Shown: positions 1 to 64,000 of the stretch, in pieces
How the letters are laid out: each line of letters starts with the position of its first letter
Numbering within the stretch: the stretch's first letter is position 1
Notes under the pieces: model-generated
What the model saw: the letters and a program-made list of their open reading frames with translations, nothing else
What the model was told of the DNA's origin: nothing
Databases searched by the model: none
DNA from: Auricularia sp. M13
Lineage: Eukaryota; Basidiomycota; Agaricomycetes; Auriculariales; Auriculariaceae
Assembly: GCA_037042915.1 (NCBI GenBank)
Contig: CM073200.1
Coordinates: forward strand, 1,798,001-1,862,000
DNA: 64,000 bases
Direction: 5' to 3'
Program-made: the position numbers and the translations under genes

Positions 1-349
1 GCTCATGCGCCACGAGCGCCTCGCGCAGCGCGGGGTGCAGCTCGCTGCGCGCCGCCGCGCGCTCGGCCTTGCTGGGCGCCGCCGCGGTGGGGCTGAGCGG
101 GGCGTCGAGCGAGCTGCGGCGGGGCGACGGCGACGGTGGGAAGGTGGGGAAGGTGGTGACGAAGGGGCGGAAGTCGGGGTCGTGCTTGCCCGTCGCGTCG
201 CGCCAGGTCGTGTGGGCGTGCGTGGAGTGCATGCTCGAGCACGGCGATTTGTTGCTGTTGGCGGGCTCGATGTGGTAGCACGGGTCGAGCAGGTGCGCGA
301 TCTCCTGCGCCTGGCGCTGGTGTTGCTGGTTGTGGGTGTGGGTGTGCAT
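1..349 (-). CDS. 5' part of an unknown protein gene, running off the window
   Basis: On the minus strand an open frame starts with ATG at 349-347 and stays open to the window edge, giving about 116 residues. It begins with a His/Gln-rich stretch (MHTHTHNQQHQRQ), followed by a region reading AHLLDPCYHIEP and then a Pro/Ser-rich segment. Third codon positions are very rich in G and C, as in the clearly coding HECT gene, which supports real coding. I do not recognise the family and see no membrane segment or catalytic motif. The remainder of the gene lies outside the window. The long ORFs in other frames of this segment are best explained as shadows of high GC content. Confidence 0.55.
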   Translation of the reverse strand, partial: MHTHTHNQQHQRQAQEIAHLLDPCYHIEPANSNKSPCSSMHSTHAHTTWRDATGKHDPDFRPFVTTFPTFPPSPSPRRSSLDAPLSPTAAAPSKAERAAARSELHPALREALVAHE

Positions 350-834
350 CGTCGGGGTGGCGGTTGCTTGGGGAGAGCAAGGGCGGGGCGGGCTTTGGCC
401 TTTTATGTTGCGGATGCGTCAGACCGATCCGGCAATCTTGAGCCGCGCGCCTCAGCTGGCACGCCGCCCGTGACTCAGCGCTCAGCCGTCCCGACCCGCC
501 CGCGTCAGCTCTCAGCTTCACTCGGCGTCCGAATAATGCTTCCACCTCCTCTGCCGCTCTGCCGCCTTCACTGCGAACGCTCCAGAGCGCCGTCGAGACG
601 GCAAGGCACCATCTGACATCTGCCCGACCGTCGCAGAGCCTGATGCCACGTGCGCAGATGGCATCGAGAGCGCGCCGAGGCCCTCGCACTCCACGGCGCA
701 GATGCAGTCTATCTATCTTCTGCCTTTCTTCTCGGCGTGTATTCCTGGCTACTCTGAACAACGTGAAAATCGTACACGTCCTCCCGGGCCGCCGCACGCT
801 CTAGCCCGATCTCGCCCGACCCGAACACCCTCTC
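350..834. other. Upstream region of the leftmost gene; no other gene seen
   Basis: This stretch should hold the promoter and 5' leader of the minus-strand gene starting at 349. It has runs of C and T such as CCACCTCCTCTGCCGCTC near 542, but no clear TATA box. I see no convincing coding frame or RNA gene here. Confidence 0.3.
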
Positions 835-3480
835 ACTGACCGAACCCGTGACGGACGCCGCGTCCGAGTCACTCAGGCGCCCACTCGGCTCCCCGCATTC
901 TGTCATTCAGCACTCTACTGTAATCGGACGATGACGGGCTCGCATCGGATAAGATCTCGCCGAATCGGGATGCACCTCTGTCATCCTTGCGTGCTGAGTC
1001 AGCCCGCGCGAGATCCAGCGGCCGCGCGTCGCTTGGTCAGCGCAGGATGACTCGCGTACCGTATAGTGGAACGTTCTGGGCGCGACGCGCGTCGTCTGCA
1101 GCTGGTCGTCGCTCCGTCAGCCATTGCATTCCTATCGCGCCATCTCGCCGTCACCGACGACTGCCGCCGCTTCTTCAAGACGCTGGTCCAGCACGTTCGG
1201 TATTTCTGCATCGAGCTCTGTCTCCGGTCGAATTGAATTCGGACTTCGGGACAGCGAGCAAAGCGCCGAGCCACGAGGGCGCCGGTATCTATCTGTATTG
1301 TGTCGTTCAGTCGCTGTTCAGTGGCTAGCGCCGGCGAGCTTCTCCCGCCAACAAAGGAGCGCCCGCCCTGCCCCGCTCCGGTGAATTGCAGGATTAGTGC
1401 CTGAAGTGGTAATTGGGTGAAAATCCCGGTGTCAACCTCACAGTGCCGAGTCGCCTCGCACACGTGTGCATTATCTTAAGTTACGGTACAAGTCTCGCAG
1501 TCCTACCCCGCTGCAGATATCGACAAACCCGTGGTCAGGAACGGCTCCTCGCATTGAGTCATAAATTACTCTAATCGGGCTCGAATTAGATCAAATCAGC
1601 TGTCGTTGCGTGCTGAGTCAGCCCCCGCGAAAACTCGCGGGGTTGCCTTGAACGTCACTCAGGCTGGACACTTGGTCAGCGATGGAGTGAACATAACTCG
1701 TGCGGAATGTTCTGGTGCGACGCGCGTAGTCTGGTCGTTGCGCTCGGTCAGCCATGGCATTCCTATTGCACCATCTCACCGTGACCGACGGACTGCCACC
1801 GCTGTAGTACGGTAATCGAGGCGCTGGCATCTATGGAACCTCTTACTCCGGATCCACGTCCAGCACACCGGACGTCGGGGACAGCGAGCAAGGCGCCGAG
1901 AGCCACGAGGCGGCCGGTACCTGTCTATCTGCCTCGCTGCCTCGCTCGTTCAGTCGTTGGCGCCGGCGAGCTTCTCCCGCCACCAAAGGAGCGCTAGTTG
2001 TCGTTCCGGTGAATTGCAAGATTAGGGCCGGAAGTGGTAACTGGGTGAAAATCCCGGTGTCCGTGTCATGATCAAAGCTCAGGCGTTGGCGCCAGACTCT
2101 CTCGCGCGTCCGCCATCCATCGCCAGTGGCTCGTTATCGTTCAACGGCTGTCGACCCCGACACCGGCGTGACGGACGCCGCACTGAATCAGGCGCCCACT
2201 CCCCGCATTCTGTCGTTCAGTCTACTGTAATCGGATAAGATCTCGCCGAATCGGGATCGGGATAGTCATCGGTCAGGGTGCTGAATAAGCCGTGCGAGAT
2301 CCAGCGGCCGCGCGACGGTTGGTCAGCGCAGGATGACTCGCGTATGGTGGAACGTTCTGGGTGCGACGCGTGTCCTCTGGTCGTTGCGCTCGGTCACCGT
2401 CACTGACGACTGCCGCCGCTTCTGCAAGGCGCTGGCATGTACCGGAAGCCTGACGTCCAGCACACCGGACTTCGGGGACAGCGAGCTTAAAGCACGAGGG
2501 CGCCGGTACCTACCTGTCTGTATCGCTGCATCGCTGTTGAGTCGGCTGCATCGTTGGCGCCGGTCAGCTTCTCCCGCCAACAAAGGAGCGCTGGCCCGTC
2601 GTCTGTGCCTGTTCCGGTGAATTGCAGGATTGGGGCCGGAAGAGGTAGGTGGACGAAAATCCCGGTGTCACAGTCAAGCTCAAGTGTGCGTCCGAGTCCC
2701 TCTCCCATGGAATGCGTCGTATTATATGGAAATAGTATAGACTGGCCGATGTCCCGAGGATGTCTCAGGCTCTAGCCTACTGCGTTCCCTCCACGTGCTA
2801 CTAACTTTGTCCCTGGGTTCTGCCCGTTCAGACGCAACTACCAGGTTAACGTCCTCCTGCAGTGTTCGGTCTGGAGTCTGGCTGCCAGTGCTCCCCGCAT
2901 TGATTCTCATAAAAGATTCTGGATGAGGCACGCACGGGAGCGATTAGATCTAGATTAGATCAAATCAGTCAGCCGTTCCTTTGTGTGCTGAGTAAGCGGT
3001 GCGAAAACTTGCGGGGTTGCCAACGCCGCTCACGCTGGACACTTGGTCAGCGATGGAGTGAAGATGACTCGTACACCTACAGAGAACGTTCTGCGTGCGA
3101 CGCGCGGCCTCTGGTCGTTGCTACGTCAGCCATCGTGCCATCTCACCGTGACCGACGACTGCTACTGTACCGTTCTGTAATCGAGGCGCTGGCACCTTCA
3201 CCTTCTGCATCGAGCAAAGTTCTGTAATCGAGGCGCTGGCATGTTCGGAACCTTCTGCATCGAGCACAGTATCCGGAATCGGATCCACGTGGACCGTCCG
3301 CATCGGGACACTACACACCGGGGAGTGCGAGCAAAAGCGCTCCGGGGGGCCGGTATCTACATACTGTATCTGCGTTCAATCGTTGGCGCCGGTCAAGTTT
3401 CAACTTCTGCCGCGAGCTGAGCGCTCGCTGCGCAGACAGAGTGGTCGGTGAATCTCATTGACACCGTCGACCAAACAATT
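835..3480 (+). repeat. Array of four diverged 0.6-0.7 kb repeat units
   Basis: Four degenerate units lie head to tail, roughly 835-1500, 1550-2110, 2150-2720 and 2880-3480. Shared landmarks in order are TGCTGAGT(C/A)AGC, GGTCAGCG(C/A)(A/T)GGA(T/G)TGA, GGAACGTTCTG followed by TGCGACGCG, a block on cggacttcggggacagcgag, CGGTATCTA or CGGTACCT, CTTCTCCCGCCA, AAAGGAGCGC, GGTGAATTGCA and GTGAAAATCCCGGTGTC. A weak fifth trace (AAAGGAGCGCCCGTCGTCG, then GGTGAATTT) appears near 4025-4060. No unit has a long conserved reading frame. The array could be old tandem duplications of a gene fragment or of a mobile-element piece; the sequence does not decide. Confidence 0.6.
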
Positions 3481-4424
3481 GCATGAATACCCTGACATCT
3501 CAGTACAGCCACAGATCTCCCGCAAACTTCCACGCGGGGAATGCACTGCAGCTGCCAGGACGTCTCCGCAGTGGTCCTTCTCGTATGTCATTGTCTGCCA
3601 GTGACAGGAGTCGACGTCAATTCGCGGGTTCCGTGACAGGATTGGAATGTTAATGTATACTGTAAATTCGACTCACTATACTGCGCAGGGGGTGCAAGAG
3701 CGTTACTAACAGCTGATGCTAACTGGCGATGAGATCCAGATTAGATACTATAATCAAACTGAGGATAATGTTCCTGACAGAATCAAACAGCCAGCCGACT
3801 TGGAGTAAACAGCAGGTTCGGGCATTCATTCATTCATTCATTCGATTACGAACTGACTTATGCAGGGAGAGAAGTTCTGGTAGCGGCCTTAGTCATCCCG
3901 GACGGCGTTCCCTGCCACTGCAAGTCCAAGGCGCAGAGCAGCTGCTGGCTGACGACCTGGACACCGACCAGCGACATTCAGACCATATAGGAGCATTGCG
4001 ACGCGCTGCATCTCAGGCTGCCGAGAGGAAAGGAGCGCCCGTCGTCGTGCTAAGGTGAATTTTGTCTCGGTGTTGTGTTGCCACGCGCAGGAGAAGTGCA
4101 TGCACCCGAGGTGAACCTCCGAATAGACGCTCGCCAGTGGAATGGACGTGCAGGGCGAATCAGGCGCGCAATGCCAGCGTTGGTCGCTGCTGCTGCTTGA
4201 GTTGCCAGGTACACCCGGTTCGGCATGGCAGGGTCGGAAAACTGAACGAGCTTCCCACGATGACGCGAATCCCAATTGCAGTCGGTAAGTCAGAGGCTCT
4301 CGGGCTGTGGAGAACGTGATACGAGTTCCTGGTTGGGAGCTACATAGCGCCCGTCGTCGGTGAATCTGCGGCTGCGATTCTTTCCTGCGTATGTAGACGC
4401 CTGCGGAGTGCAGTTCACGAATAC
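3481..4424. other. Intergenic stretch with a short ATTC microsatellite
   Basis: No supported gene. There is a short (ATTC)n tract at about 3824-3843, and near 4020-4060 a piece that matches the 3' part of the upstream repeat units. Short ORFs here show no family signal. Confidence 0.35.
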
Positions 4425-4694
4425 TTGTGGGATGCGTTTAGCCACCTCTTCTTCCTCTCGATGCATTTACGCGCAGCTCAGACATTTGCCGTCGACCTCA
4501 ACTACGAGGGGACGTGCAGACTAGGTGCGGCCACGGCAAGCCTTATGCTGAAAGGCCTTGCCACGCATGGAACCTCCTATCGTAGAGTGCTCCATATCCG
4601 CGGCTTCGGCCCGGATGTCGTGCGCAACATTGACCCGTTGGTCATACAGCAACTCGAAACAAAGGTCGAATTTGACATAGCGCCGCAGATTTGA
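4425..4694 (+). pseudogene. C-terminal fragment of an F-box family gene
   Basis: The frame ends with VLHIRGFGPDVVRNIDPL and a short acidic/hydrophobic tail, matching the ends of the intact F-box genes in this window (for example GLPVLHVRGFGPDVV in the gene at 42.6-44.3 kb). No F-box lies upstream in a joinable frame, so this is a 3' remnant. A second remnant at 8130-8416 carries nearly the same block (AVDLNYEG versus TVDLECDG, then the GLATHG and RGFG motifs). The similarity continues about 120 nt past both stop codons, so the two are duplicates of one gene end. Confidence 0.65.
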
Positions 4695-5039
4695 CGGACA
4701 TACCTCCGTCACGATTAGAGTGTTTGCTTTTTTTTGCCAATGCTTCCAAATTTCATCCTTTCGAAGTTCGCATCTGAACAAGCCTCGACGAACTAGTCTC
4801 TAGTGCTGAATAATTGAAAGTCGTCACTGTGCATAATTGATGTCTGGTGCGGTGGTACCTTCCGATTTCACGCTTGGAGCGCTGCTCACCTCCAATTTCG
4901 AGGCACTATCCATTTGGCAGGGAACAGGTCAGAGAATTAGAACAGTGAGCTGCGATAGTTGCAGTTTTCTACTTACACAGCGCCATCGCCCTATCTCACA
5001 CAAACAGCGTCACGGTCAATCCTTCCTAATATCTCAATC

Positions 5040-5394
5040 TCAGCCGCGGAACCTCAAACCGCGAAGACAATGTCCTAGCAGCGTCCAGGAGCGCACGATC
5101 CTCCTGCTGAGGACCTTGACGGGTTTCTTGACGTCCGGCGGGAACGTATTCACCTCGATGTCGCACACGGTGCCCGGCGCGGGGAGCGTTCTGTTGCGGA
5201 AGTATACGCGGATGTGCTTGGCCGTGCAGAGCAACGGCCCGGCGAGCGAGCAGTGCTGCAAATCAGTACACGGAGTCAGTGATATGTACCTATGGGAGGA
5301 TGTGAAGAGCCTTGCTGAGACGCACGCCAGGACTATTCTGCGTGAGGACTACGGCGACCTTGAACCCCTTGGACATCTTCTTAGCGCTGTACAT
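5040..5394 (-). other. Possible fragment of an unrecognised coding gene
   Basis: Two adjacent minus-strand open segments look protein-like: 5394-5290 (starting MYSAKKMSKGFKVAVVLT) and 5255-5040 (HCSLAGPLLCTAKHIRVYF, continuing through NRTLPAPGTVCDIEVN). The AG at 5256-5257 before the second segment would serve as an acceptor. However, the first segment reaches a stop just before the candidate donor, and the implied intron would be only 34 nt. I do not recognise the family. It is probably a gene relic or a badly resolved exon pair. Confidence 0.25.
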
Positions 5395-5778
5395 ATGTCA
5401 CCTTGATCAGTCGGAGAGAACACAGAGGATGGCTGGTGACTGAGCACGCACGCCCAATAGGGGAGTGACCGGATCTTCAGCGAACATGGTGAGCGCTGTG
5501 AATGAGCAGCTGGGAGCGCGAACTGACCTGCTTCGTTTCCGATTAGCAGTATCGGGTGTTGCCCGCGAATGGACCTGTTGAATTAAGCATCAGCAGTCTG
5601 CAGACAACAAAGTGGGCGCGCGGGGAAGACACACCGTTGAATCGTTCCACGGCGCGGACCTTCCACCAACTACGCACAAGCGCGTCAGATATATTTGCCT
5701 GGAATACAAAATAGATGCAGACAGCACAACGCACATGCAGGTCGCATGGATCTTCCACAAGTCCGCAAAAACGGACGT

Positions 5779-6470
5779 CTAAGCCATTTTAGCATACCGT
5801 CTCCGCGTCTGCTCAAGATCCCCGCGCAGCTCGTCGCCGTCGCTGCATGCGACAACATACAGAGCCTCACCAGGCACAGTCAACGTCCCGTCCGTGCCGC
5901 AGCGCCAGCTGGACATTGTACGACCAATGAGCGCGTACAACGGCCATCCGTCGCCGCGCTCGCCGCCGTCGAGCGCGGCGAAGAGCGGCGCGAAGCCGTG
6001 CACAGCTTGTACAGCGTGAGGAATAGCTGGCCGCGCGCGATCAGAGAGCATATTGACGTCCAGCGGCTCTTTCGCCGTGCGCGATAGCACTGTGACCAAA
6101 AGAGGAAGGCTTTTCCGAATGCCAGAGTAGCCTAAGTCAATGCGGGACCAGAGAGCGGGCGAGGCAAGGGCGGCCGCACGCCACGCTCGCGACACATGCG
6201 AGACTGCAATGCGGATGCGCAATGGGAGGGGGACGAAGCAAAGCAAGAGCACTTCGTCGGAATGTGCATAAGACTATCCCGGTTCCAGTTATGCATTGCG
6301 CCGCAGAGCGTGCGCAAAGTCGAGTCCATGACGCACTCAAAGACTTGGTTGATAACCTCAGCACTGTGGACAATGATCAGGACATCCCGAGCCAAACCAT
6401 TGCTCGCTTACTCTGTACCGTATGGTAGCGCATCGAAGTACTCGTTGACGCAGCTCATCATTGCAAAAGT
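5779..6470 (-). pseudogene. F-box gene, 5' truncated and frameshifted
   Basis: Minus-strand homologue of the local F-box family. The end of exon 1 (MMSCVNEYFDALPYGTE) is followed by a donor gtaagc, an acceptor ccacag, and then SAEVINQVFECVMDSTLRT. The F-box reads VLLLCFVPLPLRIRIAVSHV followed by SRAWR and ALWSRIDLGYSG. Inside the F-box, at the expected IPDE, one base is missing, so the upstream and downstream halves are in different frames. Exon 1 is cut at its 5' side by the 1.66 kb repeat that starts at 6470. The remaining LRR-like body is short and ends at 5779, so the 3' part is missing too. It is most likely non-functional. Confidence 0.65.
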
Positions 6471-8129
6471 ACCAGGAGAAATGATAAAACATCCCCGTTA
6501 AGAATGTCATGTTTTGTTTAAATATTCCCGTTAAGGATTGCCAGCCAGATATTCCATGTCCATGAGATATATTATGTGGTGTGTTAAATACACTGGCTGC
6601 TCGCCAATAGAGCTTCAATTAAGATCCGGAGTTAAATTTTCTCTGCGATCAATGTTCTCATTGTTGATCAAACAACCAGAGCCATGTCAATTACAATTGT
6701 TTCTATGGGCTACAGCTGCTGAATTCGACTGCATTTATGGACTGTACGACTGTTTAATCAAATCAAATTTTGTCAATTAACATAAAACATGATACACAAA
6801 CCTGTCAAGACTGAGTTGTACAGGCAGGTGTCAATCCTAGCGGCTGTTGAACCACGACAGCTGCCACACTCCCTTGCAGCTGTCAAACCATTGCAGCTGT
6901 CGACAGTTGTCAGCTGTCGTCCAGGAATGGCATTGACGTACCTGCACATCAAGGATGAATCAAACAGTCTTGGCTCTGATTGATCAAATGTATACTGATG
7001 AAACAAATGAAAATGTGTACAAAATGACCTTCGCAGGATGGAACCATCGCTCCCTATTTTCACCTGCTGCATGAGGCATGAGTGGCGGCAGACCATCCAT
7101 GAGCATTAACCAACTGGACTAAGTGACCATGCTCAACCACTGTTAATTACTTAATATATCCACACATATCTCACACGTTAAATTAGTTGGCTGGCCGATT
7201 AATGTCCAGATGCCAATGTCAAACTGTCGCAGGTGCCAAAAGCATCTGTCATAGTCAGGCCTGGTAGATGCCTCTTAGACAGCTGCCCAACCTGCCGACA
7301 GCACTATAAACCATCAGCCACTCATGATTGAACATCTTGAGATTCAATAATCAGAGTGTTCCAAACGCAACAAGTCCTTTTCATGATTGAACGTACTGCA
7401 GTGCAACCCAAAAGAGTGTTTTGAGAGTACAAGTCCTTCCAGGTTCAGCATGTTTGAACGATCAGTTTTGATTGATCAAGCACACGCTTGGCCCTCGAGG
7501 CCCTGTGTGTTGCAGTACTATGCACAGTAAGTAATGCGAGAGTGACAAGATAGTTCGATATGATACACAAGACTTGATGGCACCACCCGTGGGGGGGGGG
7601 ATGATGCGAGAAGAGCCTGTGCAGTGGGAGCCCAGTGTGGATTGGTGACCTGAGTACCGGATGGTTCATTGATGGGACCAGTGTTCATCCTGTCGAAGAC
7701 ATTAAATTAAGATTTGAGATTTGACAAAGGCTACACCAAGACTCTGGCTATAGAATGGTATTATGATATTCCTTTTTAATGAGCATTTCATCTGTGTACG
7801 AGTGAGCAAAGTCTGCCAGCCAGTGTAGCAGAGTCACCTCGCGGCCTCAGCCACCAGTGTTTCTCTCACTGCATTTAAGATGTCGAACTAGGATTCGAAA
7901 TTCAACAATTTCAGCACCAATGGTATAGTAAGAAGTCTGTCTGGTAACCTCCTTTTTAGGATGACATTTCGACTCTATACATGTGAGCAAACTCTCACGA
8001 AGGGTTATTACATCATTCCAAACATTACAACTGTAAAACTCGGCAGAAGCCTGAGGCGAGAACGACAATGTCTGCTGTATGGTGTACACTATCCCAGGCA
8101 TCCATATGAAGTCAATTGGTCCAGTTCCC
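6470..8129 (+). repeat. 1.66 kb non-coding AT-rich repeat, copy 1
   Basis: This segment recurs almost unchanged at 32388-34043 (same orientation) and 34131-35781 (inverted). It is clearly richer in A and T than its surroundings and has no ORF longer than about 110 codons. The common left boundary is TACCAGGAGAAATG; the right end reads CAATTGGTCCAGTTCCC. Features inside are a cluster of CAGCTGTC/GACAGCTG motifs (about 6855-6925 and 7274), a TATA-like ctataaa near 7305, a G run near 7590, and near the left end an AAAACAT/ATGTTTT inverted repeat. Seen in the reverse direction the left end reads ...CTCCTGG followed by T in all three copies. That would fit a Helitron 3' end, but no TC start is visible. 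The family is not settled. This copy cuts exon 1 of the F-box pseudogene on its left. Confidence 0.75.
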
Positions 8130-8416
8130 GTGCTGCCTACCGAGTGCGACTACGAGTGGAGCGAGTTCGGCCAACTCGTCCTCCTCTCGTTGCGTTTCCC
8201 CACAGTTCGCAAATTCACCGTCGACTTGGAATGCGACGGGGGGTGCCGACCAGGCCTTGCCACGGCAAGCCGTATGCTGAACGGCCTTGCCACCCATGGA
8301 TCAAGTTCTTTCCAGACCTCCTTATCCGCGGCTTCGGCGCGGATGTTGTGCGCAACATTGACCCATGGCTCATGCAGCAACTCGAAATGAAGGTCGAATT
8401 TGACATGTCGCAGTAG
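8130..8416 (+). pseudogene. C-terminal F-box family fragment next to repeat copy 1
   Basis: Immediately after the repeat the plus strand carries TVDLECDGGCRPGLATASRM and then, after a frame change near 8305, LLIRGFGADVVRNIDPWLMQ and VEFDMSQ with a stop. It is the duplicate of the fragment at 4425-4694. No F-box or LRR-like body precedes it, because the 1.66 kb repeat lies there. It is a non-functional remnant. Confidence 0.6.
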
Positions 8417-9042
8417 ACTTGACGAGTGTACACCATCACGATCATAGTTCCTTTGACTCTGACCGATGCTTCCTCATTTCACCGTCGAACCTGCCGAAGC
8501 GCCGCACTAGTGACTAGTAGAGATTAATTGGAAGCTATTGCTGGGCGGTACTGACACAAATGCTGTTCCGCGAGTTACAAGTGTTCATGACACGGTCAGC
8601 GCGGACGAGAGCACCGTCCGGGAGCGCTACGAGACTCTCGACACCGAATAACCGCAGGCAGCAATACCTCCCGCGCTCGGATCCTTGGCCCGAGCCTCTG
8701 ATTGCTCGCCTAAACCGCAACATAGCCCTTTCTCTGCAAGAATATGCACGCAAACTGCGGTATCAGAGTGAGATGCTGCATAATTAAGACCTCTCTAGCT
8801 CGCGCTGCTGGATCATCCGCTGAAAGCCGTACTCGCTGACTGAGCAGCGCAATGCACTTCGGGCTGCGCGGTATCACCGGACTGGAGGGGCAATTGTTGG
8901 GCATTGGAGACCGAAATTTACCAGAGGACAGATGTGGTAGAATACACGCACCCACTTGCGACGGGTCCACACCCGCTCAGACATCCGTAAAGCATGCAAT
9001 TCGACATGCAGCCCCTGTCGATCCATTTCACCGGGTATCGGT
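8417..9042. other. Spacer with duplicated 3' flank
   Basis: The first 120 nt match the 3' flank of the fragment at 4425-4694 (GATGCTTCC, then CACTAGTGACTAGT versus GAACTAGTCTCTAGT). The remainder shows no supported gene. Confidence 0.4.
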
Positions 9043-10600
9043 TTACGATGCTGCGAGCGGAAATGGTGCAGAAAAATGTCCAAGTCGCGGTGATCGCGTG
9101 ACGTCCAAATCCCACCTACAATGCAGCGGAACTTGACGGCGCCCGAGGTACCGCGCTACCGCGACACCACGAAGGTCCTCGTCGCTCCATGCGCGGGATG
9201 TCTCCCACAGGGCCAGACGCGGCGCTAGTATTGGCGACGAGATCGTCAGTCGCTCAGCACGGCACGTGCGACGTGACGTCGGACGAAGTATAAGCAGAAG
9301 CACCCGATCGGTCTTGCGCAGATGCTTGCGTTCGTGCTGGCAGAATAGACCAGCGCGGGACGGCCAGATGACCAAGCTAGTCTGTGAGGCGACCAATGGT
9401 GATTGAATAGACACGAGTTGGAAGTCAACCTGCGCTCCGTCAACCCAGCGCGCCATCGCCTGTGCTATGGATTGTAACAACCGCGCGAGAGTGAGCTTTG
9501 AATCCGTGTATGACTTGTGCACACGATGGATGCGTCCAGGCTGATACGAAGCGGACCAGGGTGCTAGTTAAACGGCAGACGTCGACGGGCACTCTACCAC
9601 CCTGGCGCGGGTAACGCGGTCTGAGCGCAGAGCCGCAGCAAACATGTTCAAATGATCAGCGGCAAGAATGTACGAGCAGCCCTTTTCGTAGCTGTCGGGC
9701 AGTCTGTTCTCGACATCGAAACAAATCAGAGCACCAGCAGCATAAGTTATCACGCTGCAGCCAAGATCTTCGCGAAAACCCCTGCTTAGAACGGCTATAA
9801 AGATCCAAAGAACTCACTGCGGAAGGAGTTTGTATCTCGAGGGGCGAACTGCTGCACAAATTGTCGAGCGCGTGAAGCTGGCTGGAAGCGTTGGCGGGCC
9901 CAGATCATGTTGCCCCTGAACCGCTGTAGCCTCGAGTCATCGCTGAGAAGAGCAAAGAGATAGAAGACGGTATTGCGACAGGGACATGGGGCATAGGATT
10001 CTACGCATGAGCAGTCGGAACGCGCGAGGCTGAGCACCAAGTGTAGAATCTGCCGACGGAATGGCGCCCAGATTTACGAAAGCAAAAGAGACGCACGCGC
10101 GCGCCGTTACCATAGCAAGCGACGGGCGAGATCTTGGCGACGCAGGCGAGTGCAGTCAGGCTCAGGTTCTGCAAGGGAGTTCTGCTGGCGGATAGCGCGT
10201 TATGGAAACAGGCGTTACGAAGGCAGACAGAGAGCGACAAGACGGGAGATTATTAAGACAGGGACGCGAGCGCACGGGTGTGGATGCTGCGCTGCCCGGG
10301 GACGCGCGCGTCGAATCGGTCGCGAAGGGCAACTTTAACAGCGCCAATATGAGTCAAACGCCGCCATTCCATGTCGCAGATGCAAATCCTAGAGTCGAGT
10401 CGATTGGTCTGTCGCGCATGCGGCCCATTCGTTGCATGCTCGTCGTGGTCAAAAGCCAAGAGTAAAATCGCGGTCCGAACTCCGCCACAGCCCGCCAACA
10501 ACTGCAGCTGCTTTCCACTATGAGCCATAGTCCTTGCAGAGCCGCGGAGGAATGTGGCCGACGAGAAGAAGAAACTAAGTCGAGTCAAGTCCTCGTGCAC
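9043..10600 (-). pseudogene. Unknown gene family A, copy 1, decayed
   Basis: Minus-strand segments resemble, piece by piece and in the same order, the plus-strand locus at 38280-39400. Examples are GGVRTAILLLAFDHD versus RGVRTAICLFAFDHD; RTPLQNLSLTALACVAKIS versus RTPLQNLHLTAFARVARLS; ALLSDDSRLQRF versus ALLSDDLKLWWL; IIWARQ-type and VQQ(F/A)APR blocks; and an LALW/LALC block near 9200. The similarity is at the amino-acid level, so an ancestral protein is likely, but it is spread over several frames in both copies. I do not recognise the family. It lies directly downstream of the LRR-like pseudogene at 10.6-11.6 kb, as its partner lies downstream of the gene at 36.8 kb. Confidence 0.45.
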
Positions 10601-10610
10601 TAATAGAGGG

Positions 10611-11628
10611 CTACGTCACATACTCAAGCCGTACCGGCCGCACGCGCCAAAGCTCAGCGAGCGCCCGCCTATCCTCGTCACCGACCTCAAAACCAAGCAG
10701 CCGAACGGACACCAGGCGCCGCAAATGCGCGCACTCGGCGGCGAGCTGCACCACGCGGTGTATATCATCGGGCGGGCGCGCCGCCGCCGCAGCGGCAGAG
10801 CGGATTGTCACCGTGCGCAGCGAGATCCCAGCGGGTGCGTGTGCGAGGAGCTCAAACGCGTCAGCGAGCGCAGCGCCACGCGGCATTCCCAGGCCCAGGA
10901 TGCGCATGCGCGCGAGCGCCGCGAAGACGGGCCGCACGCGCGGCAGCAGCACGCGCGCGTCGCCGCGCAGGCGCAGGTCAAGTCGTTCGATCCGAGGCGC
11001 CGCGACTCGCGAGCGCGATGGCGTCCACTAGCGGCGCCGCGCCGGCGTCCATGTGCGCGACGATGGCGATGCGCAGCTCGGTGAGCGTGCGGCGTGAGTG
11101 CGCGATAAGGCGCGTGCAGGCGGGCACGGGCAGCGTCTGAGCGTGTCGGTGCACAGGCTGAATGCTGGCGGCAATGCGGGAAGATTCGCGGCGGTCTCCG
11201 GCGGTACGATGTCCGGACGCGTCATTGGTACGTACACGCTCAGGTTGCGCAACACGGGCATGTGCGGGAAGAGGGCGAAGAGCGCCTGGGTGATGCTGGC
11301 GCTGGCGGAGAGCGTGTTCAACCAGAGGTTGATGATCAGCGTCTCGAGTCGGGCGAAAGCAGAGCATGACGTCGGTTCGGTCGTGTGTATGTCGTCGTGC
11401 AAGTGCAAGATGATGCTCTGCAGCTGGATGTGGCGGGTGTGCGGGCATTGCTTCCCGAGAGCCAGGCGAGTCGTAAAGGCAACGCGCGAGCCGCCCCGGA
11501 TAGTGGACTCGCGAAAGACCTGGACGACCGTCGCTGACGAGGCAAGGACGGCTAGAACGCCTATGGCGCATAAAAATGCGTGGTCGCTGTCGTCCACGGA
11601 GGCGTAAAACTAGCGATGTAGGCTGCAT
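10611..11628 (-). pseudogene. LRR-like gene family B, copy 1, frameshifted
   Basis: Paralogue of the intact genes at 36843-37853 and 62753-63799. The N-terminal part (DDSDHAFLCAIGVLAVLASS, then GGSRVAF, LALGKQCPHTRHIQLQSI) is in one frame. The middle part (VPACTRLIAHSRRTLTELRI) is in a second. The C-terminal part (LLPRVRPVFAALARMRIL through RRLVSVRLLGFEVGDEDRR and RLEYVT) is in a third. This means at least two frameshifts, near 11145 and 10980, relative to the intact copies. The family has regularly spaced leucines like an F-box/LRR receptor body but no F-box I can see. It is likely non-functional. Confidence 0.65.
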
Positions 11629-13161
11629 GAGTAGAATATGACGAAAGCGCAGGCTGAGCTTGACGTTTTACGGTAGTCGTAAGAACGGCCAGGAGCATAT
11701 GGGGAGTCTGCTCTTCATATGCGGTGTGGGCGGTCCGAAGATGAAAAACGACACTGGTTTGCCACCCGTGTTGATTGCACGCGAGATCGATGAGGACGCT
11801 GTAGAGTATTTGAAACTCCGCTACTCGTTCTTTCCGTTCTGCCACTCGGCTTTCATCCCAAAGGTCCGAGCTTGTTTTGTACGCTGCAATCTGAACTAGC
11901 ACTCTGTAGCTCCCCAGAGCCTGCTCGACGACTCGCCGGCTCAATATCAGAGCTACTTACTTGCCAGACATCCCTCTAGTCTCCTTAAAGCAGGCCACTA
12001 CTTACAGCGCGTCCTTGAACCGGCGAGCGGGCGGACGCGCTGTGTAGCGTCTGCCATCACTCGGCCTGCCTTATCGGGTGGTCGATTCCGGAAATATTGG
12101 ATTACTGAAAGTTTCGATACAGATGTTACTTCAGAGAGAACCAATTGAAATGAGCTTCCATGCTTACCGACTGTGGACAGGAGCAAGCGTGCGATGAGGA
12201 CGAGGCTGCGAGTCGTGCGGGATTTGATCAAGCGGATTGCTCGGAAGCTGATGCCGCATCTAATCTCGACCGCCCCTAAAGTGCGGAGTTTGAGCAATTG
12301 ACAAGCGGGTATCATCTGATACCTAACTAACATCCCTCTCTCCGTCTCGATTTTCTCGCTTGCCAACCGCGCGCCGCTACTGGGCGCTCAGAGCCATGGT
12401 TCTTTCAAAGCTTTCGGACATGTTTTAAATGAATACTTCAGCCGCCCTTTTTTTTCCTCGCGCACGCTGCCGGTTTTGCCTTGGTCGCGCTGCTAAGGAC
12501 CATAACTCTTCAACGACCCTGGACGTTTCACACGCCGTATGCACCGTGCTTGCATTAGGAGGCTCTCCGTTCCTTTGTAGGCCGCACATTGTCTGCTTCC
12601 TCGGGCCTGCGGGATAACTGCGCTCGCGGATCACGCATGCTCTCTCACGGTGAGGGCGATTAACAGCATGCTCGTACCACCTAAAATGCTGACAGGTCGG
12701 AACAGCATACCGATATCACCTGCGACCCGGGTTCATTCCCAAAAACGCCTGCAGTCCGACTCGACACAAGACCGTTCTGGTCGGGGACACCCCCCAGCCT
12801 CATGTTTCACTGCTGCGACGTGGTTCTCCCGCCTCCGCCTCCATTTCCGACCCGGCCCGCGACCCTCGCTGGAGGCGAAGGCTTGTTCCAGAGGCAGATG
12901 CTGTATTTCAGGCCAGCTCATTGATATCATCGGCGAGGTCACTGTCTGATCCAATACCGATGGCGTGCGTCTCCGGGACTGAACTCACGCAGTGTACAGT
13001 TACAGTATCCGATAGCCGCCACCGGGGGAAGAGGCAGTGTGAGTTTTCCCGACCAGAGGGAGCGCTCGTCCCGGGAGTTTCACGGTCGGACTGGACTCCC
13101 GCAAAGGCGTGCAGGTATTAATACCTCACCGTCACCTTCCTCTGGCTCCCACCGAATCAAC
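11629..13161. other. Intergenic region before the MLKL-type gene
   Basis: About 1.5 kb without a supported gene. The part next to 11628 still matches the upstream flank of the family B paralogues (GACGTTTTACGGTAGTCGTAAG versus GACGTTTTACGGTAGCCGTAAG near 63832). Short ORFs around 12000-12370 and 12650-12950 have no recognisable motif. The last few hundred bases should hold the promoter of the gene starting at 13162. Confidence 0.3.
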
Positions 13162-15600
13162 ATGGCAGCCAACCGCTCCAATGGGAACAAAACGGCGTCA
13201 GCACTCGCAACAGCGAGCATCGTGGTTAGCGTAGCGCGAGAAGCGGTAGATGGGGTACCCGTGGCCAAGCAGATTGTCGGCGTCGTCGCGCGAATCATCT
13301 CGCTTGCCGAGGTGCGAGTGCACCCCGAAATTCAGTTTCTCCTGCCACTAGGCCGCAGCTAATAGCATGTGTGTTTCCTTTTAGAAAACTGACAGGGACC
13401 GCGAAGCTCTGCACGCTCTCTCGGAAAAGTCGCTTGAGCTTGCTCGTACCGTCCAGAACGTCCTCCAGGGACGGACCGCGGATGACGCGGTACTAAGTAG
13501 CTTGGAAAAGATGCACGGGTACGTTTTAGCAGTTCCTCGACTGTGCGACGCTGAATTTCGTGCAGGGTTGTGAAAGCTGTGGAACAGTTGATGTCGAGTC
13601 ACATCGCAAAAAGTCGTCTTGGGCGCGCAGTCGGTTATGCCCTTACTTTGGCACCGCGGGTCGATCGGATGAGTCGGGAGCTTTCGGACGTGCTGCAGGA
13701 GTTCAATGTGCGCCCAGACTGTGCGATTACCACGGCGAAAAGCTGACAGCTCACTATCGCGTAGATTGTCACTCTCCTCGACACGAACCTTCGCGTCCGC
13801 ACTGTGAACCAGGCTGTAGAGGACAATGCGCGATACGATGGCGAGGTGCGTCTGTGTCTCCTAGGCCAGATATGAGATCTGATTAAGCCGACTGGACAGT
13901 TCCGCTTGCTGAGAGATTGCGACGTTAACAAAGGGGACTTGTTTCTCGAGCAGTCTTCCATTGATGGGGCCTTGGTCGTCAAGTACCATCGTGCGGTGGT
14001 GGACGGACGCGTTTTCGCTGTCCGTTATTTCGCAGCAGCGCCTCAGACATCGGGTGCTGGTACAGTGGATGCAGAGGCGTCAGAGTTATACACCCGGATA
14101 ACTGCCCACGATCGCATGCTGATTGATATATCGTGAGATATCCTGCCTCGGCTCCTACAGTGACTTATAATCATGTCAGGACGGTCCAGCAGTCACACAG
14201 CAATGTGGCACGTGTATATGGATGGAGTCGAGGCTCGCCACACAACCGATTCGTGGTCTTAAAGTCCGGTAAAGTAGTTCATAACGCTTTTGCAGTCAGT
14301 CATTGACGAAGCATAGGCTTCATTCCAGCATCCAATCGTTTTAGGGATATCGGTTCCCATAGTATCAGACCAGCCGAAATCTTGGCCTTTGTATGCGAAC
14401 CTTGTCTCTACTATGTTGGAGGGGCGACACTGATTGCTAACAGATATTCAAGCTGGTGGTCAGGAAGCCTGGCTTTCATTTTTCCCTGCCAATAACCGCT
14501 TTATAGGATGCTTCCCGCCATCTGATGAGCATTGGACTCGCGTGGTATCCAGAATTAGGCGGCCAGGCGGACGTGCTGCTTGATCAACACGGGGAACCAA
14601 CCATCGGTCTCAACGACGACCTGCGAGCTTCCGTGGATATTGCGCCCGGGGAGGCTTACCTGCGTCAGTTGTCGTCTATATTTTTGGTGGGTCATTGGCC
14701 AGAAATGTACACCTCGCATTGACATCGCCCTGTAGAATCATTTTCCGCATGGCTTCTTTGAACCCTCACAGCCACCAGAAAACTATTGCCGAAGCGCCTG
14801 TACCAATAATCACCTGATGGACAGACTCCTGTCTATACCAGCCAGGACGGAGACGCAGTACTGGGCCGTTCCCAGGTCAGACCTCCCCAAACATTTGCTC
14901 AACGGCCACGAGAATGCATCGTATCTTCTAAACGCAGAAGCTGAAATCGTTGATTATCCGCTCTTTGACGATATGGACCCCTGGATTCGAATCGCAGCCA
15001 TGCTTCCCAACACATCCTGTAGTAACCCCCGCTTGACATCCAACGCGTACTGCAAACCGCACGGAGGACGGCAAAGCGTCTCTGTCTCTGGTGAGCGCAC
15101 ATCCGGCGACGTTCCCTCCACACAGGACTAATAAGCGCCAGTGGTGGAGATATTGGAAGATGAAAGCGGCGCGGTTTTCGTCCACCATACGCCCGATTGC
15201 CGCGGCGTGACGTTCAGGGAAATCATGGACCGTTGCGGCACAGCGATCGCCTATATCGACAAGGTTGCTTATTTTCGGCATTTCATCACAACTAACGTGC
15301 CCGATGGGGTACCCGGAACGACCGCGTACAAACCAATACGAGTATCGGGAGTGCTTGCCTAAACCACAAGCCTTTCCGATCAATGCAACTGCGCCGCTAC
15401 ACGGATACAAACCATAGGTGGTGGGATGGCGCGGGAGGAGTGTTCGGTCTTGCGCAGCAGAGGGCGCAAAGCCTCCAACTGTGCACAAAACCCTCCAGAT
15501 TCTTCTGGAGCGGCTCTTCGAGAGTATTCGCGCATACGATAAGGAATGAGATCATGACTACTATACCTTCGTATAGTTACCAGAATCCTGCTTAAGTGTC
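13162..15600 (+). CDS. MLKL-type four-helix (MLKL_NTD-like) protein, multi-exon
   Basis: Start ATG at 13162. I can place six exons with GT-AG introns of about 45-75 nt: 13162-13311, 13385-13518, 13566-13707, 13765-13845, 13888-14132 and 14180-14268. They encode helices of the kind found in the basidiomycete MLKL N-terminal domain group: ASIVVSVAREAVDGVPVAKQ, IVGVVARIISLAE, REALHALSEKSLELARTVQ, VKAVEQLMSS and RVDRMSRELSDVLQEFN. A region resembling a degenerate kinase N-lobe follows (KYHRAVVDGRVFAVRYF, then HSNVARVYGWSRGSPHNRF). Later exons are less certain. Open segments at about 14450-14690 (LLDQHGEPTIGLNDDL), 14736-15092 (YWAVPRSDLPKHLLNGHENA) and 15130-15361 look like its continuation. In animals MLKL four-helix bundles permeabilise membranes in necroptosis; for the fungal proteins a cell-death role is only inferred. 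The 3' end is approximate. Confidence 0.65.
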
Positions 15601-17134
15601 AAACACGGACCTAATCTCCTTTTCGGGCACTGGGAATTTGCCTTTTTAGGGACCTAAAATCAAACCATTTTATAATACGGCAGAATCCGGCCGATCGAAG
15701 ATGTCTCAGTTTGTACCAAAACTGAACAGTTCGATTCGGTACGGTTCCCTGGAGTACAAGACCGTCAGGTTCGATCAGACCCTTCGTGTTTCATTTGTAT
15801 AAAAGCCATTGCATTTTCCAAGGTGGAGGGCAGCGGAACGTGAACGTACACGGTAGTGATACACAGACCATTTGACCGCGAGCGGGGTGCGGATTGCAGC
15901 CACGCGACGGCGACGGAGACGACGAGCATGGCGACCGCGCGCGGACGACATGCGATGAGCCACCATTGTGGCCAACGCTCATTTTTTTTACGGGCAGACG
16001 CGTGAGTGATCTGAAAAAAGAGGACATAGAATAGTCCACATGCGACGTGAGAGACACTGCGACTACTCAGTGCTCACATGATGAACACGGCTCACGGCGC
16101 AAATCGGACGTCGTTACCCAACAACGAGCACTGGCAGCGGCCCGCGCTCATGAGATGCGGCGTGAACATTGATGGTGCGATAAAAGAGATTCTGCGTGCG
16201 AGGTGTCAGTGCAACGGGCAGAGCTCTGAGCGGACAAACTTACCACTGCCCGCCATCTAGCACTGGCAGAGAAAAGGCAGCTGCGGGCAGGGTCAGAAGT
16301 TTGACAGTTCACGTTGGCTGTAGTGCTTGACTCGGAGGCCAACAAGCGACACATGGAATTGAAATTGTGTCGGCCGGTATTTGCCTCCGGACTTAGTGTC
16401 TCAGTACCTTTCGGTACGTTCAGCATCAGTCCCAATGGTTGTGAGGGTATGTAAGCTCTTGGATATCGATAGGGTCTTGGATTTGCTTCAGGTGAAGGCT
16501 GAATGTGATTGAATGTACTTCAGTGACCGTAGCGTAGCGGAGGTTTGTCTTGTATGTTGTAACATTTTACACTTTTGTTCACGTTCCATTTCAACGACAT
16601 CTTTGCGAGTGCTGTGCCGATGGAATGATTGCACCTCGGAATCCGAGGTCTCACTGAGGTCAGACCTCGTTACAGTAAAAGGCTTACGGTTCGTTGGCGG
16701 GGCAGCTGCTCGTCCGAATCACCACGTACAAACATGCCTCTTCGAGTGACCGTCAACGCGGCCATGCGCGTCGTTTCGAACACCTTCCGCGTCGGGCACA
16801 GAGCTGAAGAGGCGTCAAGGCTGCCACAGCGAGACTCACGTCGCCGTCGAGCTCGCCGCCACGGCAATCGAGCGCCGCAGCACGGCTGCTTGTATGGTGC
16901 GATGGGAAACGAGACCGGACGGTGGAATTAGACTGCATGCAACCGCCGCCGGACAGCTCATGAGCAGCCCAAGTGCCAGCGAGGCGAGCGCTGACTATAG
17001 TACGAGTAGCATGATGCGTACACTGTCCGTGCAGGCACTCGATCGTCAATGGGGCCGCAGCGAAGCGACTCTTTGCCTGCGCGGACCATCCCTCGCGCGA
17101 GAAGGCAAGCAACTCGCTGGAATCAGGTCAAGTG
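15601..17134. other. Intergenic region, no clear gene
   Basis: About 1.5 kb. Short ORFs on both strands (for example 16753-17112 minus and 16629-16931 plus) overlap one another and show no domain. The stretch 15600-15790 is AT-rich and may be the 3' flank of the MLKL-type gene. The right end lies just downstream of the stop codon of the minus-strand F-box/LRR gene. Confidence 0.3.
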
Positions 17135-17444
17135 CTAGCCGTACAGTCTGGGTAAACAGACAGGCAACGCACAGTCGGACATAACGTGCAACTGCTCCCC
17201 CCATAGTCCGTCGTCCAAATGCGCGCCAGCAAGTTGACCTGGGAATGGGCGTTGGCGGATGGACGAGAACAGACGAGATAGAACGGGCTCCTCCGTGTAG
17301 TCTGTTTCTGCGTCGTATCTGCAATCCACGACGTTGATCGCGACGAGCTCGAGAACGGGATCGGCCAGCGGGGACAGAGCATGACGAACGCGCGCGACGT
17401 CCGCGTATCGGGCGTTCGTTCGCCTTTCTGAAGACTCCGTCAAC

Positions 17445-18111
17445 TAGGGTTCTGTGCAAAATGCCCGAGCTATTCTCAACATGTTTTTTAACCAACCCGT
17501 TATTTAACAGGTGTTTAAAACAGTGTTTAAAACACAGCTTATGTAATGCATTAGAAACATCGAGACAAGCTTAAAAAAAGCAACCTTCCAGTCAAATTTG
17601 CCCAGGTATACCTCCTCATACCCTAGGATATCACAGATACCTGCCAGGTATGATTGGCAATGCATGGTACTTGAAACTTTAATGCTCGATGTAATGTTGT
17701 AAACTTCTACCTGTGAGAATATAGGTCAGAATGAGCCACTTTCTATACTAGATGTTTAACAACACTCTCAGGTCTGGGCACTGGAAGAATGCTGTTCTCT
17801 TGTGAGATCTTGCTAATTAGTTACTTACAGCACTGAGACAGCTCCTGCAGTTGAATGAATCTTTCACTGATCACCTGTGTGAGATGCGAGATGCAGCTAA
17901 CTCATATGCTACCAGCAATGGAGGCTGCTAGCATATAGCAGGAAATGGCACAAAGACAAAATCCATGCCTCCAACACATGTCTCAGAGGTCCTGCAACTG
18001 AACTGTATTTTGTTTTTAAACAGCCAATTTTCGGACATCTGTTTTAAAACAATGTTTTAAACACTGTTTTTTAACCCGTGTTTAAAACGTGGCATTGTAC
18101 ACAGAACCCTA
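17445..18111. mobile_element. hAT-type MITE, 667 bp, 8 bp target duplication
   Basis: Terminal inverted repeats read TAGGGTTCTGTGCAAAATGC on the left and TAGGGTTCTGTGTACAATGC on the right (read inward), matching at 18 of these 20 positions. The element is flanked by a perfect 8 bp direct repeat CCGTCAAC (17437-17444 and 18112-18119). An 8 bp duplication with a TAGGG-type end is diagnostic of the hAT superfamily. The interior is AT-rich with repeated GTTTAAAAC motifs near both ends (17512-17540 and 18040-18088), which may be subterminal transposase sites. There is no transposase ORF, so it is non-autonomous. It interrupts the C-terminal coding part of the F-box/LRR gene. Confidence 0.85.
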
Positions 18112-19301
18112 CCGTCAACTCCTTCGCTGTCGGAGCGGTCGCAAAGAGGGAGAGGATCTCGAGCGCTGGACAGCGCACTCGCTCGCCGGTAGCCTGTTGC
18201 TTCCAACGCTTTCCACGGTAGAATTCGTGGAAGAGCGCTTCGACGGGGCACAGGTCGCGCGGATCGCGGTAGGTCTCGCAGACGTCCACGCGAATGCAGC
18301 GCAGGACGGGGTAACTCGCAGCACCCTGCAAGAAGCAGGATAGATAATGAGCTTCGATGCGCAGGTAACCCAGACATTGTGTAAGGCCCGGCATGCGGTC
18401 CAGCTCGATGCGCGGTTCGGCAGTGTATGCGTCGATGCTGTAGCTACGGCACCAAGATCTATCGCCGGAGACGACTGAGACTACTGCGACGTTGTTATCT
18501 GAGCGCAGCACATCCGTGCAGAGCCTCACGCTGAGCGGCCCACCGTCCGCTCGCCAGCCCAGTGGGTGTTCCCAGTCCATGCCGTTTTCGTACTCGCACA
18601 GGTAGTGGAACTCCGGGGGATTGCTGAGCTTTAGGCACAGCGGATTGGAGGGGTCTGCTTCAAGCCTGTAGTCGTGAAAGACGAGGCGCCTCACAGCTGC
18701 CCGGGCGCAGTCGATGGTGATGGGCGGAATAGACGGCGCCTCAGGCTGGAAGAAATCAACGATCGCGAGTCGCGGGAAATGCTGGGATAGACGTGTCGTA
18801 GATGTATCATTGTATAGATTTAAGCGGAGGACGTTTGAAAACGCGGGTATCCGCTCCTGCCCGAGCGTTGTGCTAGACAACTCGAGCTCACAAAGACGCG
18901 GTGCATAGCCGCCCAAAAACTCTGCAGGGCATATGGCGGCTTGACCCAAATATGAGTCGAGGTGGAAGCCCGAGAGAACCAGGCTGCGAAGGCGCGGCGC
19001 GGGATGTTGAAGTGCGACAGATAGCTGAACTGATAGCCCGTCTGGTATACAGATAGACAGCGCGACAAGGACAGGAAGTGATGCAGTCAAGGCGAGTAGG
19101 ATTTCCGGTACGGCCGCGAGAACAGAGGGAGGATATGTCCCCTGACGCCTGGTCGGGAATACCAGTGTCAACCTTAGACGCAGATCTTTTCGCAGGACAT
19201 GCCCGAGCACTTGATTAAATCGTTTGAGCTGCGCATCAATGTCGAGTTCTGTGCGTGCTCTATCGGTGCAGTCCAGCGTGGTAGGAATGTAGAGACCTGC
19301 C

Positions 19302-19485
19302 TGTTAGATTCCTTGCTTCCGAGTCGAGGATACGCGGATAGAGCAAAGCCAGAGTGTATTTTGGTTGTCCGTATGCCTAAGGTACACAAGACGGGACCGG
19401 ACAACCAGATGAGAAACAAAGGCAAACACCGCGCACCGTTCACGCACGCGGAGCGGAAACACGTCACGGATCTATAATGCTAACA
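19302..19485 (-). repeat. LTR (3' LTR of the gag-only element)
   Basis: 184 bp terminal repeat with TG/CA ends, nearly identical to the copy at 20860-21043; one T/C difference is visible (tgtattttgg versus tgtattctgg). It is preceded, on the element strand, by the purine-rich tract. Confidence 0.9.
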
Positions 19486-19521
19486 CTCCCCCTGTTTCTG
19501 CAGAGCGTGCTCCCCCATAAC

Positions 19522-20532
19522 CTAAGACCCGAAGCACTCGAGGTCGCCGTCAATAGGGGTGGTCGCAGACGGCACAGACGAGGCGGGGAGAGCATATGTC
19601 GCATAACCGGCCGGTGCTGAATCCAAATCGGGCTCGTCCAGAAAACTAAAAGCAGCAGCAGCACGCGCAGGTGGATCATCATCGTCAGAAGCATAACGGT
19701 CGCCTTCCATGATCGTCCTGCAGTCTGCGGCGATGTGTCCTGGGCGCCCACAACGGTGGCACTCTGTCGATCGAGTGTGCTGCGAGGGACCAGCGGCAGG
19801 ACGACGAGCTGGAGCACGGCGAGCTCCTCCACGGGGCGCACCAAATCCTCCGCGCGATGCGCCGGGTCCTCCGTGTGATGCACCGGGTCCTCCGCGGTAC
19901 GATGCCATAGCCCTGGCCTCCTCGCGTTCGGCAGCCTCAGCATCGTCCTCAGCAGCTCCTGCAAGACGTGAGTGCTCGTTGACGAGGCGACTCTTCACGA
20001 AAGCGACCGTGAGGAGGTTGTCGGGAACGGTGTCCAGCGCAGCGATAATCGTGTCGTAGTCCTTGGGCAAGCCCTCGATGAGAACGACCATAATGTCGTC
20101 GTCAGGAACGACGGCTCCGATGCCGCGAAGGCGCTCGACGGTCTGATCGACGCGCCCGATCCACTGGACCATGGTCTCGTCGGGCGACTTGCGCATCTTG
20201 AAGAAGTTGCGGCGCATGACGAGCCGAGTACCAAAGCCGCGGGGTCGGAAGTACGTCTCTAGTCGTTTCCAGAGCTGGCGAGCCGTATCATTTTCGTGCA
20301 CCAGACCGTACTGAGAGTAGTCAATCGTGTTGATGATGGTGGAATAGCAGCGGAGCGCAGCAGCGTTATATTCCGTGTCGGAAGCGTAGTCGGTGACGGC
20401 GGCATCGCCGGTGACGTGCGGCCAGAGTCGGAGAGCAGCCAAGATGCCGGTGATCGCCTTGCGCCAACCCTCGTAGTTGGACGAGTCCAGCTTCGTGATG
20501 TTCGGAACATAGGGGTTCGGGGCGACGGACAT
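19522..20532 (-). CDS. Gag protein of the Copia-type element
   Basis: A single open frame, 336 residues from ATG 20532-20530, or 365 from an upstream ATG at 20619. The N-terminus (ITKLDSSNYEGWRKAITGIL) is the typical start of Copia-type gag polypeptides of the UBN2 group. The centre has the expected helical region (LWKRLETYF, MRKSPDETMVQWIGRVDQTV). The C-terminal part is rich in Gly, Ala and Arg and carries one CCHC zinc knuckle, CHRCGRPGHIAADC. In retrotransposons this protein forms the particle and binds the RNA. The frame ends shortly before the 3' LTR, with no pol region following. Confidence 0.85.
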   Translation of the reverse strand: MSVAPNPYVPNITKLDSSNYEGWRKAITGILAALRLWPHVTGDAAVTDYASDTEYNAAALRCYSTIINTIDYSQYGLVHENDTARQLWKRLETYFRPRGFGTRLVMRRNFFKMRKSPDETMVQWIGRVDQTVERLRGIGAVVPDDDIMVVLIEGLPKDYDTIIAALDTVPDNLLTVAFVKSRLVNEHSRLAGAAEDDAEAAEREEARAMASYRGGPGASHGGPGASRGGFGAPRGGARRAPARRPAAGPSQHTRSTECHRCGRPGHIAADCRTIMEGDRYASDDDDPPARAAAAFSFLDEPDLDSAPAGYATYALPASSVPSATTPIDGDLECFGS

Positions 20533-20673
20533 GATGCGGGGCACGAGGAAACGGCGGGTGCGGTGGAGAGGAGAAAAGATGGGAAAGAGGGTCGGCGGGA
20601 GATCCCGGAATCGTGCCACGTTAACCGTGCTGCGGATGTCGGATCACCAGACCGGCAACATCGTAAACCAGGT

Positions 20674-20810
20674 CGCGGGCACCAGCCAGCGCAAGACACC
20701 TGGGGTGGGCCGCGGGCACCAGCCAGCGCAAGACACCCAATGGGCCGCGGGCACCAGCCAGCGCAAGACGCCCATGTGACGGCCGCGGGCACCAGCCTGC
20801 GCAAGTCGCC
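20674..20810. repeat. Four-unit tandem repeat in the leader of the LTR element
   Basis: Four copies of a unit CGCGGGCACCAGCCAGCGCA followed by AGAC(A/G)CC start at 20674, 20711, 20746 and 20784, with periods of 37, 35 and 38 nt. They lie between the 5' LTR and the gag start on the element's strand. Tandem repeats in untranslated leaders are common in LTR elements; a role in packaging or translation is only a guess. Confidence 0.75.
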
Positions 20811-20859
20811 GTCGTCGTGGTTTTGATGAACGGGAACCACGTTCACCGTGATCTGGTTG

Positions 20860-21043
20860 TGTTAGATTCCTTGCTTCCGAGTCGAGGATACGCGGATAGA
20901 GCAAAGCCAGAGTGTATTCTGGTTGTCCGTATGCCTAAGGTACACAAGACGGGACCGGACAACCAGATGAGAAACAAAGGCAAACACCGCGCACCGTTCA
21001 CGCACGCGGAGCGGAAACACGTCACGGATCTATAATGCTAACA
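20860..21043 (-). repeat. LTR (5' LTR of the gag-only element)
   Basis: 184 bp copy of the terminal repeat. It is followed on its outer side by the CTGCC target duplication at 21044-21048. On its inner side, on the element strand, the sequence reads CAACCAGATCACGG, where a primer-binding site is expected; I cannot match it to a tRNA by eye. Confidence 0.9.
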
Positions 21044-21359
21044 CTGCCGACCAAGCTACCGTGTAAAACTGCCGTGACACCGATGCTGGAGACCACAGGC
21101 TGGCATATGGCAAATACTGCAGCGTTTCCGCAACCAGCTCGTCAGGAAGCGGTAGTGCGCTCATTGCGCGTTCCACAGAGCGGCGTCCGGGCGAACTGCT
21201 CCTGATGGTGCGGAGCAAAGGTTCGGACGGCTGGTTGGAACTCCGGTCCGTCGTTGTTCCGTCGCGCGCCTCTCCTCGATCCCCATTGCGATTATTACAC
21301 GCTAATAGGTTCAACAAAATATCTCCGCTTTTTACAGAGTAATATCGGGAGAGATCCAA

Positions 21360-22191
21360 GGGATTGATATGTACCGCAATTTTCTATCATCGTTTGTCTG
21401 ACCGTGAGGATCTGTACAAGCATGAGGTCGCGGTCACATTCCCTGTCGGCCGCGGTAATACAGTATCTATCGATCACAGGCATCCACATCCATGTGAACC
21501 CGCGCGTTTAGATGGCTACATGGCGCGGGCTGTCGTCGCGGCGTTCAGCTTGGCTGCCCGCGTCGTGGTCGTTCGGATCATGCAGGCGCGTGCACGTCGC
21601 AGTGGGAGTTGCTCGCGATATCCACGCCGAAGGCAGCACGCATAAGGAAGCCCACCTGGTGCGCGTCATTGGAAACGTCGCCCGCGGGTTTGCGAGGAGG
21701 AGCGTCGCGAACAGCAGACCCGCGATGGTGCGATGTAATTCCGTGCTATGTACGACGAGATCGAGAGCGAGATCGGCTCGCAGACTTCTGCGCGCTCAAC
21801 TGCATGGCGCATCGATCGGACCACTTAGCTCAGCGTTGTCTACAGCAGCTCGCGGGGAAGGAAGCGCAAGCTCGAATTGGATGCCTTCTACCACACGCAC
21901 ACTTCGCCCAGTGTGCAATGGCTTGGCGCCGCGGGCTGCGCGAGCCTGCCAGTACGGCGTGTCGCATCTCCGTGTGCACTGCGCCGTCTTCGCTAGCGCG
22001 TAGAGCCTGCCCAACCCGCCGTTCAGCGCCCCGTAAACGATTTCCACCGTCGCTGCCACCCCCGAGTCTTCTCCTGCAGCGTGTCGTTCCACCAGTAGCA
22101 TATCGAGACGGCCGCTTCCCAAAGCGCGTGGCGCGCGCGCAATCCATTCCATCGGCGCCGTAACATAATCGTCTACAATGTCGCAGCAGGC
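21360..22191. other. Region between two F-box genes; possible extra exon
   Basis: The minus strand at 21796-22152 has an open segment (MEWIARAPRALGSGRLDMLL onward) that could be the C-terminal part of the F-box-like gene at 22192-23010 if there is a frame change or an unseen intron near 22180. Otherwise no gene is supported. The part near 21360-21500 should include the promoter of the disrupted F-box/LRR gene. Confidence 0.3.
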
Positions 22192-23010
22192 TCACCGTCG
22201 ACCGAGAACGGGTCGTCCAGAATTCCATAACCCGTCATCAAACGTGCCAGTGACGCCCGGAGGAAATCGCGCGAGCAGCCTCCCATCCGTCGGCGTGTCG
22301 ATAATCCAGAGCCGGCGCTCCTCGGGCTGGCGCGCACGGACGTACGTTTCCAGTGCAGAACGGAGGGCTGGCAGGTCGGCGTCGTCCAGCGCGGCACGCC
22401 CTCTCCGCCGAGGAAGAACGGCAGAATCCTTTGCATGGTTCCACGACGGCGCAGAGGATTCAAGCACGACGCGCCGCAGCGCTGAGTACACCGTGAGCCC
22501 GCTGCGCAGCGGGTCCAGCTGCAGCATGTTCAAATCGACCACGAGGCGCTCGTGCGTAATGCGGTACATATGCCGTGTCGCGCTTTCGAGCATGCGGCCG
22601 AACGTCCTGGGGAAGGTGTTGACGACCTGCGCGAGATGTTTCAGGTGCGCGCTGACGTGCGCGAGCGATTCTAGGCTGCCCGCCATGTGGCGGACGTGGG
22701 GGGAACTAGGTAGCATGGCGCAGGCGCGCAGAATGTGCGCAGGGCTGATTTGCAGCCAGAGACGGCGCGTGAGCGACAAGTAGTTACAGTAGATGGTACA
22801 ACTTGAGCGGCGAGAATGCGGTCCAATCTTTCGTCTGTGACGCAGATTGTGCCGTACAGAGCTGACCGCAAGATATCGAGCAAGCGTGAAAACGGCGAGT
22901 GTGCAAAGCCAGGGCTTGTCGTGCTCCGAGGCTCCCCAGGCGGCAATGGTCAGGATCTTGTCGCAGAGTTCCACGGGCAGATTTGAGCAGAGGTTGTCTA
23001 GCGACATCAT
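22192..23010 (-). CDS. F-box-like protein, probably incomplete model
   Basis: An open frame of 272 codons from ATG 23010. The N-terminus SLDNLCSNLPVELCDKILTI has the spacing of a fungal F-box (LPxELxxxI). FTLARYLAVSSVRHNL follows, a motif typical of one basidiomycete F-box subgroup and different from the LPFRDR subgroup found elsewhere in this window. The segment reading RRKIGPHSRRSSC may be unspliced intron. At the 3' end (about 22180-22260) another frame reads more protein-like (YGILDDPFSVDGEPAAT) and could lead into the open segment at 21796-22152. This suggests either a missed intron or a frameshift. SCF substrate receptor role by family only. Confidence 0.45.
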   Translation of the reverse strand: MMSLDNLCSNLPVELCDKILTIAAWGASEHDKPWLCTLAVFTLARYLAVSSVRHNLRHRRKIGPHSRRSSCTIYCNYLSLTRRLWLQISPAHILRACAMLPSSPHVRHMAGSLESLAHVSAHLKHLAQVVNTFPRTFGRMLESATRHMYRITHERLVVDLNMLQLDPLRSGLTVYSALRRVVLESSAPSWNHAKDSAVLPRRRGRAALDDADLPALRSALETYVRARQPEERRLWIIDTPTDGRLLARFPPGVTGTFDDGLWNSGRPVLGRR

Positions 23011-25734
23011 ACCGATGTAAGTTTAATCCATGCAGATGGGCGTTGTGGCACGTTCAATCTTGACTAGGCGCAGATGCGGAATGCAGAGCGGAAGGATAAT
23101 GTAAAATAGCAGTAAATCTCGATGTATGAAGCTTCCAGAACGCGAAAAGGGGTCGTCCGAGATGAAGGTGGGCAGGAACCGGCTCGGAGTTTTGAAACGT
23201 GATTGACGCTCATGCTCACCTCGCTCTGACCAAGACGGGGCACCTAGTACCGTACGCGCGCAAATGATTGGAATACTGGACGTCCAGCGAGTCCTACCGG
23301 CTTGCCTTGTCCCTGCTCCTGCCCAGCGTGCGGACGTCTATGCGCTGCCATCGCTGGCCCCGACTCGCGGCCCGGAGGGTGCTTTCTGTTGCCTGTTCAT
23401 GGTATTCACGACGCGCTCTGGTATCTACCAGACGGTTTTGTACTTCAAGGGCTTGAAAATCGTGCACAAAGATGTCCGGCATGGCTCAAGGCTCGCACGA
23501 CACGGGCGCGCTACAATCGACGAGCTGTCAGCCTGGAGGCCATAAACTTCGCATGACCTTCTTTTCATAATTCGGGCTCTACACGGCAGCGCGCTATTGC
23601 TAGGGCTATGTTGCGCAACGCCGTGCTGGAGGCGCCTTCCTGGAAGGCTTGCGCTTGGCCGCGGGAGCTGCGTGCAGCCTGCGATACTCTGCCAGGCTCG
23701 GTACCAATGTGCGCCGCGTGCACAGATAGCACATTATCATAGTCTTCTCCACTCGTGCCCTCACAGTCTAGAATTCTCATTTTGTCGTGTTTCCGCTCCG
23801 GATTCTGCGCGCTCACCAATCAGTAAGCCAGGCTCCAGTTTCTGCAGACCGTGCCAACCGTCCTGTGCAGGATAGAAGCCCATAGACCCATCCGGCCTGG
23901 CTCTGGACCGCGCGCCACCATCGGCGAGCTGTCAGCCTGCACGCTGGGCGTGTCGCGTGACTGGCAGGCGTCTGCCCTCGGGCTGCGCATCGCAGCGAGT
24001 CACGTACAGGTCGTGTTTAACTGCACATCGGAGAGAACTGCATCCGCTGTGGTCTCATTCTATCGCCCAGCCTCGATATCCGCGTGCAGCCCGCTGTACC
24101 TTGCACAAACTCTGGACGCCGGCTCTGGCGTCCAGAGTTTGACATTGCACACTGCGCAGGATGTAACCTTCAAGTTCTCGGTTGTCTCTCCAGTTTTGTA
24201 GTTTGATGTGCTGCGCAGCCTGCCCTTCAGCGCGCACTTCGGGTCGTAGGTTAACGGCGTGCTGGACCTCCTCTGAATCGTGCCTCGCCGCCGTTGGACC
24301 AGGCTGCGCGTCTGCTGCGACGCAGCGTCGTGCGCACCGCACCAGCCGAGGGGCGCTGTTCAGCTTATCGCCGTACGCGTACGACGACAAAACCCGTGGA
24401 GGCCGGCCTGCGCAACAGCAAGTAGGATGCTGCTGCGACGGTCACGGTGAATAACGACACTGGCAGCACGCTAGACACCGCATGTCCGGGCATAGGAATT
24501 CTCTCGCGCTGGTGCGACGCGTCTCTATCCGTCGCCATCTCATCCTCCCTTCTTCCGAAGCCCGATTGTCTTCGCTCACTCCTTCTTCCTTTGCGCGCAA
24601 GATTGGCAAGCGGGCGCTGTTCCCGGCACGCGTCCAGCGCACCGTCGGCGTATTTGCAGGTGGATGATGGGATTGGGAGGTGCGCGCACGCTCTTCTTTC
24701 TCTTGCTATCGTCGTTGGTGCGTGCACTAAAGTATCTGGACGGTCAGCGCAGACGTTCCGACTCGGGGGGAGCGCGCCCCCTCCGGCGCAGCCCTCCGAA
24801 CGACACAGACGACAACCGCAGATGCGGGCGCGACGCCCAACAGCTGCGACGGCGCGCCTGATGGCCGTTCAGCACGAACACAAGCGCAGAGCGCTGGACG
24901 GCGATTACGGCTGGGTGGTGCTCTCGCCAGTACTTGTTTGGTGTATGATGCCGCACAACCGCGTGTATGATGCCGCACAACTGCAAAGGCGGCCACTGCG
25001 CGCAGGTTGGACGACTAGTATGGCTTCCAGTTCGGCCGCAGTTCTGGCGCATAGAATATGACTAGGGTGACGGCGTGGGTGCGTGACGTCAACCAGCGAC
25101 GGCATGCGACGACGGCCTGGGTGGAGACGAGCGTCAACATCGTGCTCGACGGTCATCCGTGTCGCACGGCGTGCACAACGACGGTGAGCGGGATCCCAAT
25201 GACAACTATCACAAGCAGCACGCGGTGCGATGTGTCCAGATCACATGCGGTCCCCTCCTGAGCTCGCTCGTTCATTCCTGCCACAGAGGATCGACGCGAG
25301 CTCGCAGCTCGTTTCGCTGCGAGTGCAGAGCCTAAGCGAAATCCCGAGCTCTCGTGTGGATTAGACGATCCGCAGCTTTGCGAAGTGCTGCCCGGCCGTT
25401 TCCCGCCGCTGTTAGTCTCAAATCATTTTACCGGCGGCTGGATGGGCCTACGTTCGTTCATACCAGTTTCAGATGATGCAATGCGAATCTCGTTAACCTT
25501 TTACTTGGTAAATTGAGCCCTGTATCGAGATGCCTATGTGACACTGAATGCTTGCACAAAGGGAGTTCATCTACTTATTGCGTGTAGTATAGGTTGTAAA
25601 ACGCTTTGACTTCGCGTTTGTCGAGCGAATAACTGCTACTGTCAGCGCTTGCGAATAATGCACCGGCTGGATATCCTCTATCCTAATTGTATCTCACGCA
25701 TACTACCATTTTTTTCGAGTGGCTGCACTCAAAT
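23011..25734. other. 2.7 kb intergenic region without a supported gene
   Basis: Many overlapping short ORFs and no domain. A block at 23471-23540 (ending atcgacgagctgtcagcctg) is repeated in diverged form at 23880-23940 (ending atcggcgagctgtcagcctg), suggesting an internal duplication. The second copy continues into gtcgcgtgactggcaggcg, which also occurs in intron 2 of the HECT gene and at 48.86 kb. A 19 bp unit GTGTATGATGCCGCACAAC is repeated at 24941-24959 and 24963-24981. A perfect hairpin lies at 24106-24141. Confidence 0.35.
24106..24141. other. Perfect 15 bp hairpin
   Basis: CAAACTCTGGACGCC (24106-24120) is followed by a 6 nt loop (GGCTCT) and its exact reverse complement (24127-24141). 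No gene context explains it. It could be an RNA structure or a small inverted duplication. Confidence 0.6.
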
Positions 25735-25737
25735 AGC

Positions 25738-25777
25738 GGCGCTTCGCGGGGTTTGAAACCCCGGAGCGATGTTGCCG
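25738..25777 (+). promoter_or_regulatory. Displaced 5' leader of an F-box gene
   Basis: The sequence CGGCGCTTCGCGGGGTTTG then CCCGGAGCGATGTTGCCG matches the leader of the F-box gene at 51142 (CGGCGCTTCGCGGAGTTTG then CCCGGAGCAATGTTGCCG). Here the frame closes three codons after ATG and the inverted-repeat insert follows, so this appears to be the original leader of the gene now starting at 27126. Confidence 0.6.
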
Positions 25778-27124
25778 TGAACGTTATAGATGCGCGGAAA
25801 ACCAACCAACCAAGCCAACCAAGCCAACCAAGCTAAGGTCGGACTATCGGATCAAAGAGCCCGACGACTCGGCCGAGCCGCCGACTCCCCGCGTACCGTC
25901 GACCGCGACGGCGCCGCTCGGAAATTTGCGGCCGCGGCACGGTTGCGTCCCACCCAAGTCCCACCTCATCATTTTTTCTCGTCGTCGCCGCCGCCCGCCC
26001 CGCCGCCGCCGTCGTGCCCTCGCCTGCTGCCCTCGCCTGCTGCCTATGCGCCCGGTCCGCGTAACCGCGGCCGTCGCTGGACTGCCTGCAGGGTCCTGAA
26101 GTTGCGATGCGCCTGCCGTGCCGCTCGCGGCCCACCGCGTTGGCCGCTGTGCACGGTGCACATTCTATGGCAGAAGGGCTGTGGGTGGCACTTGTCGCCG
26201 CCAGGTCTGTCTTTCTGTGTCCAGAGTGGCAAGACATGACCGGTGACTCTGAGTGGGCGGACGCCTGAACCGGCCCGCACGCTCCCCACCCACTCCCGCC
26301 TATGCACCCCCCTTCCCCACCCGATATGCGCAATGCTATAGTATGCTACTGATATAGCCATATGAGTATTATACCCATTCCCCCCTACCTCGAATGACAG
26401 CCCTTTTCTTTCCGTGAGCTGGTGGGCTGGCGCAGGGCCCTGGTCTCGAATTATAACGCATGCTGCAATGTGCAACACAAAGTCTTCGGTGACATGGGCA
26501 AGGGGTCCAGTAGCTCTCGACAGCTGAAGTATGCCTATTAGGTATCCCGAGCTTCAGTCTGCGAGTCTAGGGTAGACCCAGTCTATCAGTCTGCATGCAC
26601 GACGCTGCCGGCGGTCGACTCCTTCGAAAGATGTTATAGCGTGAACCACACACAGCCCGGTGCATGCCCATTGCGCAGACCCGATGGCTCCGCAGGCTAC
26701 ATTATCGGCGCGAGCTGGTAGTGCACCGTCTCGTTGAGCATTCATTCGGAAACAGGACGATGAAAATCTAAATAGTGTAGCTTTTTTTTGCGTGATAGAT
26801 ATACTCGTCAAGCATTTGTCTATGATAGTTAGGCTCCATGCTCCTGAGGCGTGAGGTGCATCGACAGACGTGAGTAAGATGTTAGCGCTCCCGGAGAGTG
26901 CTCGGGCGCTTGAGCCCGAGTTCTCGGTACGGCTTCCGTTTTGCCTCCGCGGTAGTCAACATCGTCTTAACCATGAGCTGGATGACTTTCATAACTCTCC
27001 ATTAAGCTCAAAATAGTTATTATAGAAACTATACTAAAATTCCGAGAGGTTCCCGAACAATATCTTCTTGTTGGTTGGCTTGGTTGGCTTGGTTGGTTGG
27101 TTTTCCGCCCATCTCCGACGCATT
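25778..27124. mobile_element. Inverted-repeat insert, possibly Mutator-like, non-autonomous
   Basis: A near-perfect inverted repeat of about 45 bp lies close to both ends. The left arm is about 25788-25832 (agatgcgcggaaaaccaacc, then caagccaacc repeats); the right arm is about 27069-27112, with the same order on the other strand. Outside both arms stands the 10 bp sequence GATGTTGCCG (25768-25777 and 27125-27134), which would be the target duplication. A 9-11 bp duplication is typical of Mutator-like elements. The outermost 10-12 bp of the inverted repeats match only partly, so the exact ends are uncertain. The interior is GC-rich on the left and has no transposase frame. An alternative is a local duplication of the F-box gene start followed by rearrangement. 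Confidence 0.4.
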
Positions 27125-27125
27125 G

Positions 27126-28780
27126 ATGTTGCCGGTTGACCACGATCCGTCTGCCCTTCGCGCCGCGCTCACCGCCGATTTCGCGGCTGTCTCGCGCGAC
27201 GCCAAGCTGTGTGTCAAAATTTACATTGCGTTTCTCCCATAAGCTGATTTTCTTATAGAAAATCACAGGTCGAGCAAGTCTTCGAGCAGCTCATGGAATC
27301 CACGAGGCGCATCCTCCTTGACCAACTGTGCAAGTGGAATGACAACAGATCTATTACTTCAGTGCTCCCCGAAGAACTGTTGGCTTCATGCTTCGCGTTT
27401 CTGCCATTCCGCGATCACTTCACGGCTTCGCACGTCTCACGGGCATGGCGGAACGTCTCGCAGCACTACCCCTCCGTGTGGTCGGAACTAGAGATATCGG
27501 CAGATTATTCTGGCTTAATGTCTCTTCTGGATCTTGCGCTAAGTCGCAGCGGAGACTGTCCCATTGACCTGAGAATCTGGACGTGGTTCGAAGGCTGCGA
27601 CGTCGAGCTGCGTTCTGGGCTACCTCGGTTGATTCACCGCCAAATGCATCGCATGCGTACACTCGAAACTTGTCAAACTGTTGTCCTTGATGACCCAATG
27701 CTGCTGCTCGAACGTGTAGACGGCTACTATATCTCTCTATCCTCCCGCTGTCTGGAGCTCTCCGCATCATTCGGCAGGCTGCACATGCTCCACGTACGCC
27801 TGTGCTTCCTTCCCACCTCCTTCAAGGGCTCTATCGACTCAGTGCGAGAGCTCGAGGCGTCTTTACGTCTCGAAGATGACGATTCGCAAGTTGGCATGCT
27901 GCCGCACCTGTTTGCGAAGTTTCCCCGGATGGAATCGTTCGCCTTAACGGAAATTTGGGAGGAGCAGATGCCCGCAATGCCTCGTGGCCCGGTGCCGCTG
28001 TCACTCACCCGCCTGCGACTCTTGGCGCTTCCTATCGAAGCACCAAGCGTGCAGGATTTGGTCGCGCTGTACTCGGGATGGACAACGCCGCAGTTGAGGC
28101 AAGTTGAAGTGTGCGGCAGTCCCTCCACGATATCCGACGAACCCTCCGTTCGCACTGTGCGACAGTTCTTTGCCCGCGCAGTCGAGCTCTCCATCATCGA
28201 TTTTTTCGACGAATTAGATTTGCTCACGATCTCTTCCAAGGATGCAGCGGGCGGCACGCGAACGCTGGAGTTCTATCGGGGAGATTGGGCATATGAAGCC
28301 CGTCCGCAAGAGCGGCGTGCGCTCGCAGCCTGGCTGTCAATTGGCCAGTCGTGTGCGCTGCTCCGCTCGGTCCAACTAGCGGCCGAGGAGCTCAACGAGC
28401 TGATCAACCTAGGAGGCTGCTTCCCGTCTGTTCCCACAGTCGGCATTTACCTTGAGGAGTCCATTCCCCACGGTGGCGAGTCCGCCAGCGACAATGCTGT
28501 CAAGGCACAGGTCACTTGGTCCTCGCTCGCAGTTCTCAGTCGTCTGCCGTCGAGTTTTCCCGCTCTGGAGTCGTGCTTCTTGGATACGCATGCTCGCAGG
28601 CGTTGGCACAAACATGCACATGATGCGTGTGCACGAGCTCTCCTGGATGAGATAGTAGTGCATGCTGTCCCAGGCCTTCCCGTGCTCCATATTCGCGGGA
28701 TCAGCAGGGAAGGCATTGCTGCGATCGACCCGCACGACCTAGAGCGGCTCTCCGTTCAGTTGGAGTTTGATCTGTCGTAG
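27126..28780 (+). CDS. F-box protein with LRR-like body, intact
   Basis: Two exons: 27126-27208 (83 nt; MLPVDHDPSALRAALTADF) and 27259-28780, split by a 50 nt intron (donor gtgtgt, acceptor ttatag), giving 534 residues. I chose the upstream ATG because all relatives in the window share the same 83 nt exon 1 and a phase-2 intron. The F-box is at about residues 60-105 (VLPEELLASCFAFLPFRDHF, then TASHVSRAWRNVS). The body has spaced leucine-rich segments and ends with the family motif LPVLHIRGISREGIAAIDPH and LSVQLEFDLS. Expected role: substrate receptor of an SCF (Skp1-cullin-F-box) ubiquitin ligase; the substrate is unknown. The start codon lies at the edge of the inverted-repeat insert, so its original leader is displaced. 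A decayed inverted copy follows at 29.4-31.9 kb. Confidence 0.85.
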
Positions 28781-29437
28781 AAGTGGAGGAACTCGGGAGA
28801 TTCGAGATGTCACCTTTAATATCATTGCACACTGCACAATATGGCCCGCCATTTGGTGTCTAGTCGTGTAACAAGACTGTTTGCCAATCAACTGGTACAC
28901 AAGTTTTAGATCCGGTTTTTGCGTTGCGGACTGCGAAGATTTGCTTTGCAGCTGTGTGGGACCCGCTGCACTGAGGTGCTCGACAATGCCGTACACAGTC
29001 GACGATCAGTCGAGAGGTCATCTCAGCCCTCGACCCGCACGTCCTCAGTCATGTCTCCATGACGATTCACTGGCAGTTTGACATTCTGCAGGATTGACGC
29101 GGGCGGATTTGTACCGGGAGTGCCCCTGTAAAAGAGACGAAGGATGAGGAATGAATGAAGATTCCAAATTCAGAAAGACATCGGCTGCTCCGCACCCCTT
29201 GGCCTTGGTTGGGATTTAGTCTCATCTCACGCGGCGTGCCACAACATGCAAAACATAGATCCAGAGATTTAATGCTGGCTTATCTGGTGAGACTGGCATT
29301 CGTCGTCAAGCCCCAAGGTGCAGTGCGTCCTGCGCCGCAGATCTAGTCCTTGCAGCGGGGTTGCACATATAACAGGCTTATCACATGAGTATATTCGTGC
29401 CGGATTGCGTCGCACAAAAGCTTGAAATGTACTGTCA
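28781..29437. other. Spacer between two convergent F-box copies
   Basis: About 650 nt between the 3' ends of the intact gene and its inverted pseudogene. No gene is supported; it should contain both 3' untranslated regions. Confidence 0.4.
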
Positions 29438-30052
29438 CTACGACGACAGATCGAACTCGATCTGGACGGACAGTGCCTCCAGGTCGCGCGGGTCGACCGC
29501 AGCAATGCCTTCCCTGCAGATCCCACGAATATGGAGCATGGGAAGGCCTTGGACAGCGTGCACTACTAGCTCATGTAGCAGAGCACATGCACACGCATCG
29601 TGTGCATATTTGTCCCAACGACTGCGAGCATGCGTATCCAAGAAGCACGACTCCAGAGCGGGAAAATTGGACGGCAGACGACTGAGAACTGCGAGCGAGG
29701 ACCAAGTGACCTGTGCCTTGACAGCATTGTCGCTGGCGGACTCGCACTCCACGAGGTAAATGCCGAGTGTCCGGACAGACAGGAAGCAGCCTCCCAGGTT
29801 GATTAGCTCATCGAGCTCCGCGGCTGCTAGTTCAACCGAGCGGAGCAGCGCAGACGACTGGCCAATTGACATCCAGACTGCGAGCGCAAGCCGCTCTTGC
29901 TGACAGGATTCATATACCCATTCTCCCCGATAGAACACCAGCGTTCGCGTGCCGCCCGCAGCATCCTTGGAAGTGATCTTGAGCAGCTCTAATTCGTAGA
30001 AAAAAATCGATGATGGAGAGCTCGACTGCGCGGGCAAAGAACTGTCGCACAG

Positions 30053-30373
30053 CACAGGGAGCAGGGTAGAGAATCCATAGAGTATCTATTGAGTATCCCG
30101 ACTTGACATTCAGATGAATGGCACAAGTTTCCCAAGAGTATCATATCCTGAACTACTCTGGAGATACTCTATACACAAGGTAATATATTGGATGAGTATC
30201 CCTTGAGGCACAAATGTTCTCATGAGATACCCATTCAATATTCTACCTTGTGCATAGAGTATCTCCAGAGTATTTCAGGATATGATACTCTTGGGAAACT
30301 TGTGCCATTCATCTGAATGTCAAGTCGGGATACTCAATAGATACTCTAAGGATCCTCGGCCTTGCTCCCAGTG
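30053..30373. mobile_element. Fold-back MITE, 321 bp, 3 bp target duplication
   Basis: Long inverted repeats make up most of the element. The arms begin CACAGGGAGCAGGG on the left and CACTGGGAGCAAGG on the right (read inward). They become essentially perfect from GAGTATCTATTGAGTATCCC for about 80 bp. It is flanked by CAG on both sides (30050-30052 and 30374-30376), and the uninterrupted paralogue at 28.1 kb has a single CTG (CAG on the other strand) there. A CACT/CACA end with a 3 bp duplication fits a CACTA (CMC)-like MITE. There is no coding capacity. Confidence 0.75.
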
Positions 30374-31244
30374 CAGTGCGAACGGAGGGTTCGTCGGATA
30401 TCGTGGAGGGACTGCCGCACACTTCAACTTGCCTCAACTGCGGCGTTGTCCATCCCGAGTACAGCGCGACCAAATCCTGCACGCTTGGTGCTTCGATAGG
30501 AAGCGCCGAGAGTCGCAGGCGGGCGAGTGACGGCGGCACCGGGCCACGAGGCATCCTGGGCATCTGCTCCAGCTGATCCGGCGTTCCGGAGACTCTGGAC
30601 CGCTCCGAAGCAACGGCGGTTTTCACCGATGAGGCAAACGATTCCATTCGGGGAAACTTCGCAAATAGGTGCGGCAGCAGGCCAACTTGCGAGTCGTCGT
30701 CTTCGAGACGTAAAGACGCCTCGAGCTCTCTCACCGAGTGAATAGAGCCCTTGAAAGAGGCGGGAAGGAAGCACATGCGTACGTGGAGCATGTGCAGCCT
30801 GCCGAACGACGCGGAGAGCTCCAGAAGGCGGGAGGATAGAGATATAGTAGCCGTCAACACGTTCGAGCAGAGGCATTGGGTCATCAAGGACAACAGTTTC
30901 CCAAGTTTCGAGCGTACGCAGGCGATGCATTTGGCGGTGAAACAACATAGGCAGCCCAGAACGCGGCTCGACGTCGAAACCTTCGAATGACGTCCAGATT
31001 CTCAGGTCAATGGGACTGTCTCCGCTGCGACTTAGGGCAAGATCCAAAAGTGAAGCTAGGCCTGGATAACCAGCCGATATCTCGATTTCCGACCACACGG
31101 CGGGGTAGTGCAACGATACGTTCCGCCAGGCCTGACAGACGTGCGAGGCGTTGAAGCGATCGTGGAATGGCAAGAACGCGAAGCAGGAAGCCAACAGCTC
31201 TTCGTAAAGAACTGAGATTGGACTACCGTCGTTCCACTTGCATA

Positions 31245-31729
31245 CTGTAGAGCTATTAATTATTACCGCGTCACGCGTCACGGACGTCGCGCGGCGCGGT
31301 AATGGAGACGTTTTGTAGTATGTCACGCGAGCCTCATGGTAATAGCGTGTCACGGTGCTCGAGCACATGAAATACCCATTATGAACGCCCGGAGCTTCGT
31401 GCCTTCGGCGCGCATTACATATGTACACACATGGAGGGCCGTGTGCAACATGCGAAGGTGTAGAAGTGCCATCTAGCGCCTACCGAGTTGAGTTAGAGCA
31501 GAATGCAGGGTTCTGCAGCCAGTGGACAGCGACAAAGGATGTTGGTATGTTTGCTTCCGAGTTCCGTCGTACGTGCTCAAGACAGCAGCACTTGCTCTTT
31601 TGCATCCCAGCAATAAATTCCCTCGAAGAATTTGCCTTACGGTCTTGGTCACATGTCACGTGGGTGCTGCGGTGATGTTTCCGACATGTCACGGTCGAAG
31701 CTCAGCGGTAATAATTCATAGCTCTACAG
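31245..31729. mobile_element. TA-flanked MITE, 485 bp (Tc1/mariner-like)
   Basis: Terminal inverted repeats start CTGTAGAGCTAT(T/G)AATTATT and continue ACCGC, 25 bp with one mismatch. It is flanked by TA on both sides (31243-31244 and 31730-31731). The intact paralogue lacks this insert at the matching point of exon 2 (just before the codons for CKWND). A TA duplication points to the Tc1/mariner superfamily. The interior has several GTCACG/CGTGAC motifs but no transposase. Confidence 0.8.
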
Positions 31730-31935
31730 TAGCTGGTCGAGCAAGATGTGCCGCGTCGAGTTCATGATTAAGTCGGAAATCTGCTCAACATCGGATGTTC
31801 TATGGATAGCGCATTAGCTTATGGCAGCACAGCACGTTAGAGCTCCACACACAGCTTGGCGTTGCGCAAGAGGGCCGCTAAATCGGGGGCGAGCGCGGCG
31901 CGAAGCGCAGACGGGTCGTGGTCAAACGGCAACAT

Positions 31936-32387
31936 TGCGCTGTGCTTTACATAAACTCCGCAGAGTGCCGCGATTTGAGTCCGAAACCTCAGTAGTGTGG
32001 GTGAGATACAATCAGGATACAGTAAACCTGAATCAGGCCGTAATATCCAAACGGAGCATTATTTCCAAGCGCTGAAAGGAGCAGCAGTCATGGTTGTTAC
32101 TTCGTCACACGCTACATCAAGTCGTTTTATAACCTTCACTGCACCCAGTAAGTAGCTACAGTACAGCACCCATTATTGGTGTTAGAGCTCGTGCAAATTA
32201 TAGCCGCAGCGCGAGCGACTGTCCATGTCGGCGGTCGCTCTGGCGTGGCGCAACACAGCTCATGGCATCTCGCGCTGCCGTGTACAGCTCGGCGGCACGT
32301 GCGCCTCTTGCCAGGCACCAGTGCGCACGGCGTCCGGGTTGACAGCTCCGAGCGAAGGAGACGTATGCTTGCCGCGCGAGCCAAAAG
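31936..32387. other. Spacer between the F-box pseudogene and the palindrome
   Basis: The first 30 nt hold the pseudogene's leader, including the recurrent ACTCCGC (GCGGAGT on the coding strand). The rest shows no supported gene. Confidence 0.4.
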
Positions 32388-34043
32388 TACCAGGAGAAAT
32401 GATAAAACATCCCCGTTAAGAATGTCATGTTTTGTTTAAATATTCCCGTTAAGGATTGCCAGCCAGATATTCCATGTCCATGAGATATATTATGTGGTGT
32501 GTTAAATACACTGGCTGCTCGCCAATAGAGCTTCAATTAAGATCCGGAGTTAAATTTTCTCTGCGATCAATGTTCTCATTGTTGATCAAACAACCAGAGC
32601 CATGTCAATTACAATTGTTTCTATGGGCTACAGCTGCTGAATTCGACTGCATTTATGGACTGTACGACTGTTTAATCAAATCAAATTTTGTCAATTAACA
32701 TAAAACATGATACACAAACCTGTCAAGACTGAGTTGTACAGGCAGGTGTCAATCCTAGCGGCTGTTGAACCACGACAGCTGCCACACTCCTTGCAGCTGT
32801 CAAACCATTGCAGCTGTCGACAGTTGTCAGCTGTCGTCCAGGAATGGCATTGACGTACCTGCACATCAAGGATGAATCAAACAGTCTTGGCTCTGATTGA
32901 TCAAATGTATACTGATGAAACAAATGAAAATGTGTACAAAATGACCTTCGCAGGATGGAACCATCGCTCCCTATTTTCACCTGCTGCATGAGGCATGAGT
33001 GGCGGCAGACCATCCATGAGCATTAACCAACTGGACTAAGTGACCATGCTCAACCACTGTTAATTACTTAATATATCCACACATATCTCACACGTTAAAT
33101 TAGTTGGCTGGCCGATTAATGTCCAGATGCCAATGTCAAACTGTCGCAGGTGCCAAAAGCATCTGTCATAGTCAGGCCTGGTAGATGCCTCTTAGACAGC
33201 TGCCCAACCTGCCGACAGCACTATAAACCATCAGCCACTCATGATTGAACATCTTGAGATTCAATAATCAGAGTGTTCCAAACGCAACAAGTCCTTTTCA
33301 TGATTGAACGTACTGCAGTGCAACCCAAAAAGAGTGTTTTGAGAGTACAAGTCCTTCCAGGTTCAGCATGTTTGAACGATCAGTTTTGATTGATCAAGCA
33401 CACGCAAGCCCTCGAGGCCCTGTGTGTTGCAGTACTATGCACAGTAAGTAATGCGAGAGTGACAAGATAGTTCGATATGATACACAAGACTTGATGGCAC
33501 CACCCGTGGGGGGGATGATGCGAGAAGAGCCTGTGCAGTGGGAGCCCAGTGTGGATTGGTGACCTGAGTACCGGATGGTTCATTGATGGGACCAGTGTTC
33601 ATCCTGTCGAAGACATTAAATTAAGATTTGAGATTTGACAAAGGCTACACCAAGACTCTGGCTATAGAATGGTATTATGATATTCCTTTTTAATGAGCAT
33701 TTCATCTGTGTACGAGTGAGCAAAGTCTGCCAGCCAGTGTAGCAGAGTCACCTCGCGGCCTCAGCCACCAGTGTTTCTCTCACTGCATTTAAGATGTCGA
33801 ACTAGGATTCGAAATTCAACAATTTCAGCACCAATGGTGTAGTAAGAAGTCTGTCTGGTAACCTCCTTTTTAGGATGACATTTCGACTCTATACATGTGA
33901 GCAAACTCTCACGAAGGGTTATTACATCATTCCAAACATTACAACTGTAAAACTCGGCAGAAGCCTGAGGCGAGAACGACAATGTCTGCTGTATGGTGTA
34001 CACTATCCCAGGCATCCATATGAAGTCAATTGGTCCAGTTCCC
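32388..34043 (+). repeat. 1.66 kb repeat, copy 2 (left arm of the palindrome)
   Basis: Same orientation as copy 1 and nearly identical. Visible differences are a shorter G run, one extra A in CAACCCAAAAAG, CACGCAAGCCC instead of CACGCTTGGCCC, and GGTGTAGTAAG instead of GGTATAGTAAG. The last difference is shared with copy 3, so copies 2 and 3 are closer to each other than to copy 1. Confidence 0.85.
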
Positions 34044-34130
34044 AGCCTTCGGCAGCAGGGCAAAGTATTGGAACAGGGAAAATAGGAAACCAGACACATT
34101 CTGAAATACTTTGCCCTGCTGCCGAAGGCT

Positions 34131-35781
34131 GGGAACTGGACCAATTGACTTCATATGGATGCCTGGGATAGTGTACACCATACAGCAGACATTGTCGTTC
34201 TCGCCTCAGGCTTCTGCCGAGTTTTACAGTTGTAATGTTTGGAATGATGTAATAACCCTTCGTGAGAGTTTGCTCACATGTATAGAGTCGAAATGTCATC
34301 CTAAAAAGGAGGTTACCAGACAGACTTCTTACTACACCATTGGTGCTGAAATTGTTGAATTTCGAATCCTAGTTCGACATCTTAAATGCAGTGAGAGAAA
34401 CACTGGTGGCTGAGGCCGCGAGGTGACTCTGCTACACTGGCTGGCAGACTTTGCTCACTCGTACACAGATGAAATGCTCATTAAAAAGGAATATCATAAT
34501 ACCATTCTATAGCCAGAGTCTTGGTGTAGCCTTTGTCAAATCTCAAATCTTAATTTAATGTCTTCGACAGGATGAACACTGGTCCCATCAATGAACCATC
34601 CGGTACTCAGGTCACCAATCCACACTGGGCTCCCACTGCACAGGCTCTTCTCGCATCCCCCCCACGGGTGGTGCCATCAAGTCTTGTGTATCATATCGAA
34701 CTATCTTGTCACTCTCGCATTACTTACTGTGCATAGTACTGCAACACACAGGGCCTCGAGGGCCAAGCGTGTGCTTGATCAATCAAAACTGATCGTTCAA
34801 ACATGCTGAACCTGGAAGGACTTGTACTCTCAAACACTCTTTTGGGTTGCACTGCAGTACGTTCAATCATGAAAAGGACTTGTTGCGTTTGGAACACTCT
34901 GATTATTGAATCTCAAGATGTTCAATCATGAGTGGCTGATGGTTTATAGTGCTGTCGGCAGGTTGGGCAGCTGTCTAAGAGGCATCTACCAGGCCTGACT
35001 ATGACAGATGCTTTTGGCACCTGCGACAGTTTGACATTGGCATCTGGACATTAATCGGCCAGCCAACTAATTTAACGTGTGAGATATGTGTGGATATATT
35101 AAGTAATTAACAGTGGTTGAGCATGGTCACTTAGTCCAGTTGGTTAATGCTCATGGATGGTCTGCCGCCACTCATGCCTCATGCAGCAGGTGAAAATAGG
35201 GAGCGATGGTTCCATCCTGCGAAGGTCATTTTGTACACATTTTCATTTGTTTCATCAGTATACATTTGATCAATCAGAGCCAAGACTGTTTGATTCATCC
35301 TTGATGTGCAGGTACGTCAATGCCATTCCTGGACGACAGCTGACAACTGTCGACAGCTGCAATGGTTTGACAGCTGCAGGAGTGTGGCAGCTGTCGTGGT
35401 TCAACAGCCGCTAGGATTGACACCTGCCTGTACAACTCAGTCTTGACAGGTTTGTGTATCATGTTTTATGTTAATTGACAAAATTTGATTTGATTAAACA
35501 GTCGTACAGTCCATAAATGCAGTCGAATTCAGCAGCTGTAGCCCATAGAAACAATTGTAATTGACATGGCTCTGGTTGTTTGATCAACAATGAGAACATT
35601 GATCGCAGAGAAAATTTAACTCCGGATCTTAATTGAAGCTCTATTGGCGAGCAGCCAGTGTATTTAACACACCACATAATATATCTCATGGACATGGAAT
35701 ATCTGGCTGGCAATCCTTAACGGGAATATTTAAACAAAACATGACATTCTTAACGGGGATGTTTTATCATTTCTCCTGGTA
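34131..35781 (-). repeat. 1.66 kb repeat, copy 3 (right arm of the palindrome)
   Basis: Inverted copy of the repeat. It shares the GGTGTAGTAAG variant with copy 2 but has CACGCTTGGCCC like copy 1. Its outer boundary differs: read inward the flank is CCAT then TACCAGGAG, whereas copies 1 and 2 both have AAAAG then TACCAGGAG. Confidence 0.85.
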
Positions 35782-36842
35782 ATGGTGCGCGAGCGAGGCC
35801 AGATGGATCTGTGTGCATTTGACCTGCCGGCACTGTCTTGTGGAAACTAGAGCTCATCGTTCCGAATGGAGGAGCGCGCAGAATCAGGCGGGAAGCACAT
35901 AAGGTCAAGGAACGAATCGAGCCAGACAGTGCGGACGCCGCACGAGTACAGATAACGCACAGCGTTGCCTGAGATCCGAGTATCCGTGCACGCAGCGCAC
36001 ATTGGGAAGCGAGATCTACGGAAAATATAGCGCCAGTTCTGGACGTCCAAGCCCGGCAGATTACAGCACAGCTAGCCCCAGCAGAACAGGAACCTGGGTA
36101 GATTGCACGCTGCGCATTGGCGTGTACAGCCCGGGTACTAGTCAGGTAGTTGATGGCTGCCAGTCACGCGACGCACAATGCGTCCGGGCTGGCCGCGGCG
36201 CGTCGCCGTCGAAGCGAGTCCTGCAGCGCGAGCCAGGCCGGACGGACTGACGCGAGCATGTTAGAGCCTTTCACGCTAGCCGCTGTCGGTAGACATTAGA
36301 GCCAATAACGCCGTCAATAATAAAAGATTAGCGGTGAGTGGGAGCAGACGCTTGCGGCGCGCGACGCGCACGCTCACAATGAGGCAGTGGGGCAATGGAG
36401 GGGTAAGCAGACGGACATTTCAATGGTCTCCGAGCATTGCGCGCGCGTAGGGGCCCTGTCGGTCGGAGCAAGGTGAGTGTTGGTTTCAAACTCCGAGCTG
36501 TCTTTCTTGCCCACCCTCCTCTCGCACGCCGGCCGTTCGCCCTCTGGGCCGCGACGCAATTTGTTATTTGCGGCGTCCTCTCAATCCTCTTCCCCGCGGA
36601 ACCCCGTGTGTGCACCTAGCCAAGAGTTGGGCCAACACTCCGATTGTTAGTTTGTGAGCACCAAGCTCGACATTAGCCTCATCAACCTCATGTGCAATCA
36701 GCCCGTAATTTAGTCTGGTGGATGTGTCGGACTTAACACGCAACCCACGCCGAATACACGAGGGGACTCGCCGTGTGTTTATGGACGGTCTTACCGCCAC
36801 CGTAAAACGTCGAGACCAGGCTCTGCATTCGTCCTATTCATC
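35782..36842. other. Region upstream of the family B gene; conserved promoter block
   Basis: 35782-36600 shows no gene I can support. It includes, on the minus strand near 36110-36200, a degenerate match to the piece found in intron 2 of the HECT gene. From about 36645 to 36842 the sequence matches the upstream flank of the paralogue at 63.8-64.0 kb: GCACCAAGCTC(G/A)ACATTA, TGCAATCAGCCCG, and CGCCGAATACACGAGG followed by ACTCGCCGTGTGTTTATGGA. The promoter was therefore duplicated with the gene. Confidence 0.45.
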
Positions 36843-37853
36843 ATGCGGCCTACATCAGTGCAGTTGCGCCTTCCGGTGGACGACAGCGACAGCGGATGTT
36901 CATGCGCCATTACAAACATAGCCGCCCTGGCCTCTTCAGCGAAGGTTGTCCAGGCCCTTCACTACACCACCCTCTTGGGCGGCTCGCGCGTCGCCTTTGC
37001 GACTCTGCTGCATCTTGGGAAGCAGTTCCCGCACACCCGCCAGCTCCGCCTGCAGAGCATCGTCTTGGAGCACGACGCCACACTCACGACTCCCGTCTCG
37101 CCCCTACCATTGTTCGCACAACTCGAGACCCTGATCATCAAACCCGGGTCGAACACGCTTGCGGCTAGCACCAGCATGACCCAGGCGCTCTTCGCTCTTT
37201 TGCCGCACATGCCTGTGCTGCGCTGCCTGAGCATGTACGTGCCGATTCTGCGGCCGCACGTCGTGCCGCGGGAGACCGCAACACATCTGCCCGCGCTACC
37301 GCCCGCATTCAGCCTCTCGACGTTCGTGTGCACCGGCAGGCTCCCCGTACCCGCCTGGGCGCGGCTCATCGCACACTCGCACCGCACGCTGGCCGAGCTG
37401 CGCATCGTCGTCGTGGTCGTGCACCTGGACCCGAGCGCGGCGGAGCTAGTGGAAGCCATCGCGCTCGCCGCACCGCGGGTCGAACGACTCGACCTGCGCC
37501 TGCTCATTGACGAGCGCGTGCTACTCCCGCGCATGTGGCCCATCTTTGCGGCGCTCGCGCGCCTGCGCACCCTGAGCCTGGAAATGCCGCACGGCGCCGC
37601 CCTCGCCGACGCGTTTGAGCTCCTCGCGCACGCGCACGCGGGGATTCCGCTGCGCACGCTGTCCATCCGCTCTCCAGCCTCAGTGGAGCGCCCATCTGAG
37701 GATATCCCCCGCGTGATGCAGCTCGCCGAGTGCGCGCAATTGCGGCGCCTGGTGTCCGTCCGTTTGTTCGGCTTTGAGATTGGCGATGAAGGTCGGCGGG
37801 CGCTGACTGAGCATTGGCGCGCGCGGCGGGTGCGGTTTGAGTATGTGACATAG
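36843..37853 (+). CDS. LRR-like protein, family B copy 2, intact
   Basis: A single open frame of 336 residues from ATG 36843 (MRPTSVQLRLPVDDSDSG) to RVRFEYVT. The start is supported by the paralogue at 63799 (MQPTSVQWRLPEENSD). The protein has repeated leucine-rich strands about 25-30 residues apart (for example HTRQLRLQSIVL, LETLIIKPG, LRCLSMYVPI, LAELRIVVV, VERLDLRLL, LRTLSLEMP, RRLVSVRLFGFEIGDEG), like the solenoid part of F-box/LRR receptors. I see no F-box in this frame or directly upstream. It may be a stand-alone LRR-like protein or have an unseen upstream exon. The family is unnamed as far as I can tell. Confidence 0.7.
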   Translation: MRPTSVQLRLPVDDSDSGCSCAITNIAALASSAKVVQALHYTTLLGGSRVAFATLLHLGKQFPHTRQLRLQSIVLEHDATLTTPVSPLPLFAQLETLIIKPGSNTLAASTSMTQALFALLPHMPVLRCLSMYVPILRPHVVPRETATHLPALPPAFSLSTFVCTGRLPVPAWARLIAHSHRTLAELRIVVVVVHLDPSAAELVEAIALAAPRVERLDLRLLIDERVLLPRMWPIFAALARLRTLSLEMPHGAALADAFELLAHAHAGIPLRTLSIRSPASVERPSEDIPRVMQLAECAQLRRLVSVRLFGFEIGDEGRRALTEHWRARRVRFEYVT

Positions 37854-38279
37854 CCCACTGTTAGTTCACGAGGACCTGAGCTCACAGTTCATGCTGCTCG
37901 TCCCCCCTCGGTCAAATATTGCAACTAAGAGTCACTAGCCCCTGGACCTGCTTGCAATCGTGCTTCTGGATCAGATGCCGCGCGCAACTGGCTCTTGAAG
38001 AGCTGATACGCAGAGTATCAGCGCCGGCCCCCTAGCCTCTTGGGTGCTCCCGCGAGAGAAGATATAATACGCCTCGGGATTCTCGGAGCTCTTTATTCCC
38101 CATCTCGATGACATACCTAATTCTGCGGCTCAGCTGTGCGTGCATGAGACGGACGCCAACTACGAGCGCGCTCCAGGTAGTGCGGAGGACAGCCAACGGC
38201 ATTGCTATAAGCAATATCCAAAAATCTGCAATTCGAATTGACCAGTGCCTTCGTCTCGTCGGCCATATTCTTCCGCAGA
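37854..38279. other. Spacer between family B and family A loci
   Basis: No gene supported. Short open frames near 38108 overlap the start of the family A region. Confidence 0.35.
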
Positions 38280-39400
38280 TCTGTGAAAACCATGGATTAT
38301 AGTGGAATACAGCTGAATTACCATCGTATGTCGTTTGTTTGCAGGATTTACCGGGGCTGGCGCGGAGTTCGGACCGCGATTTGCCTCTTTGCTTTTGACC
38401 ATGACCGGCATGCAAAGGAAGGACGGCACGCGCGACAGACCGTCGACTATACACTCGATTTCGTCTATGGGGAATGGACTGGTGGCTACGCGCGACATTG
38501 GTATCGGTCGGGGCGGCTTAAGTTGCCCTTCGCGCTGAATTTGACGCGCGCGTCGGCGGCCGGCGCAGCATCCACGCCGGCGCGCGCGGGCCCTTGTCTT
38601 TCATTCTCTCCTCCTGCCGCACCTGTCTGCTCTGGCAACTCATGCTTCCGTTACGCGTCATCTACCATCAGAACACCTTTGCAGAACCTACACCTAACTG
38701 CATTCGCCCGCGTCGCCCGGTTATCGCTCATCGCTTGCTATGGACGTCTGACTCATTTGTCTGCAACTGCTTGTCTGCAACTGCGCGCGCGCGTGTGCAT
38801 CTTTTGGCTCGCGTAAATATGGGCGCCCTGACTATTGCACACTCTGGTACTGCGCCTCGCGCGTTCCAACTGCTCAGACTCGGAGCAGAATTTCAAGGCC
38901 CCATTCTTTTTGCATACGGCTCGTGACGGCGTCGTCAAGACTGTTGCTCTTCTCAGCGATGACTTGAAGCTATGGTGGCTCATGGGAAGTATAATCTGGG
39001 CCCGTCAACATCACCAGCCAAATCAAGGACGCGCTCAACACGTTGTGCAGCAGGCTGCTCCGCGATATATGAACGCCTTCCGTGCTCGCGCTGCATTGAC
39101 CTTCTCGTCTCCGCAACCAGCGCCAAGTCTGGCCCTGTGTGAGATACTCTGCGCGTGGAGCGAGGCTCGAGGACCTGCGTGGCGTCGTCATTCCGCTGCC
39201 TTGTGGTGCATGGTTTCCTGCGCGATTTGGACGTCATTGACGACTGCTAGGGGCGCACTCGTATGGTTGATCGTACTTGTACTACGATGCGGGTCGAACC
39301 AACGTCAGAGCGTCCTCTGCTACTGTGAGCACTTCTCTCTGGCGGCGCGTAACCGTGTGTTGATCAGTGTATCTTATTGGAACAGCACATCGTAGGAAAA
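38280..39400 (+). pseudogene. Unknown gene family A, copy 2
   Basis: Plus-strand partner of 9043-10600, with the same order of conserved blocks: RGVRTAICLFAFDHDRHAKE, GRHARQT, RTPLQNLHLTAFARVARLS, ALLSDDLKLWWLMGSIIWAR, VVQQAAPRYMNAFRA and LALCEILCAWSE. The blocks fall in different frames (one frame to about 38816, another from about 38835). The locus is therefore either frameshifted or split by introns I cannot place with confidence. No domain is recognised. Together with the preceding family B gene it forms a two-gene unit duplicated in inverted order at 9.0-11.6 kb. Confidence 0.45.
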
Positions 39401-40268
39401 CGGCACTACGCTGGACCACGGCCGATATGTGCAGGCCCTAGAGCCGTGTCGGAAGACACATATTCTCTCAGAGGCCGTTTATGAGAGCGATTCGTACGTT
39501 CAGTTGCGTTACAGTTCTACATTCGAAGGCTACTCACAATTTTGACGGTTCGCACAGCGCCAGGAAGCCGCAGACAGCAGGCTTACAGATGTCAGGCTAC
39601 CTGGGTGAGGCCCCATAACGCAGTTCTGATCAAGTAAGTCGCTGATTATTTGCAACGTACGTCCCGCAGACTGTCACACAGACATTTGCGCTCTCTGACG
39701 CTGATATCAGGTTATACACACCAAATCCGACGCGTCAGAAACAGGCGTTTCTGCGCAACTGGATTCTCGTTGAGCACCATTCTGCAATACTGTATTCGCG
39801 AATAACTGACGCAGCTATCACGTTCGGGCATCACGATCTGCACCGGTCTAGACACCTTCTCATTGCATCTTCAAACGCAGCGCCTCGTCAATCACAACAT
39901 TCGCGCTACCAAAGCCACTGATAAGCATTGCCACCCCCAGTAAGTGCCGATGGCGGGCCTCATACCGCGAAACAGTGTACATTAAATCGTACCCACAGAT
40001 GCGCCTCAGCGCCAGTTCTTTTGCCGCTCAGAACCGCTCAGCAACTAAACAGTAATTCGGGTGAATTTCCGAAATGAACATGCCCACTCAGCTGTTCAGA
40101 CAGACCCCGGCGCGCTACAGCTCGCGGCATCACATTCTTGCACCGGACGACGGGTGGTCTAACAAAGCCACCCCAGGACCGTACTTGAGCCGCGATGCGC
40201 TGGACGAAGATTAGACTTTCTTTCCCTCCCTTCTCTTTTTGCCATCTTCACCTCCACCACCACCGGCG
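39401..40268. other. Intergenic region, no gene seen
   Basis: No long reading frame on either strand. The right end should hold the promoter of the membrane protein gene, including a CT-rich run just before the start (ctttccctcccttctctttt near 40210-40230). Confidence 0.4.
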
Positions 40269-41333
40269 ATGCTCGCGTCAAATCTGCGTCGACGCGCAGG
40301 AAATCTGGGTCACAGACAGCTCGGGCTTACCAACAACGGTCATGCTCTGCCGCTGGAGCCGTCCGAGTCCATGTCTCACAAGCCCGCGTTCGACGATTTC
40401 AAGCCGGGCCCAATTGGCAGCCTCATCGGCGACGTGCTCAAGGCGGGTGTGGACTTCGTTAACGGTGTGCTGCACCAGACCACACCCGGTGCCGGCGATC
40501 AGACTGGCGGCGGCAGCGGCGCAGGGCATGATACCCCGCCCAACTCGCCGCTTCCCACCCCCATCACGCCATCATACCCGCCGCCTGCAGGTGGTGGAGC
40601 CAGCGCGGCGCCCGCAGCGTCGCCGCCAGTGCGGCCGCCGGCGGATGCGCCGTCCTCCAGCTGGCCCGCTCAAAGTCCGGTATCGTCGGGCGCCGATACG
40701 CCTCCAAGCGGCACTTCGCCGACAGCGCGGCCCTCTGGCCTAGGTCCGATGAACGTCGCCGGAAGCCCCACGCTGACGGGATCCAAAGACGAACCAGCAT
40801 ATGCATCGTCGAGTGCTCCTCCTGCATCCCAGACGCCCTGGTCCGGCACCTTGTCCATCACCGATTGGTCCTCCCCGTCGTCTACGCCGCCCGGAAATCC
40901 CTCCCACGCAGGAAACAACAGTAGCAGCAAATCGTCGCACGGATTTCCTCTCGCAGCAGCAGCCGCGATCGGCGCCGTGCTCTCGTTTCTCGTCGTCTCG
41001 GCTCTCATCTGGGGCATGTGGTTCTACCTCAAGAACCGGAAACGCCGCCGCGCACGATGGCCGCACTATGTGTTTGCTGCATCAAGGCGCGGCGTCAGTA
41101 TGGCGGAATCGACGTTCACCATCCTCTCCGCGTCGACCGTCCCGCATTTCATCAGCGCGGCCGAGGCAGGTGTCAAGGAACGCAAGACGCGGCAGGTTGA
41201 CGCTTCCGACCCTGCGAATCCCTTCGCACATCCCGCTGATGGGCGGGAGGAAGACCCCTTTGACGCGGATGACGATGTGCACTCGCTGCGCCGAGCGAGC
41301 ACGCAGAGGACGACGTCCACGCTGTCTGTCTAA
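40269..41333 (+). CDS. Single-pass membrane protein with Ser/Pro/Thr-rich ectodomain
   Basis: Open frame of 354 residues from ATG 40269 (MLASNLRRRAGNLGHRQLGL); an in-frame ATG at 40239 would add 10 residues. About 200 residues rich in Pro, Ser, Gly and Ala, probably O-glycosylated, precede one strong membrane segment (FPLAAAAAIGAVLSFLVVSA, then LIWGMWFYL). KNRKRRRARW, a positive stop-transfer motif, follows. The cytoplasmic tail of about 90 residues is charged and acidic near its end (DPFDADDDVHSLRR). The layout resembles fungal wall-stress sensors and other mid-anchored mucin-like proteins. I see no WSC domain, and no clear signal peptide. Codon use is strongly coding-like (GC at third positions). 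Confidence 0.75.
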   Translation: MLASNLRRRAGNLGHRQLGLTNNGHALPLEPSESMSHKPAFDDFKPGPIGSLIGDVLKAGVDFVNGVLHQTTPGAGDQTGGGSGAGHDTPPNSPLPTPITPSYPPPAGGGASAAPAASPPVRPPADAPSSSWPAQSPVSSGADTPPSGTSPTARPSGLGPMNVAGSPTLTGSKDEPAYASSSAPPASQTPWSGTLSITDWSSPSSTPPGNPSHAGNNSSSKSSHGFPLAAAAAIGAVLSFLVVSALIWGMWFYLKNRKRRRARWPHYVFAASRRGVSMAESTFTILSASTVPHFISAAEAGVKERKTRQVDASDPANPFAHPADGREEDPFDADDDVHSLRRASTQRTTSTLSV

Positions 41334-42644
41334 CTCCCCACCGGACATCTTACATTGAACTTTCATTCGCTGGGTTTATTGATGCTTCGAGGGGATCTCG
41401 ATACGCTGTACGCTGTCTTTACCGCTAGAGTACATATCAGGCCATTTGAGCCGTGGATAACCATGTGTATACCGACACACATCTGTGAAGCGCAAATCTC
41501 TTGCTAACTCCAACGCGAAACATCGGCGCACAGTCGTTCGTCAACGAGCGTCTATCATTCGGGTTCGCGATCCGATGACTATTTGATGTCCGCCCCTTGC
41601 ACCTTGTCCGCCTCTGCTTTCAGCAGTTGCTCAGCACCGGCAAACCGCGGTGTCTGCAGCACTGCACAGGCTGATAGTTTATCTTTTCGACATCTGCGAG
41701 CGGTACTGGCTCCGGCGATCCTGACTCGTGTTTTTTCGCTGCTTTCTCGTCGTGACTGGCCGCTCAGCTACCTACAGACCAAGTCGGCTTCTTTCACCTT
41801 TCGCCTATGTTCACCCTGCGTGTGGAACCGGCTGCGACTCCAACATATGCTGCTTCTCAACGGGCGCGGGTTGCCCTGGCTCTAATGATCGTCTCCGCAA
41901 TGCGTACCGCGCGCTCTTTTCCTTACGCCTAGGAACGCTCATTCCTCGTCGGCGCTCTGAGGCCCTTTGCCTTTAAACTTTTTGGCGGCTTCTTGGTGAA
42001 TTACCACCTACAGTAGCACCAGAACCGTAGGGCTGCATCTGAACCACTCTCTGGCCTCGGCTTTAGCTACATCTAGATCTGGGCACTATTTAGCACGCAT
42101 CCGTCGAGCCTACTGACCATTTATCCATCACACGCTGCTCGGGTCATACGCCTGACCCACGCTCACGATTGACCGTTGTCACATGATATCGATGCCATCA
42201 CTCATTTGTTCACGCGGCGACTGGGGCCTCCGCCTGGAAAATCTTCGCTTTTCAGAGCCGCCGTTTTGTCTGCCCTGATTGTGCGCTCCCATGTTGCTCT
42301 TTGCTTTTTCTCGGTGTCGGAACATCGTTACATCCTCAGCAGCGACGGAGACACGCTACCATCCTTCCGCTGAGGGCCATGAAGTGTACCTGGCGCCATA
42401 CATTGCGATGCGTCGTAAATATGGGCGCTGGCAGCGCAATGGCTGAAGAACGCGATTGCATGCCGGAGGCACACACACGACACAGCGTCTCGCCAGCGTC
42501 GAGAGCCGATCCGTGTCCCCTACGAATCTGAATCTCACTGCCATTTCCAAAATACGCGACCATGCGGCACGAAACTGCGGTTGATTAAGTGACCCGAATC
42601 CGAATAGCGAGCGTACAAAGAGAGCAAGTACATTCTCGACCATC
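41334..42644. other. Intergenic region of 1.3 kb
   Basis: No gene supported on either strand. Short open frames such as 41583-41885 have no recognisable motif. The right end is the 3' flank of the minus-strand F-box gene. Confidence 0.4.
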
Positions 42645-44286
42645 CTAAGGCGCGACAAACTTAACTACCATCGGAAGCTGCTGGACGCTGAGCGGATCCA
42701 GGTCCAACACCACATCAGGGCCAAACCCGCGGACATGGAGCACCGGAAGCCCTGGAACTCCATAATCAGTGAGGTACGCAAGCAATTCGCGGGCGTCGTC
42801 TGCGCTTCCCGTGTCCGACTTGTTGCAGCTATACATGTGCAGAGAAACTGTGGTGAGCACTGGGAACTGGGATGGTAGGGAGCGGAGGACGCGCAACCAC
42901 TGCCATGGATAGTAACAGCGCGCGTGGTGGGTCAGTGCATCCGGCGCTGACAGATCGTTCCCGGCCGAGGATTTATGCACGGCCGAAGCTCCTCTGTGCA
43001 TCTTGTTCAGAGTCATGACGAGCGTATGGACGGCAGTGAGCGGACGGCCTTGCCACTGACAAAGCGCATAGACCTCTTCGGCGGCCAACATGAGGGACGG
43101 GAGCACCGAATACGAGTTAGCAATTAAACCCCGTATCCCGTGGGCCATCCTGGTGCTGGCGATGTCGGGCACGGCCCACACATCTAAGACGAAAACCAGA
43201 GTGCGCCCGTGCGAGTCCCGGGCGACGGCACCAACACGATGGCCCTTCCAGGGCCCGATGGACATCTCTATGGCGTCCGCGAAAAACGGGGATAGTGCCT
43301 CGCCGGATATATAGCAGGCGCACAGGAGCTCCACCTCCGTCAGCTGCTGTGCCGTCTTCCACGCCAGATACTGCCGCACCAGATCGTCAGCGAAAGCCCT
43401 CTGCCCTGCGAGTCGCAGGCGTGCAAGAGAGCTCGGAAGAGGGTCCTTAGGCATTTTAATAAGTGCATGTTGCAGTCCAAGGAGCGCCAGGCGTTCTAAT
43501 CGTGGAAATAACTGGAAAATAAGCGGCAGCAAGACGCGAGTGGACGAGTCGTCCCCCACGCTGGCCGCAAAGTCCTTGACAGACGGCATAGGAGCAAGGC
43601 GCAGAGCAGGCAGGCAATGAAACGGAACGTGGAGGGTATGCAACCTGTCCAGTGGTCCAGTCATAACGCGAGCGGATATGGAGACGGTGTGTGACGAGAG
43701 GAACTCGAGCAACGGCATGGGCTGGTCGAGTATGAGCGTGTCTGAAGACGTCCACTCTATGGCGCGCATTCGATGCAGGTTGCGCGCGAGAGTAGCAGCA
43801 ATTTCGAGTCGCGCATCGTCGGTCTGCACGTGATATTCCAGATCTACAGGGTGCAGGCCACTGCGGTCGAGAGCCATTGTTAGAAGAGATAGCGGGTTGC
43901 GAGACTGCGCCGATATGTCAATCCCAGCCCACAATGCAGGATGCTGCAGCGCGGCCATTCGCCAGGACTGCGAAACGTGGGAAGCAGCGATGCGGTCGCG
44001 GAGCGGCAGGAACGTCCAGCACAGGGCGAGAATCTCTGAAGGAAGGCGCAGTACAGTGTTCTTGGTATTCCAGTCCGCCGCCAAGGCACGCATGGTGCGC
44101 ACCGTGGTGTCCAAGGCCAGTGAAATGATCTCGTCCACCTGGGACGCTCTGCGGGCAGAATATTTCAATTTAGGCATGATGCGCAGTTTACACTTAGGCT
44201 AGTAGCACCTACGAGGCTTCGTTGCAGAACCGCGCATCGAAAAGCGTGGTGAGCAACGCTCGCAGCGGCTCGTCAGAAGGCAACAT
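42645..44286 (-). CDS. F-box protein with LRR-like body, intact
   Basis: Two exons: 44286-44213 (74 nt; MLPSDEPLRALLTTLFDARF) and 44148-42645, separated by a 64 nt intron (donor gtaggt, acceptor ccgcag), giving 525 residues. The ATG inside the intron (MPKLKYSARRAS) is an alternative start but lacks the conserved exon 1. The F-box is at about residues 58-103 (RLPSEILALCWTFLPLRDRI, then AASHVSQSWRMA). The C-terminus has GLPVLHVRGFGPDVVLDLDP. Predicted SCF substrate receptor. Exon 1 is shorter by 9 nt than the 83 nt of its relatives but keeps the same phase. It is divergently oriented to the F-box gene at 45187. Confidence 0.85.
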
Positions 44287-45186
44287 TGTTCCGACATTAC
44301 AACTCCGCCACATGCACTATTCAATTCTTCCCCTCTGACGGAACACCTGCCGGGACGAGCGAATGGACTTTGCATGTTGAGTACGAGACGTATCAAGTCT
44401 ATGTTCTTCATGGTCGATGTTCATCTTCAAATTGAAGTTCATTCCAAGCCTCCCGGGAGTCAAACGATGCTACACATCAACTACACCACCTGCAGCGTGC
44501 CTGGTTGTTTTGTGTAGTTTGCGGAGTATGCGGCCGACGCAGTCAGAGCATTGCATTGCCAATTCCTGACCGGTTCCCTCACAGCAGCGCCTCAGGCTTT
44601 TCCGATCCGAAGTTACAGTCAGTAACGCAAGAACCGGGCGCCTCGGTGCCTCATGAGCAGTACCGGAAGAATGAATGTCTCAAAGAGCGCTGACCGCCGC
44701 CATCCGTAAATAGATATCGATCAGCGGTCGTTCGCAGAAGGATTCGTTGGGAAAGGACGGTCAAGACGGGTATAATTTGATGCCGTGACATCATTTCTCG
44801 CGCGAGTCGCAGTACGAGAACTCGACAGCATGCCGCGAACGAGGTAGCGGTGCTGGGGCTGACGCGCGATGAGACAGAGAAGTTCCGAGCGGCATTTCCA
44901 TCCCGCAGGCGCGCGTCGCATCGACTTGACTTTGGGAGTACAGCTGATAGTGTAGATGCGTTGAAAATCTGAGATGAGTCACTGACAGCGAGTCGCAGGA
45001 CCGGAGGAGAACATCGTAAGAGCGCAGAATAGCCTCATCCCAGTCGAGTCAAATACTGTAGGTACCCGGCCAGGTCGATAATTCACATTCAGGATTTTAA
45101 TCAATTATTGTCCTCGCTGGGTTTCGTCCAGGAGATCTGGAAATGGGCCCGGACCTAGCGCCTGGCGGAGCTCGTATGTCAGAGCA
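44287..45186. promoter_or_regulatory. Divergent promoter region between two F-box genes
   Basis: A 900 bp spacer between diverging starts. Next to the left gene stands GGCGGAGTTGTAATGTCGGA upstream of ATG (minus strand), and next to the right gene TGGCGGAGCTCGTATGTC; both contain the recurrent GGCGGAG motif. The piece near 44990-45045 (AGCGAGTCGCAGGACCGGAG, then GAGAACATCGTAAGAGCGC) matches 47530-47575, so part of the spacer is debris of another F-box copy. Confidence 0.45.
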
Positions 45187-46850
45187 ATGTTGCCGTTTCG
45201 CCACGACTCAGCCGCGCTTCGCGCCGTGCTTACATCGGATTTCAGTGCCATATCGCACGGTGTCGAGCTGTAAGTATTGCTTTGACTCTAGCCAGTACTG
45301 CATGATAAACACCGGTTTTGTATTTCCAGAGCATCACAGATGGAGCAAGTCGCCGCGATGCTTCTGGAATCCACGCTGCGCATTCTGCGCGACCTGCTCG
45401 GTCATTGGAACAGCAGGAGCGCGATTTCACGCCTCCCATCTGAGGTGTTGGCTTTGTGCTTCATGTTCTTGCCCTTCCGCGACCGTATCGTCGCATCGCA
45501 CGTTTCGCGCTCCTGGCGGTACAGGTCGCTGCACCACCCGGCCGTATGGGCGCACATCGATATATCCAGCCGTCATAAACGCCCCTTGGCTCTTTTCACC
45601 ATGGCGCTATACCGCAGTCGACAAAGCCCCATCGACTTGACGTATACACACGTTCCCGTGCTACCCGTGCGCGTCGGCGATTGGCCGCCCGTCGTTGAAC
45701 ACGATGAATTTGCCCCTGCAATAATGGACGCGCTCCAAAGGGTCGTACCTCGCCTGCGCATGCTACTCTGGGACTCTCCAGCGGTGCTTATCTTGAACGA
45801 ACCCATGCCCCTGCTTCGATGCTTGGTTTCGAAGAATGTCTGGCTCTTGGACCCATCCATGACCGGACGTCTCGCAAACTTGCGCACGCTCCGTGTACCC
45901 TTGCACATATTGCCGGCTTACATCCCTCCGCTTTTCTCTGTGATGGAATTTGAGGGGACTATCGAGATGGAGGAGCCTTTGTGGGAGACACACCTGTCAG
46001 ATATTTTCGACATATTCCCCCACATGGAGTCCCTCACGCTGAAGGGAATATGCAAACATTCCCTGCGCATGATGCCATCTGGTCGACCGCCACTTTCTCT
46101 CAAGCGTTTAGCTCTCTTTGCGACGGGGGCGGACGGTGGAGACTTGGTCGAACGGTATATTTTGTGGAAGACTACGCAACTCACGGAGGTCGAACTCCAC
46201 TTCAGCTCGGAGACTATTGCAGACGAGGCCGCTGAACTACGACTGCGCCCGTTCTTTACCGGCGCTGATGGACTGTCTATCTTCCCGGGCAAAGAACTGA
46301 GCTTAGACATCACGGGCCGTGGAGCAGATGGCAGCACGTTGATCCTCGCATTCGACCACGCCCTACGTCGTGGAAACCTCGGGGAAACCGGTGTAGAATC
46401 TCTTGCGCGCGCGATCTGGCTGTCCGTCCGACCTTTTCATTCTGTGGTCTACGCTCTCTGGTTGCCGTCTCATGTTCTCACGGCGATGATGAGCCTCGGC
46501 GCCCGTTTCCCCGCCGTCCAAACCCTCGTCCCACTTCACATACTCAACCGGAGAGGCCCGGATGAATTTGCCTATCCCCACACATTCGATTTTGTCGGTT
46601 GGGTACCGACCTGCTTCCCCGCACTAGCGACGTTCATTCTTGAACTTCGCAGCGATGGGAAGAAGGTTGACTATCTTTACGAAGCGGTCAAGCTGTTGCG
46701 CGCTCTGGAGAAGCTTGTCGCACCTGGCCTGCCTGTGCTTCAGATTCGTGGATTCACTCGAGAGGTTTAATTGCGCTGGCCATCGACACGCGCCAGTTCC
46801 GCAAATTGTCCGTACAGGTCGAGTTCGACGCCTCGCAGTGTTGATGTACA
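45187..46850 (+). CDS. F-box protein with LRR-like body, C-terminal tail disrupted
   Basis: Two exons: 45187-45269 (83 nt; MLPFRHDSAALRAVLTSDF) and 45330-46770, with a 60 nt intron (gtaagt...ttccag), giving 507 residues to the TAA at 46768. The F-box is at about residues 58-103 (RLPSEVLALCFMFLPFRDRI, then VASHVSRSWRYR). The body is as in its relatives (LSDIFDIFPHMESLTLKGI). The usual tail after LPVLQIRGFTREV is not in frame: the expected ALAIDTRQFRKLSVQVEFD follows at about 46777-46850 in another frame. The protein has therefore lost about 25 conserved C-terminal residues by a small length change. It may still work, as the lost part is the end of the solenoid. This gene is in the better preserved arm of the large inverted duplication. 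Confidence 0.75.
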
Positions 46851-46897
46851 ATCGCTCTTTAGTCGAGGAGATGTAGTAGTCTCTAGGAGAGGTCATG

Positions 46898-47560
46898 CTA
46901 ATCTGAATCCTGCGACGGCGGGTCAAACTCGATCTGGACGGAGAGTTGCGCGATGTCGTCAGGATTACCTCGCAACTGAGCACGCGAATATGTAGGACGG
47001 GAAGACCAGGGAGCTGTCGCAGCAGGGTACGTCCTGCACACGTTCCCTGACCCAAGGCACCCGAGATGATGCGTATCCGGGAAGCAGGACTCCAGGGCGG
47101 GGAAACTTGACGGCATACGGCCGAGAATCACGAGCGAATGCCAGATAACCTGCGCACTGACGCGTTGGGCCCTGAAAGGGCGTGGCGTGAACTCCTCGAG
47201 ATATAGATTCCTTTTGACACCAGGAAGACAGCATCGCAGGCCGATGAGCTCGTCGAGCTCCTTGGCCGTAAGTTCGACTGAGCGGAGCAGAGCATGCGAA
47301 GAGCCGATGGACAGCCAGATCGCCCGCGCTAGGCGATCGTGCGGGCTAGGTTCGTAGACCAGCACTCGCGGACGCCCCTCGGCATCCTTGAACGCGCTAA
47401 GAGTTGAACATAAGCGCTGACGACGCCGGTGTCCCGCGCGATGATAAGTTACGAGAGCGCCTGAGTTGTTCACGTCGGCGTCGAATCGACTGTGGGCACC
47501 TCGGCAGATACTGCGGATGCGTTGGATCACCGATAGCGAGCCAGAGGACCAGAGGAGAGC
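46898..47560 (-). pseudogene. C-terminal F-box family fragment, convergent
   Basis: Minus-strand segments match the C-terminal half of the family: LVYEPSPHDRLARAIWLSIG, SHALLRSVELTAKELDELIG, SSFPALESCFPDTH and the end IAQLSVQIEFDPPSQDSD. The middle has a frame change near 47030-47060, where the GLPVLHIR motif is found in a second frame. No F-box lies upstream, so it is a truncated copy. A decayed duplicate lies at about 61600-61830. Confidence 0.65.
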
Positions 47561-48204
47561 ATAAGAGCGCCAAATATCGTCTCAGACGCAAGGACACCGA
47601 CCCTAGCGAGATGAGAGCAAAGTATGGATATGGAACCCAAGAAAGAATCACTACAGTGCGCGATGAGGAGCCGTGATCGCCGTTTCCGACGTGAGCAGCA
47701 GCTATGTGCCTTGTAAGTGACACAGCCGACGACAAGCACAGTGACAAAGGATCCCAGAGGACAGGGGAGTTGGGAGGTTAAATAGAGGAGCGCGAGAGAG
47801 CGTCTGTGATTCCTGAGCACTGTGCGGCAACACATTTATTTGCCCGGGAATCAGAGTCAAACGGTGCGAATAGCGGTCAAGGAGCACAAGATACACACAT
47901 GGGCGATTCATAAAGGAGCTGGCAGTGTCGTCGAGCGACCAAGTCGAGTCACTGCAGAAAGCCGCGAGGAAATTACGGTATTCGCAGATTGTGAGTCCAG
48001 CAGAGGCGAGTCTGACGGAAATTCTTAGTCGAAGCAGCATCCCCGAGTATCTTGAGCGAAATTCGACTATAAACCGAGCCAGAGACGGACCATCCAACGC
48101 AGCGAGGTGGTGGAAGGGAGGAGAACTCGGGGTCGGGGTTCGAAGGAAGCGGCAGTTGGCGGCGGCCGTTCACACGCTCGACCCGACCTGCACGCGCGCG
48201 CAGG
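47561..48204. other. Duplicated upstream region of the HECT gene
   Basis: No gene. From about 48100 the sequence matches the promoter side of the HECT gene (60300-60400 on the other strand), including the GTGGTGGAAGG-type block. Confidence 0.4.
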
Positions 48205-48216
48205 ATGGAGTGCTAG
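48205..48216 (+). promoter_or_regulatory. Copy of the four-codon upstream ORF
   Basis: ATG GAG TGC TAG directly abuts the next ATG, as in the intact HECT gene at 60257-60246. It is retained in the pseudogene copy. Confidence 0.5.
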
Positions 48217-49690
48217 ATGGACGCCGATTCCTCCCACCACCACCCTCCTCCCGACGCCGCTGCCGCCCGCGAACCGTCCACGTCAGCCAGCCCCGCCCGC
48301 CGGACCGCAAGCGGTCCTCTGCGCCCGACCCGCCGCCCAAACGGTGCGTCCGCTGCTTTCCATTGTCCTACAGTTTCCGCCACTTGACCTCTTACCAGCA
48401 CGTCGATGTCGAGCAGTATCCGCCGTTCCGCGTCCACAAGCAGGAAACGCGCCCAGCCCGAGCCCGACGAGGACGACGAGCAGGAGCAGGAAGACGGCCC
48501 GAGCAGCAGCGCTACGAGCTCAGGGCGCGCAAGACCGCCACTACGACCTCGACGCCAGCTACGATGCCTAGAACAAAGTGCGTGTCGGCGCCGCATTTTA
48601 TTTCGATCTTGGACGCCGTGTTGGTCAGTGTGCTCGGTGGTGCCCCGTCCGAGCGTCGCGACCGCGGCGTGTCGCAATCGTCCGCCTGGGCCCAGCCGGC
48701 GAGCTTGACAGCGCGCGCCCCCCTCTGCGCGCTGGTCGCGTGACAGCGGTGGGGCGCTGGCGGCTCGTCCACGCCGCGCCTGCGCTGGAGCATGGCTGCG
48801 GCTTGGGCACGGCTGGGCGTCCCCATCGCCGTCGTCGAGGCGCTGCCAGCGCGCATGTCGCGTGATTGGCAGGCGGCCGACCGCGACCCGCCAGCACGGG
48901 CTGTACACCCGCGAGCACGAGCTTGCGGCACCGCGGGCGCTCGGCGGCTGCCCCGCGACTGCGCTGGTCGTTTGTGAGCGTCAGCGGGATGTCAAGCGGG
49001 ATGCCGCGACGCTAGGCAACCAGGGTGTGCTCCTGTTGGCTCGCGGTTCGCCATTGCGCGTACCCTTCGTGGGCTCGGGTCGCCGTGTCGCAATCGACCA
49101 GCTACCAGTGCGGGCAGCCAGCACCTGCGCTGTACATGTACTGTCAGCGCTCCGGGTGCGTGGCGCGGGCCGCGCGCACGTTGCTTGTCGCGGCTGGCCT
49201 GCGTAGCGTCGCGACGACAGCGCGCGCTTTGTGCAGTCGCGGGCCGTACGCGCGCACTGATTCCTGGTCATGCCGCGCGCTGTAGCTATGTCTGACCTTC
49301 GCGCCCGGCGCAGTTCGTATTCTGCGCCAAAGCTGTCTTTTCCTTCGACATGAACCTGCGCCTGGCTGTCTGTCATATGCTAACGTTGCTCTTCTCCGTA
49401 GGACAACCGCGCGCCACAAGAAGGCCGCGACGACGACCCCAGCTCCGCCGCCGCCGCTCGAGCCCGCCGACGGACGACGTCGGGCAGACTGCGAGATCTC
49501 ACCACTCTGGCGACGAAGACGACGACCGTCCGGACGACGAGTCGCACTCGGGCGATGGCGCGGGCGATGGCGACGGCGTGCGCGATGATCACGGCGGGCG
49601 CGAAGGCGCGCACGACGACCATGAAGACGAACGCGACGGCAATGGAAGGCACCAGGACGGGGTCGCCGACCGCTCCCCACGACGTTGACG
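48205..49690 (+). pseudogene. Partial copy of the HECT ligase gene (5' exons)
   Basis: Contains the same leader and start (ATGGAGTGCTAG directly followed by ATGGACGCCGATTCC at 48217) as the true gene at 60245. It also has the second-exon region ([19 protein letters not shown]), the long intron 2 and the start of exon 3 (DNRAPQEGRDDDP-like block from 49400, then SHHSGDEDDD). The exon 1 frame is shifted relative to the functional gene, the splice donor after exon 2 is altered, and the armadillo and HECT parts are absent. It is a truncated non-functional duplicate. Confidence 0.75.
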
Positions 49691-51141
49691 ATGGGCGGCG
49701 ACCGCGATGGCGGTGGGCGCGACGGCGCGCATGTCGACTACCAAGAGCGCTAGGGCGAGCTGTATCTGGGCGCACTGCTGCATCTGCGGACGATGGGGAT
49801 TCGCTCGACGGTTGCCATCGATGATGGACGATGGGGGTGCTGGACGCCTGCCAGCGATGATGATCAATGGTATGCTCGACGCCGGCGAGGACGTTGGCAA
49901 ACCGGGACGATCATACCGGCTCCGACCTCGACAGCGCGTAATATGCCTGGTGAAGGCGCATTCGACGACGGCGACGGCGCGTGCTGGCGACGCGTATGAA
50001 GGTGCGCATGGCCGGTCTCGGCGAGTCGGATCCAGGGCAGAGCGCGGTGCTGCGCGTTGGGACTCGGCCGCGATGGTCGTAGCAGCGTGCGCCCTCGCCG
50101 CGCGTGCTTTTCGTTCCGTTACTGTAGTCCAGGGCTGCGGCGCGGACTTCCTGGCTAGTTCTTGGTGTCGTCTCGCATGCTGATGCTGTCTCTTTTGCTA
50201 CAGGCCTTCCGCGCGACCTTACGACGAGCATGGGCAAGTTATGACGGCGATGGCGTACATGACCAACTACGACGGTCTGCGTGATCATGAGTGGCGGCGT
50301 GCGTGACGACGAGCGGTGGTGGCGTGCGTGACCGACGACGACGGGGTCCGCGACGACGAACGGCGGCGGCGTGGGGCGGCGTGCGTGATGACGAGCGGCG
50401 ACTGCTGCGCTGGGCGTTCAACAGCGGCAAGCTGGATTCCGGCGACGAGGCACGGCGCGGGGTAGCATGGGGTAGTGCGGGCAGAGTAGGCGGTAGTGCC
50501 AGCCTGGGCACTCGTTCGCGCGGTAGCAAACGCGCCGCGGTCAACTCCCTCGCGAGGTCGGTGGAGGCTTTGCATCCACGGCGACTGTCGAGCGCGACGT
50601 GCTTGTACATATACAGCATGGTGCAATATAACACGCTTTTCTTCTCTCAGTTTCTGCCGCTGTGTTTGGCCCGACGTTCTACTGTGTTTGCGCCAAGAGT
50701 TCGACGGAATTGCATGGTCATGAGACGGGACGACTGCTGCGCTGCTGTGTACAGGCCATCGCAATCGTGCTGAGCTGCGCGCATACTGTATATGATACGG
50801 AGTGCGTCGGAGCAGACTCCTCTCGTTCTCGCGATCGAGGGAGATGCTTGACAATCGCGGTTGTGGAGTCTTGCGGTGTTCCAGTCCTACATGTGATACA
50901 GAGCTCCCTATTTCGCATCGTGAACCAGGAGTTCAGCGTGCGTCCTATTTCATTGATGAGACGCGAGCAACTTGAAAGGAGAAGAGATGTTTGAGCGCGC
51001 GCAATGCTCAGGTCCTTGCTTGCCAGCCGGATCCGGAGAATGCGAATGGTCAAAATAATGGCATACAGGTTGGTTTCTAAATGATACTCAGCAGTTTCAT
51101 TGACATGCACGGCGCTTCGCGGAGTTTGGACGCCCGGAGCA
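49691..51141. other. GC-rich decayed region and leader of the next F-box gene
   Basis: 49691-50570 is rich in CGACG and GATGATG-type motifs with overlapping ORFs in several frames and no domain; it may be decayed sequence next to the HECT copy. 50575-51100 shows no gene. At 51104-51141 lies the leader CGGCGCTTCGCGGAGTTTG then CCCGGAGCAATG of the next F-box gene. Confidence 0.35.
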
Positions 51142-52769
51142 ATGTTGCCGTTCGACCATGACCCGACCGCGCTTCGCGCAGTGCTCACTGCCGACTTCGA
51201 AGCCCTAGCGCGCAGTGTCGACGTGTGCGTTATCCTTATGCACGATATGGTGCTTACCCAGCTGAACGCTGTTTTGCCGTCCCCAGAGCATCAGAGATCG
51301 AGCAGTTCGTCGCGCTGCTCACAGACGCTATGCAGAGCATTCTACGGGATTTACTTGGGAAGTGGAACCAAGACTGCCCCATAATGAGCCTTCCACCGGA
51401 GGTCATTGCGTCGTGCTTCTCATTCCTGCCGTTCCGCGATCGTATCACTGCCTCGCACGTTTCGCGAGCATGGCGGGATATATCGCTGCAGCACCCTGCT
51501 GTGTGGGCGCAGATCGACATTACTGGAAGTCCCAGTGACCCCATGGCTCTCCTGAAGATGGCACTGGACCGAGGTGGACACTGTGCTGTTGACCTGAAAT
51601 ACCAAGTGATCATGGACCGCCAGATTCACTACGGCCCCGTCGACGAACCCAGGTTGCCTCCATCGGTCGAACGCCATATGCATCGCATGCGATCTATCGA
51701 GTGGGAGTCTCCACACAGTATCACAACGGACGGTCCATTCCCATCACTCGAGTTCTTCAAATCCCACACTCTGTCTATGTCAGAGCGATGTCTGACTGGA
51801 CAACTTGGCCGATTGCGCACGTTTCACGTGTCCATGGACTGTTTACCACCCACTCTCCCGGGTTCAATGACTTCAGTTGCAGAGTTTTCAGGGACCTTGC
51901 CTACCGACATCCATCCCGGAGTGTCACGTCTGTTCACATTTTTTCCCAATTTACAAATCCTCACTTTGAAGGGATTGCATCGATCCATACTGCATCTGGT
52001 ACCGCGGGACCCTCCACCAACGGCCCTTGTGCGTCTGGAACTGTCCGCGTCAGATATAGACGCAGGCGACGTGTTCGAGTTGTTCCGCGCGTGGGAGACT
52101 GTACAATTGAAAGAGGGCACACTGGTCTTCCACGGCAATGTCTCGAGCTTCGATGGATCGGTGAGCGCGAGGGTGTGCGCGTTTTTCGCCCACGCGGTCG
52201 AGCTGTCTGTCGACTGGAGCGTCACCAAACCATTCGTCCGACTCGCCGCGAAGGATGCGCGGCGCCGCACACGGACGCTACAGCTTCACTGCAACAGCTG
52301 GCCGCAGTTCATCTTGACGCCGGCAATTTGGGTTTCGCTGGCGGGCTCATACGCCGTGCTTCGCTCAGTCACGATACCAGCCGATGCGCTCCTCAGCAGA
52401 CTGGTCCGCTCGTCCGACTTATTTTCCATGGTTGAAATGCTCGTTATCCAGCTGTATGAAGACACCTACTACGAGGATGGGAATTTCCACTTTCCCTGGC
52501 CTGCGCTCGCCCTTATCGGCTCCCTGCCGAGTTGCTTTCCAGCACTCACATCATTCAATATGGAGATGCACTGTAACCCCCGCAGTGGGTCGCACACGGC
52601 ATCTGCAGAAGACGCACGGACCTTCCTGCAGCGCCTAGCTATGTACGAGGTTCCAGGACTTCCACTACTTCATGTTCGTGGGTTCAGTCGGGAAGCAGTT
52701 CTCTCCCTCGGGCCGCGCGACTTCGAGCCGCTGTCGATGGTCGTCGAGTTTGATGTGCCGCAGAATTGA
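51142..52769 (+). CDS. F-box protein with LRR-like body, intact
   Basis: Two exons: 51142-51224 (83 nt; MLPFDHDPTALRAVLTADFE) and 51287-52769, with a 62 nt intron (donor gtgcgt, acceptor ccccag), giving 521 residues. A longer single-exon reading from 51225 is less likely because it starts inside the intron. The F-box is at about residues 58-103 (SLPPEVIASCFSFLPFRDRI, then TASHVSRAWRDIS). Leucine-rich strands follow, and the end reads GLPLLHVRGFSREAVLSLGP and LSMVVEFDVPQN. Predicted SCF substrate receptor. Its leader shows the best form of the shared upstream motif. Confidence 0.85.
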
Positions 52770-52833
52770 TACAGGCGGCGCTGGATTCCGGACTGTACAT
52801 TAAATTTTGGAATATGATCTGTCAGCTGAATGC

Positions 52834-52929
52834 CATATCCGCTGATTTAGTCAAGAGGTTATCCTGGCGCTCGATCCGCATGACTTGGAGCAACTATCCT
52901 TACAGATTGAGTTTGACCCGCTGCAGTGA
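52834..52929 (+). pseudogene. 3' end of another F-box gene
   Basis: Just downstream of the intact gene the plus strand reads FSQEVILALDPHDLEQLSLQ and IEFDPLQ with a stop; an internal stop sits where RGF is expected. It is a leftover tail of a tandem copy. Confidence 0.65.
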
Positions 52930-53245
52930 ATACAAGAATCGGGATGCCGCACCGTAGAGTACGCAGTGTTATCATGTATGCGCAACCGATGTAGTGACGA
53001 TGCCTCAACTACCACATTCATGTCACTCTCTTGGAAGAATTCATGATACATCTCGCTCATAGACAGCTAATCTGAGATTGCATTGCGTTCCTTCTAATTA
53101 TCTGCGTACAGCACGGGAAGTGAGAGAGAGAGGGGAGGATTGAGAGAAGATGCGACAGTGAAACGAGCAATGATCATAGGAGAGAGAAAGAAAGCAATGG
53201 AAAACGACGAGTCAGGAGTCCGGGTGTGAGAGACCGCGCGCGGAA
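52930..53245. other. Spacer between F-box tail and HECT gene 3' end
   Basis: About 300 nt including the 3' flank of the HECT gene; purine-rich on the plus strand near 53120-53200 (gagagagaggggaggattga). No gene. Confidence 0.5.
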
Positions 53246-56200
53246 TCAAGAGAGGTGGAAGCTGCCAACGCCCTCCTTCATCGCGGTGCGCAGCTTGGCC
53301 GCCATCACGGCCTTCGAGCTGTACTCGGGCAGCTTCAGGTAGTTGACGCATGTCATGACGCTCGGCAGGTAGTCGTCCGGCGACAGCGGCGGCTCGTGCG
53401 GCTTCCGCACTACCGTGAACGGCGGGTTCAGTCCGCGGTAGCCTTCAAGGAGGAAGGCTCGTCAGCGACAAGCCAAACGAGAAGGGGCGGATACGCACCA
53501 CCGATGGGCAGCTTGGGGCTACCAGTGATGAACTGCAGGAACTCGCGGCGCGTGGGCGCATCGTACTCGGACATGACGGATATCAAGTCGCGAATGGCGC
53601 GGCTGTCGACGTTGAAGCCGTGGTCCGCCTTGATTGCCTCGGTCAAAGCTAAACGATCGTCAGTAAGAATGGTCAAGACTGTAGCACGCAGATAACGTAC
53701 TCTCCGCGCTCCAGTCCTCCTCAGCATTGCCAAAGATCATCACGAGCTCGTCCGCCGAGAAGATCTGGAGGTCCGTAACGGGGAAGACCTTGGAGAAGCC
53801 ATCGCGGAACGCCTGAACAGCGGCGGCGATGCCCGACCCGAGCAGCATGTCGAGCACAGCGTCGATGTACTGCTGGATGTTGCTGGCGTCGACAACGACG
53901 TTGCGACCGTTCTCCTGCAATACGGCATCAGCTCAGGCTCGCGCCATCGACGCGCACACGTACCACCAGCTCAATATCGTAGCCCGGGACTGTGAAGTCG
54001 AGCGCCAGGTCCTCGAGAGAGTAGCCATCCACACGGACGTCGGCCAGTGCAGCCGCCTTCACTGCAGGTGCCATGGACGGGTCGGCGTCGATGGCATTCT
54101 TTGCTTGGGCAAAAGTACTGAGCTTGCTCAGCGACTTCGCGAGAGCAGGGTCGACGAGCTGCAGAACAATTTCAGCGACACAGTTTCCCGTACAAGCGGG
54201 CAGCATGCGCACCTCGAGCGTTCCAATCGTGAGCGGCACGTCCTCGTCCAGGACATACTTCATGAAGATCTTGTTGAAGGACATGTCGATAATGCGCGAG
54301 TCGAGCAGCGCCTTGGCAATGAACTGGCCGACGACGCCAAAGAGCTGCGTTCGCTTCCTGGGATAAAACGTCAGCCACCGCTCGTGACGACGTGCTGAAA
54401 ATAGCAGGCGTACTTGGCTGCTTCAGAGTCCATCTTGCCCGGTATGGGCGCAGGGAACAACCCCAGCGGGTGGTGCACATATACACCAGGGACCGTCGAG
54501 TCCGCATCGCGCCATATCTTCAAGTTCCGCCCAGCGAGCTCGCGCGACACCATCGAGTAGAACTCGAGCGTCGGCCCCAGGCCCGTGCCGACCTCCTCGA
54601 AGTACTCAACCTCGAGGATGCTCGAGCTCGAGCCGTACAGCTCGAACACACGGAACGCGCTCTCGAGAATGTGCTTGCGGTAGATCCGCACTTTCTGCCG
54701 CTGCGGCCGCCCGAGGAAGGCGAACGCGTCCTCGCGCCGCGAGTCCTGCGCGCGCGACTGCTGCGCCTGCCATTTGAGGATGAGCCGCGCGTAGCCGAAG
54801 CTCGTGGATTGCAGGAACGCGTAGCGCGTCGCGAATGGGAAGAGGAAGGGGAAATGCTGCGAGAGGTCGAGCGCCCAGTCGGGAAGACACGAGCTACGAG
54901 CGCGTGGTCAATAAAACAAGCGTTACAGAGCGCGAAGGCGTACCTCGCGACGATCATCGGCTCCTCAAGCTGGCGCGTTAGCTTCGCCGTCAACTTGTTG
55001 TTCACGAACGCCGCGTCGGGCAGCGGCGGTCGCTCGTCTCGGTCCGAGAAGTACTTGTCGCCGAGCGCGGCGTTGAGCTTGTACAACACGCGCAGCAATC
55101 GGAGGATCTTTGAATGCGGCGCATCCTCAGCAATAGACGCCAGCGCCGGCGTGCCCATCCTATCCTTCATCACGACGTCCTGCGGCTCCGGCGGCGCCTG
55201 CGGCACCGCGGGCCCGGGCACCTTCTTGAACTTGACGGTATAGACACCCTGCCAGATCGTGTTGGGCTGGAACGTCGTCCCCGCCGCCGACGCCCGCCGC
55301 ATCTCGTGCTGGTGGATCGCGCCGTAGATCGTCATGTCGAGCGGCAGCGGGTGCTCGTCCATGCTGAACTCGAGGTGCCAGTCTCCTGCGCCGGGCTTCT
55401 TGGACAGCATGGACGCGTACGAGGGGCGCGCCAGCGGCGAGGGCCTCGCCGGCGTCGAGCTCGACGCCGCCGCAGCGAGCGGGTTCGGCGTCGCGACACG
55501 CGTTCCGTGCGGCGTCTGCGCGTGCACGCTCAGCCCGTCGCGCCCGTCGTCGCCCACGGTGACGTTCGTCGTCTTCTCTTCCGGCTCGCGCGGTCCATTA
55601 GCGGTATCAACAGCTCCGTCGTTGAACATCTGCACGCACAAACAATCAGCATCTGCTCACAACAGCACGGAAGGGCGGGCTTACATCCTGCGAAGCCGAA
55701 AAGTCGTCGTCCACAAAGTCCTCCGCGATCTCGTCTTCGTCAGGGTCGCCGCCAGGGACCAGCACCGCCGAATGCTGCTCCTGCTCCTGCTCATGTTCAG
55801 GCTCGTGTTCAGGCTCAGGTTCGGCCGCCTGCTCCTCCGCGACGTCCATATGCAAGTCCTCATCCTCCTTCATCTTCTCCTGCAGACGCAAGCTCCGTCT
55901 GCGCTCCACACCCGCAGCCGGTTCCGCCGGCGCAAGCGCAGGCGGCTCAGGCTCCTGCGGCGGCGGAGGCGGTGGCTGCACCTGCCCGCGCCGACTGCTA
56001 GGCCCCGCACGTCCCGCCAGCGCAGCGAGCATACTGGCAAAGCGCGCAGCGTTGCCACCGCCCACGACGCCCGCGACGCGCGGGCGCAGGTAGTCGTCGA
56101 GCGCCTGGAAGGTCGCGATCGCGTGGATGGACACGACGACGTTCGCGCAGCTGCGCGGCACGTCCGAGCCCTCCTCCGCCACGAGCTTCAGTCGAAGTTG

Positions 56201-59200
56201 CCGCGCGAGCATCTGTGCCGAGTTGCGGCGCGCGTCTGCAGCAAAGTTTGCGTTAGCTCATGATTAATTTGAAAGCGTGGAGTAGCAACGTACCATCTGC
56301 GCCTTGGGAGACGGTGACGACCTCGAACGCCTCGACGCGCGTCAGGCTCTCTTGCAACCTGCGCACGAGCGAGCCGAACGCGCTCGCGCTCTTCCCACCG
56401 GGCATCAGCGCGTCAAGCAGTAACTTCCGCCGCGTCGCGATGTCCACTTCAGACAAAAAATCAGTCCCGCGCACAAGAAGCAAGAAAGAAAAGAAACAAC
56501 GTACAATCATACCCGCCCCCACTCGCAAACGCCAACAACCCATCGACGAGCCCGCTCTGGACACACTCGAAGCTCGACACGCTCGCGCCCGTAAAGATCG
56601 CCGCGACCTCCCGGACGGCATCCGCGTCCGCCTCGGGCGCCTTGAGGCGCTCGACGACGGCCTTCAGGCGCGCAAGCACGTCGTCGCCCTCGTCGCCGTC
56701 GCCGCCCGCGAGCCCCTTGGCGCGCAGCACGCGCGCGCGCAGCGTCACGGCGTCCGCAGGGTCCAGCGGCGCGCGCGCGGGTGCCGGCGCGTCGGTCGTG
56801 GAGGTTGAAGGTGCTGGGGCGGTGGAGGTAGATAACGGCCGGTCGGCGATGCGCTCGATCTCGTGCAGCACGCCCTCGCGCCGGAACGACGGGCGGTACG
56901 CGTCGGGCGCCTTGGTGAGCAGCAGCTCGACGATTTGCAGCGCGCCGATGACGAGACTGGGCCGGTCGCGCAGCACGCCGCCTGCCCAGCTTGCGATGGG
57001 TACGCCCTGCGGAAAGGGAGGAGCGTCAGCACGTGTTCGTATAGCGGGCGCAGAGCTAGAATAAACGAGGCGAATGGAAGGCGCGAGCGCGAGCAAGGAC
57101 GACTTCTGGGCGCGCGTCCGACAGACGAACGCCCAACGCGGGTCCTCGCCTTTCGCTCCTTGCCCCTCCTCACAGAAACCAAAACTAAAGAAAGACAAAA
57201 CGCACCTTCAAAACGCCCACCAGCTCCGGGCCATCGAGGAAACACAGCGCCTTGAGGACGCCATTGACCGCCTTGCTCCTTACGTTCACCATCACGCTCG
57301 CGCTGAACACGTCCACCAGCACGGGCACCAGCAGCCGCATGAAGCGCAGCGCCACGCCCGGCCGCGCGCGCAGCATCTCCGCGCGCGTCGGCGGGGCGGG
57401 TTGGGCGGCGTCGCCCGATGGCTGGGCGGGGTCGGCTGATGCGTCGGGGTTGGCGCCGGCGGCGGGAGTAGAGGTGGACGGGGCGGGAGGAACGTTGACG
57501 TTCGCGGAGGAGGACGCGGCGGACGGGTTGGCCGAGATCGCTGGGGTATGAACGGGCGCTGCTGTCTGCGCGGTACTGCTGCTCGCAGCCGCGTTGTTGG
57601 CGCGCCGCTCGGCCTTGGCCTTCGCCTTGACCATCTTCGCGAGCGCCTTCTCCGTGTATGCCCGATGGTCCATCACGCCGTCTGTGGGCGCGTGTCAGTC
57701 AGAAAATAAAACAAAAGATAGTGGAGCAGTCCGTACCTTTCGGCAGCGGCGGCATCAACTCGCACACCAGCCCGAGCGCCTCCTCAACCTGCTCCTTCGG
57801 CCGGTTGCCCACAGCCTGCATAACCGCCACGGCCCTCTCCTCCGGCTCCACCTCCCCATCCCCACCCCCAGCCGGCAAGCCGCTGAGAATCTGGCAAAGC
57901 GTCTCGCCCATCTCGGCATCCATCATGCCCATCGCGACGCTCGCGCACGCCCTCGCAGCGGTGCCCAGCGCGCGCAGGAGCAGGGTGTAGGTGCCGGGCG
58001 AGACGGGCGGCGCGGCGCCCAGCAGCAGCCCGTTGATCGCGCGGATCAGAGTCGGGTCGTCCAGCAAAGGCTCGAGCAGCTCCGGCGCGGCGCGGTGGTA
58101 CGACTCGACGACGCGGATGACGCAGAGACAGGCGTACTCGACGCAGCGCGCGTCGCTGTAGGAGAGCACGTTGCGGATGATGGGGAACACGTCTTTGATC
58201 ATACTGCAGCGCGGCGTCAGCGCGCCCCCATAGATAAATCGAATGCGCGACTCACCTGAAGCTGTCGGTACTGACGTTGCGCAAACAATTGCTCGCAGCC
58301 TGCAGCGCCGTGCGCTGCACCTGTGTGCTGAAGAAGTCCAGGTAGTTGAGCAGCGCGGCGAGCCCGCCCTCGCGGACGATCGCGCTCGGGTACTCCTCGC
58401 TCATCTTCTCGAGCGTCGAGAGCGTCTGCTCGGCGAGGTCGATGTACGCAATCTCCACCAGCTTCGCGCACAGCACCGGCACCGCGCCGTGGTACACGAC
58501 CGTGTGCGCCGAGCCGGGCAGCGCCTCCATCAGGTTCGCCAGGCAGCGGCACGCGAGCAGCTGCGCCTCCAGCTGCGCGTCGTCCAGCCCGCCGCCGAAT
58601 GCCCCGCCGCCCCCGCTCGCGGCGAGCGCGGCGGCCAGCGCGGCGTCCTCGTCCATCTCCTCGTCCTCTCCGTTGGGCGCGGGTGCGGGCGCGGTTTGGG
58701 TGCCGCCGAGGATGGCGACGAGCTCCTTGACGAAGGCGTCCACCTGGAAGTAGCCGCTGAGCATCTCCTCGGAACCGAAGCTCAGGATCTCGCTCAGCTC
58801 CTGCAGCGCGACGAGCCGCGTGCTGGCGTCCGCGGCCGGCCGGATGTGCTGCAGGATCGTCTTGAGCTTCCCGCCGAGCGAGAGCATGTACGACCCCAGG
58901 CCGCCGCCGCCCAGGCCGAACATCAGCGCCGCGCTGTGGTCGTGCTCGTGCTCGTCGTCGTCGTGGTCGTCCGGGTCGGGCTCGCCGTCGTCGTCGTGCG
59001 CGCCGTCGCCGTCGCCGTCGTCCGAGTGGGATTCTTCGCCCGAATGGTCGTCTTCGTCGTCGCCGGAGTGGTGTGATTGGGCGGTCTGCTCGATGTCGTC
59101 TGTCATTTGGACGTCGGCGGGCTCGGGTTGGGTGGATGAGGAGGGAGCGGCGGCGGCGCTGGGGTCGTCGTCGGGGTGGTCGGGTGCGGCCTTCTTAGGG

Positions 59201-60245
59201 CGCGCGGTTGTCCTGCGGGAGAAGTAGAGCGTTAGCAAGTGAAGCTAGGGTACGCGCAGTAAGAGCAAGATAGGTTGGACGAGCAAACGGGTCCGCAGAC
59301 GACAGGCGCGCGCGAGGTGGGGAACGGGCTGCGCGAGCCAAAGCACCCGCACACGCTCGTGGCGCACAAGAGCCACGTCCTCGTCACCTGACGACGTCCC
59401 ACTCGACATCGCGCACAGGAGTCGGCACGGCCAGCGCTGTCTCGGGGTCGTAGCCGAGCGCCTGCGGTGCCGCAAGCTCGTGCATGCGAGTGTACAGCCC
59501 AAGTGCGGGCGGGTCGCCGTCTGCCGCCTGCCAATCACGCGACAGGCCGCTGGCAGCGCCTCGACGGTGCGCACGGCGATGGCGACGCGCCGCTGCCCCA
59601 GCGCGCCATAAACGGGCGAGGCCATGCTCCGGCGTGCGGGCGGCGTGCTCAGACGAGCCGCCAGCGCGGCACCGCTGTCACGCGACCAGCGCGCAGAGGG
59701 AGGCGCGCGCTGTCAAGCTCGGCGGCTGGGGCCCAGGCAGACGATGGCGACGCCCACCCGCACCAGCGCTACCCGGGCGGATCTGGGTACGGCGCGCCAC
59801 CGTGCTCGCTGACCAACACGGCGTGCAAAATCGAAATAAAATGTGGCGCTGGCACTCACTTTTTTCTAGGCATCGTAGCTGGTGTCGAGGTCGATGTAGT
59901 GGCAGTCTTGCGCGCCCTGAGCTCGTAGCGGGGCTTCTTGCTGCTGCTCGGGCCGTCTTCCTGCTCCTGCTGCTCGTCGTCCTCGTCGGGCTCGGGCTGG
60001 GCGCGTTTCTTGCCTTTGGCCTTGCTCGTAGACGCGGAACGGCGGATACTGCTCGTCATGGTGGTGGTGGTAAGAGGCCAAGTGACGGAGATAGAGGACA
60101 ATGCATACCGTTTGGGCGGCGGGTCGGGGTCGGGCGCAGAGGACCGCTTGCGCCGCGTGGACGTCCGGCGGGCGGCGCTGGTACTGGACTCGGGGACGGC
60201 GGTGGCGGCGGCGGGAGGCTGGTGATGAGGGGAATCGGCGTCCAT
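53246..60245 (-). CDS. HECT-type E3 ubiquitin ligase, UFD4/TRIP12-like
   Basis: Fourteen exons on the minus strand, about 1,850 residues: 60245-60109, 60048-59860, 59212-58256, 58203-57737, 57681-57206, 57006-56523, 56446-56294, 56235-55685, 55629-54944, 54893-~54398, 54357-53964, 53915-53701, 53648-53499, 53442-53246. The donors after exons 6 and 10 are approximate. The N-terminus is basic and low-complexity, with acidic runs ([15 protein letters not shown]). Exons 3-6 form an armadillo-like helical region ([40 protein letters not shown]). Another acidic region lies in exon 8. The HECT domain spans exons 9-14: VARQLEEP-type block, [58 protein letters not shown], and the catalytic cysteine in [12 protein letters not shown] (codon 53350-53348), ending VGSFHLS. 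This architecture is that of UFD4 in yeast and TRIP12 in animals, ligases of the ubiquitin-fusion degradation and N-degron pathways. Intron 2 is unusually long. Confidence 0.9.
59213..59859 (-). other. Long intron 2 of the HECT gene with a coding-like piece
   Basis: 647 nt, while the other placed introns are 34 to about 200 nt. On the minus strand it holds an open stretch around 59380-59560 reading [20 protein letters not shown] then [20 protein letters not shown]. The same piece, more decayed, lies at 48855-48960 and, weakly, near 23950 and near 36110-36200 (reverse). This may be a captured gene fragment carried by a mobile element, or the remains of an alternative exon. Confidence 0.45.
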
Positions 60246-60257
60246 CTAGCACTCCAT
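60246..60257 (-). promoter_or_regulatory. Four-codon upstream ORF abutting the HECT start
   Basis: On the minus strand ATG GAG TGC TAG ends immediately before the main ATG (60245). A ribosome finishing this mini-ORF would terminate exactly at the true start. The arrangement is also kept in the duplicate at 48205. Effect on translation is inferred, not shown. Confidence 0.5.
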
Positions 60258-61599
60258 CCTGCGCGCGCGTGCAGGGCGGGTGTCGGTCGGTTCTGTGAGC
60301 AAGTGAACGGCCGGCCCTCGGCCCCTTTCCGACTGCCCCCGTCCTGCGTTCAAAGTCCGCCCCGCGTTCTTCTCCCTTCCACCACATCGCCGGCTGTGTA
60401 GCGCCTGGCGTGTTATCGTATCCGCATTTCTAGCTCGGAAATATTGCTTTTGGTGCTTGAATCTGCGTCGTACTTGCTGCTCAATGACGCGCAGTCCGCC
60501 GCGAGTAATCCCCCATGGGTTTCTTCATTGACTGGCCGCTTAGCAACGCAGCCCGGTCTTTCAGAATGCGTATCCGTGTCGAGATAGCAGCTATTCTTTT
60601 GTTTCTGTGCCCTTGCTCTTGTCTGCGACGAACCTGCCCGCCAGTGACTCGCGGCATCGACTCTCGCTCGCACTGTTCTATCTGACCTTACTGCGTCCCT
60701 TTCTGCCGCCGCTCTCGTACTGGGAGTAGTACTTGATCTCTGGTGCTGTCCTCGAGCCCTGAAATGTTATCCCTTGTGCCACTGGCGGCATATTGAGCTG
60801 CCGGGCTTGCGTTCCTATTCAGCTTGCGCATACGTACTTGTCCCTTCAACGCGACGGAAAGGCGATCACGACTCCTCCGTCTTGCACCGTCGCCGCAAGT
60901 ACTCGTGATCTCCTAACATATTTCTTCATCGACGATTTACGCTCGCTCTGCTGTCTTATCCTGCTCGCCCGGGTCGGTATGTCTGCGTCTTTGTTTCATT
61001 TGAACCGAGGAGATATTCCGCTCTCTCATGCTATCCTCCTGTCTCCTCCTGTCTCCGCCAGTCCCAGTACCTGCCGCGCGCCCATGTGCGGATTCGCCGA
61101 CTGCAGTGAACTCCGGAAATACCTCCCGCCCGCCCGCACCTCCTCATCCGCCTCCTACCATACTCGTCTCTCTGCTCGTTCGCGCGCTTCCTATTTCCCG
61201 GGTTCCACCGACTCGGTGCGCGCGAGCTTCCTTCCCCGCTCCATCGACTCGGTGCGCGACCGGTGGGTCTCTGCCGCACAGTCTAGTTGTTCATTCTGAC
61301 GCGCTGTACCGGTATTGTCTTCGTGCAGCGGACTCGGATGCCCTTCTATTTCCTGCCCCTCCGCCTCCAGTCCCTGATACTTACTAGTGGCGCTGTCCGC
61401 TGGCTGTGCGACGTTGAAATATAATTATGACAGCCCCGCCAACCGAGCGCTTCAAGTTCTCAAGCTCCGATGTCTCCATCATTGATCGTTCCAGAGGTCA
61501 AACTGGCGTCCAAGGACGCACGCGAGTCAGAGAGAACGGGTGCGGGCGAGCTGGCTGTGCATTGACTGGCTCCAAGATGCTCCGCTCATCAACATGCGA
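60258..61599. other. HECT promoter and decayed intergenic sequence
   Basis: 60258-60430 should be the HECT promoter and leader (conserved in the left arm). 60430-61600 has overlapping Ser/Pro-rich ORFs on the plus strand without a domain. The block at about 60950-61050 still matches 47540-47620 on the opposite strand. Confidence 0.4.
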
Positions 61600-61830
61600 G
61601 GCCAGTTTCCCTAGCGCCTGCCAGCATCGCAGTCCACGCGCCAGGAGGTTATCTGGCATTCGCTCGGGATCCCCGCTCGGGGCCCTGCCAGCGTCCCGGA
61701 TACGCATCGTCTCGGGTGGGGGTCGGGGACCATGTGAGCGTGCACTGCGAGACGGCTGGTATTTCCGTGCGTGCTCAATTCCGAGTCCGAGTCTTTGACC
61801 TTGCGCAACTCTCCGTCCTTTGACCATGAC
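61600..61830 (+). pseudogene. Decayed C-terminal F-box fragment
   Basis: GGTTATCTGGCATTCGCTCG at about 61648 is shared with the reverse complement of 47110-47135, in the convergent F-box fragment. The end reads FDLAQLSVL, matching IAQLSVQIEFD. It is a duplicate of 46898-47560, badly decayed. Confidence 0.55.
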
Positions 61831-62650
61831 CTGCCATCGCGGAATTAAGCATGACCTGTCCTACAAGTACTCCCGCACGGTTCATAAAGATGGCAGTTAA
61901 TGTACAGACGGAACTGGCGCGTGTTCTCGAGTGAATCCTTGAATCTGAAGCACATTGACAGGCAGCCCAGGTGCTTATATATAAGCCTCTCCAGAGCGTT
62001 GACCGCTTCGTAAAGATAGTCGACCTCTTAGATTTTCCCATTGTTGCACAGAACGTCGCTAGTGCGGGGACGCAGGTCGTTATCCGACCAACAAAGTCGA
62101 ATATGTGAGGATACTTGGGCTGCCGGGCCTCTTAGGTTGCCGTGAGAACATGATACGGTAACCGTAACCAGAGAGCGCAAGTCACAGAATGGAACATACC
62201 GACCGTGACGGACAGCCAGATCGCCCGCGCAACCAGTCTCCCCGAGGTTTTCACGACGTAGGGCGTGGTCGAATGCGAGAATCAACGTGCTGCCACTGAC
62301 ACCTGCTCCACTGGTCGTGACTAGTGCATAAGCTCAGTTCTTTGCCCGGGAAGATAGACAATCCATCACTGCCGGTAAAGACTCGGACGGCCGCAGTCGT
62401 AATCCAGCAGCCTCGTCTGAAATAGTCCCCGAGCTGAAGTAGAGTCCGAGTTGCGTAGTCTTCTACAAAATATACTGTTCGACCAAGTCTTCACTGTCCG
62501 CCCCCGTCGCAAAGAGAGCTCAACACCGGAGAGAAAGTCGCGGGGGACCAGAAGGCATCATGCGGACTGAACATTTGCATACTCCCCTTCAGCGGAAGGG
62601 ACTCCATGTGGGGGGAGATGTCGAAAATATCCGAGAGGTGTATCTCTGAG
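61831..62650 (-). pseudogene. Decayed F-box gene 3' half
   Basis: Minus-strand copy of the 3' half of the gene at 45187: HLSDIFDISPHMESLPLKGS versus HLSDIFDIFPHMESLTLKGI, and LILAFDHALRRENLGETG versus LILAFDHALRRGNLGETG. Several frame changes, and no F-box because the copy is cut at about 62650. Confidence 0.65.
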
Positions 62651-62800
62651 GATCCCAAACGTCGTTTTAGCATGGTCATGTCTTTTTGTGCCATTTTTCG
62701 AGCGAATGGTTTCTCAGTTGAATATTTGCTAAAACAAACACGAAAAACGCAATCAAAATGGCCCAAAAAGGGTGTCAAAAACGGCACCGTGAAACGGCCT
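62651..62800. other. AT-rich junction between two duplicated blocks
   Basis: About 150 nt that match neither the F-box copy on the left nor the family B gene on the right. It contains GTTTTAGCA and TGCTAAAAC as an imperfect inverted repeat and many A/T runs. It may be a remnant of a small element at the duplication breakpoint. It encodes the altered last residues of the adjacent gene. Confidence 0.4.
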
Positions 62801-63799
62801 ATACTCGAATCGCACCCGCCGCGCGTGCCAATGCTCAGTCAGCGCCCGCTGTCCTTCATCGCCAATCTCAAAGCCGAGCAAACGAACGGACGCCAGGCGC
62901 CGCAGTTGCGCGCACTCGACGAGGTGCATCACGCGGTGCATATCCTCAGGCGGGCGCGCCGCTGAGGATGTGTAGCGGATGGTCAGCGTGCGCAGCTGGA
63001 TCTCCGCGGGCGCCTGCGCGAGGAGCTCAAACGCGGCGGCGAGCGCGGCGCCGCGCGGCATTCCGAGGCTCAGGGTGCGCAGGCGCGCGAGCGCCTCGAA
63101 GATGGGCTGCACGCGCGGCACCAGCACGCGCCCGTCGCCCAGCAGGCGCAGCTCGAGTCGTTCGACCCGCGGTGCGGCGAGCGCCATGGCGTCCACCAGC
63201 TGCGCCGCGCTCGGGTCCGGGTACGAAACGACGACGATGCGCAGGTCAGCCAGCGTGCGGTGCGAGTGCGCGATGAGCTGCGCCCAGGCGGGCACGGGGA
63301 GCGTGCCGGTGCACACGAACGTCGAGAGGCCGAATGCCGGCGGTAGCGCGGGCAGATGTGTTACAGTCTCTGGCGGCACGACGTGCGGCCGCATTATCGG
63401 CACGTGCATGCTCAGGCTGCGCAGCGCAGGCATCTGCTGAAAGAGGGCGAAGAGCGCCTGGGTCATGCTGGTGCTGGCGGAGAGTGTGTTAAGCCCCGGT
63501 TCGATGATCAGCGTCTCGAGCTGTGCGAACAACGGTATGGGCGAGACGGGAGTCGTGAGTGTGGCGTCGTGCTCTATGATGATGCTCTGAAGATGGAGCT
63601 GGCGGATGTGCAGGAATTGCTTCCCGAGAGCCTGGAGGGTCGCAAAGGCGACGCGCGAGCCGCCCCGGAGGTCGGAATCGTGAAAGACCTGGACGGCCTT
63701 CGCTGAAGAGGCCAGGGCAGACATTTTTTCAATGGCGGATGAGCATGCGAGGTCGCTGTTCTCCTCCGGAAGGCGCCACTGCACTGATGTAGGCTGCAT
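62753..63799 (-). CDS. LRR-like protein, family B copy 3, altered C-terminus
   Basis: Open frame of 348 residues from ATG 63799 (MQPTSVQWRLPEENSDLACS). It is collinear with the gene at 36843-37853 along its whole length (HIRQLHLQSIIIEHDATLTT, LETLIIEPGLNTLSASTSM, VERLELRLLGDGRVLVPRVQ, RRLASVRLLGFEIGDEGQR). After VRFEY the usual VT and stop are replaced by about 15 unrelated residues read from the AT-rich junction. An upstream ATG at 63985 in the same frame lies in the conserved promoter block and is less likely. The uninterrupted frame argues that it is functional or recently so. Confidence 0.65.
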   Translation of the reverse strand: MQPTSVQWRLPEENSDLACSSAIEKMSALASSAKAVQVFHDSDLRGGSRVAFATLQALGKQFLHIRQLHLQSIIIEHDATLTTPVSPIPLFAQLETLIIEPGLNTLSASTSMTQALFALFQQMPALRSLSMHVPIMRPHVVPPETVTHLPALPPAFGLSTFVCTGTLPVPAWAQLIAHSHRTLADLRIVVVSYPDPSAAQLVDAMALAAPRVERLELRLLGDGRVLVPRVQPIFEALARLRTLSLGMPRGAALAAAFELLAQAPAEIQLRTLTIRYTSSAARPPEDMHRVMHLVECAQLRRLASVRLLGFEIGDEGQRALTEHWHARRVRFEYRPFHGAVFDTLFGPF

Positions 63800-64000
63800 G
63801 AGGGATAGGACGAACGCAGGGCCTGATCTCGACGTTTTACGGTAGCCGTAAGAGTGTCCATAAACACACGGCGAGTCTCCTCGTGTATTCGGCGTGGTTT
63901 GCGTGTGCAATATGACACGACCTGGCCAAATTGCGGGCTGATTGCACGTGAGGTTACTGAGGATAATGTTGAGCTTGGTGCGCACAAACTTGCAATCGGA
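63800..64000 (-). promoter_or_regulatory. Conserved upstream block of the family B gene
   Basis: Matches about 36645-36842 upstream of the paralogue (GACGTTTTACGGTAGCCGTAAG, ACGGCGAGTC, CGTGTATTCGGCGTGG). Conservation outside the coding part shows that the promoter was copied too; it runs to the window edge. Confidence 0.5.

Follow-up and report, generated by a model that had tools for sequence, protein, structure and literature searches.

This locus raises the question of whether three minus-strand coding pieces, separated by two mobile elements, belong to a single gene. The window, the whole stretch of DNA that was analyzed, is 64,000 nucleotides in length. Within it, a minus-strand host frame begins with an ATG at position 21164, the only in-frame ATG of the ORF, and ends at the stop codon at 17135-17137. 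It is interrupted by two unrelated elements, an inverted-repeat element (MITE) and an LTR element. The favored reading, given a probability of about 0.9, is that one F-box gene, probably leucine-rich in its C-terminal part, was inactivated by two independent transposon insertions. The features are listed in Table 1.

Table 1. Positions, within the window, of the host gene pieces, the two elements, and the candidate splice boundaries.
Feature	Position	Strand	Description
Host gene piece 1	21044..21164	-	ATG to upstream copy of 5-bp duplication; F-box at about 21054-21149
Host gene piece 2	18112..19296	-	1185 nt, stop-free; six PxLxxLxL-like motifs; no Pfam match
Host gene piece 3	17135..17436	-	stop codon at 17135-17137; no Pfam match
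hAT-like MITE (putative)	17445..18111		667 bp, 40% GC; no transposase match
8-bp target duplication CCGTCAAC, two copies	17437..17444 and 18112..18119		adjoin MITE ends
Whole gag-only LTR element	19302..21043	-	1742 bp; same orientation as host gene
LTR upstream of gag (and in host-gene sense)	20860..21043	-	184 bp, 183 identical to other LTR
LTR downstream of gag	19302..19485	-	184 bp; purine-rich tract before it
5-bp target duplication CTGCC, two copies	19297..19301 and 21044..21048		flank LTR element
gag stop-to-stop frame	19522..20643	-	first Met at about 20532; copia-type gag about 19963-20445; CCHC knuckle about 19717-19761
Candidate GT...AG boundaries flush with MITE	17444..18112	-	669 nt, hypothetical intron
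Candidate GT...AG boundaries flush with LTR element	19301..21044	-	1744 nt, hypothetical intron

The terminal inverted repeats of the MITE are 21 nucleotides in length and 90% complementary, with the sequence TAGGGTTCTGTG... at the terminus. Terminal inverted repeats of hAT elements are short and have the form YARNG, and the TAGGG that begins the MITE termini matches this form. The hAT target duplication preference is nTnnnnAn, and the MITE duplication fits one of its two fixed positions. Subterminal repeats are also present. The 8-bp duplication, the short repeats starting with TAGGG, the subterminal repeats, and the lack of a transposase match are all common to non-autonomous hAT elements and hAT MITEs; the putative hAT assignment is drawn from the duplication length and termini only. 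A Pfam search of one MITE-internal frame, one frame over its left edge, and one neighboring ORF returned nothing above the cut-off. Unlike hAT MITEs, the element has no second copy or autonomous relative that could be found in the window, and a repeated family is therefore not demonstrated by the window. A literature search on hAT MITEs in basidiomycetes returned a match that concerned another superfamily. The sequence CCGTCAAC occurs seven times on the plus strand of the window, and its value as a duplication lies in its direct contact with both MITE ends.

The LTR element has ends of the form TGTTAG...CTAACA and an internal part of 1374 nucleotides, with the purine-rich sequence GAAACAGGGGGAG before the 3' LTR. 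Its three longest sense frames (373, 200, and 176 residues; frames of fewer than 100 residues were excluded) were scanned with Pfam. The 373-residue frame matches Retrotran_gag_2 (E 2.7e-28) and zf-CCHC (E 3.2e-05) and has no Pfam match to the pol domains (protease, integrase, reverse transcriptase, RNase H), while the 200- and 176-residue frames have no match. The first-pass annotation described the element as gag-only, which is supported: in its three longest sense frames, Pfam detects nothing beyond a copia-type gag and the zinc knuckle. A search of the window found no tRNA for comparison with a primer binding site and no further copies of the element. Relatives of the gag were searched for in viral and prokaryote contigs, while the start of the LTR was queried against prokaryote contigs and the terminus of the MITE against viral ones; none gave a match, which is uninformative for a fungus, as fungi are not expected in these collections.

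The element resembles the terminal-repeat retrotransposons with GAG (TR-GAG) of plants, which likewise have two LTRs, a single gag ORF, and no pol (PMC8704663). It differs in coming from a fungus and in the length of its gag, which is about 336 amino acids from the first Met compared with 562 in TR-GAG (PMC8704663). One Arabidopsis element, AT5TE33540, which is similar to ATCOPIA63 members, is described as having been observed transposing (PMC8704663). A literature search for gag-only retrotransposons in fungi, limited by its wording and not a proof of absence, found nothing. The locus adds a small gag-only copia-type element in a basidiomycete.

When one copy of each target duplication is counted, the host frame runs on across both insertion sites. 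Together with one duplication, the MITE spans 675 bp, which is divisible by 3, and the LTR element spans 1747 bp. The joined short flanks (...SRQFYTVAWSAGLYIPTTLD... and ...ATAPTAKELTESSERRTN...) keep a single frame at each site, with no in-frame stop in 1605 nucleotides of host sequence, and as read from this frame the gene is without introns in the part seen. Openness of the frame was compared with dinucleotide-preserving shuffles (n=2000). Of the 2000 shuffles, 553 left the observed frame open for piece 1 (121 nt), none for piece 2 (1185 nt), and 136 for piece 3 (299 nt), and none had all three open together. The weight of this test falls on piece 2, because it alone was never open in the shuffles. 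Piece 3 is stop-free in each of its three frames, and therefore openness alone cannot fix its frame.

Codon usage was scored with two models, one built from four further F-box ORFs in the window and one from piece 2, each with 1000 shuffles. The claimed frame of piece 3 ranks first of six by both models and is reached by 2 of 1000 shuffles (four-ORF model) and 0 of 1000 (piece-2 model). For piece 1, the claimed frame is supported by the four-ORF model, with its score reached by 0 of 1000 shuffles, but is not picked by the piece-2 model, under which 175 of 1000 shuffles reach its score and one opposite-strand frame scores higher. Among the points that count against the one-gene reading are the failure of the piece-2 model to pick piece 1, and the fact that chance could open the frames of pieces 1 and 3, the latter being open in all three.

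A very unlikely alternative is that the pieces are remnants of neighboring F-box family members that lie in frame by chance. Such fragments may be common here, as five of the nine other window ORFs scanned match Pfam F-box models, and the openness of piece 3 in all three frames is compatible with this reading. However, the exact target duplications at both junctions require no further assumption if the gene is single, and piece 3, read in the claimed frame, agrees with piece 2 in codon usage. Beyond the F-box, the pieces match the rest of the window at chance level only, with best matches at E 0.51 by protein for piece 2 and at E 0.005 over 25 bases by DNA for piece 3. According to the first-pass annotation, a single gene holds two unrelated elements and its frame can be followed through both junctions; the duplications, joined frame, shuffles, and codon usage support this. 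Piece 2, the host piece that was queried, had no relative in viral contigs. An uninterrupted copy of the gene was not found in these contigs, which are not expected to hold fungi.

The same annotation had called the host an F-box/LRR gene, of which the first half is supported for piece 1. Piece 1, which lies before the LTR element, matches the Pfam F-box model (PF00646, E 8e-05, 22.8 bits, above the cut-off of 20.5), while F-box-like (E 0.0005) falls under its own cut-off. The F-box is located near the N terminus of the host product. The leucine-rich part has support only at the motif level, with no Pfam LRR match in the host pieces. The six motifs of piece 2 were equaled by 0 of 5000 shuffles, and its count of the looser LxxLxL pattern was reached by 263 of 5000. 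A structure model of piece 2, made without an alignment, has a mean pLDDT of 34 and is useless. A PDB sequence search with piece 2 returned three matches at E values of up to 1, the best being 0.29, and no relative. The C-terminal part of the host product is probably leucine-rich, judging by the motifs.

Stops in the host frame are present inside both elements. Translation of the present allele from the host ATG would give about 44 residues, corresponding to the F-box, before a stop inside the LTR, so that its product would be an F-box without the presumed substrate-binding part. Under the favored reading, a non-autonomous hAT-like MITE would have been inserted by a transposase from elsewhere in the genome, leaving the 8-bp duplication, and a non-autonomous gag-only copia-type LTR element would have been inserted by a borrowed integrase, leaving the 5-bp duplication. 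The locus would then be a two-hit loss-of-function allele and the gene presumably now dead. As such it would be a tidy example of the loss of an F-box family member to transposons, and otherwise ordinary transposon biology.

The gene could still be active if both elements were spliced out as introns. Both elements' edges form minimal intron signals, which is the new point here and a testable oddity. Read on the gene strand, the MITE duplication is GTTGACGG and that of the LTR element is GGCAG, and each begins and ends with G. The last G of the first duplication copy and the leading T of the element form GT, and the trailing A and the G that opens the second copy form AG. The candidate junctions, with slashes at the boundaries, are acg/GTAGGG...CCCTAG/tt for the MITE and gca/GTGTTA...TAACAG/gc for the LTR element. 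Removal at these flush boundaries is always in frame, because the 8- and 5-bp duplications leave 6 and 3 extra nucleotides, or two codons and one codon, respectively. A very unlikely reading is that the MITE behaves as a new intron, and that the LTR element perhaps does as well. In its full form, which we consider extremely doubtful, this reading has both elements spliced and an almost normal protein still made from the gene; the MITE would be a newborn intron of the Introner type from a fungal DNA transposon. If this were so, the origin of an intron from a DNA transposon could be seen directly in fungi.

An exact flush in-frame GT-AG pair is present at each of the two elements, and such a pair arises at 95 of 1421 sites (MITE) and 92 of 1421 sites (LTR element) of the same coding DNA, or about 6.5% each and 0.4% for both. 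The flush pairs are, however, not the sole open in-frame ones: of the GT-AG pairs tried, 9 of 280 qualify for the MITE and 7 of 338 for the LTR element. If an in-frame pair may lie anywhere within 8 nucleotides of the edges, one is found at 329 (MITE) and 273 (LTR element) of the 1421 sites, and the post hoc surprise is therefore modest. The usual splice donor consensus has a G at position 5, which the LTR-element donor GTGTTA lacks. The MITE also has a nearer AG (GCACAG), the use of which meets an in-frame TGA. LTR elements should carry their own promoter and poly(A) signals, and this one shares the orientation of the gene. Both candidate introns are long (669 and 1744 nt); Cryptococcus neoformans introns average 63 bp, although fungi with long introns (mean 469) are also named in the same text (PMC8476143).

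Precedents for such splicing are described in two sources. The splice sites of Introners, intron-making elements of which many are MITE-like, may come wholly or partly from the duplication, codons may be added, and the median length of a family can be as high as 654 nt (PMC9860276); the maize element Ds1 supplies splice donor and acceptor sites (PMC5432752). The edges and duplications likewise give in-frame GT...AG at both elements here. The elements differ from Introners in that the splice sites are candidates in a poor context and a single MITE copy is present in the window. The published ascomycete Introner families have no duplications or inverted repeats (PMC9860276), unlike the MITE. The coincidence of GT...AG at both edges is probably due to chance, because the splice context looks poor.

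Returning to a gene inactivated by two insertions, little time would have passed since they occurred. The two LTRs differ at 1 of 184 positions (95% interval 0.014% to 3.0%), which, with the rate applied to Pleurotus, corresponds to an age of about 2.6 million years and a very wide interval. The expected number of lesions in the host gene is 0.5 to 1.3 at 0.5% neutral divergence and 1.0 to 2.6 at 1%. The absence of lesions is a weak sign of youth because so few are expected at these divergences; it bounds neutral divergence to about 1-3% only. The intact frame was rejected as proof of young insertions, the expected lesion number being too low. It had been claimed that both insertions are likely recent; the LTR element is compatible with this, while the argument from missing lesions is weaker than claimed. 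The same numbers bear on whether the gene was already a pseudogene before either insertion. This would be possible over short times, as the expected lesion number is small at a divergence of 0.5 to 1%, but no in-frame stop occurs across the host sequence, and we regard it as rather unlikely.

In Pleurotus ostreatus, near-identical LTRs are common among insertions (33% dated 0 My), and up to 50% of transposable element insertions are polymorphic between strains PC15 and PC9 (PMC4905642). The LTR element is like these insertions in its near-identical LTRs, the comparison here being of a single haplotype. An uninterrupted allele in other strains is a fair bet because of the polymorphism in Pleurotus ostreatus (PMC4905642), and the insertions provide a marker with which isolates, or both nuclei of a dikaryon, can be compared.

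An F-box gene on the minus strand is divided into three pieces by two transposable elements, a copia-type LTR element in the same orientation as the gene and a hAT-like MITE. When the short flanks are joined and one copy of each duplication is counted, a single frame runs through both insertion sites. The first-pass annotation had claimed two unrelated elements in one gene with the frame readable at both junctions, and the duplications, the joined flanks, and the shuffles below bear this out. Because the elements are not nested, they give no insertion order.

Positions of the host reading frame, its pieces, and the two elements within it
Feature	Position	Length	Place in gene order	Details
Host reading frame	21164 to 17135			minus strand; ATG at 21164 (sole in-frame ATG), stop at 17135-17137
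Piece 1	21044-21164
LTR element	19302-21043	1742 bp	first interruption	CTGCC on each flank
Piece 2	18112-19296
MITE	17445-18111	667 bp	second interruption	21-nt inverted ends, CCGTCAAC on each flank
Piece 3	17135-17436

The null for an open frame was 2000 dinucleotide-preserving shuffles. The observed frame was open in none of these for piece 2 (1185 nt), in 553 for piece 1 (121 nt), and in 136 for piece 3 (299 nt), and the three were jointly open in none. By this test, the case for a gene leans mainly on piece 2. All three frames of piece 3 are open, so openness leaves its frame unfixed and codon usage fixes it. Two codon-usage models were used, one built on four further F-box ORFs in the window and one on piece 2. 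With the four-ORF model, the claimed frame of piece 3 scored 8.9, against 0.7 and -5.1 for the alternative frames, and 2 of 1000 shuffles did as well; with the piece 2 model it scored 9.9 against -12.2 and -14.2, a level attained by 0 of 1000. The claimed frame of piece 1 is supported by the four-ORF model (reached by 0 of 1000) and is without support from the piece 2 model, where 175 of 1000 shuffles reach it and one opposite-strand frame outscores it. Piece 1 is additionally backed by a Pfam F-box match (E 8e-05, above cut-off).

This match shows that the host gene carries an F-box, one half of its original F-box/LRR label. The LRR half is plausible from motifs in piece 2, which has six PxLxxLxL-like motifs (attained in 0 of 5000 shuffles) and a mild enrichment of the looser LxxLxL motif (13, where shuffles average 8.2 and 263 of 5000 get that high). 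Pfam matched nothing in piece 2 or piece 3 when each was scanned on its own, and a structure model of piece 2 built without relatives was uninformative (mean pLDDT 34). Five of the nine other window ORFs scanned match F-box models in Pfam, and the neighbourhood is therefore F-box-rich. The host gene is probably a member of a large gene family.

Another F-box gene forms an inverted duplicate (27248-28780, plus; 29436-31479, minus) with 84-88% identity, the minus copy being spread over at least three ORFs. Three related stretches (10620-11729, 36714-37853, and 62753-64000; 76-86% DNA identity) have ORFs that are leucine-rich in look and show no Pfam match above cut-off. A partial TRIP12-like E3 ubiquitin ligase gene lies at 58252-59244 on the minus strand (TPR_TRIP12_N, E 5.6e-25; Arm, E 0.00025). 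GC per 2-kb block of the window ranges from 46 to 69%, and this range, together with the abundance of such F-box genes, is taken as a sign of a basidiomycete source.

Translation from the host ATG yields the F-box and then a stop inside the LTR after ~44 residues, and the frame of piece 2 runs into a stop within the MITE. These stops are why the present allele is read as probably loss-of-function, with two independent transposon insertions that would inactivate an F-box family member. The observation is confirmed, and its original reading, ordinary transposon insertion, appears mostly right.

The elements could instead be spliced out as introns, a reading we consider very improbable. Read on the gene strand, the MITE has the duplication GTTGACGG and the LTR element has GGCAG. 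Both begin and end with G, and the elements end in T...A and TG...CA, respectively, which produces flush GT...AG pairs. Removal is in frame at the MITE (acg/GTAGGG...CCCTAG/tt, two codons added) and at the LTR element (gca/GTGTTA...TAACAG/gc, one codon added), an outcome that is arithmetically automatic for any 8-bp or 5-bp duplication spliced this way. When each element was placed at 1421 tested sites of host coding DNA, a flush in-frame pair arose at 95 (MITE) and 92 (LTR element), and both together would be expected in about 0.4% of cases; relaxing the criterion to in-frame pairs lying up to 8 nt from the element edges gave 329 and 273. Across 5922 sites of the four other F-box ORFs, flush pairs arose at 379 and 397. 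Introners, which make introns, are described as taking splice sites from their own duplication and adding codons (PMC9860276), and maize Ds1 is said to supply splice sites (PMC5432752). Against this, other in-frame open pairs also qualify (for the MITE 9 among 280 tested, for the LTR element 7 among 338), the LTR element's donor is weak, the MITE has a rival AG whose use ends in a stop, and an LTR is expected to bring signals of its own. Both elements are also long compared with most fungal introns (Cryptococcus neoformans mean 63 bp; PMC8476143), though the same paper names fungi with a mean of 469.

Of the two elements, only the LTR element can be dated. Its LTRs are 184 bp each and differ at a single position (0.55% divergence; 95% interval 0.014% to 3.0%). 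At the rate used for Pleurotus, 1.05e-9 per site per year (PMC4905642), our arithmetic gives ~2.6 million years, with a range of <0.1 to ~14. Recent insertion had been proposed from a hardly decayed host gene. The gene is indeed free of lesions over 1605 nt, but youth does not follow. Zero lesions would have a probability of 0.27 to 0.60 if divergence were 0.5%, falling to 0.07 to 0.36 for a divergence of 1%, with the spread set by the assumed indel share. An empty allele likely exists, by analogy with Pleurotus, because up to half of TE insertions there are reported as polymorphic between two strains (PMC4905642).

The internal part of the LTR element is 1374 nt. Pfam places a copia-type gag domain (E 2.7e-28) together with a zinc knuckle in the element's 373-codon stop-to-stop frame and matches nothing in the sense frames of 200 and 176 residues; the element is therefore gag-only and non-autonomous, as first annotated. 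In this it is like the plant TR-GAGs, terminal-repeat retrotransposons with GAG and no pol, one of which was observed moving in Arabidopsis (PMC8704663). An easy passage of fungal LTR elements to a non-autonomous state is noted in PMC3248453. The element is a mild curiosity. Its leader, upstream of gag, contains four copies of a 34-nt repeat (20669-20812) with a start-to-start spacing of 35-38. Adjoining the upstream LTR, 20840-20860 resembles a fungal tRNA-His 5' half reaching the anticodon, which would fit priming by a half-tRNA; a tRNA scan of the window found none for comparison.

An 8-bp duplication flanks the MITE, whose termini are TAGGG and whose subterminal regions repeat TTTAAAAC-like motifs. 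No transposase match was found for it, and hAT would be the best-fitting superfamily, judged by structure and consensus.

A separate 1.65-kb repeat has three copies that are ~99.4% identical (6464-8129, 32382-34043, and 34131-35781). The last is inverted relative to the second, with 87 bp between them. The first copy has 44% GC and stop-to-stop frames of at most 110 residues, and no inverted-repeat ends or duplications are evident by eye. This repeat is a young mobile family.
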